The translations under genes and the position numbers were made by a program. The notes beneath the pieces were generated by a model. That model saw only the letters and a program-made list of their open reading frames with translations, was not told the DNA's origin and made no database searches. From positions 1-64,000 of the forward strand of contig WHVD01000150.1 in the NCBI GenBank assembly GCA_015178975.1: DNA of 64,000 nucleotides, given 5' to 3'. Below are positions 1 to 64,000 of this stretch, in pieces. Each line of letters opens with the position of its first letter. The first letter of the stretch is position 1. This DNA is from Hysterangium stoloniferum. Taxonomy: Eukaryota > Basidiomycota > Agaricomycetes > Hysterangiales > Hysterangiaceae.

Positions 1-3000
1 GAGCAAAGGTTATATGAAGCGGTTCATGGACTATCTATACAAGGACAAGTAAATAGCTCTGATGACGAATTGACTTTTGTTTCCATTTATGCGCCCAAGT
101 CGGAGACAAATTAGTAAGGGAGGAAAATCGAACGACTGGTGAAGCTCTTCTGTCTGAAGTTTATGTATCCATACTCCTGCAGATTTCTTCGAAAAGGGAG
201 ACCGGCTGAGTGCTCATCGGCAGGACCTTGAAGGCCTGACCGAGAACTACTGTCAGACTGGAGATTCTCACGAACAAATCAGTTCGAATTCGCTCTGTTC
301 GCCTGGAGCTGATGTTGACACTTTCCTGTTTGATCCGGGAACCCCCAATTTACTACCATACGAGAACTCGGATTCGGAGGACAGCGACAATGATCCAGTA
401 TTGGATTCCCCTTCGAAGCATGTTCCTTGCGAAGTGAGCACAGGAATGTAAGCTTGTCCCTGCGCAAGGAAAGTAAAAGGCCTCGAATCCAATACCCTCA
501 TCCCAGTCGTCTGATGAAGGAGGATACTACGATCCTTTATCGAAAACGGGATCCTCCCAGTGGTTACTCTAGCATAGGAGTTGCAGCACTCCATGTTTTC
601 GGTCATGTAGGAACTCCCGATTCACCCGAACGCGTTAAAATTCGAATGGACACAGGAGTGGATCTTTCCCTTATATCGGAGGAATTCTACAAGGAGCTTC
701 AGGGCATATATAAGTTGAAACAAGGACTCAAGTTATGTCTAATCCAGCTCACGGGTAACGCTAAGGTTATCGGATATGTTAATATTCCTATTTACCTGGA
801 GGACGACAGTGGAATGTTACTGAAGTTCGCGGCAGAAACCTATGTCGTTAGAGGAATGACGGTGCCAATTCTTTTAGGAGAAGACTTCCATATTAATTAT
901 GAAATTGGTACTCTAAGAGATCAGCCGTTGGGATCTAGACTTATTCTCCCGGGACGACAGGGTTTTATTCCAGCCAGTTCTTCTAAGGAACCTCAACCTT
1001 TGACCTTCACCGTCCAATTAAGGCCCTTTTGGGAAGCATGAGAAGGAGCAATCCAAACTCACCTCTCTCCCCGATAAAAGGTATGTGTACTGAAAGAGTC
1101 ACGCGAGCCTTGGAGGATTGCACTATCGATCCAGAGTCAGCCAGACTAGTGCCTATTTTTGTTGAAGATCTAGAGGGCGATGAATGGATTGTTGAAGGAA
1201 TTGTATTGCAAAACGAGGACGGTTCGATATTAGCCACACCAATCACGGCAATTTCAAGGAATAGTGCGGCAGTACCTTTAGCCAATCCATCGCTAACCCC
1301 TAAGACTATCCGACGAGGGGAGACAATAGGGATAATTCATGACCCCGCTCATTGGGCTCACAAGCCCAGGTCACTCGAGGAGAAAGGTTTAATGGTAGCA
1401 GGCGTGACCAAGATCGCACACCTTATCGAAAGTCTCTCTCAACTTGAGGAGGACCGTCAAGTCACCTCAGAGAGGCCTAAGCCACCTGTTGAACCAGAGA
1501 TTGCGGACAATTTCGAACCGCCTGGTCCTAAGACGGCTGCAGTGGCTGATAATGAGAAATTTGCCTCAGAGGATCTTCACAAGTTAGTCAATTTGGGACT
1601 GGATATACCAACAGAGGTCCTGCCACATCTCAGATCAGTTTTGACTGAGAACATTAAGACTTTCGGAGTCGACGGACGGTTAGGGCAAGTGGAATGTAGA
1701 GTCCCTGTCCCCTTGAAAGAGGGAGCCCAGCCCATATCCATGCCTATGTTCCCTTCGTCCCCTGCCAATAGGAGAGTTATAGACGAGCAAATGGATACCT
1801 GGTTCAAACAGGGTGTCATTGAGCCATCTAAAAGCCCCTGGGGAGCGCCAGCCTTTGTAGTATATCGCAATGGTAAACTGCGGGTGGTCATCGACTATCG
1901 GAAACTTAATCATCTCACTGTTCCAGACGAATTCCCTTTACCACGTCAATCGGAGATTATGCAGGCGCTGTCGGGGTCAAATGTTCTTTCTTCTTTCGAT
2001 GCGCTAGCCGGGTTTACTCAATTAGAAATGTTGGAGGACGATAAGCCCAAAACAGCCTTTAGATCCCATAGAGGGCTGTGGCAATTTAAAAGGATGCCAT
2101 TCGGGCTCAGAAACGGCCCCTCCACATTTCAGCGCGTCATGCAAACAGTTTTAGCACCCTACTTGTGGATTTTTTGTTTAGTCTACATCGATGACATAGT
2201 CATATTCTCTAAGAACTGGGATGATCATTTGCTTCACCTGAATCAGGTGCTTGGCGCTATCGCTTCGGCCAGTATCACTCTCTCTCCCAAGAAATGTTTT
2301 ATCGGATATAATTTGATATTGTTATTGGGTCATAAAGTATCCAGGTTGGGTTTTTCAACCCACCAAGAAAAAGCTCACGCTATATTGGAACTGGCCCCAC
2401 CCACTAAGGTTTCTGACCTACAACGGTTCCTTGGAATGGTCCTTTACTTTTCAGCGTATATACCATTCTATTCATGGATGGTGTCCCCTTTATTCTCGCT
2501 CCTAAAAAAGGGAACACCCTGGACGTGGACTGCTGAACATGTCCGAGCTTACGAGGATGTTAAAACCGCATTAGGATCAGCTCCAGTGCTGGGACATCCA
2601 GTTAGTGGGATGCCCTACCGATTGTATACGGACGCTTCGGATTTTGCCTTGGGTTGTTGCCTCCAACAAGTCCAGAAGATGGCTTTAGGAGACTTAGTGG
2701 ACACTAAAATCTATGCCCAAGCCAAGTTGGCTTTTGACCGTGCGCAGGATGTGCCATCCTTTGTTCATCGGTACAAAACCAAACAGCCCAAGATTGAGTG
2801 GTCGGATTCGTGGGGACCCACTTTGAGGCGACCGAAGTTACTGTTGAACAAGTCATTGCATATTGGAGTCGCACACTGAAAAGTGCTGAGCGTAACTATT
2901 CTGCTACTGAACGGGAAGCGTTAGCAGCAAAGGAGGGACTAGTCCACTTTCAACCTTTCATTGAAGGTGAACATGTTCTGCTCATTATGGACCATGCAGC

Positions 3001-4910
3001 TCTGCAATGGGCTAGATCTTACGAGAACACTAATCGTCGACTAGCCGCATGGGGGGCAATATACTCTGCATTTCCAGGTCTCGAGATTTTGCATCGAGCA
3101 GGGAGAGTTCACAGCGACGTGGATCCACTGTCCAGACTCCCTCGGGTACCAGCCTTTGTGAGCCCTATTAGAGATGATTTGCAGGCTATCACCTCGACCT
3201 CTCTGGACAAGAGTACTGAGGAAAAACTATGGAAGGATGAACCCGCTAAGAAGACAGTCTTCTCTACCATACTCAATTCTATGGAACCTTTCGGAGTAAC
3301 TCAAAAGGTCCGACAGTCAGAATGGGATTCTCATAACGCAATAAGGAACGACCAGGAAGACGAGTCTGACTTCGCATTGCGTCATCCTCAGCTACTAATC
3401 AGCATCGAGGAGGGATATATAAAGAAATTTCTAGAGGGTTATTCAAAGGACCCCATTTTCAGGAATCTCTACGCTCTAGATACCCCTTCACCCAATGCGG
3501 TTGTTACTCCTTCTCACTACTTTGTGGGAGCAAACCGACTCCTGTACTTTCGCGACTCGGACTGGAAAAGTCAAGTCTGTGTACCCAGAACTATGATTAA
3601 CTCGATTTTAAGGTTAGTACATGATAACCCTTTTGAGGGAGCACACGCCGGAGGCCAGCGGTTGTTCAACCTGATGAAAGACCGGTTCTTTGGCCAAGAA
3701 TGCTACAAGATTGCATGTCGTACGCGCGTACCTGCGACATCTGCCAAAAAACCAAAGTCGATCACACTGCTCGTCAAGGAGCCCTCAGACCGGCTGACGT
3801 ACCTTTTAGGCCATTCGAGGTAGTTTCTATGGACTTAATCACTGGACTACCCGACTCAGGAAAGGATTCGTATTCCGCAGTCTTCGTCGCCGTTGATAAA
3901 TTGACGCATTACGCTATTACAATACCTACCTTTTCGAACCTTACGGCTGAAGGATTCGCACGAATATTTGTCAAACAGGTGGCGAGCCCCTTCGGACTGC
4001 CCTCTCGAATAATCTGTGACCGGGATAAGAGATGGACCTGCAGGTTTTGGCGGGAAGTCTGTAAGATCTATGGTACCACCCTTGCAGTATCTTCGGCTCA
4101 TCATCCTCAAACAGATGGGCAAACGGAGAATATGAATGCAACCATAGAACAGATGCTTCGAGCCTATTGTGCTTCTGCTAAGGAAAGCTGGTCCCAGTGG
4201 ATTGAGGTAGTTGTTCACGCATACAACTCGACTGTTCACAGTTCCACAAACTACGTCCCGGCCTTCTTATTAATGGGATACCTTCCAAGAGGAATGTCTC
4301 AAGTCCTAGGAGGTGACGAACCCCTAGTTCCTAGAGAACTATCAGACAGCCCTATGGCCGACCAATGGATCCTCGAGCTAGAAAATCATCAGCAGATGGC
4401 GCGGGATTCAATCGCTCGAGCCCAAGAGATTCACGAGCGTATAACAAGAAGCAAAGACCTGTAGAAGATATCTCTGAGGGAGACTTTGTATTGGTGAACC
4501 CCCACTCCCTCGAACTGGTGGAAGTCAAGGGAACGGGGAAGAAACTAATACAAAGACGGATTGGACCATTCGAGGTCCTTGAGAAATTGAACTCTCAAGT
4601 ATTTAGGCTTAAGATCCCCCTGGAGTATCCGATGCATCTAGTCATTAATCGGGATCATCTGCGGAAATATCAACCCTCTCCTTCCAAGCTAGGTCCAAGA
4701 CCCCAACTTGAGAACCTAAGAGAGTTGAAATCAGATCATGAAGAATATGAAGTCGAAGCTATTGTTGGACATAGGAAACAGCGAAATTGTCTGCTATTTA
4801 GGGTGCGCTGGAAAGGTTATGGACCCGAAGAGGATTCGTGGTTAAGCAGCACTGACCTCAGAAATGCTCCGGCACTTCTGAGGGTGTACAAGGCGCTGTT
4901 CAACATTTAA
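1..4910 (+). pseudogene. gag-pol remnant with chromodomain (element 1)
   Basis: Fossil polyprotein region. The aspartic protease core lies near 640-700 (Asp-Thr-Gly followed by DLSLIS). Reverse transcriptase spans about 1680-2400, with the YIDD catalytic box near 2190 and PFGLRNGPSTFQ just before it. RNase H lies at about 2600-3130 (YTDAS start), integrase at about 3650-4400 (HHPQTDGQTE near 4100), and a chromodomain at about 4735-4900 (VRWKGYGPEEDSW). It is close in sequence to the pol of element 2 although their LTRs differ. The frame is interrupted a few times, so it is not expected to work. Confidence 0.92.
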
Positions 4911-5150
4911 CGGGATATATGCACTCAAGGAATCATCTATTCTATCATTTATTCCATCTCTTTCGTAACTTCCTTTCAGAAATATCTCAGTTATTCAGTG
5001 AGCCATCTCATTGGCTTTTATTCTCTTTCATTTTTCTATCCCTCTGGTCGATTGGGACAACCACTAATTGGCGGCGGACACATTTCCCCAAAACCTGGCC
5101 ACAATTAATGAATTTTATTTAACGACCAACCGAGCGGAGTTTCAATTCAA

Positions 5151-5160
5151 TATATATAAA
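5151..5160 (+). promoter_or_regulatory. TATA-like box before third coding region of element 1
   Basis: TATATATAAA lies about 110 bp before the first Met of the third coding region and after the end of pol. The same place in element 2 (33051-33060) holds TAATATAAAA, and the DNA just before it is alignable between the two elements (ACCGAGC-GAG). I infer a separate internal promoter for the third gene; the sequence alone does not prove transcription. Confidence 0.4.
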
Positions 5161-5267
5161 AAAGTACACGTAAATGCGCATAAATTTTCTTTATCTTTCA
5201 CACCACGTCCTTCACCTATCTACAGCCCTTCCCTCTATCTTCAACTTCACCACTTTATTGTGCTATA

Positions 5268-7388
5268 ATGCTCCCTTTCCAACAAAACAAGCAAGTCCTC
5301 CCTAAGTTCAAAAAGGTCCCGCGAGCCCCGACAGCCAGTACATCCATGACCGGTGGGGGATTCATCACCTGTGTGCCTCATACAGACAATGTCGAGAGCA
5401 ATCGGGGTACCCAAGAATCAACCCCCCTGTCGACTTTCTCCTTTGGTGATGAGCCGGGGGGAAATACCGGTACAGATTGGAGCAAGCCGTTAGGCCCCTC
5501 CGTCAGACTGTCATCTGAGGAAGTCGCTGCTATCATGCGGAAGCAGGAAATGTTTATGGAAGAACACAATGCAAGGAGGCTCACTCGCAAAAGAGAAAGG
5601 CGTGCTGAGTATAGAAGTCAACAGGAGGCGAGGGGAGCAAGAGAAGGAGTCCCCTCCAAGTGGCAGCGGCGTGAGTACAGAGCGCAATTCAGAAACAGAG
5701 CTTCCGCGCCGATCCTTCCCCCCCCGGGAGAGAAATGGGCCGACTTCATGGAGACCGATGATAGTGAGGGTGGGACGCCTTGTATTAGGACGACGGGAAC
5801 CAAGAGCTGGAAGGAGAAGGAGGGTACCATCTTTTATGACTGGGAACTACTTTGACGCATTAAGTTGCAATGAATAGTTCTTACCTGAGGGGACGGTCAA
5901 ATGTTGCCCCAGCGAGAAAAAGAATACTGTAGGGGACCAATTGATTTTTCCTCGGATGAGGATGAGGAGGAAGACGAGAACAGGAATGGTGTGTATAGCA
6001 TCCGATCTCTGGGAGAGGATTGCCATGAAGGGTTCCTTCTCCCGTCTAAAGTTCGCTTCATAACCAGTGACCCCAACCAAAGACAAACGCGGAGACCATC
6101 ATCCAGAGTATGGAGGGGTCACCACCATAGTCAACAGTCACTGGAACGCGGACCTTCCACGATTCCGGTCCCACATCTTTCGCCAACGTCGAGGCCCCTT
6201 CCCATCATTCACCCTACACACACTCCCTCAGCCCCGATTCTAACGCCTCATTTACCTCCCTCTCCAAAAGCTGTACCGGTCCCAACCTCACTTAGGATGT
6301 CGAGGCCCCCTCCCATCCTTCACCCGGCACACACTCCCTCAGTCCAACGCGAACCTTCCCCGATTCCAGTCCCATGTCTTTCACCAAGGTCGAGGCCCCT
6401 TCCCGTCCTTCTTCCGGCACGCACTCCCCCAGCCCCGATTCTGGCGCCTCGTCTCTCTCCCTCCCCGAAAGCTATACCGGTACCGACCCAACTTCCGCCG
6501 TCACCGGGTATCCCTCCCGACTCTCCGTATTCATATTGCATGTCCTTGGGTAGCCCTATCCAGGACCTTCCACCAGAGCGAATGGATGTCGATTTGGACC
6601 CTCCTACACTGGACGTCATCGATCTCATGGCACGCAGAAAGGTGAAGGAGATGCAGAAAGCCACCACTCCTCTCCGAGAACAATCCCCTATTTTCGTCCT
6701 CGACAGCCCACTTCCCCTCACTGAGCCCATATCCACAACTTTCTGGATGCGAGTAGCTGTCAACTACCCTTCCGAACAGTTTCCTGTCAGAAGGGTGCTA
6801 TCACAGCTCGTGCCAGTACTTCAGCAACCGGTCCTTCAAGGGAGCCTTAAGGGTTGTTGCGGTCTGGCTCCGTTGTCGGAGATAATGGAGGATTTCTATC
6901 TCTCCTTCGAGGATCTCGCAGAGGGGAAGAACTTTGCGCGAGCAGCACAGGAGATTAAACTCTCTATGTTCCGGCACATCATAGTGGAGCTTCACCATCT
7001 GCCCCCAGACTCAGCGAGTGTCCTCTCTATTGCTGGCTTAGTAGATTTACTTGAGGCCCTCATCCTGACACCTCCCACAGAGACCACCATGCAGCCACAC
7101 GTTCCTGCCCTGCTGCCCACGTCTTCGTTTCCCCTCCCCAATGCTCCTCTTCTCACGCAGATTTCCGCTCCACCGGTTAGTGTCTGCGCAGTCGTTCGTT
7201 GCAGAGAGAAAGCCTACAGACGATGGGCCGACTCCTTGTACAGGAATTCTAGTGATTTGGCTTGGGCGAGAATAGCCGAATCTTTCAGAGTAAAAAGGGA
7301 ACGATGGGGAAACATCATTTTGGACCTTGGGGGATCCTCACAGGAAGCTTGGGGCGGTGTCCCAGATGTTCTTCGACACCTAGTATAG
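5268..7388 (+). pseudogene. Third coding region of element 1, unknown function
   Basis: Reading frames occupy nearly all the space between the end of pol and the 3' LTR. The N-terminal part opens with a basic Lys/Pro-rich stretch (LPKFKKVPRAP), followed by a charged Arg-rich segment. The middle is extremely Pro/Ser-rich with repeated 'PRPLP..HPAHTP' blocks at about 6130-6500. The C-terminal end, right beside the purine tract, has KAYRRW and then LGGSSQEAWGGVPDVL. Element 2 has a counterpart at 33135-35607 with the same ends and a differently worded middle. I see no signal peptide, membrane segment or enzyme motif and do not recognise the family. It is not a typical env. It has about one or two breaks. 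Confidence 0.7.
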
Positions 7389-7413
7389 CACATCCCTTCG
7401 AACTGGGGGGCAC

Positions 7414-8057
7414 TGTAAAGGGTATGCATATATGCATAATTAGACTAAGGAATAATAGTTGGATTATAGTACTTTATTATTTATCTTTTATTTTCTTTCT
7501 TTACATTCTTTCTATATTTCGAGCATACCTTTATTTTGTAGTTCGAAGCTTTGTGTATATGTATGGGCGCTCTTGGCGCCAAAACGACAGACACTTTTTA
7601 CCCAGCAGACACCACCTCGTAAACGACCCAGACGTCGAATAGCGAGAGGTGTCAAGGGTAACGTCTCAACTACCTATAAAGGTAGTATTCTCTCGCATAC
7701 TAACGTACTTTGGACTCGAACCGCGAAGGTCGAGTTCCACTCTAAGGTCTTTGTGCTAGTCGACATTATAGTCGACTCGCGCTATCATCTCTTTACTCTA
7801 GATATTCAGCTTCGCGTTGATTATCTATTTTACATCTAGCTACGAGTTGTACCGTGAAGGTCAACTCTTTCATTCTTTCATTCTAGCCATCAAGAGCAAC
7901 TGTACAGTTGCTCTTGTGACGCATAGCATGTCTTCTTACTAGTACTGCTTGTCTAGTAATCTACGGTATTGTACTGTACGGTCAATACCTGCTAATAGTA
8001 GTTGAATAAACACTATTCTTCGTATATCGAACGGTCAGAATCTATCGACTCTTCATA
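7414..8057 (+). repeat. 3' LTR of element 1 (LTR family 1)
   Basis: The 644-bp LTR starts TGTAAAGGGTATGCATATATGC directly after the purine tract and ends with ACTCTTCATA, where related copies end in CTTCACA. Solo copies in the opposite direction at 21465-22106 and 27294-27939 fix both borders. The copy at 27294-27939 looks roughly 93-95% alike by eye. Confidence 0.9.
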
Positions 8058-8360
8058 CTACTGCACTCGTCAATACCACTATTGATTCATGCCACTCTCA
8101 CTCTTCCTTAGATAATTGATACCTTCTTGATTATCTTTCCTTTCTCACATGGTGAGTTGTACCAGAATGGTCAACTCCCCTATTCTCTTCACTAGCCATC
8201 ATGAGCAACTGCACAGTTGCTCTAGTGATGTGTATCATGTCTTTCTACTAGTACTATTAGTCTAGTAAGCTCTAGTGTCGTACTTGATAGTCGATACTTG
8301 AATAGCCAATATTCTTTGTATATTGAGTGGTCAGAATCCAATGACTCTTTGTCAGATTAT
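8058..8360 (+). repeat. Diverged fragment of LTR family 1
   Basis: This stretch repeats, with many changes, the second half of the adjoining LTR: GAGTTGTACC, then GTCAACTC, then a variant of GAGCAACTGTACAGTTGCTC, then the closing TGGTCAGAATC. It is an older relative beside which, or into which, element 1 inserted. Confidence 0.6.
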
Positions 8361-8487
8361 ATAATACCAACCATTGTTCCAACTAGGTCCATATGGTGTA
8401 CAGCTCTGATTTTAGTGTATATATAATCTAATAGAAATGGCACTTAGAGTTATATCCTTAAATACAGTGTAAGACCAAACCTACCCG
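8361..8487. other. Non-coding spacer before the tRNA-like sequence
   Basis: Short AT-rich spacer. No gene or repeat recognised. Confidence 0.5.
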
Positions 8488-8560
8488 GGTCAGATGGTGT
8501 AGTGATTAACACCTTTGTTATGTAATCGAGAGATCCTGGGTTCAATCCCCAGTCTGGCTA
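8488..8560 (+). tRNA. tRNA-Thr(UGU)-like sequence, possibly a pseudo-tRNA or SINE head
   Basis: Exactly 73 nt fold as a cloverleaf. The acceptor stem is GGTCAGA with TCTGGCT (two G-U wobbles). The D arm is GTGT/ACAC with an A-box-like TGGTGTAGTGATTA. The T arm is CTGGG-TTCAATC-CCCAG, and its B box reads GGTTCAATCC. The anticodon loop TATGTAA would give UGU (Thr). Against a working gene: position 33 is A instead of the near-universal U, and the anticodon stem has two wobbles and one mismatch. A TTTT run follows within about 7 nt, as for RNA polymerase III termination. It sits among LTR debris, so a decayed tRNA or SINE head is possible. Confidence 0.6.
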
Positions 8561-8599
8561 TTCATTTTCTACATTACTTATGTTTTCTAACACTCTTCA

Positions 8600-9563
8600 C
8601 ATGACCTGTCATGTTTTGGACTCCACCTCCATTCCTAATACATACATATCTAGTTTGGTATTTACTCATCTTGTTTCATGATTACTTGTTTAGGATTTCA
8701 TTATTACTGGATTTGGTATAACATACATTCCACAGTCTATATAGTCTGGCAGATGTTGTATATACAATCCAGTCAGAAAATCAGCTTAGATCTCCCCAGT
8801 AATCTTAGTACATTTTCTGCTCTAATCTCCTCTTTGAAACACACCACTATTTACCTCATTGGAGCCCATGGGCTCCAACCCATTTATCACTCGACCACCG
8901 ATCTATCTATTGCTCAACCTCTGACCCATCACTGTCTGATCCCTCAACCTCTGTAGGATTCCCACAATTAACCCTCCAACCTCTTGACCCACCAACTACT
9001 CCCAGACTCCCATCAGGAATCAATTATTCTTCAATAAAGTTGAATAATATTCTATTGATCAAACTCAAAAGCCTCATTTGACAAAGTATATATTCACTCT
9101 GTCGATGAAGTAAGAGGCTATTACCAATCGCGAGGACTCACAAAAGTGTTGTCGAAGAAGTTACGACAAGTTAGATTATTAATATGACTAATTTACAGAT
9201 ATTTCGACCTTCCCTCACTTCTTTTATAGCCCTTTTTATGCTTTTCTTCATATTGTTATGAATTATGATCTAATAATGAAATCATTTGTGACATCGAAAT
9301 GAGACATATCAAAAGAGATTTGATGTTGTCAAATAATGTTCAGGTTTGTCGAGTCGAAGAGTTGTCAAATATTACCTTTGAATATTTGTGACAATGTTGT
9401 GACTTGTGACAGTTGTGACACTCCCTGGGATTCCCATCCACCTGTCTGAAATTGGATGCCACGATCTTGTGAAGGTGCAGCCTATAAGCTAAAGCCAAGT
9501 CCTACTGGATTATCCACAGGTTTCTCTGGAAACCCTCCACTAAGCCCTGCACACAAATTAACA
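8600..9563 (+). repeat. LTR family A copy (5' end worn), split by another LTR
   Basis: This matches in reverse the LTR at 39237-41183. Shared blocks include ACTGGATTTGGTAT, the GTGCAGCCTATAAGCTAAAG region and the closing TTAACA at 9563. Its last 140 bp also resemble the end of the LTR at 37969-38533 (GCAGC-TATAAGCTGAAGCC), so families A and 3b are cousins. A solo LTR of family C at 9012-9420 interrupts it. The 5' border is approximate. Confidence 0.65.
9012..9420 (-). repeat. Solo LTR, family C, with CTCCC target duplication
   Basis: This 409-bp piece is the reverse of the LTR at 23216-23644: it ends GTTGTGACA and has ATTATTCTTCAATAAAGTTG near its start. It is flanked by CTCCC at 9007-9011 and CTCCC at 9421-9425, a perfect 5-bp target duplication. 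The family A LTR continues on both sides. No internal sequence remains, so LTR-LTR recombination removed it. Confidence 0.85.
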
Positions 9564-10282
9564 GTGCAAAGCACTATATGTCCATCAGGGTGTATGTAGG
9601 TGGTGGCATTGGCCTTATATCAGCACCGTCATTTAGCCATGCCACCACTACATTACATCACAGTGCTGCTGCACCACATCACTGTGTCACTGCATAGCTG
9701 CTTTTTGTGTGGGTGGCAGTGTGATTACATAATCACACTTGCACATAATAAAATAAAATCAATACCCTGACAGTGAAGTCCATGCAATGAATGACAGTGT
9801 GTAGAATGGCAATTTGTAGTAATGAGATCAAAGGTGTCTGCACAGCATCTACAGTAGCTCTGATAAATGGTAGCTAACTGTGATCCATTTATGTCAAGTT
9901 TTCATGGTGCTGTTTTTAGACCATATAACTTTCCATTTGTCTGAGTAGGTGACAGTTGACTCATTGTAAACAGATGAGAACTGAGATACAAGTCTCATCT
10001 ATATATACCCTAGTAACCCGCTTACTAATATCCCCGTATGGTTCGAGTCCTTGCCGCTCGTTTACCGAATTCCCAAAAGTTAACAGATGCATCTAAAGAT
10101 AGTGCCCATGAGTCGATGTTTTCATGTTCAATAACAACTAATTGCGAGCCTGAGGAGTGTCGTAGTAAAAATATATCTTGATTCTGATTCTGTAACAGCC
10201 AATATGTGTGTCAAACAAGATATCATATGTATCATAATATAATAACACAGATGCTCCCAGCGCCAGAAAGAAGGGAGACGAA
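9564..10282. other. Non-coding, about 720 bp between LTR and PGM2 gene end
   Basis: No gene seen. A GGTTCGAGTCC box at 10040-10050 looks like a tRNA B box, but no cloverleaf can be drawn around it. The last part must hold the 3' UTR of the PGM2-like gene. Confidence 0.5.
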
Positions 10283-13200
10283 TTACAATAAAGGTATGTC
10301 CAGCTGATTCCGCTCTGCCTGCACCCAGTCCGTAATTAACACTTGTACGACACCGGACAGTATTTCCCGAACCATGTTGTCGTCAGGACCATTCCCTTCA
10401 AGATAGTATTTGATCTATAGCAATGATGAGAAATAGGGTAGTTTTCTAAGGATTCTCCTTACCTTCGGTTCAGTACCGCTCGTGCTGAAACACATAGATG
10501 TTCATAGAAACCCACACTTAAAACGGTTGATCTTACCGTAGAGTCAGTGTAATTGATCCTTCTCCCGAAGTAGACTCTGCGCGAAACTGTATCATATGCC
10601 CAGAAGATAAAGGCAGAGCTGGCAGACAAGTCGGTGGCCGTCCACTGTCGTACTCATATCCCTTGGTCAAGTCACGTATCCACACTATAGGTAAACCGCC
10701 AATTTCCCGGGGGTAATTGTGGTCCTTCTTTATGGTCTTTAACGTAGAATATGAGCACTGTTGGCAAGGCAAGAGTTCAATGACATCTCATACCTCGGCG
10801 TTGTAGTTTCTCAGTCTCGAAAAGATGCTATCGATTGTGGCTGGTGAGCGACAAATGAAATAACTATTTCGTGTCTACATTGATTGATCTCATACTTAAT
10901 ATAGTCGTTCGAAACGGGATCGGCTTACCTCAAAATACCCATATCTGTGAGCAATATCTCATTAACTGTTCGAGAATTATCATAGGGGAACGTACTTGGA
11001 ATACAGATCAAATAAATATTTTGCAACAGTCGATCCTCGACGATGCAGATCTGCCGCCAGCTCGGCGAAAAAAACCTTTCATTTTGTAATACCATTAATT
11101 ATACCAAGGCGGAAAGAAACACCTACCGTTGCAGAAATACCGTCCTTGTCGCGAATCACAGAGCCAATCATAAAGCCAATGGCTTCCTCGTATGCAAAAG
11201 GAACCTCCAAAACAACTATAAGAAAGCTTGATGTCAAGATGTGAGAAAGCGTTTACATCGTAACCTTCCATGGTCAGATCAAGAGCAGTATTTCCGATGT
11301 ATTTGAAACCTGAAAAATAAGGAAGAAGAGGAAACAAATATGGTGCAGTTAGATTGAGCGTCAAAAGTAGAGGCTAACCTGTCAAACAGTCTATGAATTT
11401 AAATCCTTCCTTCTTTGCCATGGCCGCTAACATCTTCGAACTGACCGTAGAGGCGACCATAGCTAATTTGTCTGATAAATGTCCTTAATATAATGCATAA
11501 TGTAGGACAACAACTAGGGTCACTTAATGGTTTCCCAGATGCTTTATATAACTACACAATTGTCTGTAAACACCGTGAGGACCGAAATATATCAAAAGGA
11601 AGCATACATCAAATATCCGAGCAGCAAACACTATTCCCAACATGTCCCCCGAAAATACTTTCCATTCCCCGCCCACACTGGAGTAGTACCGTCAATTCTA
11701 TAAACTGCAAATGTGATATAACTTGCCATTTTTCCGCAGCAGTGAATCTATCTGCATCTGGGTCCTGCGCCAATACGTAATTAGCGTTCATCTTATTCCC
11801 ATCCTCAAGAGCAATATCCTAGAAATAAAGAAATTACAACATGACCAGTGACAAAAGCTCAACAGGCTGACGAGTGCCCCTGTGTCATCATCACATAATG
11901 CCTTTTGGAAATGCCTGTGAAACAACATACCTTTCTCCTCTGGATTAGGAAATTTCACCGTCGGGAAATTTGGGTCTGGTTGTTTTTGACGCTCCACCGC
12001 AATAAATGGAGGAAAACCAAAGGCTTCGAATGCCATTGCCACATAGTCATGGCCAACACCGTGCATTGGTGTGCTAATAAATTTGAGGGGAGCAGACGAG
12101 TTCAGTTCCCTGGTAAGGTGGTATCAGTAACAATCACAATAAACGGAAAAGGCCCTACTTCGAAACGGACATGCCTGCTAAATAGGAAAAATAAGTAGAT
12201 TTCATCTTCTCGGTCTTGTCATGTACGAGCGACGAGCCCTCGAAGGTCTGCATGTCCCATACACGCGGCTCCAAATTCTCATTGATTGCTTGGGCGATAC
12301 CTTCGTCGTGCGGGGCGATAATCTATATGCATCATTGATTATTCGATTTCGGGGCTTAACTTTGCAGGTAGCAAGTTACCTGTACAGCATTCTCCCAATA
12401 GACCTTATAGCCATTGTCATCCCTGGGGTTGTGGCTGGCTACATGGCGAATGGAATTCTACGAGTGTCCCAGTAATAAACATGAAACCGACCTGTGATCA
12501 TGATTCCACAGGACGCCCCCAACATAGAGACACTAAATGGCACACTGATAATGAAAGGTTAGATATACCGTCTGTAAGGTTTATCCTGAGCTTTGCGCAC
12601 AGAGGTGTGTGTACGAGACCGACGAGGGGATAAACATTGAAACCGAAGCTCAGAAAAGCGGCAGTAGTGAGCATTGCCCAATGCTTTGAATTATGCCTAT
12701 GATCATGTCCTAAATGAGAGTCATAAGGCAGGAAAGATGGATGGCGCGGGATTATCGCGTTGACAATGACCCTTATTCGACATACCGATAACGACACCTT
12801 TCGTTTTTGCTTCGGGAATTTCTCTCAGAACATATGCAGCGAGACCCTATAAGAAATAATGCTCCGTTCAGCTTCATATGAACAAGCATCTATCTCACTT
12901 GAGATGCTTGTATGACAATTAAACTGTTCATACGGGAGAAACCTGCTTCCATGCGAGCACGCAAACGTGAATCACAATCCAAATTCAATTAGTTAGTTCT
13001 CTGAAACCATTAGCTACTCATCTGCCGTTCCAAAATCTATCCTTTTCCTTCAGGAAATTGTGTTCCAGGCATTAGGTCGGCACTAGCGAAGTGAGGGTAT
13101 GTCAGACACAAACCTTAGTCGATCTTCCAAGGCAGATATGTCCTGTTTTTCCCAAAGGCGTTGTATTTCATTTCGGGTAGTTTCCTCCTACACAGTAAGG

Positions 13201-13296
13201 GATTATGTCTGGGGAGGCATATAGTATCATCACACTCGATACCTTATCCAATCGCAGCCAGTCATTCACGAGATCCTCTATAGTTGCTTTCGACAT
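10283..13296 (-). CDS. Phosphoglucomutase / phosphopentomutase, PGM2 family
   Basis: Known role: moves phosphate between C1 and C6 of glucose, or C1 and C5 of ribose, through a phosphoserine; cytosolic. Seen: Met start MSKATIEDLVNDWLRLDK at 13296; substrate entry RIDFGTAGLRARMEAGF; catalytic serine loop TASHNPRDDNGYK near 12433; DPDADRFTAAEK metal loop near 11745; MHGVGHDYVAMAFEAFGF near 12060; GYEYDSGRPP near 10645; TSGTEPK phosphate-binding motif near 10465; stop at 10283. This order fits PGM2/Prm15 enzymes rather than classic Pgm1. At least 16 short introns can be placed by frame and homology. Two are non-canonical (AT-AC 12967-13021; GC-AG 11678-11726), and one exon has only 8 nt (11872-11879). 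All expected active-site parts are present, so it looks functional. Its promoter must lie in the 349 bp before it. Confidence 0.9.
11678..11726 (-). other. GC-AG intron in the PGM2-like gene
   Basis: The 49-nt intron begins GCAAGT, the standard GC donor, and ends CTCCAG. Joining its flanks keeps the frame from DPDADRFTAAEK into GGEWKVFSGDMLG, as expected for the family. A nearby GT donor would shift the frame. Confidence 0.75.
11872..11879 (-). other. 8-nt microexon of the PGM2-like gene
   Basis: GGGCACTC lies between a 51-nt GTATGT...CAG intron and a 53-nt GTCAGC...TAG intron. With it, the protein reads PEEKG-AL-DIALEDGNKM, the family pattern. Without it the frame is lost. Confidence 0.7.
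12967..13021 (-). other. AT-AC intron in the PGM2-like gene
   Basis: This is a 55-nt intron with first bases ATGAGT and last bases TTCAC, and a CTAAC branch sequence 24-30 nt before the end. Splicing at these borders joins RIDFGTAG to LRARMEAGF in frame. No GT-AG pair nearby gives that join. The donor looks like GTGAGT with one change, so it resembles U2-type rather than U12-type AT-AC introns. Confidence 0.65.
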
Positions 13297-13645
13297 GTTA
13301 TATGGATTGCGATAGTAAGGGGGACTTATTCATCAATAACATAATTATTATGCGTTTCTACTGATATTGTCACAGGAAACTCACAATTGACAGATGGTAA
13401 AGTACTGAGAAAGATTTTACCTGGCAAGCGCCGGCCCGGGGAAGTACCGAGACTTGCTGAGAAGATTATATATATTTCGTTTGTACATAGAAGTCCTGCC
13501 AGCTATGTAGAATTGGGAATATATAGCCGATGGTGAGAGTCGTAGAGTTATTAATACAGGAAATATGCGAGTATACAAGGGTGACAGTGACGAAAGCAAG
13601 AGCAAGGTGAAAAATACCACAAAACAACTGCTATGAGGGAGTATA
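13297..13645 (-). promoter_or_regulatory. Presumed promoter of the PGM2-like gene / 3' UTR of the regulator gene
   Basis: This is the only space between the stop of the Zn2Cys6 gene and the start of the PGM2-like gene, both on the minus strand. It contains TATATATTTC-type AT stretches near 13470. The role is inferred from position only. Confidence 0.35.
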
Positions 13646-16600
13646 TTAATATGGAAGACCTAACTGTTCCATATAATTTTGCCAAGCTGCGTATTGGCTC
13701 TGTGAGGGTGGTTGATGAATATCTGACTGCTCTTGTTGAGCAGAAGTACTGATTCGATCATATCCCGGCATGGCGGCAGCGAGGGCAGATGAACTGCTGG
13801 AATTGACGCTTGGTACATATGAATACTCAGAATAAGCATGACTATGACTAGTCGCAGTCACAGGGGTGTGCTGCGATTGATGATGGTATAAATTGGCGTG
13901 CTGTCATACAATTTGACATGAATGACGGAATGGAATTGAAAGTATCAACATACAATGGCATTGTCGTGTGCGATGCTGCTTGGACGGGGTAGAGGTGACT
14001 GGGCGAGGTACTGAACCAATGATGGATGCACACTGTCGAGATGATTGGTAGGGGGTAACTGTAGAACCATTCCTGGTGATGTTGGATAGACAAGCTCGTA
14101 TTTGTGGGTGGCAGTTCCAGCAGATTGGGACAAAGGTACGCTTTGGGGAGGTGAAGCTACCAGGTTCGTTTTTCCACCCAAGATACTCAATTCCTCATCA
14201 TCATGCTCTACTGGTAGGTGCCTTTTGGAGGCCAACGAAGCTGGATGCTGTCCATTTCGGTAGGGAGCATAAGCGGCGTGTGCTTTGTCACGCAACCTAG
14301 TCATAATGGGCTAGAAGTATTGATTATATGATGATACTTAAACATTCATATACAGAGTCCTTACCAAAGCCTTTGCAGCGGGTGCACATTCCGACACGGC
14401 TCTGCTAAATAAATCATACGCTAGGTCGAGTTGCCCTAATGCGAATGGTGCATATGACGATCTTGTGGCTCGAGTGATCATTAGACAGAGAGCAATCTAG
14501 ATAAATCAGTGAGTTACGAAGCAGTGTCATGTTGAATGATTCCTACCGAAGCCGAAAATCCATTGGACCAGAAGAGTCCGTAGCGGCACGATAAACTTGG
14601 ATGTTGAGTGTATACATTATGTAAAGCAAGAACAATATAGCAAGCGCTTCGATATGTTGCGAGGACAGAAGGAGCAAACTTCGATTGCATTGGGTCAGCT
14701 TTCTCGCTGAGAGCCTGAGCAAAAAATCCACGGTGTAGGAGCAAGATAACTAACGATACACCGCGTAAGTCAAAGCCAAATTGCACACAGATGAGATATG
14801 CTTGCCTGTGTAGCGTCCCTGCACTAACAACCACCGTTGCATTGTCAGACTAACAGATTCAGGCTGAGTTGACTGGTACGGCAAACCGTTTGCCAGCGCT
14901 TCGACATCTGCAGGCATATCATATGAGTGAATATCACGATCAAGTTCCAGTATGTCCGCATAGGAAGGCGTTTGTGGATCTAACGCCATCTGTAAGACGC
15001 GGTTGACATGCCTGGCCAGACCATGCTTCCATGTATGCCAAACATGCACTAGATCAATCTCGTAAGTCTGACATAAGAGATATAGAGCAGAAAGCCACCA
15101 ACATTCTGGATTTTTCTGTGCCCGTTGTGATGCTGCAGGCGGTTTGCAATCAAGTTGCGAGAAATGTATTGTGGCCGGTCGTCCTAACCCAAGACTCTAC
15201 AGGAGATCCATCAGTACCGACACACATGCACACACATGTAGTATACCATCCAACCATCCAGTGTGACAAGTTCCCAAAAAACCTTACGTCGTGCTTCTCC
15301 ATGAGATCTCTTGTCTTCAGCGTCCCAATATTCCAGGTCGCGATCTAGGAATAAGATGTTAATTATTGAGGATGCATGAAAGATGAGACTCACGAAGGCC
15401 AAGCTATTGGTTGTTGGCCCGTTATGAAATGCTTGAGAGAAACAACTAAGACTCACCATCTCAGCCAACTGAAGTCAAAACGTCAGTCAACGAATAACAT
15501 ATAGAAAATGGGTTAACCTTGCAGTTAAGTCCCTGTAAAGCCCATCCGGTGCTTGCAGCCTCCTTTCGATTGACCAATACCAAATAAAAACCGATAAGGA
15601 ACTACCAGAAGTCAAAATTGGAATCTCCTCATAGTATCAGTTAGAATCACATACCATAGCCTGTATGACAGGGAGTGTGGGCTCTAAAATATCATATGTC
15701 AATTACGTCGATAGGCACTTTGTTATATCACAGTACTAGACAAAGATTGATATACCTTGCAAAAAGGGAGATGCCGCAAGTGATGCTCGGGCAAGTTGGT
15801 GCAATTGTTCAGCATAGGCTGAATACGGTGCGCGATTAATATCCGTAAGCACTCCGTGTGAGAGCACGGCGAAGAACAGCGCGAGCCGGTGGGGAAGAAT
15901 GCCTTCTGGGTCATTTATGTTTTCATACACGTGTTTTAATATCTCTTCCTCAAATTGCGGCCTAGGACAAGGCTCATATCTGAAATCTATTAAAGAGATA
16001 GTCCAAGCAATTGTAAGAAACGATACTTACATCCAAGCTGAATTGGAGAAGTACACATCCACCATAGACCAAGTCTCGCTTATGGGCGGAACGAATTCTA
16101 GGATTACTTGAATCAATGGAAAGTCTTGTGAAGAGGACCCGAATGGGAATGCTTGGCTGAGGTGAAGGATGTCGGGTGGTAGTAAATTTTGAACCTCAGA
16201 AGTGTCAGGTAATGGTGGATCACTTTCATCCTGAAACAGCTGGGTGTAAATAACCTACTCATGATACTCCACTGGAAGGTTAAAAATACCTTAACGAAAT
16301 GCTGTGAGAGGCATCAATAATGAAAGTTGGTCAGAATGGCAGAACAAGAGACGAACCTCTGTCCGAGCGGTTTGGCCGAAGAATCTGGAATGACCATCTG
16401 CCCCAATTTTAAGTGTACCGAACGCGTCCAGTAAAGTGGGGAATGCATCTTTGTCCTTTGGCGGAGGCTCTGGCATTGGGTCTTTCGGAGGAGAGTTCAT
16501 ATCGTTCTTAAATTCAATGGGCACTTTTATGAGGAGAAGATCCTCTCGTAGAAGGGGGTGTGGTTCGGTGGAGGATGTTGATGCGGCAATCGCATTTTCT

Positions 16601-17156
16601 AGCTGTCGTATTCGCTCGCTCATGTCCACGATTTTTGCATGGAGCTCCTCGGTGTTGGCCAGGACGAATCGGGTGCCCTTTGTCATCAGCGCACCTATTG
16701 AATATTGTCATAACCATCAGAGGGAGTCGTTCTCAGACACCATACCTTCGGGGCAGATGGCTAAGGATCCGAAGTAACAGTTTAGCCATGCAAATCAGGA
16801 TTATTCAATCCAGGCAAATCCCGCACCTGCGCAACCTCTTTTCCGACAGGATTCGCAAGGAAATACTCTGTCGCATCTGTATAATAACGGTATAAATGGT
16901 ATAACTGAGCCACAGTGAAAATCTATCGCACCGGAGCTGAACAAGATAGGTTGTTATGTTACGTCTATAAACATGCAAGATATGATTGGGAACAGAACAT
17001 ACCTTTAAACGTCGACATTCTAAGAGAGGTTCAGGAAGGTGAAACGCAGCTATATAATGAGTACGTACCTGCACAACTCAGCTGATTTCTACGGCGTTTA
17101 GTTTCTTTCTTGCCCTCCTCACCTGGCAAAGGCTGGACGGTTGAGGGGTTCGACAT
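13646..17156 (-). CDS. Zn2Cys6 fungal transcription factor
   Basis: Start ATG at 17156 (MSNPSTVQPLPGEEGKK). A Lys/Arg-rich lead then meets a zinc cluster SCAECRRLKLRCDR - VFPCESCRKRGCAAICP spread over several tiny exons at about 17075-16690. After it come a linker, a leucine-containing coiled coil (ELHAKIVDMSERIRQLENAI near 16640) and the fungal regulatory middle-homology region: PHRLALFFAVL near 15880 and FWELVTLDGWMVYY near 15270, typical of PF04082. The C-terminus is Ser/Gln-rich and ends QLGLPY at 13648. Family members bind CGG-type sites as dimers in the nucleus; the targets here are unknown. Gene size with about 50-70-nt introns suggests a protein near 800 aa. No break was seen. A 17-nt and a 5-nt exon lie in the zinc cluster. 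Confidence 0.88.
16932..16936 (-). other. 5-nt microexon in the zinc cluster of the regulator
   Basis: CTCCG sits between a 66-nt GTATGT...TTCAG intron and a 55-nt GTGCGA...ACAG intron. Included, it yields RRLK-LR-CDRVFPC, the conserved spacing of this family. An extended exon reading CTCCGGTGCGAT would lead into sequence with no GT donor in the right phase. Confidence 0.6.
17003..17019 (-). other. 17-nt microexon in the zinc cluster of the regulator
   Basis: This exon starts AATGTCGACG, ends AAAG and codes ECRRLK. It is flanked by a GTACGT...TTAG intron and a GTATGT...TTCAG intron. It supplies the second cysteine of the cluster. Confidence 0.7.
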
Positions 17157-17829
17157 GGGGGGCGAGAATCCTCTGTGGAAGCTGAAGCCACGCCGGAAGC
17201 AAATTAGTCAAAGGAAAGATAGGTGGGTGCTTCTAGCACCTGTTGATAAAAGAGATAAGTAGGGAACGGGGATTTGGTTGAGGGACGCTTCAGCATCAAT
17301 TAGCCGTACGCGTTAGAGCTCCAGTTGGACGGCTCTGCGGAAGGGCTGTGCACGGCTTGTCATCCCAATACCTGTTGCCGAGATATACACAAGTTGTTTG
17401 CATTAATTAATATTATAGGTACTTTATACTCGTCTACCTTTATAATGTACTGTCAATGGACTGTCAAAGACCTTTAGAACCTTTCTCACAAATTGGCAAG
17501 TTTGCGTATCTATCGTTAAATCTTAACTACTGATAGTTACTCAAAACAAACAAACATCAATTGCACCCAACGACCCATAAATTTCCAGTTTGTGATTTTA
17601 TGATCGTCAAACAGGCACCCAAGCGGCCAATGATGGAATTCGAACCAATTAGCCTCGTTATTATTATTCTGTTGCGAAATGAATCAGATAGGCTCAGAAC
17701 ACATTAAATTCTCACATACCCACACAATCACATGAAACCAAGCCTTAGTAGTTTGATATTATAGCCCACATTGATAATAATCTGACATTTACAAGGTGAT
17801 CTTTGTCCCTGAGCTCTTTCAATCCAACT
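17157..17829. promoter_or_regulatory. Intergenic, presumed promoter of the Zn2Cys6 gene
   Basis: About 670 bp between two minus-strand genes. No coding signal and no repeat recognised. It contains the regulator's 5' UTR and promoter by position, and the 3' end of the upstream gene. Confidence 0.4.
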
Positions 17830-18479
17830 TCATTGTTCGCTAGCCTGCAGGAAGAGCACCTGATCTCGACTTCGTTTGGTATCTTGCTGCCAGAGCCGCA
17901 CATTATCTATCTGATACATTATGTCACCGATTGCTGATGATGAGAGAAACGAATCAGCAGCAGGCGGATGAGGGAGCAAAAGCGAAAGCAACGAGTTCGC
18001 CCCTTCAGCTAGAACCGAATCAAGGGAACAATTCTTGTGACGGCATTCGGAAGACTTGTCAACAAGCGCCGGAGCAAAAGAAGGACGTCGGAATCTGTAT
18101 GTCAAACTGCTGCCAGGCGACACAGGCTTGAATACATATCACTGTCGATTTAATTCATTATGTCCAACTATCATAGCATTGTCTTCTTGCACCAATTCCC
18201 ACAACTTGTCGAAACCGATTCTTTGCTATTGATGCGGACCAATGCTAATAAGGACGTTTTGAAGAAGATTGGTCGAATGCCTCCATACCTCGTTGTCTCT
18301 GCGAAGGAACCTTTCTGTCCATAATTCAATTTATCCGTCGTTCGTTTACACAACTTAGCTGACTGCTCCAGTTCTTTGTAACAATACGTCTTTATCTCGA
18401 CCGACAGGTCGGATGTAATAGGAACGAAATTTTCACCAGTACTTGGAGGGAGGGGGCCATCGGAAGCGATAATGTTCAT
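17830..18479 (-). CDS. Uncharacterised 177-aa protein
   Basis: Three exons with canonical GT-AG introns at 18221-18288 and 18095-18142 give 534 coding bases without a stop, 177 aa. Start ATG at 18479 (MNIIASDGPLPPSTGENF). The N-terminal half is helical and charged (SVEIKTYCYKELEQSAKLC). A Leu/Trp-rich patch, FDKLWELVQEDN, follows at the start of exon 2. The C-terminal half is Ser/Leu-rich and ends LFLQASEQ. No signal peptide or membrane span. The pattern would suit a small subunit of a larger complex, but I do not recognise the family and give no function. It is co-oriented with the regulator gene downstream. Confidence 0.6.
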
Positions 18480-19200
18480 GGAAGGACATGGTATAGGCAA
18501 GTTCCATTTTAGCTGCTTTGACGGTTCTGTGTGTGGCAGGGAAGAATCCTGTCTGTTGCTGTTGAGAGACCACAGTCATGAACTTAGGATTAAGGAAGAA
18601 GGTAAGGGTATTCGAGCTGTGGAAGTGTGAAGAAAAAGACGATGCGATTTCAAGTTGGAACGCTTACTACCAATCTCAGAGGTATTTCGTCCTTACTACC
18701 AGTTACGCTCTATTGCTGGTGGCCGCGTCGATGATGCTACAGCATTTCTCATCAATCCAAACATCGACTTGTAGATATGGAAACTCCCTCGTCGATTACC
18801 GACTCATCTCTGCCCATTTGTATGGTCTCAGGTGTCGGACGATGAAAAAACGGCAGATACCGGGGCGGTTATAAACATCCAAAATTGGAAATGTCTTGAC
18901 CTTTGTCTTGGCAACTCGGTAAATTAAACTACTATCACGGCCAATTGTCCCAGCAGTTGCAAGTCGAAAAATATGTAGTGCCTGGGTGACTTTTGCAACC
19001 GTTCCCAGATGGCAGTTGGACAGATGGTCTGGATCGAGCGGTCTTGAACCCGCCAGCTATCAAACGGTTCTTAGGTTCATTTCAACGACTTTCCTTACCG
19101 TTGCGGTTTGTGGATGGAGGCGTTCCTTTTCAAATTGCTTGTTTTATAATAATAATATTGTGAAACATTAAATCTTGTTTACTCTGTGACTATCCAGGCT
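18480..19200. other. Intergenic region with no supported gene
   Basis: A plus-strand frame at 18578-18874 is open for 98 codons and has one hydrophobic stretch (ALLLVAASMML) but no recognisable homology. I do not call it a gene. The right part borders the repeat block. Confidence 0.4.
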
Positions 19201-19802
19201 CATGATGGATACCATTATGAGTATGCTAAAAGTAAATGGTGTACAATCACAGCATTTTAGGGTCCCAGGCCAGCTGTTATAATTAATAGTACAAGCCATA
19301 ATGGATCTATTCCTGTGAGGAAAGATAGTCATTCCCTAAATAATTGCTGTAAGTTATGCCCAATCTTACAGTTTGGAGCATCCACTTTGTTGGAATGTGT
19401 ACATCATGAACAACAGATTCCGAGATCAGCATCTATTTTTAGGACATAAGATTGAGGATACACAAAAAGAACACTTTGTCCCTTTGTTCCTCAATTCCTT
19501 TTGTCCCACATATTGCCATTGTTCTCTATATGATATTTAAACTATGTAGTCACACTATCTACACCTTAATCCATTATACACTAATACAAGTGTGAGAGTG
19601 TCAGGGCAATACATATATATAATATATAGTTGCCATTTATTTTATTTACATAAGTTTATTATATTTTTCTACATTTTTTTCTATTATTTTATAAGGTGCA
19701 TATATGCACCTACACATAGATACAGGTGCAAACACAATTATGTAATCACACCACCATCGAAAGGCCGCACCGCTATCGCAAAGTTGTCACATGGCCGTAT
19801 CT
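19201..19802. other. AT-rich non-coding sequence
   Basis: No gene seen. Long AT runs occur at 19600-19700. This is probably old repeat DNA at the edge of the block. Confidence 0.4.
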
Positions 19803-19932
19803 GTCATCATTGTGAGGTCGCCGCAACTGTTGTCGTCGCAAGGACGTTGTAGCCGTTGTCATCGTGAGGTCACCACAACTGTTGTCATTGCAAAGCCATC
19901 GCAGCCATTGTCATCGCAAGGTCACTGCTGCT
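19803..19932 (+). repeat. 26-bp minisatellite, 5 units
   Basis: Units of exactly 26 bp begin at 19803, 19829, 19855, 19881 and 19907. Each follows the plan GTTGTCATCG-AAGGTC-C-GCAGCC with scattered changes. The array lies just before a solo LTR. Confidence 0.75.
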
Positions 19933-19959
19933 GCCCATAGCCTGGTTAACATGAAGCAC

Positions 19960-20558
19960 TGTGAAGAGTGGTGGAAGTTCTAACCATTCTATATATGAAG
20001 AATATCGACCGTTTAGGTACAACACAAAGATGTATTGACTACTTAGTTCAATATGGTTGAGTGAAATAGCTATTTAAAGTAGAGTAGAGAGCTAAAATGA
20101 GTAAAGAGAATCGACTGTGAAGTACAATTCCAAATGACTGCTCGAGTGTAGAAAAGAGTAACGAGAGAGTCAAATAATAGAGTAGTGTGGATGTAGTCTA
20201 CACAGATTGCGATATAGATGGAGTTTCGACTGGTACAGTTCGAAACTCTGATTGCATAGATAGTTAAAGCCCGTCTGTGACGGTCGAGACGATACCTCAA
20301 TCACAACTTACAGGACACTAACTGGTGTCTGGGTAAGTCATGGTTGTGGGGTAAAAGTGTCTGAGTTCTAACTACGGGCGCTAGAATACATAAGTCTGGT
20401 GTGTATGCACCCACAAGAGTCGATGTACCACATACATAGGTCATCGAACTAAATATAAGTGTATAATAAAATAGAGAGAAAGTAGAAATAATAATGGAAA
20501 TATAGTATGAACTCATCCAGACTATATTTCCTGAGTATATTTCACCGTACCTCTCATA
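19960..20558 (-). repeat. Solo LTR of the element 2 family
   Basis: This is the reverse of the LTRs at 24173-24802 and 35645-36274. It starts TGTGAAGAGTGGTGGAAGTTC and ends with ACCTCTCATA. It is diverged from both, with small deletions (599 versus 630 bp). I find no matching 5-bp flanks (AGCAC left, ACTGT right), so it is old or rearranged. Confidence 0.85.
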
Positions 20559-20560
20559 AC

Positions 20561-20760
20561 TGTCACCAACATACAAGCTCAAATTTCGATAATATTCAAT
20601 TTAATATTTCTTCGACATTTCTTTGACATTCCTTCAACTTTCCAACTCAACTTTCAACTCAACTTCTGAATTGACTTCCAACTCGACTATTCTTTGACAA
20701 TATCAAATATCTTTGACTTGTGTCATATATTTTATCACTTTGTTTCTTTGTTTAACCTTT
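20561..20760 (+). repeat. Fragment of LTR family C (left piece)
   Basis: It opens TGTCACCAAC, followed by repeated TTCAACTC / TTTGACA words typical of the 5' part of LTR family C (23216-23644, 42353-42757). The right piece resumes at 22107-22410, so later insertions appear to have split it. Confidence 0.5.
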
Positions 20761-20827
20761 AAGGGACATTAGTCAAATAGTAGAGGACTGGATCCTTTAA
20801 CTTTGGCTCAAGAGTTTAAGATGTCAT

Positions 20828-21464
20828 TGTTCTGATAACATAAGATTTGCCATGGAAACCAGCAGAGTCATAGATTACATACTAATAAGGTATCTCTAGC
20901 CCTTATAGTATGCAATCTACCCCATCTCCTTGGCTACATATTGAGGGAGATGACTCATTGGTGAGTCATATCAATATGACTATGCAATGAGTTATGACCA
21001 GAGCTATGACTCAGATACATAGTCATAGCTGGTTGGATGACTCTGAAATACACTTATGAGTCAAGTATGGGAAATACTGACTCATTCTCCTAGTCACATT
21101 ACTTAGTAAGCAGGATCCTGGACTAGTATAAATACAGGCTCAAATCATGTATTTAGAAATCATTCAATATCACATCACTTGCTCATTTAGCTACACTTGC
21201 CTACTAGGTCCACACATTGTGCTTAAGTTGAGTACTCTCTTTGCCAATCTGTTGACCGTCTTGTTTCCTTGAGTTGAGCTTTCTCCTCAGAAAAGGGACA
21301 CGGGCACGTAGTTGAATAAAAGTGGATACTGATTTAATTGACAAAACTCCTACATACAGATTAATTTGAATTTGAATTTCCTTTCACAAGCTACACTACT
21401 TAACTCAAGTAAAAAGAGTTTACAAGTATACTAAATAGTAATAATACATTACAACTTGTCTCAG
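20828..21464 (+). repeat. Unclassified repeat, possibly a solo LTR
   Basis: It starts TGTTCTGATAACATAAG and carries a TATA box (AGTATAAATACAGG near 21127) followed by a CT-rich stretch, the layout of an LTR promoter. Only one copy lies in the window, so the family and right border are uncertain. Confidence 0.3.
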
Positions 21465-22106
21465 TGTGAAGAGTCAATAGATTCTTACCGCTTGATGTAC
21501 GAAGAATAGTATTTATTCAACTACTATTATTAAGTATTGACTGTCCAGTACAATACTGTAGATTACTAGACTGATAGTACTAGTAGAGAGATGCACTACA
21601 CATCGCAAGAGCAACTGTACAGTTGCTTGTGACGACAAAGACAGGAGAAAAGAAGAGTTGACCTTTACGGTACAACTAGTAGCTAAAAGTAAGAAAGATA
21701 ATCAGCAAAAGACTGAATATCTGAGGTAGAGATATAACAGCACGAATCGACTATAATGTCGATGAGTGCAAAGACTTGAGAGTGGGACTCGACCTTCGCC
21801 GTTCGAGTCCAAAGATTGTTAGTATGCAAGAAGTCACTACCTTTATAGGTAGCTGAGACGTTACCCTTGACACCTCTCACTATTTGACGTCGAGGTCATT
21901 ACGATGTGGTGTCTGCTGGGTAAAAAGGTGTCTGTCTTTTGGCACCGAGAGCGCCCATAGGTATACACAAGACTTCAAACTAAGAAATATGGGTATGCTC
22001 GAAAGATATAGAGAATTAAAGAAAAGGAATAGAAACTAGATAATAAAGTACTATAATATGTATATTATTCCACAGTCCAATCATGTATATATGCATACCC
22101 TTCACA
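21465..22106 (-). repeat. Solo LTR family 1 with CTCAG target duplication
   Basis: This 642-bp reverse copy of the element 1 LTR starts TGTGAAGAGTCAATAG and ends ATGCATACCCTTCACA. It is flanked by CTCAG at 21460-21464 and CTCAG at 22107-22111. No internal sequence is left. Confidence 0.9.
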
Positions 22107-22410
22107 CTCAGGTTGATGTCATTGATGATTTCACTTTGATATCATATTATCATCATAGATAAATGATATATAGTATATAAGGGCTATGATAGGAACAAAG
22201 GAAGTCAGTCAGAAAACCTGTATCATGATTATATTATTACTGTATTATATAATCATCAAACTTTTCCGAGTCCTTCTTTGACTTAATTATTCATGAGCCT
22301 CTGTCTCCTATCTTTGCCTCACACTTTATCAACAGGACAAATTAATACTTCGTTGAATGAGGCATTTTTGTTTGATATTGTTGAATATTCTTCAATTGTT
22401 TATTCGACTT
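22107..22410 (+). repeat. Fragment of LTR family C (right piece)
   Basis: GATGTCATTGATGATTTCA, AGTCAGTCAGAAAA, then CTTCGTTGAATGAGGC and TTGAATATTCTTCAA follow the order of the second half of LTR family C at 23370-23640. It is diverged. Confidence 0.55.
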
Positions 22411-22414
22411 TGGA

Positions 22415-23105
22415 GGGTGTTTATAATTACTATAATCTCAAATATTTACTAATAAAAGTCTTATTTTTACAAAACTCCATCTTTAAATAGTGATATCTAT
22501 TCTGAAACAATTATATCATCAAAAAAACAACCATCAGAAATAGTTCTCTATATTACATCTTATACAACCCATAGTTATTTAACAAATTCCATTGTATATA
22601 ATTTCCTTCCTTTTACAGATGCCTACTAATACTTTTATTAGTATTTTGTTTTTTAAAAGTTGTAATGAAGTTATTTCCATGTAAAATATGTAAAATATTA
22701 TTGGAAATTTTTCATACCACAGTTGTCTTTATTAAGTAAAACCTCCTATATATTCTGGGTATGTTGAACCAAGTAGAAATCTGTTTAGATTGACAGATCT
22801 ATTCCGAAGTAATATATATGTATTTAGAGGTGCCAATGATATACATATGCATGGAATGGACTATTTAAAGGTATCTATTTTTTAAAAGTATTAGTGTTTC
22901 AAACTACTAATTTTTTTTATTGTCTAGTCATGTCCAGAAAGATTCATTAGTTTGTAATGTATGAGAGAGTTTAAAACTTTTTGAAAGTTTTAAAAACCAA
23001 ATTATATTTGAATCACATCCCAGATGTTTAAATGACCTTTAGAGTATATTAGAATTTGGTATACTTAATAGTTTTCAGATATCCTCCTTTATTGAGTAAA
23101 ATTCA
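22415..23105 (+). repeat. AT-rich interspersed repeat B, copy 1
   Basis: About 690 bp. It matches in reverse 39640-40275 over almost its full length (about 90% by eye), and its first 180 bp match 38534-38716 in reverse. No reading frame of note. The start resembles GGAGG-TGTTT-TAATTACTATAAT. The ends lack clear inverted repeats, so the class is unknown. Confidence 0.65.
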
Positions 23106-23215
23106 ATTTGTGACAGTAGGACACAGTATAACCAATATCTGGATGGGTCATAGTAGCCAGGTATTGTGAAGACCCAACAGCACTGAGATAAGGAACACTA
23201 CGCATGAAGTCCACC
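23106..23215. other. Short spacer before LTR family C
   Basis: Non-coding. Contains the left flank of the family C LTR. Confidence 0.4.
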
Positions 23216-24172
23216 TGTCACAACCGTCACATGTCACGTATTGTCACAAACATTCAAAGGTAACTTTTGACAACTCTTCAACCTATCGAATTCAACTCGA
23301 CAAACCAAACATTAATCAACACCATCGAATCTCTTTCGACATGTCTCATTTCGACGTCATATATGATTTCATAATTAGTTCATAACATAGTCATAACGAT
23401 ACAATGAAAAGCATAAAAGAGCTACAAAAGAAACGAGGAAAGTCAGTCGAAATATCTGTATATTAGTGATATTAGTAATCTACTTTGTCGTAACTTCTTC
23501 GACAATTACTTCCATGAGTTCTCGTGACTGGTAATAGCCTCTTACTTCATCGACAGGGCGAATATATACTTCGTCGAACGAGGCTTTTGAGTTCGGTTAA
23601 TAGAATATTATTCAACTTTATTGAAGAATAATCGATTCGTGACAGTATATTTCGACTATCAACTGTTGATGAAGCCCAGGACGCGATCCAAGACTACCAA
23701 AGCATCAAGTTCCACAGCACTTCAATCCGTGGCTCCCACTTCTTCACCAAGAGTTATTCAGCCATCGCGAATTCCAGTTTCTCCTTTAACCAAAACTAGA
23801 AGAACTGTGATGTCTTCAATCCGAGAACCCAAAGAAGTTCGAGAAGAACCGATCTTGCCAATTCAAGAATCTGAATCCCCTTTAACTCCTTTGCCCGAAT
23901 CTCCACGACCTGAACCTGTTACATCTGAGGATGAAACAATGTTTTGACATTTCGGAGATGCACTCGGAAAAGTATTGAAGGACCAGATAGTTTCGAAGGA
24001 GCATGAAATCACAGTGAATAAGCCCAAAGAGTTTACCGGAGAAGAACCTTCGATGTTGAAGAATTTTATCGCTCAATGCGAAATGGTCTTTCGATCTCGC
24101 CCAAAATCATTCGAATCCGATCAATCGAAAATTACGATGGTAACTTCGTATTTCTGGAAAACGGCTCAAGAG
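23216..24172 (+). mobile_element. 5' end of a Ty3/gypsy element of family C (LTR plus gag start), truncated
   Basis: A 429-bp LTR at 23216-23644 (TGTCACAACCGTCAC ... TTCGTGACA) is followed by a gag-like frame (MKPRTRSKTTKASSS). Further on is a typical gag core (PKEFTGEEPSMLKNFIAQCE, then FRSRPKSFESDQSKI). It stops abruptly at the LTR of element 2. Nothing of this element is found on the other side of element 2, so it is a broken remnant. Confidence 0.8.
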
Positions 24173-24802
24173 TGTGAGAGGTATGGCGAAATACACTCAG
24201 GAAATATAGTCGGATGAGCTCTTACTATATTTCCTTTATTATTTCTATTTTCTCTCTTTTATTATATCTATAATTAGTTCGACGACCTATGTATGTGGTA
24301 CATCGACTCTTGTGGGCGCACACACGCCAGACTTATGTATTCTAGCGCCCGTAGTTTAGAACTCAGACACTTTTTACACCGCAACCACGACTTACCCAGA
24401 CACCCATTAGTGTCCTGTAAGTTGTGATTGGTGTATCGTCTCGACCGTCATAGACGGGCTTTAGCTATCTACTCTATCAGAGTTTCGAACTGTACCAGTC
24501 GAAACTCAATCCTTATTGCTACTCATGTGGACCACATCCATGCTATTCTATTATTCAACTCTCTAGTACTCTACTCTACTTTTGAGCAGTCGTTCAGAAT
24601 TGCACTAGACAGTCGATTCTACTTATTCGTTTTAGCTCTCTACCTTATTCTAGATAGCTACTTCCTTCTACTGTATTGAACTGAGTAGTCAATATGCATT
24701 CATTCTGTATTAGACTTCGACAGTCAATACATCTTAGTGTCGTACCTAAACGGTCGATATTCTTCGTATATAGAACGGTTAGAACTTCCACTACTCTTCA
24801 CA
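24173..24802 (+). repeat. 5' LTR of element 2
   Basis: Starts TGTGAGAGGTATGG and ends CTACTCTTCACA. The next bases, TGGTGATCCGGGC from 24804, have the form of a primer-binding site, but I cannot name the tRNA. Several sites that are CpG in the 3' LTR are TpG or CpA here. Confidence 0.9.
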
Positions 24803-24878
24803 GTGGTGATCCGGGCTGGACCGCTCTTTCCCTACGAAGAAAAACATTTATTTCAACTATGAAATTCTAAGCACGTAA

Positions 24879-27240
24879 ATGACCACTGGCAAGAACCAAA
24901 CGCCGAAATCTTCGATGAACCCGAGTAGTTCAAAACCTCGTCAAAGACCTGCAAGTCTGGAACCACCCCGTAACGTCACCATGAGGAAGTCTTCATTGAC
25001 TTTCCAAAAACCAGCTCCTCCCGGAAGTTCCATTGAAGCAGTAGCTGGACCGTCAATGGATGCCCCTCCAAGTCCACGAGAAGAACATCCGTCAACTGAG
25101 CAGTTGAACATCCCCGGAGCTAAGGTTGAAACTACCCATGCTCCTGAACCCATTCTCTCGTTCCCGCCTAAACAGGTCATCCTTAAGCAATTCTTTAGGG
25201 GTCATATGATTTACGCCCAGCCCATCGACTTACAATGGGATGTGTACTACGCCGACCGAATTTCTACGGATCATGTTACTCCCTTCATGGAGGAGTACAA
25301 TACGGACCACCCCCTCTTACCGGTGACTGTAGCAGTCTGGTTAGGTCGTTATCAGGCTATTTTATCAGTGCAGGATCTATTCTTACGACCTGGAACCCTT
25401 GAGGACTTGACTCGCTCGATTCCCGAATGGTCGAGTGAAGTTACTTCTGTTATGGAAGGAGGGAGGATGGTTCTTAAACAAGAGGTGTTTTCTTCATTCC
25501 TCAAAGCACTCCGCACGCACGATGACGCGTTACAAATCCTTCACGTCCTACTCAGTGGGGATCACATCGTCCCTAAAGTCGACTACCAGTATATATACAT
25601 TCGGATGCTGGAGGAGTCTCTTAACGGGATTAGTCGGAATTCTTCATTTGCGTATTTTACCTTAAGGGGTCGGTTAAGGCGAAATCAGAGAAGACTCGAT
25701 AAGATGGTTTTGGAAGTGCTTTACCCTTATGGTGATTCCATCCAGGTACCTGATTTGCCCATCTCCACAACCAGCTCGTTTGTTCGTACCCTGAATGGAT
25801 CTCCCGACACTCGTTTCCTTCATTCGCTCAATCGTCCCAATATTTTGCAAGACTTCCCATCGGACATGAGGATGCAAGTTGCGGAATGTCTTCAGGAAAA
25901 AGGAATGGAAATATGCATCCCCCTCTATCAACCTCAACCTCGTTGACCTTTGAATACGGTTGAAATCAAGAGAGGGATCGCGACAGAACCTAGCCCTACC
26001 CCCCATCAGGAAATTCACCGCTCTCGCGTCGCGTTCGAACGAATCCCTGGTAATACGAACATAGGTGATGAACCAACTACGACTAGGAATCGATCAGTCG
26101 CCAACACGGGTCGACCGTCTTTCTCCACTGCATTCACCGAGGGTATAGCTGGTCAGGTTGCTGGTCGAGGATCGCTGAATCCAGTCGACCCTCGCCATTC
26201 CCTCCCGATCTCCTCCAACCCTTTTCTGCCATCAGGAGGACCTCCTAGTAATTCATCTGGGAGTTCTAGTACCTCAAGCTATGGAGGGAATTCGGGACGT
26301 GGGGGGCGTCACGGTAGAGTACCTAACTCTCCCTTTCAAACTCCGATGCAGCCTCGAGCCAGCGCGCCTATCGATGACTTACCTAAGGATAAAAGGATCG
26401 CCCTTAACACCAACGACATCAAGATCAAATGGTCAGACCTTCCCGAATACGATGGGACTCAATCCAAGGCGTTGGATTACATCATGGATATTATGAGCCT
26501 CTCGGAGATCTCTGACTCCATGAGTACATTGTTGGGAGTCGCTCTGCCAAGATGACTCACCGGCGGTGCTAAGATCTGGTGGAGCACCCTAGACCGTGAA
26601 CATCACACTGAATTTAGTCGATCTCACGGATCGTTTCTTTGGGGCATCATAGAAGGATTACTTGGAACTCGTTGGCGCGAATCCTTGGCTCTAGAATGGG
26701 AAGCCATGAAATTTCGACAGGCTGGTCACAATCATGAGACACCCGTTCATTACATTCAGCGAAGGGTCAAGCTCTATCGATTCTTGTACGGGTTCCACCA
26801 AAACTGGAAGGACGAAATGCACAGACTTATCCTGACACTACCCACGGAATGGCTTTATCTTCTACAGGGACAACCTATCGACGACATCATGAGCCTACAG
26901 ACTTACATGAACAATTTACAAGAGGCTCTGATTAACGCTTGGGTTCAAACACATCGAGAACATTATCAGTTTCAGAAACCCAGAGTCATGATCGCCGAGC
27001 AAGACGAGTCGGATCCCTGGCATGAGGAGGAGCACTCTGGAAAAATTGACTCCACTAATCGAGGCCACGTCCTCCTCAGCGAACTCGAGGATAAAACCGT
27101 CCCTAGGAGATCGAACGCTAAGCAGGGTAAGAAACACGGCAAGTTCTTTTTTGAATGAGGTGACAAGAAAAGCATCGCCAAGCCTCTGAAGGAGTGTTGG
27201 ATTTGTGGGAGCTTAGAGCATTTCAAGATCGACTGCCCCC
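24879..27240 (+). pseudogene. gag remnant with zinc knuckle (element 2)
   Basis: The frame opens at a Met at 24879 with a Ser/Pro-rich, basic N-terminus. A long helical region follows, then a Ser/Gly-rich linker near 26230-26300. A capsid-like segment runs from about 26400 to 27000 (LEWEAMKFRQAGHNHETPVH). A CCHC zinc knuckle, CWICGSLEHFKIDC, lies at 27195-27236. This is an unusually long gag for Ty3/gypsy. Broken in a few places, and its end is cut off by the nested LTR. Confidence 0.8.
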
Positions 27241-27293
27241 ATGCGGGCAGGATGTCACACTATATCTCTATTAACAAGTGCTCCGTGCAGAAC

Positions 27294-27939
27294 TGTGAAG
27301 AGTCGATAGATTCTGACTGTTCGATATACGAAGAATAGTGTCTATTCAACTACTATTAGCAGATATTGACCATACAGTACAATACCATAGATTACTAGAC
27401 AAGCTGTACTAGTAAGAAGACACGCTATGTGTCACAAGAGCAGCTGTACAGTTGCTCTTGACGGCTAGAATGAAGGAATGAAAGAGTTGACCTTCACGGT
27501 ACAACTCGCAGCTAGATGTAAAGTAGATAATCAACGCGAAGTTGAATATCTAGAGTAAAGAAATAATAGCGCGAGTCGACTATAATGTCGACTAGCGCAA
27601 AGACCTTAGATTGGAACTCGACCTTCGCGGTTCGAGTCCGAAGTACGTTAGTATGCAAGAGAATACTACCTTTTAAAGGTAGTTGAAACGTTACCCTTGA
27701 CACCTCTCGCTATTCGACGTCTGGGTCATTTACGAGGTGGTGTCTGCTGGGTAAAAGTTGTCTGTCTCTTTTGGCGCCGAGAGCGCCCATACGTATACAC
27801 AAAGCTTCGAACTACAAAATCAAGGTGTGCTCGAAATATAGAAAGAATATAAAGAAAGAAAATAAAAGGTAAATAATAAAGTACTATAATCCAGTTATTA
27901 TTCCTTAGTCCAGGTATGCATATATGCATACCCTTTACA
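27294..27939 (-). repeat. Solo LTR family 1 nested in element 2, AGAAC target duplication
   Basis: A 646-bp reverse copy of the element 1 LTR (TGTGAAGAGTCGATAG ... GCATACCCTTTACA). It is flanked by AGAAC at 27289-27293 and AGAAC at 27940-27944. Element 2 coding sequence continues on both sides, so this insertion is younger than element 2. Confidence 0.93.
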
Positions 27940-30900
27940 AGAACCCAATGGAGGAGGCGGAGGATCAAAGGGCTTATGAAACGGTTTATGGATTAAGTGT
28001 ACAGGGACAAGTACATAACATTGATGAGGAATCGATTTTCATTTCTGTCTACCTTCCTCAGCCAGAGGACAACATCGTTTCAGACATGAAAGCATCCTCG
28101 AATGAGAACGAGACATCGCAAGTTTATGTTTGTATATCAGACCATGATTTTCTTGAGAAAGGAGACTGGCTAGACGCTCATCGTCAGAACCGTGAAGGTC
28201 TGACTGAGACGAGAGTTTTATTGTGACCTGAACCTCCCACCATTGAGGAAATCGTCGACGAGGACACATTTGCGAACCGATCTAAGGAAATAAGTCAAAC
28301 CTACATTATAGAAGACCCCTCTGAGTCAGAGGGATCGGAGGAGGAGAGCTTCCCCTTTGACCCAGGGCAATTACCCGACTTGATTCCTTGCGATGAGTCA
28401 GACTCTGAAGCGGACGACTCTATTTCGAACGCTCCCAAGGTACCTAACGGTAGACGTATCAGGAGGAACATCAAACTGGCTGCAAGAAAAGAAAGCAAAA
28501 GACCTAGAGTTCAATACCCCCGATCCAGTCGACTTATGAAAGAGGATTCGACTATTATCTATCGCAGAAGGGACCCTCCGGGTGGATATTCCAGTATTGG
28601 GATTTCAGCATTACACGTCTATGGATGCGTAGGGAATTCAGAAGCCTCAAATCCTATTAAAATCAGGCTGGACGCCGGAGCTGACCTCTCCTTAATCTCG
28701 GAGGATTTCTATAAGGAACTAGAGGACCGCCCTAAACTCAAGCAAGGACTCAAGCTGCGCCTCATACAACTTACCGGTAATGCCAAAGTATTAGGATACG
28801 TCAACGTCCCCATTTATCTCGAGGACGACACCGGTATACTCCTCAAATTTACTGCTGAGACGTATGTTGTCCGAGGTATGACCGTCCCGATCCTTCTTGG
28901 AGAAGACTTTCACGTGAACTATGAGATCGGGACACTGCGAGACCAACCCCTGGGTTCCAGATTGATTTTGCCTGGGAGAGCAGGATCTATTCCAGCCAGT
29001 TCTTCCAAAAAGCCGCAGCCTTTAACCTTTTCGATTAGCAAGATCCCCTTTGAGGAATTAGCCAATGACTCGTCTGAATTGACTTCCAAACCAGACAAAG
29101 GAGTGCATACTGAAAGAGTCACATGGGCCTTACAAGATTGTACTATAGAACCGGAATCAGCTTGATTAGTACCAATCTTTGTAGGAGATCTTATTGGTGA
29201 CCAATGGATAGTCGAGGGAGTTGTCTTGCAGAACGACGATGGGAGTATACTAGCTGCTCCCACCACTGCCATCTCTAGGGAATGTGCCGCGATACCTCTC
29301 ACTAATCCCTCTCTGACGCCAAGAATCATCAGACGAGGGGAAACCGTTGGATTAATTCATGACGCGAACAAATGGGCCCAGACTCCTAGATCTTTGACTG
29401 AGAGGGCATCAATGCAGTCGACAGCAACTAAGATCGCCCATCTCGTCGAAAGTCTATCAAGAATAGAAGAGGAACGTGTCCTTAATCCTCAATCTTCCAG
29501 GCTGCCCCTGGAACGGGAACTCGCAGACGATTTCGACCTGGCAGGCCCCAAAATGTCAGAAGTTGCCACCACGGAAACGTTTCATGCAGAAGATCTGCAT
29601 AAGCTAGTTAATTTAGGTCCTGACATCCCTACCGATGTCTTCTCCCACTTGGAGTCAGTATTAACTAAGAACATCCTAGCTTTTGGAGTAGACGGGCGTT
29701 TAGGACAAGTAGATGTCAAGGTCAATGTCCCCTTAAAAGATGGCGCACAACCCATTTCAATGTTAATGTTTCCAACCTCCCCGGCTAATAGGAAAGTCAT
29801 TGACGAACATGGACACTTGGTTCCAACAGGGAGTGATTGAACCGTCCAAGAGTCCTTGGGGGGCGCCAGCCTTTGTCGTCTATCGCAATGGGAAACCACG
29901 AGTAGTGATTGACTATAGAAAGTTGAACAGCCTAATGGTTCCTGATGAATTTCTGCTGCCGCGTCAATCGGAAATCATGCAGGTGCTCTCGGGATCCAAC
30001 ATCTTATCTTCTTTCGATGCACTAGCTGGTTTTACCCAACTTGAAATAGTTAGAGGAAGATAAGCCGAAGACAGCCTTCAGATCCCATTGAGGACTGTGG
30101 CAATTCAGGAGAATGCCTTTGGACTTCATAATGGACCTTCTATATTCCAAAGGGTTATGCAAACCGTACTTGCACCCTACTTATGGATATTCTGCCTAGT
30201 TTATATTGACGACATCGTGATCTTTTCTAAGACATGGGACGATCATCTAGAGCATTTGGACCAGGTCCTACAAGCCATCATTGCAGCGGGAATCACTCTC
30301 TCGCCCAAAAATGTGCTACATGGGGTATAATTCGATTCTACTACTAGGACATAAGGTGTCTAGACTCTGGCTTTTCGACCCATCAAGAAAAGGTCGCTGC
30401 TATATTGGAATTAGCCACACCTTCTAAGATAGCAGACCTTCAACATTTTCTTCGGAATGGTTCTGTACTTCTCTGCTTACATACCATTCTACTCCTGGAC
30501 GGTTGCTCCTGCTTTTCAACCTCTTAAAGAAAGGAGTTCGTTGGCATTGGGATTCAGAACACGCCCGAGCTTTTGAAGACATCAAAGTTGCGTTGAGTTC
30601 AGCTCCAGTACTTGGACACCCTGCGAGCGGTATGCCTTATAGGTTATACACAGACGCTTCGGACTTCGCGCTGGGATGTTGCCTCCAGCAAATACAAAAA
30701 ATGACGCTTAAGGACCTAAAGGATACGAAAATTTATGCCCAAGCAAGGACAGCTTTCGATCAATCACGAGACGTCCCCATTTTTGTTACTCGTTATAAAA
30801 CCAAGGAGCCGGAATTCACCTGGACGGATTCCTGGGCCGCAGATTTTGATGACACCAGTGTCACAGTCGAACACGTTATCGCCTATTGGAGCCGTACACT

Positions 30901-32939
30901 CAAGAAAGCGGAATGTAACTACTCAGCCACAGAGCGAGAAGCGTTAGCTGCTAAAGAAAGATTGGTCCATTTCCAGCCCTTTATCGAGGGAGAACATGTC
31001 CTTTTGATCACTGACCATGTGGCATTACAATGGGCCAGATCTTACAAGAATACTAATCGTAGACTGGCCGCATGGGGGGCGGTATACGCTGCATACCCCG
31101 GTCTGGAAATCCTACATAGAGCAGGACAGATACACAGCAACGTTGACCCATTATCTAGACTTCCTCGAGTACCTGACTGTGCTAGCCCCGTGAGAGACGA
31201 TCTCTTACCAATCGTAGCGGACTCTTATAACCGGAATGACAACGAGACATTATGGGAGAACAAACCAGCAGAAAAGGCCATCTTTCTCACTCATCACGAG
31301 TTAGTCAAACCTGTCGGAACAGTCAAAGAGGTCCCCCAAACGAAATGGGACTTGCACAACCTTCCCAGAAACGATGAGACTGATGAGGCGGATTTTACTC
31401 TCTCGAATCCACAATTGCTTATAGAGATCGATGAGAATTATGCTAAGGAACTTCACGATGGATACCAGAAAGATCCCGCCTTCAGGAATTATTACGCCGC
31501 CGATCCCATTTCTCCAAACATGGTAGCCACTCCTTCACATTATTTTATCGGCAAGAATAAGCTATTGTTCTTTCGAGATTCGGACTGGAAAAGTCGAATC
31601 TGCGTTCCTAGCAGCATGACGACAACCATACTCAAGCTGATACATGATAATCCTTTCGAAGGAGCTCATGCAGGCGGCCACAGGCTTTTTAATCTGATGA
31701 AAGACCGTTTCTTCTGGCCGAGGATGTTGCATGACTGCGTGGCGTACGCTCGCAGCTGTGACATATGCCAGAAAACTAAAATTGATCATTCCGCTCGACA
31801 AGGAGCTCTTTGACCCACGGATGTACCCCTAAGGCCGTTTGAGGTTGTCTCGATGGACCTGATTACCGGATTGCCTCCTTATACAGAGGGTGGTTATTCT
31901 GCCATCTTCATCGCCATGGATAAACTCACGCGTTTCTTAATCTGTGAACCCACTACTTCAGATCTATCCGCAGAAGGATTCACGCGAATCTTCATGAATA
32001 AAGTAGCCGCTCCTTTTCGGCCTGCCTTCAAGGATAATCTGTGATCGAGACAAGAGATGGACCTGTAGGTTCTGGAGAGAAGTCTGCAAAGTATACAGAA
32101 GTGCCCTTGCAGTATCCTCGTCCCACCATCCTCAGACCGACGGTCAAACGGAGAACGCTAATGCAATTGTGGAGCAAATGCTCAGAGCGTACTGCGCCTC
32201 TTCGAAGGAGGAATGGTCTAAATGGACTCAAGTAGTGGCTCATACCTACAATTCGACGGTTCAAAGCTCAACAAGCTATGCGCCGGCCTTTTTGCTGATG
32301 GGCTACTTACCAAGAGGAATGTCTAGCTGTCTAGGAGGGGATGACCCTCTGGTCCCCAGAGAATTATCGGATAGCCCTGTAGCCGACCAATGGATCTTAG
32401 AATTGGAAAATCACCGACAAGCAGCGCGGGATTTGATTGCGCGAGCACAAGAAACCCAAGCTCGCAGTTACAACAAGAGATGGAGATTAGTGGAAGATAT
32501 CTCAGAGGGGGATTATGTTCTGAATAATCCCCATTCTCTCGAGCTTGTCGAAGCCAAGGGACCCAGAAGAAAACTTATACAAAGCCAGATAGGGCCATTT
32601 GAGGTCTTGGAAAAGATCAATCCTCAAGTCTTCTGACTCCGCATTCCCTCGGAATATCAATTACATCCAGTGATTAATCGAGACCATCTTAAAAAGTACC
32701 ACCTCTCCCCTAAGGAATTCAGATCCAGGGAGCTACTCGAGAACCCTCGAGAACTCAATCGTAACGATGAGGAGTACGAAGTAGAAGCTATAGTAGGGCA
32801 CAAAAAGCATCAAAATCGACTCCTTTTCCAGGTTCGATGGAAAGGATATGGACCAGAGGAGGACACTTGGTTAAACGGCAATGACCTTCGTAATGCTCCT
32901 GCTCTTCTTAGAGCTTACAAGACTATTTATCGAATTTAA
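27940..32939 (+). pseudogene. pol remnant with chromodomain (element 2)
   Basis: In order: an acidic linker; a protease (ADLSLISEDFYKEL near 28680); reverse transcriptase with YIDD near 30205; RNase H (YTDASDFALG near 30645, then a long open stretch to about 31810); integrase to about 32400; and a chromodomain at about 32770-32930 (VRWKGYGPEEDTWL). It follows the element 1 pol closely. Several breaks; a fossil. Confidence 0.9.
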
Positions 32940-33050
32940 TGATCATTTCACATCCTTACGACGACAACACTGTTTATCTACTTCTAGCTCTACCCCCCCA
33001 CTTTCTTCCCCCTCAGCCTTTCACTTCAATAACCGAGCAGAGCTTGAAAT

Positions 33051-33060
33051 TAATATAAAA
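33051..33060 (+). promoter_or_regulatory. TATA-like box before third coding region of element 2
   Basis: TAATATAAAA lies 75-85 bp before the first Met of the third coding region, in the same place as TATATATAAA of element 1. The neighbouring bases are alignable between the two elements. A promoter role is inferred. Confidence 0.4.
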
Positions 33061-33134
33061 TATGTAAATTTGCTAAAGAAAATTTTATTCCCCCTATCTC
33101 TTCCCTCCACGTCAACCTCTCTAATCAGTACACT

Positions 33135-35607
33135 ATGTCGCAGGAGCAACAACCCAAACCCAAGTTCCCCAACTTCAAAAGAATACCGCGACCTCAACCT
33201 ACTAATACCTCTACCACGCCATCTCGCACTGAACAAGTCGAGCACTCCACGAGTAATTCTGGAACGCCTTTGCCAATACCCTCCGCTACGCAGGGTGACA
33301 TCGTGGGAACGTCCACCAACTCGGGGAACGGAACCACCTTTACTCCATACGCTCCTCTTCCCAGACCCCGATTTCCCAAATTTAAAAGGATACCTCGACC
33401 TCAAACTATAGTTCCTTCTGCCCCATCACCTCGAACAGAAACTGTCGAGCGCGTGGAGGAGAGAGACCTCATCGTCCACGAATCCTACGCAAACGGACTC
33501 CGTTTCAAAAGCTGCACCATGGTCCTCTGATACTTGGGGGGCTCCCTCGGGAACATGGAGCAAAACCTCACCACCTTCTCGTAGTATTTTCCCTTCTACC
33601 GAAGAGGAGATCAAAAAGAAATGGCAGTCTGAGGCTTTCTCCGCGCAGGTTCAGGAGGAATTGAAAACGCTTAAATGGAAGAGGAGAGAGGAGTACTTGG
33701 AAGGACAGCGGAGGATGGGGGCTAGGGATAATGTCCCTTCAAGGCGGACACGGCAGGAATGGAGGAAAATGGAAGGGCACGATAATCCTTCAATCATCGC
33801 TCCCCCTTCAGGTCATAAATGGACAGATTTCGCTGAAACGGATTGCAGCGACGGGGGCATGCCATGTGTTCGGAGTGTAGGACAAAAAAGTAGGAAAGGA
33901 AAAGATGGGGTCACCTTCTACGATTGGGACAAAGTACGAAGGATCAAATTACAAAGCATTGCATTGCGACGTGGAGATGGAGTTGCATTACCTCCCAGAC
34001 CCCTTTCACAACGTGGACCTCAGGAACGGACCTACCGGATGGGGCCCGGTGATCTTTCATCTGACTTGGAGGACAACCAATCTCGCTACCCCACCTATGA
34101 CAGCAAGTACCTCGGTGCTGACTGCCATGAAGGTTTCCTACTCCCTGACAACATTCACTTCTTCACGAGTGATCCTAACCAACGACGAAAGCTACCAACT
34201 TCCGTCAGAGTTTGGAGAGGGTATCGTCCAGCAGACTCTGCAACCCCATCCACTTCCTCTCATCTCCCTCCACCTCCACCGGTCTCTTCTGTACCCACAT
34301 TACAGCGCTTTACACCCTTTTCGGAGCTACCAGGAAGTCTTGTACCATCCTCCGAGCTGCCTTCTCTTCCCCCTATACCACTACCCCTCCCCTTCGCAGG
34401 TCATTCTCTTATATCACCGTCCTCATCCATACCCAAGCCTCCTCCAGCACTGCAGCCAATCTCACCCCTCTGCACGTCACCTGACCCTCTCGTCGCCTCC
34501 CACTCTACTCCAACGCCTTTGGTCCCTGCGGTGTCTAACATTCCCCTCACTTCCTTGACAACGCGGAGTCCACCGCCTGCCTCTCCCTACTCCCCTTGTA
34601 TTTCTCTGGGAAGCCCCATTCACCATCCTAACGATACATTAATGGATATTGATCACCCTATCCCGGAAGTTCTCGCAATGCCTATGGAGGAAGTCCTCGA
34701 AGCACCTCTCTCAGCCATAGACGTCTCCAAGGAACCCCCCCGGGCAATGGAAGCCTTCGAGGAGCCTCCCCCCTTAAGCGAAAAGGCAAAAGGGAAACGA
34801 AGAGCCGATACTCAGGCCGACAAGCCCCTTGTCATGGACCCCCCCCCAGCCCACCCCATTCGCAGCCCCCCGCCGCAGCCGTCCTCTCCCCTCCACTCTG
34901 AGGATACGGCTGGCCCCTCCAGTCCCTTCCAGTCAAATTGGATGCACGTGTCCATTAATTACCCCTCCGACATCTTCACTGTGGGACACACATTAATGCG
35001 ACTGGGACCAACCCTGCGGCACCCCCTTCTTAAAGGGCATATCCAGGGGTATAGCGGGTCTCTCACATTGTCGGACCGCATGAGCGCATTTTATTTATGC
35101 GTCAACGACCCTAAGGAACAGCTGCGTTTAGCGGAGGATATCGAACGGGTGGAACTTTCCATGTTTCGGTCCTTACTTGTCAACTCTTCTTGTGTTCTTC
35201 CTGACCACACACCAACCCACTCTGCAGTGGACCTCGTTGACTTGTTGGAGCAACTGTTGCCAGATTCGGACACCTCGAGAGGAATCCCCTCTGGGGGAGA
35301 CATGAGCTCCACACCGCTCATCACTCCTACCCCGCCATCACTACACCCTCGACCCCCTCTCATTGCCCGTATAACTGACGCTTCCGCTGATCGCGTTTGC
35401 GCCATAATTCGAACACGCCAGAAGGCCTACAGTCGTTGGGTCTCGTCGATCCAAAAACTAGATGGGTTGACATCCGCCAATGACACTTCGAGGCGGGAGG
35501 ACATCGCTCTTTCCTTTCGTGCCAAGCGTCTCGCCTGGGGCAACGCTATCCTACACCTTGGGGGTTCATCACAGGACGCATGGGGAGGAGTTCCAAGCGT
35601 CCTTTGA
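33135..35607 (+). pseudogene. Third coding region of element 2, unknown function
   Basis: Counterpart of 5268-7388. The N-terminus holds two copies of an FP-FKRIPRPQ motif, one near 33165 and one near 33370. An Arg/Lys-rich segment follows, with WTDFAETDCSDGGMPC near 33825. A long Pro/Ser-rich middle comes next, then a conserved C-terminal half with NYPSD-F-VGHTL, RTRQKAYSRW and, beside the polypurine tract, LGGSSQDAWGGVPSVL. Most of it, from 33661, is one open frame of 648 codons, which is notable in an otherwise worn element. No known domain recognised. Confidence 0.7.
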
Positions 35608-35644
35608 CATCTTCTTTGACATAGCTCTTCAACCTGGGGGGCAC

Positions 35645-36274
35645 TGTGAGAGGTATGGTGAAATACACTCAGGAAATATAGTCGGATGAGCTCTTACTAT
35701 ATTTCCTTTATTATTTCTATTTTCTCTCTTTTATTATATCTATAATTAGTTCGACGACCTATGTATGCGGTACATCGACTCTTGTGGGCGCACACACGCC
35801 AGACTTATGTATTCTAGCACCCGTAGTTTAGAACTCAGACACTTTTTACACCGCAACCACGACTTACCCAGACACCCATTAGTGTCCTGTAAGTTGTGAT
35901 TGGTGTATCGTCTCGACCGTCACAGACGGGCTTTAGCTATCTACTCTATCAGAGTTTCAAACTGTACCAGTCGAAACTCAATCCTCATCGCTACTCGCGT
36001 GGACCACATCCACGCTATTCTATTATTCGACTCTCTAGTACTCTACTTTACTCTCGAGCAGTCGTTCAGAATCGCACTAGATAGTCGATTCTACTTATTC
36101 ATTTTAGCTCTCTACCTTATTCTAGATGGCTACTTCCTTCTACCATATTGAACTGAGTAGTCAATACGCATTCGTTCTGTATTAGACTTCGACAGTCAAT
36201 ACATCTTGGTGTCGTACCTAAACGGTCGATATTCTTCGTATATAGAACGGTTAGAACTTCCACCACTCTTCACA
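35645..36274 (+). repeat. 3' LTR of element 2
   Basis: Directly follows the polypurine tract CCTGGGGGGCAC. 630 bp, same length as the 5' LTR with no gaps seen. Ends CCACTCTTCACA. Confidence 0.9.
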
Positions 36275-36652
36275 CTGTGTTCCTAACAAAATCCCGGAAC
36301 GTATTCAACCTCCATCCCCTCTGGTCATTATTGATGGAGAACCTGAATTTGAAGTTTCCGAAATTTTGGATTCTAAAATTGACAATCGCCGACGTACTTG
36401 TAAATTGCTCTATTTAGTCAAATGGGCAGGCTATGAAGATACCGACGAGGAGACTTCATAGATATTGGCCATGGAACTTAGACATGCTATGGAAATTGTT
36501 ACTGACTTCCACACGGCTTATCCAAGCAAACCCGGACCTTTATCATCACTCTAACCCTTTTCTGTTTTCTTTCTGTTCAGTTTCCGACACTCCCGACACT
36601 TCCGATATCACACTCATTTTAGGTTTTGCAAGTCAAAAAAATATTATTAGGA

Positions 36653-37270
36653 CTATTTTAAAGTCTCTGATACCCCAAATCCACCTTCCGGCTCTTCAGC
36701 AATTTCCGCACTTTCCACCATATCCTGCACCTCTTCATCCTCACTCTCCGATTCTTCCGGTCCATTTTCTGATGCCCACCTTTTTTCAACACTTTCCGCC
36801 AACGGATCATTAGGCTTTTCCCATGCCTTATCGGAAAACCTCTCGGATACTGCGATAACACCAATGCTAACCATTATCTTCTCCAGGAAATCGTTTTGCC
36901 TCCAGAAATTCTGGATCAATGAATGGAAACCTTTCTCCTGGATATCATTATGGCGATCCATTGTGTCCCGCATTTTCATGACTTCCGTCCCGATAAAAAC
37001 CAACGCGTCGACGGTTTCCTTGAGGAGCTCAATGCCCGTATTATCTGTTTTCGGCGTCTCAGTTTCCGCGGTTTTGGCCACTCCTGAACTTCCCGCATCA
37101 TTAGCTTTCGGAGTCTTCTCACCTTTTGGAACCCTTTTCGAGGTGAGAGTGCACGGAAGTTTGAGAACCACACAGGGATAACAAGTTCCACCCCATTTTA
37201 CCTTCTGCTTCCAACACGTCATACTCCGTATGGAACATCGATAACACGGATTTTCATGGACCACTTCCAT
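36653..37270 (-). pseudogene. Antisense reading frame with zinc-cluster-like cysteines inside the family 3b element
   Basis: A 205-codon open frame runs opposite to pol. Near its N-terminus it has CYRCSIRSMTC, ten residues later CYPCVVLKLPC, which is CX2CX6C-X10-CX2CX6C, the spacing of Zn2Cys6 DNA-binding clusters. A Lys/Pro linker, a helical segment and a very acidic C-terminus (ESESEDEEVQDMVESAE) follow. A second antisense frame lies just upstream (37413-37790). Similar Cys-rich proteins are, to my knowledge, common in mushroom genomes, often near retroelements. Whether this belongs to the element or is a captured host gene is open. It appears worn. Confidence 0.55.
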
Positions 37271-37412
37271 CCATTCCGGACCCTTGACCTTTGGCTTCTG
37301 TTTCGGAAGTTAACAAATCACTGGTCTTTTTGTAGATGTACTTACTTTAGGACTCGAAGGTCCAGCTTCTCCCTCTACCTCCACCTCCACGGCTTTTCGC
37401 TGTACCCAATAG

Positions 37413-37790
37413 TTATCGGTTGAAATCACGGAATTTATGGATGGAACTTACCTTTCCTTCCCTTATCTCCTCACATTTTTTCGCTGCCTCTGACTCCCAC
37501 TGTAACTTTTCCGCCTCTTCCTTCTTTTTCTGAGCCTCCACCGTTTTCTGGATCCACGCTTCCTTTTCCGCTTTTGCCCGCTCCAACTCCCATTTTTCCG
37601 CCTCTTCCGCATCTTTCAACTCCTGCATCAACGCCTTCTCCTCCTCTTCCTGTCGTCACTTCAACTCCTCCATCTTTTGTCATTTTTGTTGAAGTTCTGC
37701 GACCTTCGACATCTTTTGTAGAACGGCAATTTCGGTATCCGAATCTTCCGGGGTAGTGATGAATAGAGGCCGACGAATCAACATACAAGT
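37413..37790 (-). pseudogene. Antisense coiled-coil frame beside the Cys-rich frame
   Basis: It codes a Glu/Lys/Ala-rich heptad-like stretch (EEAEKWELERAKAEKEAW and on), a strong coiled coil. Same strand as the Cys-rich frame and ending at a GTAAGT-type splice donor, so the two may be exons of one gene. I keep them as separate pieces. Degraded. Confidence 0.4.
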
Positions 37791-37968
37791 TGTGGATAAA
37801 GAAACAAAAACATTAATTCGAATATTTGGAGGTTTTTATACTCAGCACATCAGCCGAAACTCTCACCTCCAGAATTGCATAAATTTCACGACACATAATA
37901 ATCAGCCGTTGCTTCAATCACTCAGTACCTAATCGCCTCTATGGGATTTTGGCCTAACAGGGGGGTAC

Positions 37969-38533
37969 TGTTACGACCCGTTCCCAGATGTTTCAATATC
38001 CGATTTCCAATCTCCGACTTCTGACTTCCAATCCCCGACTACGGAACATCATAGTTACCGTATCATCCGCATTCTTCCCTTGTTCCGCATTTGGTAATTT
38101 GTCCGTTGACAAGTATTCACTCATTTGTTTGTTGTATTCCCATTTCGGAATATTGTCTCCCTAATATGTCCTATTGTATTTCTGTTTTAAGAACACTTCC
38201 ATTTCCATCTTATTATGGTCTTAGTTTGTAGTACAATAACGAGTAGACTTATATTAGTTTCTGCGAATTTGTACTTTACCTTAGATCTAATATCGACTTA
38301 GTTTCTTATTCCTCCTCCTGTCTTTCTGTACGCTCGATATTCGGAACTCTTCGGAACTCTGAATATCCATATCTTCCGTTGTAAGTTTTACTTCCGAAAT
38401 TAAGGACATTGAGCGTTTGCGTAGAGGCGCAGCACATAAGCTGAAGCCGATGTCCTGACCCTATCCACGAGTTTCCGACTTCCCAGTGACTTTCTGATAG
38501 TTCTGGAATAAGTTCCCGACACGGCACTTAACA
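37969..38533 (+). repeat. LTR of family 3b
   Basis: TGTTACGACCCG ... CGACACGGCACTTAACA, 565 bp. A solo reverse copy at 40391-40954 gives the same borders. Its end resembles the end of LTR family A. Confidence 0.9.
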
Positions 38534-38716
38534 ACTTGGAAAACCATAAACAATAGATTCTATTAAATATCTTCAGATTGTATCAGGTATAATATGAAGA
38601 GTTGTTTCTCATGGTTGGTGGTTAACATTAATAGTCTCAGAATAGATGCCACTATTAAAAAGATGCCATTTTGTAGCAATATAATCTTTATTAGTAAACA
38701 TTTGATATTATAGTGA
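38534..38716 (-). repeat. Repeat B, partial copy
   Basis: Starts ACTTGGAAAACCATA and ends GTGATTACAAACAACCTCC. It matches 40085-40275 in the same direction and 22415-22600 in reverse. It abuts the family 3b LTR exactly, so that element inserted into this copy. Confidence 0.7.
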
Positions 38717-39236
38717 TTACAAACAACCTCCTGTCAGGCAAATATGTATAGGACACAGAAGCATATGTATAATTATATTAAAGGTTATGATGTTATAGAA
38801 GATATATGTAGAGAGTGTGTGACATGATTAGTAATACAGTGAAATAAGGATATGATCATAATATAGGTTTTCTGACTAGCTTGTAACAAAAGTAATATCG
38901 ACCATAAAGAAAATAATGAATTAATACTGTGGTTGAACACAAACAATGGATGGGTAACATACTTCAGTTGACACACAATGACCTTGGCTATTCTTATATG
39001 AAATTCAAGGGTGAGAAAATGAGCTGTGAACAATGTCAGAGAAATATAGGATATGGTGATTGAAAAATGGTTGTAAGACACAATTGGTACCTCATAACCC
39101 TGAGGTATGGTATAATGCCCTTGATAGTTCTCATGATCAGGAGCATATGATACTGTAGCTCCCTAACTACAACATAGCTTCTCTCACTCTTTTCTTTGCT
39201 CTTTTATACTTTTCAGTATAGACAAATGACTAGTAC
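38717..39236. other. AT-rich non-coding sequence
   Basis: No gene, no second copy in the window recognised. Confidence 0.4.
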
Positions 39237-39639
39237 TGTTAAGGACTGAGCAGGCTCAGAGGGTTTCCAGAGAAACCCATGGATAATTTGGTAGGACTTG
39301 GCTTCAGCTTATAGGCTGTGCCCTCATGAGATCGTGATGTCCAATTTCAAACAGGTGGATGGAAATCCCGAGGAGTCCAGGAGTAGTTGATAGGTCGAGA
39401 GGTCAAATAGTCAATAGGCAACAGGTTGGGTGGTGAGTTGGAAAGCCTGTGGGCTCTGATGAGGTCAATAGCATTGTGTTTTAAAGATGAGGATAGATAT
39501 ACATATATGCTAAGTTACTGGGGAGAATCTTAGTTGATTTTCTGACCAGATTGTATGTACAACATTAGCTAGACTATATAGACTGTGGAATGTATGCAAT
39601 ACCAAATCCAGTGATATCTGAAAACTATTAAGTATACCA

Positions 39640-40275
39640 AATTCTAATATACTTTAAAGGTCATTTAAACATCTGGGATGTGATTCAAACATAATTTGGT
39701 TTTTAAAACTTTCAAAAAGTTTTAAACTCTCTCATACATTACAAACTAAAGAATCTTTCCAGACACAAGTAGACAATAAAAAATATTAGTAGTTTGAAAC
39801 ACTAATACTTTTAAAAAATAGATACCTTTAGATAGTCCATTCCATGCATATGTATATTATTGGCACCTCTAAATACATATGTATTACTTCAGAATGGATC
39901 TGTCAATCTGAACAGATTTCTACTTGATTCAACATACCCAGAATATATAGGGGGTTTTACTTAATAAAGACAGCTGTGGTATGAAAAATTTCCAATAATA
40001 TTTTACATATTTTACAGGGAAATAACTACATTACAACTTTTAAAAAACAAATTAACAACAAAAGTATTAGCAAGTATTTACATAACTTGGAAAACCATAT
40101 ACAATAGGTTCTATTAATTGACTCTGAATTGTTTAGGATGCAATATGGAGAATTGTTTCTTATGGTTGGTGGTTAACAATATGATAGTCTCAGAATAGAT
40201 ACTGCTATTTAAAGATGGAGTTTTGTAGAAATTTTGCTTTTATTAGTAAACATTTGATATTATAATGATTACAGA
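39640..40275 (-). repeat. Repeat B, copy inside LTR family A
   Basis: Reverse of 22415-23105. The other LTR family A copy (8600-9563) has only about 50 bp of unrelated sequence at this point, so repeat B is an insertion. Borders are approximate. Confidence 0.65.
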
Positions 40276-40390
40276 CAACCTCCTAGGTGTTAGGGGTGGA
40301 ATGGAATGGAGTTAAAAAACTGACAGGTCATTTGACCATAATGGGAGCAGGGCTCAGTTAGAGAGCTGATGGGTTGTCCTGGTGGAGTCC

Positions 40391-40954
40391 TGTTAAGTGC
40401 CGTGTCGGGAACTTATTCCGGAACTATCGGGAAGTCACCGGGAAGTCGGAAACTCGTGGATAGGGTCAGGACGTCGGCTTCAGCTTATGTGCTGCGCCTC
40501 TACGCAAACACTCAATGTCCTTAATTTCGGAAGTGAACTTAACGACAGAAGATATGGATATTCAGAGTTCCGAAGAGTTCCGAATATCGAGCGTACAGAA
40601 AGACGGGAGGAGGAATAAGAAACTAAGTCGATATCAGATCTGAAGTAAAGTACAAATTCGCGGAAACTAATATAAGTCTACTCGTTATTGTACTACAAAC
40701 TGAGACCATAATAAGACGGAAACGGAAGTATTCTTAAAACGGAAATACAATAAGACATATTAGGAAGACAATATTCCGAGACGGGAATACAACAACAAAC
40801 GAGTGAATACTTGTCAACGGACAAATTACCAAATGCGGAACAAACGAAGAACGCAGATGATACGGTAACTATGATGTTCCGTAGTCGGATATCGGATATC
40901 GAAAGTGGGAGATCGGAAGTCGGATATTGAAACATCCGGGAACGGGTCGTAACA
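40391..40954 (-). repeat. Solo LTR family 3b with AGTCC target duplication
   Basis: TGTTAAGTGCCGTG ... GGGTCGTAACA, 564 bp, flanked by AGTCC at 40386-40390 and AGTCC at 40955-40959. Reverse of 37969-38533. Confidence 0.93.
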
Positions 40955-41045
40955 AGTCCAGTGGCTGGTGTGTGGGACAAAGTCAGAGATTGACAGGTGT
41001 GACATGTGTGGGTCCCGGTGGGCACTCCAGTTGACTGTACTTTAG

Positions 41046-41176
41046 GTATCAGATGGTGAGTCAGGTGCATATAATGTGAGGTCTGGAGGCCGGCAGGTTT
41101 TCTGGTCTGTAAACTGATAGGTATAGAGAGTCAGGTGCATATAGGATGGGATCTGGAGCCTGGCAGGTTTTCCAGT
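41046..41176 (-). repeat. Two-unit direct repeat within LTR family A
   Basis: GAGTCAGGTGCATATA ... GGCAGGTTTTC occurs twice about 62-65 bp apart. A small internal duplication. Confidence 0.6.
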
Positions 41177-41239
41177 CCTAACAAGTATATGACATAAGAA
41201 TGAATTACAAATGATGTCTGACTGAGACAAGTTCAAGAT

Positions 41240-42352
41240 TCATTGAAGGTTAAGTGGAATAATGTTGAAAGATAGTCAAGTTGGAAGTTGAGTTGGAAGT
41301 TGAGTCAGAAATCAAGTTAGAAATCAAAGGGATGTCAAAGGAAAATCAATGAAGAATGAATTGTTGAAAATGAATCAATGATCTGGGATTTGGTCAAGGA
41401 GATGAAAACATCTTATGAAGATGTTGCAATTTCAGTGAAAAAATTGGTTGTCAAGATATATGTAACAACTCAATCTGACAAAAATTTACATCAAATTTTC
41501 AGTCAAATCAAGAATTGAAAGCACAATCAGAGAATTGAAAATGGATACTCTTCAGATATGTGTGGGGTATTGAAAAAAATTCAATCACATTAAAAAGAAA
41601 ATTCAAGTATAATATTACAAGCAGTAATGATTTCCAATTTATTAATTATCAAGCTTAAATGAGAGGAAATTCTGAAAATAAAAGCATTAATTGATTCAGG
41701 ATCTACTCACATTTTTATATATGTATAGGTGAAGTTGTTCCTTCTTTTAGTGGGATAGCATGATCATAGCTTTGATATTGAGATAAGGCTTTAGAGTTGA
41801 AATATTCTGGTATGTTGAATGATTTAGAATCAAAGTCATAGTAGTAGTACCAGAGGCTTTACAGTATGACCAATCTATGTACATATTCATTATCTAAGGC
41901 AGAACTACAAGTGTTATGAGAATATCTTCAAGAAAATCTTTCAAAGATATTTATTTGATCTTCTGAATCTCCAGCTGGCATACCAATTTTATTTGTCAAG
42001 AAAAAAGATGGAAATTTACAACTATGTGTTGACCATTGAGGACTCAATAAAATTCCTTGAAAATCAGTATTCTCTTCCTTTAATTCCTGACCTTTTAGAT
42101 TGATTATGAACTGCAAAATATTCTACAAAAATAAACCAGCTTTTTGAATGTGATATAGATCCTACAAATATTTGGTCATGCCATTTGATTGTGCAATGCT
42201 CCAGTGACTTTTCAACAATTGATGAATGAAATCTTTGCAGATTTATGTACTTGATATTTGGGTAATTATATACTGTATCTTGATGACATATGTACAGTAT
42301 ATACTAATATTTTCTGACAATCTAGAAGAACATTAAGCCTGATCCTGCCCAG
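41240..42352 (+). mobile_element. Heavily worn Ty3/gypsy pol remnant
   Basis: Short readable islands remain. There is a protease-like KALIDSGST near 41680, then reverse transcriptase traces (PAGIPILFVKKKDGN near 41980 and YLDDI near 42275). Many breaks. Upstream of it are Gln/Ser-rich low-complexity traces of gag. An ancient fossil that ends at a family C-like LTR. Confidence 0.7.
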
Positions 42353-42757
42353 TGTCACAACATTGTCACGAAATATTCAAGATAATCTTTGACAATTCTT
42401 CAACTTCTATTCAACTTTGACTCAACCAAAACTTCAACTTGACTGCTATTTGACATTTTGGACAACTTTGACTAACCTTCGATATGTATATATGTCTCAA
42501 TTTGACATCATAAATGATTTCATTATTAAATCATAATTTAGTCATAAGTAAACAATGAAAGGGATAAAAGGACAATATTAGGAGCAAAGAGACAGTTAGA
42601 AAATCTTGACCACTGTCTGTATATTAGTTTCTGTATTAGTAATCCAAGTCTTGTATTGTTGTAACTCTTCAGTGTTACATCAGTGAGCCTTCATGCTCCC
42701 ACAATGCAATAGAAATGGGACTGGATCAGATTATACAGTATACAGTGAGCAGTGACA
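42353..42757 (+). repeat. LTR family C, diverged copy
   Basis: Starts TGTCACAACATTGTCACG. Internal TTTGACATCATAAATGATTTC and a TATTAGTAATCC stretch match the LTR at 23216-23644. The end, GCAGTGACA, is less certain. Confidence 0.6.
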
Positions 42758-43610
42758 GATGTTTCTGCTATAACATATTTTGGTTTACTATTCTGCAGAA
42801 AAGCATAAACAAATTGCCAATAGTGATGAAGGTGTCATCACTGGACTTGTGGGTTACTGTATATGGCAATGTACTGCTCAAATTTGAAAAATCCAATTCT
42901 CCTATGAAAGGGGTATTAAAAATAATATGAGTTGACTTATTGTCATACACAATCTACAAGGGGTTTAATAGACTTGTAATAGAAGTACTTGTGTGTCAAT
43001 CAATATGTCAGTGAATCACCTTCTAACATTGTAGGTTTGGTGCAAACTTAGGTGTACATAGGTGAAATCATGCATTAGCCTCCAAAAACATGGCTCACAA
43101 TTTGCATTTTCATATAAAAAGTTGAAGGAATAGGTGAACTGCCCCTAGGAGAAGGGTGTTTCATCATCATTTCCAACAAGGGGCAGGCAAGAGTGTTGGA
43201 TCTGCATCAAGGGCGAGGACAATGAGAGGGTGAAGAGCTGCTTGTTATCTCACCATGATCTCCAATGTCGCTGTGCTCATCAACATTATACTTACCGTCA
43301 TGATGGTATTTTACCTAAATGTCTCTGTCAGAAATCCTGCTTGAAATAGTCAGTGGACATCAACATCTTACTTCATATTCTCCACACATCCATAGCAACT
43401 TGACTCCTTTAAAGATGGCATCACTGCTATCATGTCAGCCCTCATCGGAATGGATTAGAGAGTATTTGCAACTAATAATTATCAGCTCTGGAATGATCTG
43501 GACATCAACTCCGCCTATTATTTATTGTCAATCAAAATATTTCCCAATGTGTGACCTAAAATGTGACAGCTGAGTCTCCAAACCAGGCTCTTTACCCTAA
43601 CAGACATGTT
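42758..43610. other. Non-coding, about 850 bp
   Basis: No gene or second repeat copy recognised. It may include the left end of the PIF/Harbinger transposon, whose terminal repeats I could not find. Confidence 0.4.
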
Positions 43611-44094
43611 CTCAAGGCCATCACCTCGTGTTCCAGTGGTCCCTAATGAGTTCAACCTGTCCCCTCTGTTTTCTATGCTAGCTGACTCTTTTCTGAGGCT
43701 GTCATCACATTTTCCAGTTTTCTCAGTGCATCCAAACCATATCCCTTCTTCCTAATCTAACACACATTTTCTCAAGGCCATCACTTCGTGTTCCAGTGGT
43801 CCCCAGTAAGTTCAACCCATCCCCTCTGTTTTCTATGCTAACTGACTCTTTTCTGAGGCTGTCATCATGTTTTCCAGGTTTCTCAGTGCATCCAAACCAT
43901 ATCCCTTCTTCCTAATCTAACACATGCATTCTCAAGGCCATTACTTTGTGTTCCAGTGGTCCCCAGTAAGTTCAACCCATCCCCTCTGTTTTCTATGTTA
44001 ACATATGTATTCTTTTCTGAGGCTGTCATCACATTTTCCAGGTTTCTCAGTGCATCCAAACCATATCCCTTCTCTCTAATCTAACACGTGTCTG
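43611..44094 (+). repeat. Tandem array, three units of about 160 bp
   Basis: Units begin CTCAAGGCCATCAC at 43611, 43771 and 43931. Each runs through TGTTCCAGTGGTCCC, TTTTCTGAGGCTGTCATCA and CAAACCATATCCCTTCT. The units are about 93-95% alike. The third has a small insertion. The array lies just before the SANT/Myb-like gene of the transposon. Confidence 0.9.
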
Positions 44095-44118
44095 CAAGGT
44101 CCACATATTCTGAGTGCC

Positions 44119-45292
44119 ATGTCCTACCAATTCAGGATCATGTCGCCTTCTGACTTCTATCATACTTCCCTTCTCTTGCCCTCACCTCCTCTCCCATCAT
44201 CACATGTGATGCCCCTCACACCCACACTCCCATCTTCAAAATGTGAAAGATACTTATCCAAAGCATCCAACATGCAGGTCCCACACCCCCATAGTCCCAT
44301 GAACATGGATACCCCCATATGCCCTCTTCCCCCCAACTCCTCTTCCATGGTCAACACCCCCCAACTGGTCACTCCAGTCAGGTCATCTCCACGCCATCGC
44401 CAGGTCACTTCAGTCACATTATCTCCATGAGTGTTTGAAGGTGAGTCAGACACTGGCATTTTCACTGATAGCAGGAAGGATGCCTCTTCACCCACCAAGA
44501 AGAGGACACAACGATGCAAGCCCAGGGAGGAGTTCACAACCAATGACCTCAAAGCACTTTTGAGTGCAGTTCTAAATGTCAACCCCTGGATGTGTGCACG
44601 TGGGGAGTCAAAGGACAAGTGGCAGGAGGTGTCAGTTTTGGTCAAACAGGCTAATGCGTGTGAGGGACGTTCAGCTGATACACTGAAAAACAAGGTGTAC
44701 AGTCTCTTGAAAGCTGTTGAGTTTTTTTTTTCTTTATGTTTTTTATTTAACAACTCTATTAGACTCGAGGTGTTAGCACATGAAATTCTCTCACTCGTGA
44801 TGCAAATCTTTTCACTGCCATCTCAGGTCGTTTGGATTCTGTGGCAGCTCTCAAAAAACTGGTGAAGGAAACAAGGGAATCTGATCATGAGAAAGTGAAA
44901 CTGGTATGTTGTTCTTGATATTATATCTTTATTCTACTCACTTTTTTTAGGCAGCCAAAGCTCAGAAGACTGCTGGCTTGAACTTGCACAATGCAATGAT
45001 GAAGGGCCATTCATGCCAATCCCTGAAGAAGCGCACTCAGGATGATCTTTTTTCAGCCACAGGGCATTCTGACATAGCACAGGAAGACTCCTCTGGCTCT
45101 GGCATATCAATGTTGATGAGCCGACACACTTTGAAGAGCAAGAAACACCATGAAGACACACTCGAATCAATCATTGGCCTTATTCGTACTTCAGTGGATG
45201 TGAGGGAGGTTATGATCAGTGAGCAATGCAAGCAGACAGAAGTGTTCATTCTGGAGGCACGTGCAGCACGAGAGGAGGTGCGTGTAGCATGA
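44119..45292 (+). pseudogene. SANT/Myb-like accessory gene of a PIF/Harbinger transposon, broken
   Basis: From Met 44119 a Ser/Pro-rich N-terminus of 103 codons ends at a TGA at 44428-44430. The same frame continues at once with KKRTQRCKPREEFTTNDLK and a helical SANT-like segment (KDKWQEVSVLVKQA, then SADTLKNKVYSLLK). An intron of about 110 bp (GTTGAG...CTCAG, ending at 44826) and a GTATGT...TTTAG intron near 44906-44951 separate later exons. These later exons carry ALKKLVKETRESDH and a C-terminus ending AREEVRVA. Known: PIF/Harbinger elements carry a transposase and a Myb/SANT-like DNA-binding protein. The last 100 bp overlap the transposase gene on the other strand. Confidence 0.6.
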
Positions 45293-46490
45293 GAGGATGT
45301 CCCCAATATCTTCTGAATTGAGAAATGGCCAGTCTTGAAGGACAAGGCAAAATCCATGCTCCACTGAAATGCACACCCTACCCATTGCCGTGTTCCATGC
45401 ACGCTGTTCTTCAGAGAGTGGTGCAACTGTATGAGCTCACCATGACTGGACATGTGCCATATGCCGAATCTCCATAGATCTGAAAGTATCAGTGCTCAGG
45501 GGAGTCATCTGGAGTCGATCTTGGTTGGATCACCTTCTGCTCTAACATTGCTAGGAGCCCGCTCTCAGCTAGAACTCCCACATCATTTTGAGGGGCATGA
45601 AATGGTCCACTGAGATGTACCATTAGCCCATTGGGGGCTACAATGCCTTGGAACTTCATGCCATGGCACTTCTTGTAGCCAATGTACACAAGCTCCTGAA
45701 ATTCACCTGGTCAACAGGTGGGACAGATTGTGCAATCAATGAAGCTGAATATTGTAGATGTGGGTGCTCCAAAGTTATGAATAACTTCAGCATATTCTTG
45801 AAGACAATCTGGGTTGACAACCCCTTCTGTATCCCAGTCTAGTAGATGATCCCACTGGTTGTTGAGAAATTTCGCTGTGGAGTTGATAAGATCAGAGATG
45901 ACACCCTGTGACAAGTTATATTTGGCAGATAGAGCCCAATGGTCCTCTGGGCTATGCAATCATGCACAAAGAAGTGTGAATGCCTCAATGGCAGTGGCTT
46001 TGTTGCAGTTAGGAGTGATAAGGGGATCTGGGATCTCAAGGATTTGGCTCAATAGTATGAGCTCATCTGCTGTGAATCTATATAATACATTAGCAATGGT
46101 CATTAAATCAAAATATATCCATACGCACCTGAATGCCCAAAGACACCCCCACTGCCCAAGCCTGTTTAGATAATCCACAGTAATCCTCTCTCCTCCCTGA
46201 TCTGGCTGAGGTCATTGCTTGGGTAGTGCAGAAATGGTTGCAAGAGCTGCAACATTGGCTGCATTGTCAAGTTGGATTTGGATGGTGGGGAACAAAATGG
46301 GTGATGCAGTGAGAGGCTGTGCTGTGCAACATTGGATAAAAACATTGGCAATAGTACTGGCAATGAGAGCCTTCTGTTGCCTGGAGAGTGTTTTTCTCAA
46401 TGGCCTTAACTGCATGACAGACATAATTATGCTGCAACTAATGTTGAATACTATGGTATTGCCAAAGGGCCCTGGTGGACGCTTTCCCAA
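45191..46490 (-). pseudogene. PIF/Harbinger-type DDE transposase, broken
   Basis: Reading from 46490: a helical N-terminal part (LRKTLSRQQKALIAS); an intron GTGCGT...ATAG near 46080-46130; FTADELILLSQILEIPDPL; SPEDHWALSAKYNLSQ; first catalytic Asp in SFIDCTI near 45735; YIGYKKCHGMKFQ-IVAPNG; PQNDVGVLAESGLL near 45570; second Asp in YGDSAYG near 45460; catalytic Glu in SVEHGF near 45355. At least four in-frame TGA codons stand where the family has Arg or another codon (for example CA-TGA before LHSPEDHW at 45960 and PTC-TGA at 45711). There is one frame change near 45400. Inactive copy. Confidence 0.8.
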
Positions 46491-46556
46491 CCTGCAAGCC
46501 TCCTAGTGTCGTACAGGGTCCCAGCGCTTAAAACCATTACTAAGAATATAGCCTAT

Positions 46557-48082
46557 CTGACAAATGAACTGTTTTTCAAAAGTCAAAAGTAGTACCGCTT
46601 AGAGAGCTACTAGTAGCTTACTCATTTGTCAATGATCGTTTCGAGATTGTTGATAGGAAGACAGGCTGCGTCATTTCTTTCAAATCTTCTTGGTAACGAT
46701 TTGTATAGGCGAGCAATGGTAGGAGAAAGTATGAATACCTTTCCGTCTGCGGAGGGAAATGAATTGAATTATTAATTCGGCACACTCCTTTCTTCCGTGG
46801 TCCTTTTTTCACTTAGCTGATTCACCATGCTCACTTTGTTTATGCTTTCAATCTCGGTATGTCAACTTTATTTGTGAATGTTATTCTGAGTAAGCTGCAG
46901 CTATGCACAGACGTATAAGTAGGCGGGCGAATGTTGGGAAAATGAACAGCCTGGACTGACCCTTCTACCTAACGAAATATGACTATCACTATCTACGACG
47001 TTCCTGGACAGACAGGGAAATCTTTCATCCCCCTGTGCGTCCGTGTAAAGTATGCCTGTCTGTGAATGTAACATCAGTACTTTTGTTAACTTTACAAGGG
47101 CATACCATATAACACGGTGTGGGTGGAATATCCCGAAATTGCAGCCACCATGCGTAAAATAGGAGCGGCTCCCACTAGTACTAAGCCTGATGGAAGCCCG
47201 CATTACACCGTCCCCGTGATATCTGACCCAGACCATCCTTCCGAAGATGGAAGTCCCACCGTCATATCTGATTCATGGAAGATCGTAGAATACCTCGAGG
47301 AAACGTACCCCTCCTCTGGTGTAGTATTCCCAAGTGGCACTAAATCATTACAATTCCTCTTCCAACAGCATCTCTCTAAGGCCTTGATTTCAGTGATAAT
47401 CCCCGCATATATCTTCAAAATGTTTCAAAATATTCAGGATGGAAGTAAAGAGTATGTGAAAATCTTCTTATTAAATCGTTCTCTGTTCATTTTGGGCTTT
47501 TATTCCTCCCAATAGATACTTCCGGCAGACAAGGGAGACTTTCTTTAATAAGAAATTAGAAGAATTGCATCCTGAGGGGTCAGAGGAGTGGAAAGAGGCA
47601 TGGAAAAGTGTCGAAAAAGGTTGAAACATTCCCTTTATTTGACACGCCCCAAATTTTTAATTACTACTTCATTCCAGGCTTCGCTGACCTTGCACTCGTG
47701 CTCGACAAAAATGGAGAGGATTCCCATTGTGTCCTTGAGGGCACAATCACTTACGCGGATTTCATCCTTGCCTCATTCTTGGATATTATTGCCACATTTA
47801 CCCCGGAAAAATGGGAGGAAGAAATAAAACTTTGGGACAACGGGAGATGGGCTATTGCAATGGGGAAGTGTCTTCCATACTTTGAGAAAGCTTAGGACAT
47901 TCTCCGTAGTCTTTAAATTTAATACATCCAACGCCTCAATATAAGGCATTTCTAGAATTCGACTTGTTATCAGTTCTTCTTCGCCTTCGAGTTGAGCGGG
48001 ATACAAATAGGCCTTGAGTGGTCATTTGATCTCCCCTGCGCGGAGGGTAACTTGCTGAAAATAGTCTCATCTGCCGGATTAA
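46557..48082 (+). repeat. Left arm of a 1.5-kb inverted duplication carrying a GST gene
   Basis: Matches 62318-63790 in reverse. Conserved marks are TCATTTGTCAATGATCG before the gene, the whole GST coding region, and CTCATCTGCCGGATTA after it. The arms enclose about 14 kb. Confidence 0.85.
46979..47895 (+). CDS. Glutathione S-transferase, fungal GSTFuA/etherase-like, first copy (N-terminal damage)
   Basis: Known role: joins glutathione to electrophiles or cleaves ether bonds in the cytosol. Start ATG 46979 (MTITIYDVPGQTGK). The thioredoxin-fold half has VWVEYPEIAATMRKIGA, YTVPVISDP and DSWKIVEYLEETYPS. After a 64-nt intron (47452-47515), the helical half has YFRQTRETFFNKKLEEL. After a 58-nt intron (47620-47677) come ADLALVLDKNGEDS and TITYADFILASFLDI, ending YFEKA at 47895. 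Between the first exon and GIPYNTVWVEYP the sister copy has VKAVLNYKGIPY. Here about 30 bp around the acceptor are missing, so helix 1 is lost, or the frame breaks unless an alternative donor (CGT|GTAAAG) is used. Possibly a shortened enzyme, more likely dying. Confidence 0.75.
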
Positions 48083-48724
48083 CTATTGCTCTGAGTCCTG
48101 TTGTGCAGTGCGGGCCAAGAGCCGTATGTGCACTACCCGTTACGGGGAATGCCTGCGGCGGGAAAATATAACCAATTTGAAGCTCTCTTGGCCCTCAGCG
48201 CCTCCTTGAGTGACAATCCTCATTTAACGACACGGAGTTAATGCCAGCCGCGAGTGTATAATCAGATAAAGCCTTGCACCGGCATGGGAACGTGCTTGAG
48301 AAACTAGTTTGTAATTCAGACTATAAAACTGACTAAAAACAAAGTTCTTTTCATATCTCTCTATATTGACTGGCCGTACTCGCGATTGGCGTTTGAGTTT
48401 GCGTGCCCAGCAGTCGAATCTGGCAAAGCTTAGATCAACGATTAGTTTTTGGCGTCCAGAATCTTTATTCAATTTTTTCGTGAAATTTCGATGACGTTGA
48501 AAGAAATTCAACACCATTGGGAACAAATCCGTGTTGGGAAGGAAAGAATAAAAATAAAAATATCAACAATTGGATGTGAAAGTAGACATTTAAAATGAGG
48601 AAGAGAAGTCAATGCGGGAACAAAAAACCAAAAGGAGATGACTCGGCGCTGGCCAGAATCAAAGTCTATCTCATCCCATCTTGGACGAGCTTAAGGGATT
48701 CCTATTGATGCCTGTTAGTCGCAT
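48083..48724. other. Non-coding, about 640 bp
   Basis: No gene seen. It must include the 3' end of the following minus-strand gene. Confidence 0.4.
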
Positions 48725-49992
48725 TCATGCATCCTCATTAGAGGAAAGGCTTGCCTTGATTCCTCGCACTCCAATGGTATACGCCGTCTCGCCGACTCTG
48801 GGTGCCTCAGTCAATGAGGGCTGCCCACGACGGGGCGGAACAATGTTTATATTTGGATGTGGGGATGATAGCTCACGCCATCCTCGAGTTAAACATCTCT
48901 CTTGGGGTTGGTCGAATGTCTTCCAGATATCTAACAGTCCTGTGCTAGCAAGGCACTCAATGGTAATCATTGATGGACTGGGGATAGTTATCTCCCAGTC
49001 GGGTTGTCGTTCAACCAGTCTCGCTGCAGTGGCCTGCAAGGCGTATTGTGCGGCCGTCTGGGGCGGAGGATTGGACGAAAGGGGTATTGGGGTGGGGAGA
49101 TGTGCCGTACTGAAAAGATACTCTGTTCGGATGACATCTTGCGGCTGGGCAGCGTTGTTGGTTGGGAGGTGACCATGTGTTTGTGTCATTGTGGTGCCAT
49201 GCGGGGGCTCTTGATCATGTACCACATGGCTCAAGAGTCTGAGTGAATCGGCTCGCGCCAGAAGGGGGAGAAGGACTTCTAACTGGCCTCGATCGTGAAG
49301 CTGGTTTATTGTGTAGTCAATAGCTCGGGGGGTGATAGACCACTACAAGGCAAATACAATCAGGATATTGATGTTGCACAGGTGAGGTAGCATTGGGAAG
49401 TGAATACTGACCTTGATTTCCTCAGGCGAGCTCGTTCCTTGCGACGCAATCATTCCCAGCGCAAGCGTGTCCGGAACACATTGGAAGAGATCTCTGTTAT
49501 TCCACAATACCCTGAGAACGGATTTCTTTTGATCTGGTAAGTACTGTCCTATTCCATGTATGAAGTTGCCATCGGTTCTGCTTACAGTCTTTCCCCCTTT
49601 CCCCCACTTAATCCCAGGGTACTTGAGGCGGGATGCTACCACTAATTCATGCGCCGTTAGTACCCCATTTGGAGCACCGAACAATATCGAAAGAACGATA
49701 ACATATTTGTGGTAACATAGTGTCGGGTTACCATCGATGTCCTGAAGAGCAAGGATATTTCCGCCTGTGCCAGGCTCCTGTCCACCAGCTGGATGGTATT
49801 AGGTAATGATAGTGTCCGTAAACGCGCTGGCTTACGATTCTTTCTCTCCCATTCATCAAACCAGGCTTGGTGTTCTGGAGAGGGATAGTATTCCCTCAGG
49901 CGCGACGGCCTGGGAATCGCAACCTTGCTCTCCCGAGTGGGTTCCGGATGGGGGGGGGATATTCCCATAACCTCTTTGGAGGTGTATGGCAT
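48725..49992 (-). CDS. Uncharacterised 383-aa protein
   Basis: Three exons joined by canonical introns (49789-49835, 49343-49411) give 1152 coding bases without a stop. Start ATG 49992 (MPYTSKEVMGISPPHP). A Pro-rich basic N-terminus (PRPSRLREYYPSPEHQAWFD) leads to a compact central part. This contains YVIVLSILFGAPNGVLTAHE, FIHGIGQYLPDQKKSVLRVL and GMIASQGTSSPEEIK. The second half is Pro/Thr-rich and probably disordered, ending SLSSNEDA. The centre vaguely recalls winged-helix proteins of mushrooms (hydrophobic helix, then GAPNG-LT), but key residues are lacking, so I name no function. No signal peptide. Confidence 0.65.
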
Positions 49993-52498
49993 TGAATAAT
50001 GCTACACGGGTATAAGACATAAGTATATGTGATCTCACATCAAGCACGGACATTTTAAAAGGCTATGGTACAACCTTGCGTGTCAAAGCGCAATAGAGCT
50101 AAGTAATATGCTTGAGAAAAACTACAGAAAACAGCCACGTAAGGCGTTGACGCAAAGGTATTTTTTCTAGTGAGTTTAAGCCAAAAGTACGCGATGGCCT
50201 GATCAAGCTCATATGAGAACGGGTGTGACCTCGATTAATGAACTGCACGTACTATTATCAAAAACTACCGGGATGTCCGTGTCGAGCGATTCTTCACTTG
50301 ATATCGTAGGTGGCGTCCTCAGCAGATTTTTGGTAATGATTGTACGATAGAAAGTACTAGGATATGTTGAAAACGTTTATGAAGTTGTTTTATGTTTTAT
50401 GCTGACGCTTGAATGTCCTCACTGCGAGTGGACATGGGTAGGCCTTGGGACCCTCGGAGAGTGGGAAAAAGACTGGCAGAGAACAATATACAAATAACCG
50501 GAACATTCAAAGTGGCGTTGTCGGCTATTCTAAGCGAAGCAACCAGTTTCGCAGGACGGTGCAGAACGGATGTGGTCCGTGTAGCTCAAAGTGTGCCATG
50601 CTCAATTGGAATCGCTACTTTCAAAGATGGTCTTAGCTAGGTTCTTCTTGACTTGGAACTTTTGACAGCTTGGAGAATGGTTTATATTCTGTAAGTACTA
50701 TATGACACATTGATGAAACTTGCTCTATTGTGTCCTAAACGTTTTTTCGCTAGTCAGAAACAGCCTTCTCTTGGTTAGAGATGTGTTCTGCATCGTTAGA
50801 TATAATTCTCAGATAAATATGCTTGTTGTTTGAGCTTCTTCAAATTCTCCCAAGAAAAATCATACCTTCATTTGACCTCTGATCTATGAGAAATCGTTGT
50901 GACTCCCGTAGATCCTAAAATAACGATTTGTGCTACACTGGTTCGCCTCCAAGTTCGATATGGGTCTTGGGCTTCATCATATTTCCGAGCCATAAGGTTG
51001 CTCCTCAATTCGTCAAGAGCAATCGAACTTTCGACAGGATCAAGCTCCGATCAGTGCTAAACTTGGTCAAAATGGACGGATTGACGTGGAATTCCCTTGC
51101 GGGGAGGCTGACCCCGTCGTAGATGGTCTCGAATACAACGTCAAAGACGTGGTTAATAATGCGTTCTAGAGGGACATTCCACTTTCTATTGGGCCATCCA
51201 ACAGGGAGACGAACCATCATACCCTTAGTAGTTGATCATAGAGATCGGCGATGCAGAGTATGAGTATCATCCCAGTGGTGCGCGAGTTAACCAATCTGAA
51301 GCACTTCTGTGAGTACGCCCCTTAAATAAAATGCAGTACATCAAGAGGGTTTTAACTGGGTGTATACTCCCGCCGTAGGCATTCCCAACCGTCAGTAACA
51401 GGTAGTGCACATGCACTGAATTTCTACAGATTAATTATTTGTTTGAGATTTACGAGCTAAGGGCTGTGTGGTTATCTTTTAAAGCTGGTACAACGAGAGA
51501 GACACCGCGTGTGGATACCAATACGTACTCCTACGCATTGACCCAGTCTCGATCTCCTTGACGACTCACTGGCAGGGAACAAATGCCAAGCTGAACAAGG
51601 ACGAGCACTACTAGCTCACTTGCTGTGATTCTGATCTCCTTTTATGCCTGCGCAGTTCAATAATAACAGCTCCCCTCTATTGTGGAATCACGGCCTGTCC
51701 AGCGACTACCATGGTGACACCTGTTAGGTAATCGAGCCTTGAAGAATGCGCAAACGGAAAAATGAGACAGTGTATGTCTCAAAATGACATAATTAACTTC
51801 GGTTTGAATCTCCTCTTGAAATGTATTGTTATATACGTGTAGTATAGTAAGGTGGAACTCTCAGCGAATCGCATATCGCTGAGAGTAAGTACTTAGGTGT
51901 TATCATTTACAAAAACAAACAAACTCATATGTATTTGTAGCTTAAAGTTGCTATTAGGTAACGTATATATAGCGAATCGCATATCGCTGAGACTTAAAGT
52001 TGCTATTAACACCTGTAGTTAGAGCAATGAATCATCCTTAGTGAATTGACAATAGGTTCGGCATGTGGACACCATGGTGGACGATTTAAAGCATGCTCGC
52101 GCGGACGCTCTAGTTCTCAAACACGTTTCAACTTGAAATGTATGTACCTGACAATATACGGGCGCATCTCCCATCACCTTTATTCGTCTTTCTCTTCCAC
52201 TTCGTGTGGAGGGCATCAATTTTAAAAACAAGTCAATTTGTATCTAATGAGGGCCGTGCCCTGTGCAGGAAAATACAAAACCATTAATTCCCCTTTCCCT
52301 ATTCTCGGAAGTCTGTGTCCCCTCCAGTTATATTCCCCGCGCAGGGATCACATCTAAAATATTGTATTTTACTAAGGTAAGTCGGTCTGGAACTCGACGG
52401 CTAAGTGCTTCCCATTCTAGGACGCTCCTGGACGACGTGGAGCGTCTGGAGCAGCCTGGAGCATCCCAGGATAGTTTTCTCCTAGCGCTTAAACCGCT
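49993..52498. other. Long non-coding stretch, about 2.5 kb
   Basis: No gene recognised on either strand. Frames of 60-75 codons at 50413-50640 (+) and 51005-51220 (-) show no known motif. They may be remains of older genes. Confidence 0.45.
51858..52008 (+). repeat. Pair of short hairpin repeats
   Basis: CTCTCAGCGA-atcgcata-TCGCTGAGAG at 51858-51885 is a perfect 10-bp stem hairpin. AGCGAATCGCATATCGCTGAGA recurs at 51971-51992, and the 16-mer CTTAAAGTTGCTATTA occurs at 51941-51956 and 51993-52008. Confidence 0.7.
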
Positions 52499-58937
<6,439 letters not shown>

Positions 58938-58976
58938 AACGGGGAGGAAGTAAGATATAATACTTTGTATTCACCA

Positions 58977-58990
58977 TATATATATATGGG
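58977..58990 (-). promoter_or_regulatory. TATA-like tract of the ABC transporter promoter
   Basis: CCATATATATATATGG lies about 40-50 bp before the start codon on the minus strand and is mirrored in the right palindrome arm near 59407. The short distance to the ATG leaves little 5' UTR, so its role as a TATA box is only possible. Confidence 0.35.
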
Positions 58991-59546
58991 GCAAGCTATT
59001 TATATACTCAGAATTTCTTATTTCCTGTTATTTAACATTTGGACCTCTGTCAAAGAATCAACTCCCCCGCCACAATTACACACTTTTTCAGTTTGAAACT
59101 TGGGGAGAATAATATTATATATTATATATAAAAGCATAAACAAGAGTGGATGCCTATACAGCACGGAATGTAGGGAAAGGCTAGACCTATATTAATGCAG
59201 CATACAAGTGTCGCCGTTCCCTACATTCCGTACTGTATAAGCATTCATTATTATTTAGACTTTTATATATAATTTATCATATTATTCTCCCCGGGTTTCA
59301 ACCCAAACAAGTCTGCAATTGTGGCGGGGGAGCTGATTCTTTCACAGAGGTCCAAATGTTAAATGACAGGAAATAAGAAATTCTGAGTATAGTAATAGCT
59401 TGCCCCATATATATATATGGTGAATACAAAGTATTATATCTTACTTCCTCCCTGTTATGGAGTTACACGGCAATTTATTTTTGACCAAAGCGGAATTTTT
59501 TTATTGATTTTCAAACACCGCACTATGTACCCGAAACAGCTGTAAC

Positions 59547-60450
59547 ACCAGGACGAAAACCCTAAACCGGTGGTATTAGTCTCAGCTGTAAGCTGGAAGA
59601 GCCATAGCTTAAACGACGTCAGACTTTTGAAAAGAACAAACACTAGCCGCAATGATCCGCTATCAGTCAGCTCATCACGTTTTGTTGATTTTTTAAGAAC
59701 TCTCTCGTCGCATGATACTCGGCATCATAGCAACAACGCGATTTTAAACCGATCAGAACTATACATCCAATCGACTGATGTGCCGTCGTCATCGTGAACT
59801 TAATATCGACCCTTGACTACATAAAAAATTCACAATAAGTCAAATAAGTTATATGTTACTGGAAATTCATTATTCTACTAGTAGTCAAGAGATATGTCCT
59901 TCTCATCTCCCCTTGCTTCTATACCCCACTTTCAATCTTTCTGATAATATACTGACAGATCACCATTCCACTAAGTTAAAATCTACAGCGATGGCTTAGA
60001 GAGTGCTATCCGAGGTAATCACGCTATGATCTGAAAGAAAAACGGTTGTGCTATTGTCTTTATATGTAACATGTGAAAGGTATTGCAGGTATAAAACCCC
60101 AAAGTTCAACCGGCGCGGCCCCTGGCCGGACAGAATTTGGAACTCGAATACAGGTTGAAATATTCTGAGACCTTTTCTCGGGGAAAAATTAAATGAAATG
60201 CTTCATATATGATCGACAACAGCTCTCGAGCTCTCGAAGCTCCTTTTCATCCCGATCCCCTTCAATAGAGTGGAAGAGAAGCATTCAGAATCCACACTGA
60301 CTTATATAAGGTTATTGGTTTTTTGGGACTAAGAGAAAAACGGCAGCATCTAGGTAATTTTGCCAGACTTTAAGGGGAAATGTCGAAGTCCTGCAAGATA
60401 CACAGCGAGCCTCCCCAATGCGGACGCGTCCATATGTATATCCGCTAACA
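59547..60450. other. Non-coding, about 900 bp
   Basis: No homology to the ABC gene continues past the palindrome. No gene or repeat recognised. Confidence 0.45.
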
Positions 60451-60720
60451 TCAGGAAAATCCAAGATTGACTTAGGCCTGAAATTAAGCAGAAGACCCCC
60501 TACTTCTTCGCTACTTTTTTCACTTATTTCTTACTTAAACTGACTTAAATGGTTTATTGCGGTATTTGAAGAATGAAATAAGGAAATAAGTTGGGAATAA
60601 GATGAATAAATAGTGAATAGGTAGGGTCTTCTGCTTAATTTTGCACTTATTTTATTTAATGGGCAATAAGCACAACAAGTAGACATTAAGTGGGTTTAAG
60701 TCAATCTTGGATTTTCCTGA
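60451..60720. mobile_element. 270-bp MITE-like element with perfect 24-bp terminal inverted repeats
   Basis: Left end TCAGGAAAATCC..., right end ...GGATTTTCCTGA. The ends pair perfectly for 24 bp. A second inner pair (60481-60498 with 60624-60641, AAATTAAGCAGAAGACCC) lies inside. The middle is AT-rich and non-coding. No clear target duplication at the flanks (TAACA / GGAAG), so the superfamily is unknown; a simple fold-back repeat is the alternative. Confidence 0.65.
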
Positions 60721-62317
60721 GGAAGCAACCCCAGTTATGCTTAAGTAAATGTGCATGGGCAGCAATAAAGCTGTCTCACATCAATAAAATGGTATTAAAG
60801 GCTGACCTCTATTCTGGGATGCTCCACAAGGTCCAGGAGTTTCCTAGATGGGGGATCTCCTCCGGGAGCCGTCCGGAACAAATATCATTTTACTGATGGC
60901 CGATCGGCTCGACAGACACTACGGCTTTGAATGATGATCGCAGCCCTTCCCCCGCAACTTTAACTTCCAGAGTCACGTCATGCACAAGTTTTAACCTTTA
61001 AGGCAGCCGAATACGGACTTGCCTTTTCTCACCATACAATACTGCCCAAAAGAAGCTCAGATGTCGCTACTTTCACTTTATCTGTCAAATAGTCCTTTCT
61101 ACTTTTATTAATATCTTTAAAAAGTACCCGGGTTATGCAATAAAAGGCACTGGGGTAATAGATACTTCGAATCACGGAAGTACCCTCTATGTCCAGGATT
61201 TAGTCATCTAAAGTATACGTCCAACAAAATATTCTTACCCCGTGACAATTGCCATTCAATGGCAACAGTGACAGTCTTGATGCAGAACGTACCCGTGGGG
61301 CAGCAGACTGTAAAAAAATAAATTTTTATTGTTGTATGTTCTGATCTATTATACATTGCTTTTGTACCTTCATGGCGCAAGAAGTATTGCTGGTTGGGCA
61401 ACACATAGCACAAACGACACAATTGATTACATGGTGGTGGGCATAGAATAATTCTAGAAATCAACCTCTTCTCAGGATCCGCCAGAACATCGGACTCGAA
61501 GAGGCCAACAGTTTCTAGAATGGGAATGGCCGTACTGAGTATGATGTTTCTTGTACGGATGCTGAGGCTAGAAATCGGTCAGTTATCTCCTCGCGCTCCC
61601 TTACTAGAGTGGGAAATGACCATGGACCTTCAATGAAAGGCTGAGGATCCCGCGGAAAGTAAAATAATGAGGTTTTTTATTAGAGAACGAGGCTGAATTT
61701 TCTAGGAAATGCTATAAGAAAGTGGCAACCATCTGTATTTCAACTTCCGGAACTCACATCTTTGCGCGGATGATCCTTCTGGCCATTAAAACAATATTTT
61801 TTACTTGGATTCCTACTCCCATATAGAAAATATTTTTTCAATGATAAACCCCTTCATCGACGATCTGCTGAATGAGAACGGATCGGCAGGAGGGAAGACT
61901 TGTGAAAATCGCGTATCGACACGCTCTAAGGAGGCCTAATCATTCATTTCGTTATTATCGTCATTCCTCGGAGCCATTCCAGTGGTAAAGGTGGCATTAT
62001 AAGAGAGGTGTGGTGAAGGCCACCTGGTTGCGATCACGGCTGGTAGTTAGGTGGCGACTGCTTATCGTCCGACGTCGTAGATGACAGTCCTGAGATACTG
62101 GAGTAGATTAAGACGTGTTCTCTTTGATTGCGAAAGGGTTTCTAACTTACATGGTAGATGTTTACAGACAAGTACTAAAGGAAAGAGGAGTTCCTTTTTC
62201 GAGAGGCTGCCGCTATCGTCGTCGGCTTTCGAACGACAGGTCAAGGACGGTGGGGCATACACAGTGCTTATACTGTACTGCACAATAGCACTCAGGGTAA
62301 GGGGTAATCCGGCAGAT
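60721..62317. other. Mostly non-coding, one possible Cys-rich peptide gene
   Basis: Apart from the Cys-rich exons near 61260-61440, no gene seen on either strand. Confidence 0.4.
61230..61455 (-). CDS. Possible exons of a small cysteine-rich peptide, partial
   Basis: One exon, after a TTTCTAG acceptor, reads CVVCAMCCPTSNTSCAMK. A GTACAA...TTACAG intron follows, and the next exon reads VCCPTGTFCIKTVTVAIEW. The repeated CCPT and paired cysteines recall small secreted Cys-rich fungal proteins, but the first exon with a start and signal peptide was not found, and the intron phase is only plausible. Could be chance. Confidence 0.2.
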
Positions 62318-63790
62318 GAGACAGTTTTCACCAAGATCGAATGGCGACAGGGCTTATTGATATCTCGCTCAAGCGGAAGGCGAAGAAAAACTGGTAACAG
62401 TTCGAATTCCAGAACGTGCCATTACACTGAGGCGTTGGATGTATTAAATATAAAGACTAGAACAATGTCCTAAGCTTTCTCAAGGTATGGAAGACACCTT
62501 TCCATTGCAACATTCCATCTCCCGCCATCCCAAAGTTTTATTTCTTTCTCCCATTTTTCCAGGGTAAATGTGGCAATAATATCCAAGAATGAAACAAGGA
62601 TGAAATCTGCGTAGGTGATTGTGTCCCCAAGGACAAACTGGGAATCTTGTCCATTTTTGTCGAGCACGAGTGCAAGGTCAGTCAAGCCTGGAATGAGGTA
62701 GTAATTAAAGATTTGGGGAGCGTCATATAAAGGGAACATTTCAACCTTTTTCGACACTTTTCCATGCCTCTTTCCACTCCTCTAACCCCTCAATATGCAA
62801 TTCTTCTAATTTCCTATTAAAGAGAGTCTCCCTCGTTCGTCGGAAGTATCTATTCCCAGGAATTAAAGCCCAAATGAACGGATAACGATTTAATGAACAG
62901 ATCTTCACATACGCTTTACTTTCATCATGAAGAATATGATACATTTTGATGATATATCCAGGGATAATCACCCAAGTCATGGTCTTAGAGAGATGTTGTT
63001 GGAAGAGGAATTGTAATGATTTTGTGCCGCTTGGGAATACTCCGCCAGATGAGGGGTACGTTTCCTCGAGGTATTCTACGATCTTCCATGAATCAGATAT
63101 GACAGTGGGACTTCCATCTCCGGAAGGATGGTCTGGGTCAGATATAACGGGGACGGTGTAATACGGCTCCTATTTTACGCATGGTGGCTGCAATATCGGG
63201 ATATTCCACCCATACCGTTTTATATGGTATGCCCTTATAATTAAGAACGGCTCTGCATAGAGCGTCATAGAGTCAACAAAATGTACTGATTATTGACATA
63301 CTTTACACGGACGCACAGGGGGATGAAAGATTTCCCTGTCCGTCCCGGAACATCGTAGATATTGATAGTCATATTTCGTTAGAGACAACTGGTTTCATCC
63401 AAAGTAGAAGGGTTTGTTTAGGGTGTTCAGGCTGTTCATCTTCTCAACATTCGCTAGCCTACTTATACGTCTGTGCATAGCTGGTGCTACTCAAAATAAA
63501 ATCCACAAATAAAGCTACCATACCGATATTTAAAGCATAAAACAAAGTGGACATGGTGTGTCAGCTGAGTAAAAAAAGGACCATATTAATGACGGAAAAG
63601 GCGTGTGCCTGAATTAATAATGCAACAGCTGTCATTTCCCTCCACCATTGACTGCCTATATGCATTTCATGACGCAGCTTCTGTCTTTCGATAAACAACC
63701 TTGATCTAACGATCATTGACAAATGAGTGAGCTAGCTCTCCAGACGGTACTACTTATTTTGAATTTAAAAGCCAGCTTATTTGTCAGATG
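62318..63790 (-). repeat. Right arm of the 1.5-kb inverted duplication
   Basis: Reverse match of 46557-48082 including upstream, coding and downstream parts of the GST gene. Confidence 0.85.
62470..63372 (-). pseudogene. Glutathione S-transferase, second copy, frameshifted
   Basis: Start ATG 63372 (MTINIYDVPGRTGK). A GTATGT...GCAG intron joins CVRVK to AVLNYKGIPYKTVWVEYPD, so helix 1 is intact here, unlike the first copy. Near 63154-63166, however, 32 bp present in the first copy (coding the APTSTKPDGSPH part) are missing, which shifts the frame. After that the rest is well kept: the EYLEETYPSSG counterpart, YFRRTRETLFNRKLEEL, ADFILVSFLDIIATFTLEKW and a stop at 62470. The two later introns are conserved. 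Judged a young pseudogene. Confidence 0.75.
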
Positions 63791-64000
63791 GAGGGCTACA
63801 TTCTTCAGTGCCGAAGCTCAGATTCTTGATCTCGGAGTATCTTATGGAAAATATAAAGTTTTGAAACCCATAGGAAATTTTATACATTCTAAATCATTTT
63901 CCGCATACTTCGGAATCGAACCAGATAAAGTTTCGGGGCATTCTCAATACCCGAATATGTCCCAAATATGTAATATTTTTAGTCCACAGCTGGCAAAGGA
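63791..64000. other. Window end, non-coding
   Basis: AT-rich, no gene or repeat recognised. Confidence 0.4.

Follow-up and report, generated by a model that had tools for sequence, protein, structure and literature searches.

LTR retrotransposons with a third ORF, fungal chromoviruses among them, are already in print, and such genes are therefore not new in kind. In a study of the chromodomain Gypsy elements of 25 fungal genomes, an 'add. ORF' of unknown function is given in the legend of Figure 3, and element lengths reach more than 13 kb (PMC2864245). In the passages of that source used here this ORF comes without sequence, selection test or promoter, and it can be likened to the gene described below (ORF3) by description alone. 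In plants, an extra ORF that is conserved throughout the family lies between pol and the 3' LTR in the elements Grande, RIRE2, Retand, Athila and Bagy2, and DNA binding has been suggested for TRP28 of Retand (PMC7264820, PMC11963269). The ORFs of Grande, RIRE2 and Retand are antisense, whereas ORF3 is sense; the same two sources, in the passages used, describe the ORFs of Athila and Bagy2 as env-like and in sense orientation. These elements also belong to another host kingdom, and ORF3 has no detectable domain. The LTR elements of bdelloid rotifers carry additional ORFs as well (PMC5408684).

An internal promoter was proposed for the ENV-like gene of the Sireviruses, which also lies ahead of the 3' LTR; these are plant Ty1/copia elements, and in the passages of PMC2829016 used here the promoter is not conclusively identified, whereas a conserved TATA block is visible in our case. 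Foamy viruses express their regulatory genes Tas and Bet apart from gag-pol from a second, internal promoter, although they are vertebrate retroviruses with an env gene, within which this promoter is located, and Tas acts on the LTR (PMC12789967). In yeast Ty1, a fungal LTR element of the Ty1/copia type, an internal transcript, Ty1i, serves for a separate regulatory protein, which inhibits the element (PMC5834202). The CERV protein of Cer1 in C. elegans is an extra, divergent LTR-retrotransposon protein with no obvious homology outside nematodes according to the passages used; it is nuclear, and export of the genomic RNA requires it, but it is made from a 5-exon spliced mRNA that shares the gag exons, and its likeness to ORF3 is one of mode of working only (PMC10309623).

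The present case bears on two points about third genes in LTR retrotransposons, namely their mode of expression and their role in hosts for which an envelope would be of little use. A literature search by title and abstract (without supplements and most subscription journals) gave no report of ORF3, nor of any fungal Ty3 element whose third gene has an internal promoter, and neither was found in the passages used of PMC3411680, PMC3248453, PMC5348765 and PMC10627285. What is new here is that the third protein is an orphan, under selection and apparently soluble, and that a conserved putative promoter block stands ahead of its gene.

The window, that is the whole stretch of 64,000 nucleotides of Hysterangium stoloniferum DNA that was analysed, contains two elements of this kind (Table 1). 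In the pol of element 1 the Pfam domains follow each other in the order RVT_1, RT_RNaseH_2, rve, SH3_Tf2-1 and Chromo (the last with E 2e-10, window 4365-4907), which makes it a chromovirus, i.e. a chromodomain Ty3/gypsy element of the Metaviridae. Its ORF3 is separated from the end of pol by a spacer of 357 nt and ends, with the C-terminus LGGSSQEAWGGVPDVL correctly quoted by the initial annotation, 25 nt ahead of a 3' LTR that is 93.6% identical over 655 columns to an antisense LTR elsewhere in the window. That annotation, made from the sequence alone, had also described more than 2 kb of coding sequence after the chromodomain; a region of 2.1 kb is indeed present, although in this copy it is interrupted by three in-frame TGA codons.

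Table 1. Features of the two elements in the window, with the evidence on which each was placed
Feature	Position	Strand	Basis
Element 1, last part of gag followed by pol (RT, RNase H, integrase, chromodomain)	1..4910	+	Pfam, frames; 5' end outside the window
CCGAGCGGAGTTTCAATTCAATATATATAAA, conserved block that includes the TATA box; putative internal promoter for ORF3	5130..5160	+	Alignment, genome pattern
Pyrimidine-rich leader, presumed transcription start and 5' UTR	5161..5267	+	Sequence, identity of block and leader
ORF3 of element 1 (706 codons), interrupted by in-frame TGA at 5853, 5871 and 5886	5268..7388	+	Frames, homologues, omega
ORF3, N-terminal basic conserved region, codons 1-300	5268..6167	+	Omega 0.18-0.28, pI
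ORF3, Pro/Ser-rich faster-evolving linker, codons 301-490	6168..6737	+	Omega 0.46-0.58; 21-26% Pro
ORF3, C-terminal conserved domain, codons 491-706, ending GGSSQ(D/E/A)AWGGVP..L	6738..7385	+	Omega 0.20-0.31, alignments, 150 scored copies
Polypurine tract of element 1, ACTGGGGGGCAC	7402..7413	+	Sequence
3' LTR of element 1, first letters TGTAAAGG	7414..8066	+	LTR match at 27285-27939
Element 2, layout as element 1, LTRs 24173-24812 and 35645-36283	24173..36283	+	LTR pair
Putative promoter block of element 2, TATA-like TTAATATAAAATA	33033..33062	+	Alignment, genome pattern match
ORF3 of element 2, with a single frameshift (near 33462)	33135..35607	+	Related copies: single frames of 820-828 codons

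Element 2 repeats the arrangement, as had been claimed: it has its own pair of LTRs (mutually 95.8% identical over 640 columns), an ORF3, and a TATA-like box at the matching place, TTAATATAAAATA, against TATATATAAA at 5151-5160 in element 1. The G run of the polypurine tract also precedes its 3' LTR. The two ORF3 products share 36% identity over 681 columns, rising to 41% in the C part, while the chromodomain regions reach 67% (165 columns); ORF3 thus evolves faster than pol, yet the two are clearly homologous. Against more distant copies of the element 2 type the identity of the element 1 ORF3 goes down to about 31%.

Both elements belong to a large family. We searched the genome assembly (111 Mb) for copies of ORF3, and as only the best candidates were scored the counts are lower bounds. 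With the conserved C-terminal segment of element 1 as query, a search that the initial annotation had suggested, at least 150 scored copies (of 952 candidates) were found, each at least 85% identical, and a hand count gave a stop-free frame of at least 700 aa in 24 of these 150. At least 40 scored copies are 95-100% identical to the 3' part of the ORF3 in the window. The protein of element 2 gave at least 75 matched stretches, 65-100% identical, in 68 scored candidates of 2396. Intact genes exist for both types, with single frames of 680 codons in L049 and L050 (element 1 type) and of 820-828 codons in L014, L011, L025 and L055 (element 2 type). A third, element-1-like subfamily (L065, L066 and L068; 69-89% identical, depending on the stretch) was reached through the promoter block described below, as was L067, a relative of the element 2 type at 60%; L050 and L066 are 74% identical over 682 columns. 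The family therefore spans at least three subfamilies and at least 150 copies within the source genome, and a sense accessory ORF between pol and the 3' LTR is conserved across it, as the initial annotation had anticipated.

Since both window copies of ORF3 are broken, and homologues outside the elements were not found in the protein database search, it might be argued that the frame is a chance one, or the fossil of a host gene that was captured and is carried along passively. Comparison of the ORF3 of elements 1 and 2 speaks against a chance frame, because their differences are strongly biased by codon position in all three parts (p 1.8e-10 in the N part, 8.6e-13 in the middle and 8.8e-13 in the C part). 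Taken singly, some close or fast pairs do not show this bias significantly (element 1 with L050, p 0.22 in the N part and 0.28 in the middle; in the middle also L055-L062, p 0.13, L062-L063, 0.21, and L062-L064, 0.052).

Omega, obtained from codon-wise comparisons anchored by tblastn, points the same way. Between element 2 and four relatives it was 0.11-0.19 in the N part, 0.37-0.52 in the middle and 0.15-0.22 in the C part, and in six pairs of element-1-type copies with the third subfamily it was 0.18-0.28, 0.46-0.58 and 0.20-0.31, respectively. Fisher p values for the N and C parts in both sets of pairs ranged from 3.7e-8 to 2.7e-24, and for the N region in the six pairs from 6.1e-12 to 8.3e-23. 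A wider set, which took in pairs with element 1, element 2 or L055, had outliers with omega up to 0.57 (N), 0.97 (middle) and 0.39 (C), these maxima all coming from L055-L061. For the element 1 type against the element 2 type no omega is given, because synonymous sites are saturated (pS about 0.8). The chromodomain, taken as control, gave 0.05-0.31, lower on the whole, with L058 as an outlier (0.53 and 0.76). Both ends of ORF3 are thus under purifying selection, and the Pro-rich middle evolves faster (omega about 0.4-0.6).

Within subfamilies, the ratio of nonsynonymous to synonymous variants (N/S) was lower for variants shared by at least two copies than for singletons, namely 1.31 against 2.15 among 39 copies of the element 2 type (p 7.5e-6) and 1.08 against 1.92 among 14 copies of the element 1 type (p 1.8e-3). 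By segment the contrast was significant in the middle (7.0e-4) and C part (0.031) of the element 2 type and in the N part of the element 1 type (4.4e-3); it was not significant in the N part of the element 2 type (0.18), in the middle (0.32) and C part (0.40) of the element 1 type, or with transversions only in the element 2 type (0.085). The chromodomain control showed the same contrast (1.77 in singletons against 0.81 in shared variants, p 0.021). The pattern fits what would be expected of selection while an element replicates actively and of drift once a copy is inserted.

A chance frame, which the initial annotation had named as the outcome that would speak against its reading, is excluded by the homologues, the codon-position tests and omega. 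Taken together with the fossil of a host gene, it retains practically no likelihood in view of the strong purifying selection between subfamilies and the stop-free frames in other copies. Judged from these comparisons, ORF3 is to be regarded as a genuine gene, the third in this Metaviridae lineage of chromodomain Ty3 elements.

The product of ORF3 ranges from 680 aa in the element 1 type to 828 aa in the element 2 type. The basic N-terminus and the Pro-rich middle that the initial annotation had noticed hold for six full-length proteins, in which the pI is 9.4-10.1 over the first 200 residues, Pro makes up 21-26% of the middle and the C-terminal 220 residues have a pI of 5.4-8.7. The basic N-terminus contains Lys/Arg runs. 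Stretches conserved in the N part include LG.DCHEGFLLP, TSDPNQ and RVWRG, and those in the C part LSMF, LVDLLE and GS.Q.AWGGVP.

As a sense ORF positioned between pol and the 3' LTR, ORF3 might encode an env-like membrane glycoprotein. In a hydropathy scan, an N-terminal hydrophobic stretch was found in none of eight proteins. The best mean over 19 residues was 0.92-1.27 in the five proteins of the element 2 type and 1.73-1.89 in the three of the element 1 type. A cut-off of 1.6 is often used for membrane helices and is a crude one; the element 1 type exceeds it, but two of the residues in its top stretch are acidic, and the stretch falls within the conserved C-terminal domain. N-glycosylation motifs numbered 0-2 per segment examined. 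Therefore, in agreement with the initial annotation, the scan revealed no clear membrane or env signature of the sort that marks env-bearing elements (errantiviruses, Athila-like), having found neither a hydrophobic N-terminus that could serve as signal peptide nor a convincing membrane helix, and we consider an env-like glycoprotein highly improbable.

Database searches gave no homologue. In Pfam no family scored above its cut-off (UCMA, at E 0.14-0.24, was far below its own), in NCBIfam there was no match at E 0.1 and among PDB sequences none at E 1; an enzyme domain of the dUTPase, GDSL or DEDDy exonuclease type was not found in these three collections. In a database of 5.8 billion proteins, neither the 1640 candidates scored for the C-terminal domain nor the 7981 scored for an alignment of eight rows included a homologue at E<=0.01. 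Of 7987 candidates for the RT of the element, which served as control, at least 2681 matched at E<=1e-10, the best at 58% over 84% of the query, and these included Agaricomycetes such as Mycena, Candolleomyces, Phlebia, Ceratobasidium and Rhizoctonia. The RT neighbours, like 18 hydrophobin matches at E<=0.001, indicate that the host is most likely an Agaricomycete. As ORF3 diverges faster than pol, a word-based search may miss its relatives, and 'orphan' here means undetected. In viral contigs no match was obtained for ORF3, RT or integrase. The possibility of a gag paralogue was also tried and rejected, since the probability that hhalign gave for similarity with two gag pieces from the element itself was at most 0.1 on its 0-100 scale.

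The TATA-like boxes of the two elements are part of a longer conserved block, with the consensus ACCGAGC(G/A)GAG(T/C)TT(C/G)AA(T/A)T(C/T)AATATA, then A/T, then a T/C-rich stretch. Local alignment of the two spacers scored 31, whereas shuffles preserving dinucleotides had a mean of 19.7 (sd 2.5) and a maximum of 30, so that none of 1000 shuffled pairs reached the observed score. Of 49 copies whose upstream sequence was long enough, 47 had the TATA core, and the other two, L034 and L057, gave no block (the set leaves out eight loci duplicating other places, as well as copies with no start located or with less than 160 nt upstream). As a 25-mer pattern with up to two mismatches, the block has 471 matches in the genome and its reversed control has none. 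An ORF3 homologue lay downstream at all four places that were fetched, which had been picked for rarer block variants among the matches listed (100).

The block and the leader are more alike than the preceding spacer in 10 of 10 comparisons, which are not independent of each other, with p<0.05 in six. Between element 1 and three copies of the third subfamily, block and leader agree at 95/101, 96/101 and 85/91 positions and the upstream sequence at 158-160/194. The TATA-containing block is kept even between subfamilies whose synonymous sites are saturated, and its conservation makes it the candidate for a second promoter ahead of this 3' accessory gene.

We consider it probable, from the conservation of the block, that RNA polymerase II starts there in integrated copies and produces a separate short mRNA ending in the 3' LTR; ORF3 would then be made independently of the gag-pol genomic RNA. 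Spliced third proteins are described elsewhere, for Cer1 CERV (PMC10309623), the ORF3s of bdelloids (PMC5408684) and barley Bagy2 (PMC7264820), and it could be supposed that this ORF3, too, is real but is expressed from a spliced subgenomic RNA of the 5' LTR, or by reinitiation, the block having another role or being a relic. A CAG is indeed found 8 nt ahead of the ATG in nearly all leaders of the element 2 type, mostly as AATCAG followed by T, with L063 lacking the AG, and this leaves splicing some plausibility for that type. In the element 1 type the chief candidate is an AG at 44 nt before the ATG; L053, L049 and L052 lack it, and in L066 it is altered. L049 and L066 nevertheless have a long stop-free ORF3 (712 and 662 codons from stop to stop, respectively) without it. 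No acceptor AG common to all subfamilies was found within the leader, whereas the TATA block is common to them and contains a TATA box with a T/C-rich stretch behind it. Expression by splicing or reinitiation therefore seems rather unlikely to us, the internal promoter being the more probable route.

The explanation that we favour, with some reserve, is a genuine third gene with its own internal promoter and a soluble product that handles nucleic acids or has a regulatory role. The nature of the product is the more tentative part: from its apparent solubility, its basic N-terminus and the selection acting on it, we infer that it may be soluble and partly nuclear and may serve its own element by handling nucleic acids or as a regulator; this would be the 'new accessory function' that the initial annotation suggested as possible. 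AlphaFold2 gave pLDDT values of 41.7 (C part) and 33.8 (N part) on the two window rows, too low for use, so that no predicted domain backs nucleic-acid binding.

A structural or particle-associated protein, such as a second capsid, a matrix or an RNA-packaging protein, would also be consistent with some of these properties, given that the basic N-terminus, the Pro-rich linker and a C-terminal domain that is helical in a low-confidence model might fit a matrix- or nucleocapsid-like layout. ORF3 shows no profile similarity to the two gag pieces, however, and a promoter of its own would be odd for a particle protein; we therefore judge a structural role unlikely.

Under the regulatory reading, the LTR promoter would drive gag-pol and the genomic RNA, and the internal TATA promoter would drive ORF3, with a common end in the 3' LTR. 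The product may relieve silencing, tune LTR transcription, or export or package the genomic RNA, a design that would resemble that of foamy viruses with their two promoters, or of Cer1 with its CERV protein. The parallels with Tas, CERV and the Ty1i product, models whose function has been tested, are analogies of working and not claims of kinship. The Ty1i product derives from Gag, at the 5' end of its element. In element 1 the block and the LTR share two T-rich 9-mers and in element 2 none, and as none of these motifs is convincing an action of ORF3 on the LTR is not supported; transactivation is one option among several.

A full programme of two promoters, in which the LTR gives the genomic RNA and the TATA promoter an orphan regulator of the family's silencing, transcription or RNA export, is a possibility that we put forward with more doubt than confidence. 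If it were true, it would represent a complete accessory transcription unit in a Ty3 element, independent of retroviruses, and should the product be an anti-silencing or RNA-export factor this could partly explain the high copy number of the family. The promoter candidate is short and conserved, matches genome-wide at the number of places given above and stands ahead of a clearly selected gene; because many closely similar copies of ORF3 exist, the question can be tested by mapping RNA 5' ends.

The leaders differ in some details. Most copies of the element 1 type have about 120 nt between TATA and ATG, and most of the element 2 type have 85 nt. Among 45 leaders counted (L034 and L057, with no block, and L059 and L064, with a misplaced ATG, being left out), 28 are free of upstream ATGs; the other 17, those of both window copies among them, carry one or more, which speaks against the favoured reading. 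In L066, another sequence sits between the block and the ATG.

The gag region of element 2, a Ty3/gypsy element related to the chromodomain element found at the start of the window (element 1), occupies a single reading frame that is broken by stops, leaving open stretches at 24879-25946, 25950-26555 and 26685-27158. When the first 355 aa of this gag and the piece at 26685-27155 were scanned against Pfam, no match was obtained. This region also encloses, in antisense orientation, an LTR belonging to the family of element 1, which is apparently a solo LTR. The element 1 family was therefore mobile after the insertion of element 2.

Among the matches retrieved across the assembly with the protein of element 2 ORF3, the third gene between pol and the 3' LTR in both elements, most stop codons were TGA, TAG and TAA being fewer. 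This abundance of TGA suggests that silenced ORF3 copies may have undergone C-to-T mutation, either via CpG methylation or by a RIP-like process.

By eye, the sequence immediately downstream of the 3' LTR of element 2 (36300-36475) resembles the chromodomain end of a different Ty3 pol. The remaining features of the window comprise tRNA genes and repeats (table), and the two arms of the inverted repeat possibly correspond to two LTRs or to oppositely oriented copies.

Features located in the element 2 gag region and elsewhere in the window
Feature	Position	Description
tRNA-Thr(TGT)	8488-8560	~420 nt downstream of the 3' LTR of element 1
Element 2 gag region	24879-27158	
LTR of element 1 family	27285-27939	antisense; 93.6% identity to the 7414-8066 LTR
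Tandem repeat, 160-nt unit	43597-44090	~3 copies, 93-94% alike
Inverted repeat, ~1 kb	46893-47901 / 62464-63488	five pieces, 89-95%; spacing 14.6 kb
Palindrome, 700 bp	58846-59546	arms 282 nt (90%) and 69 nt (97%); loop 9 nt
tRNA-Leu(GAG)	63900-63973
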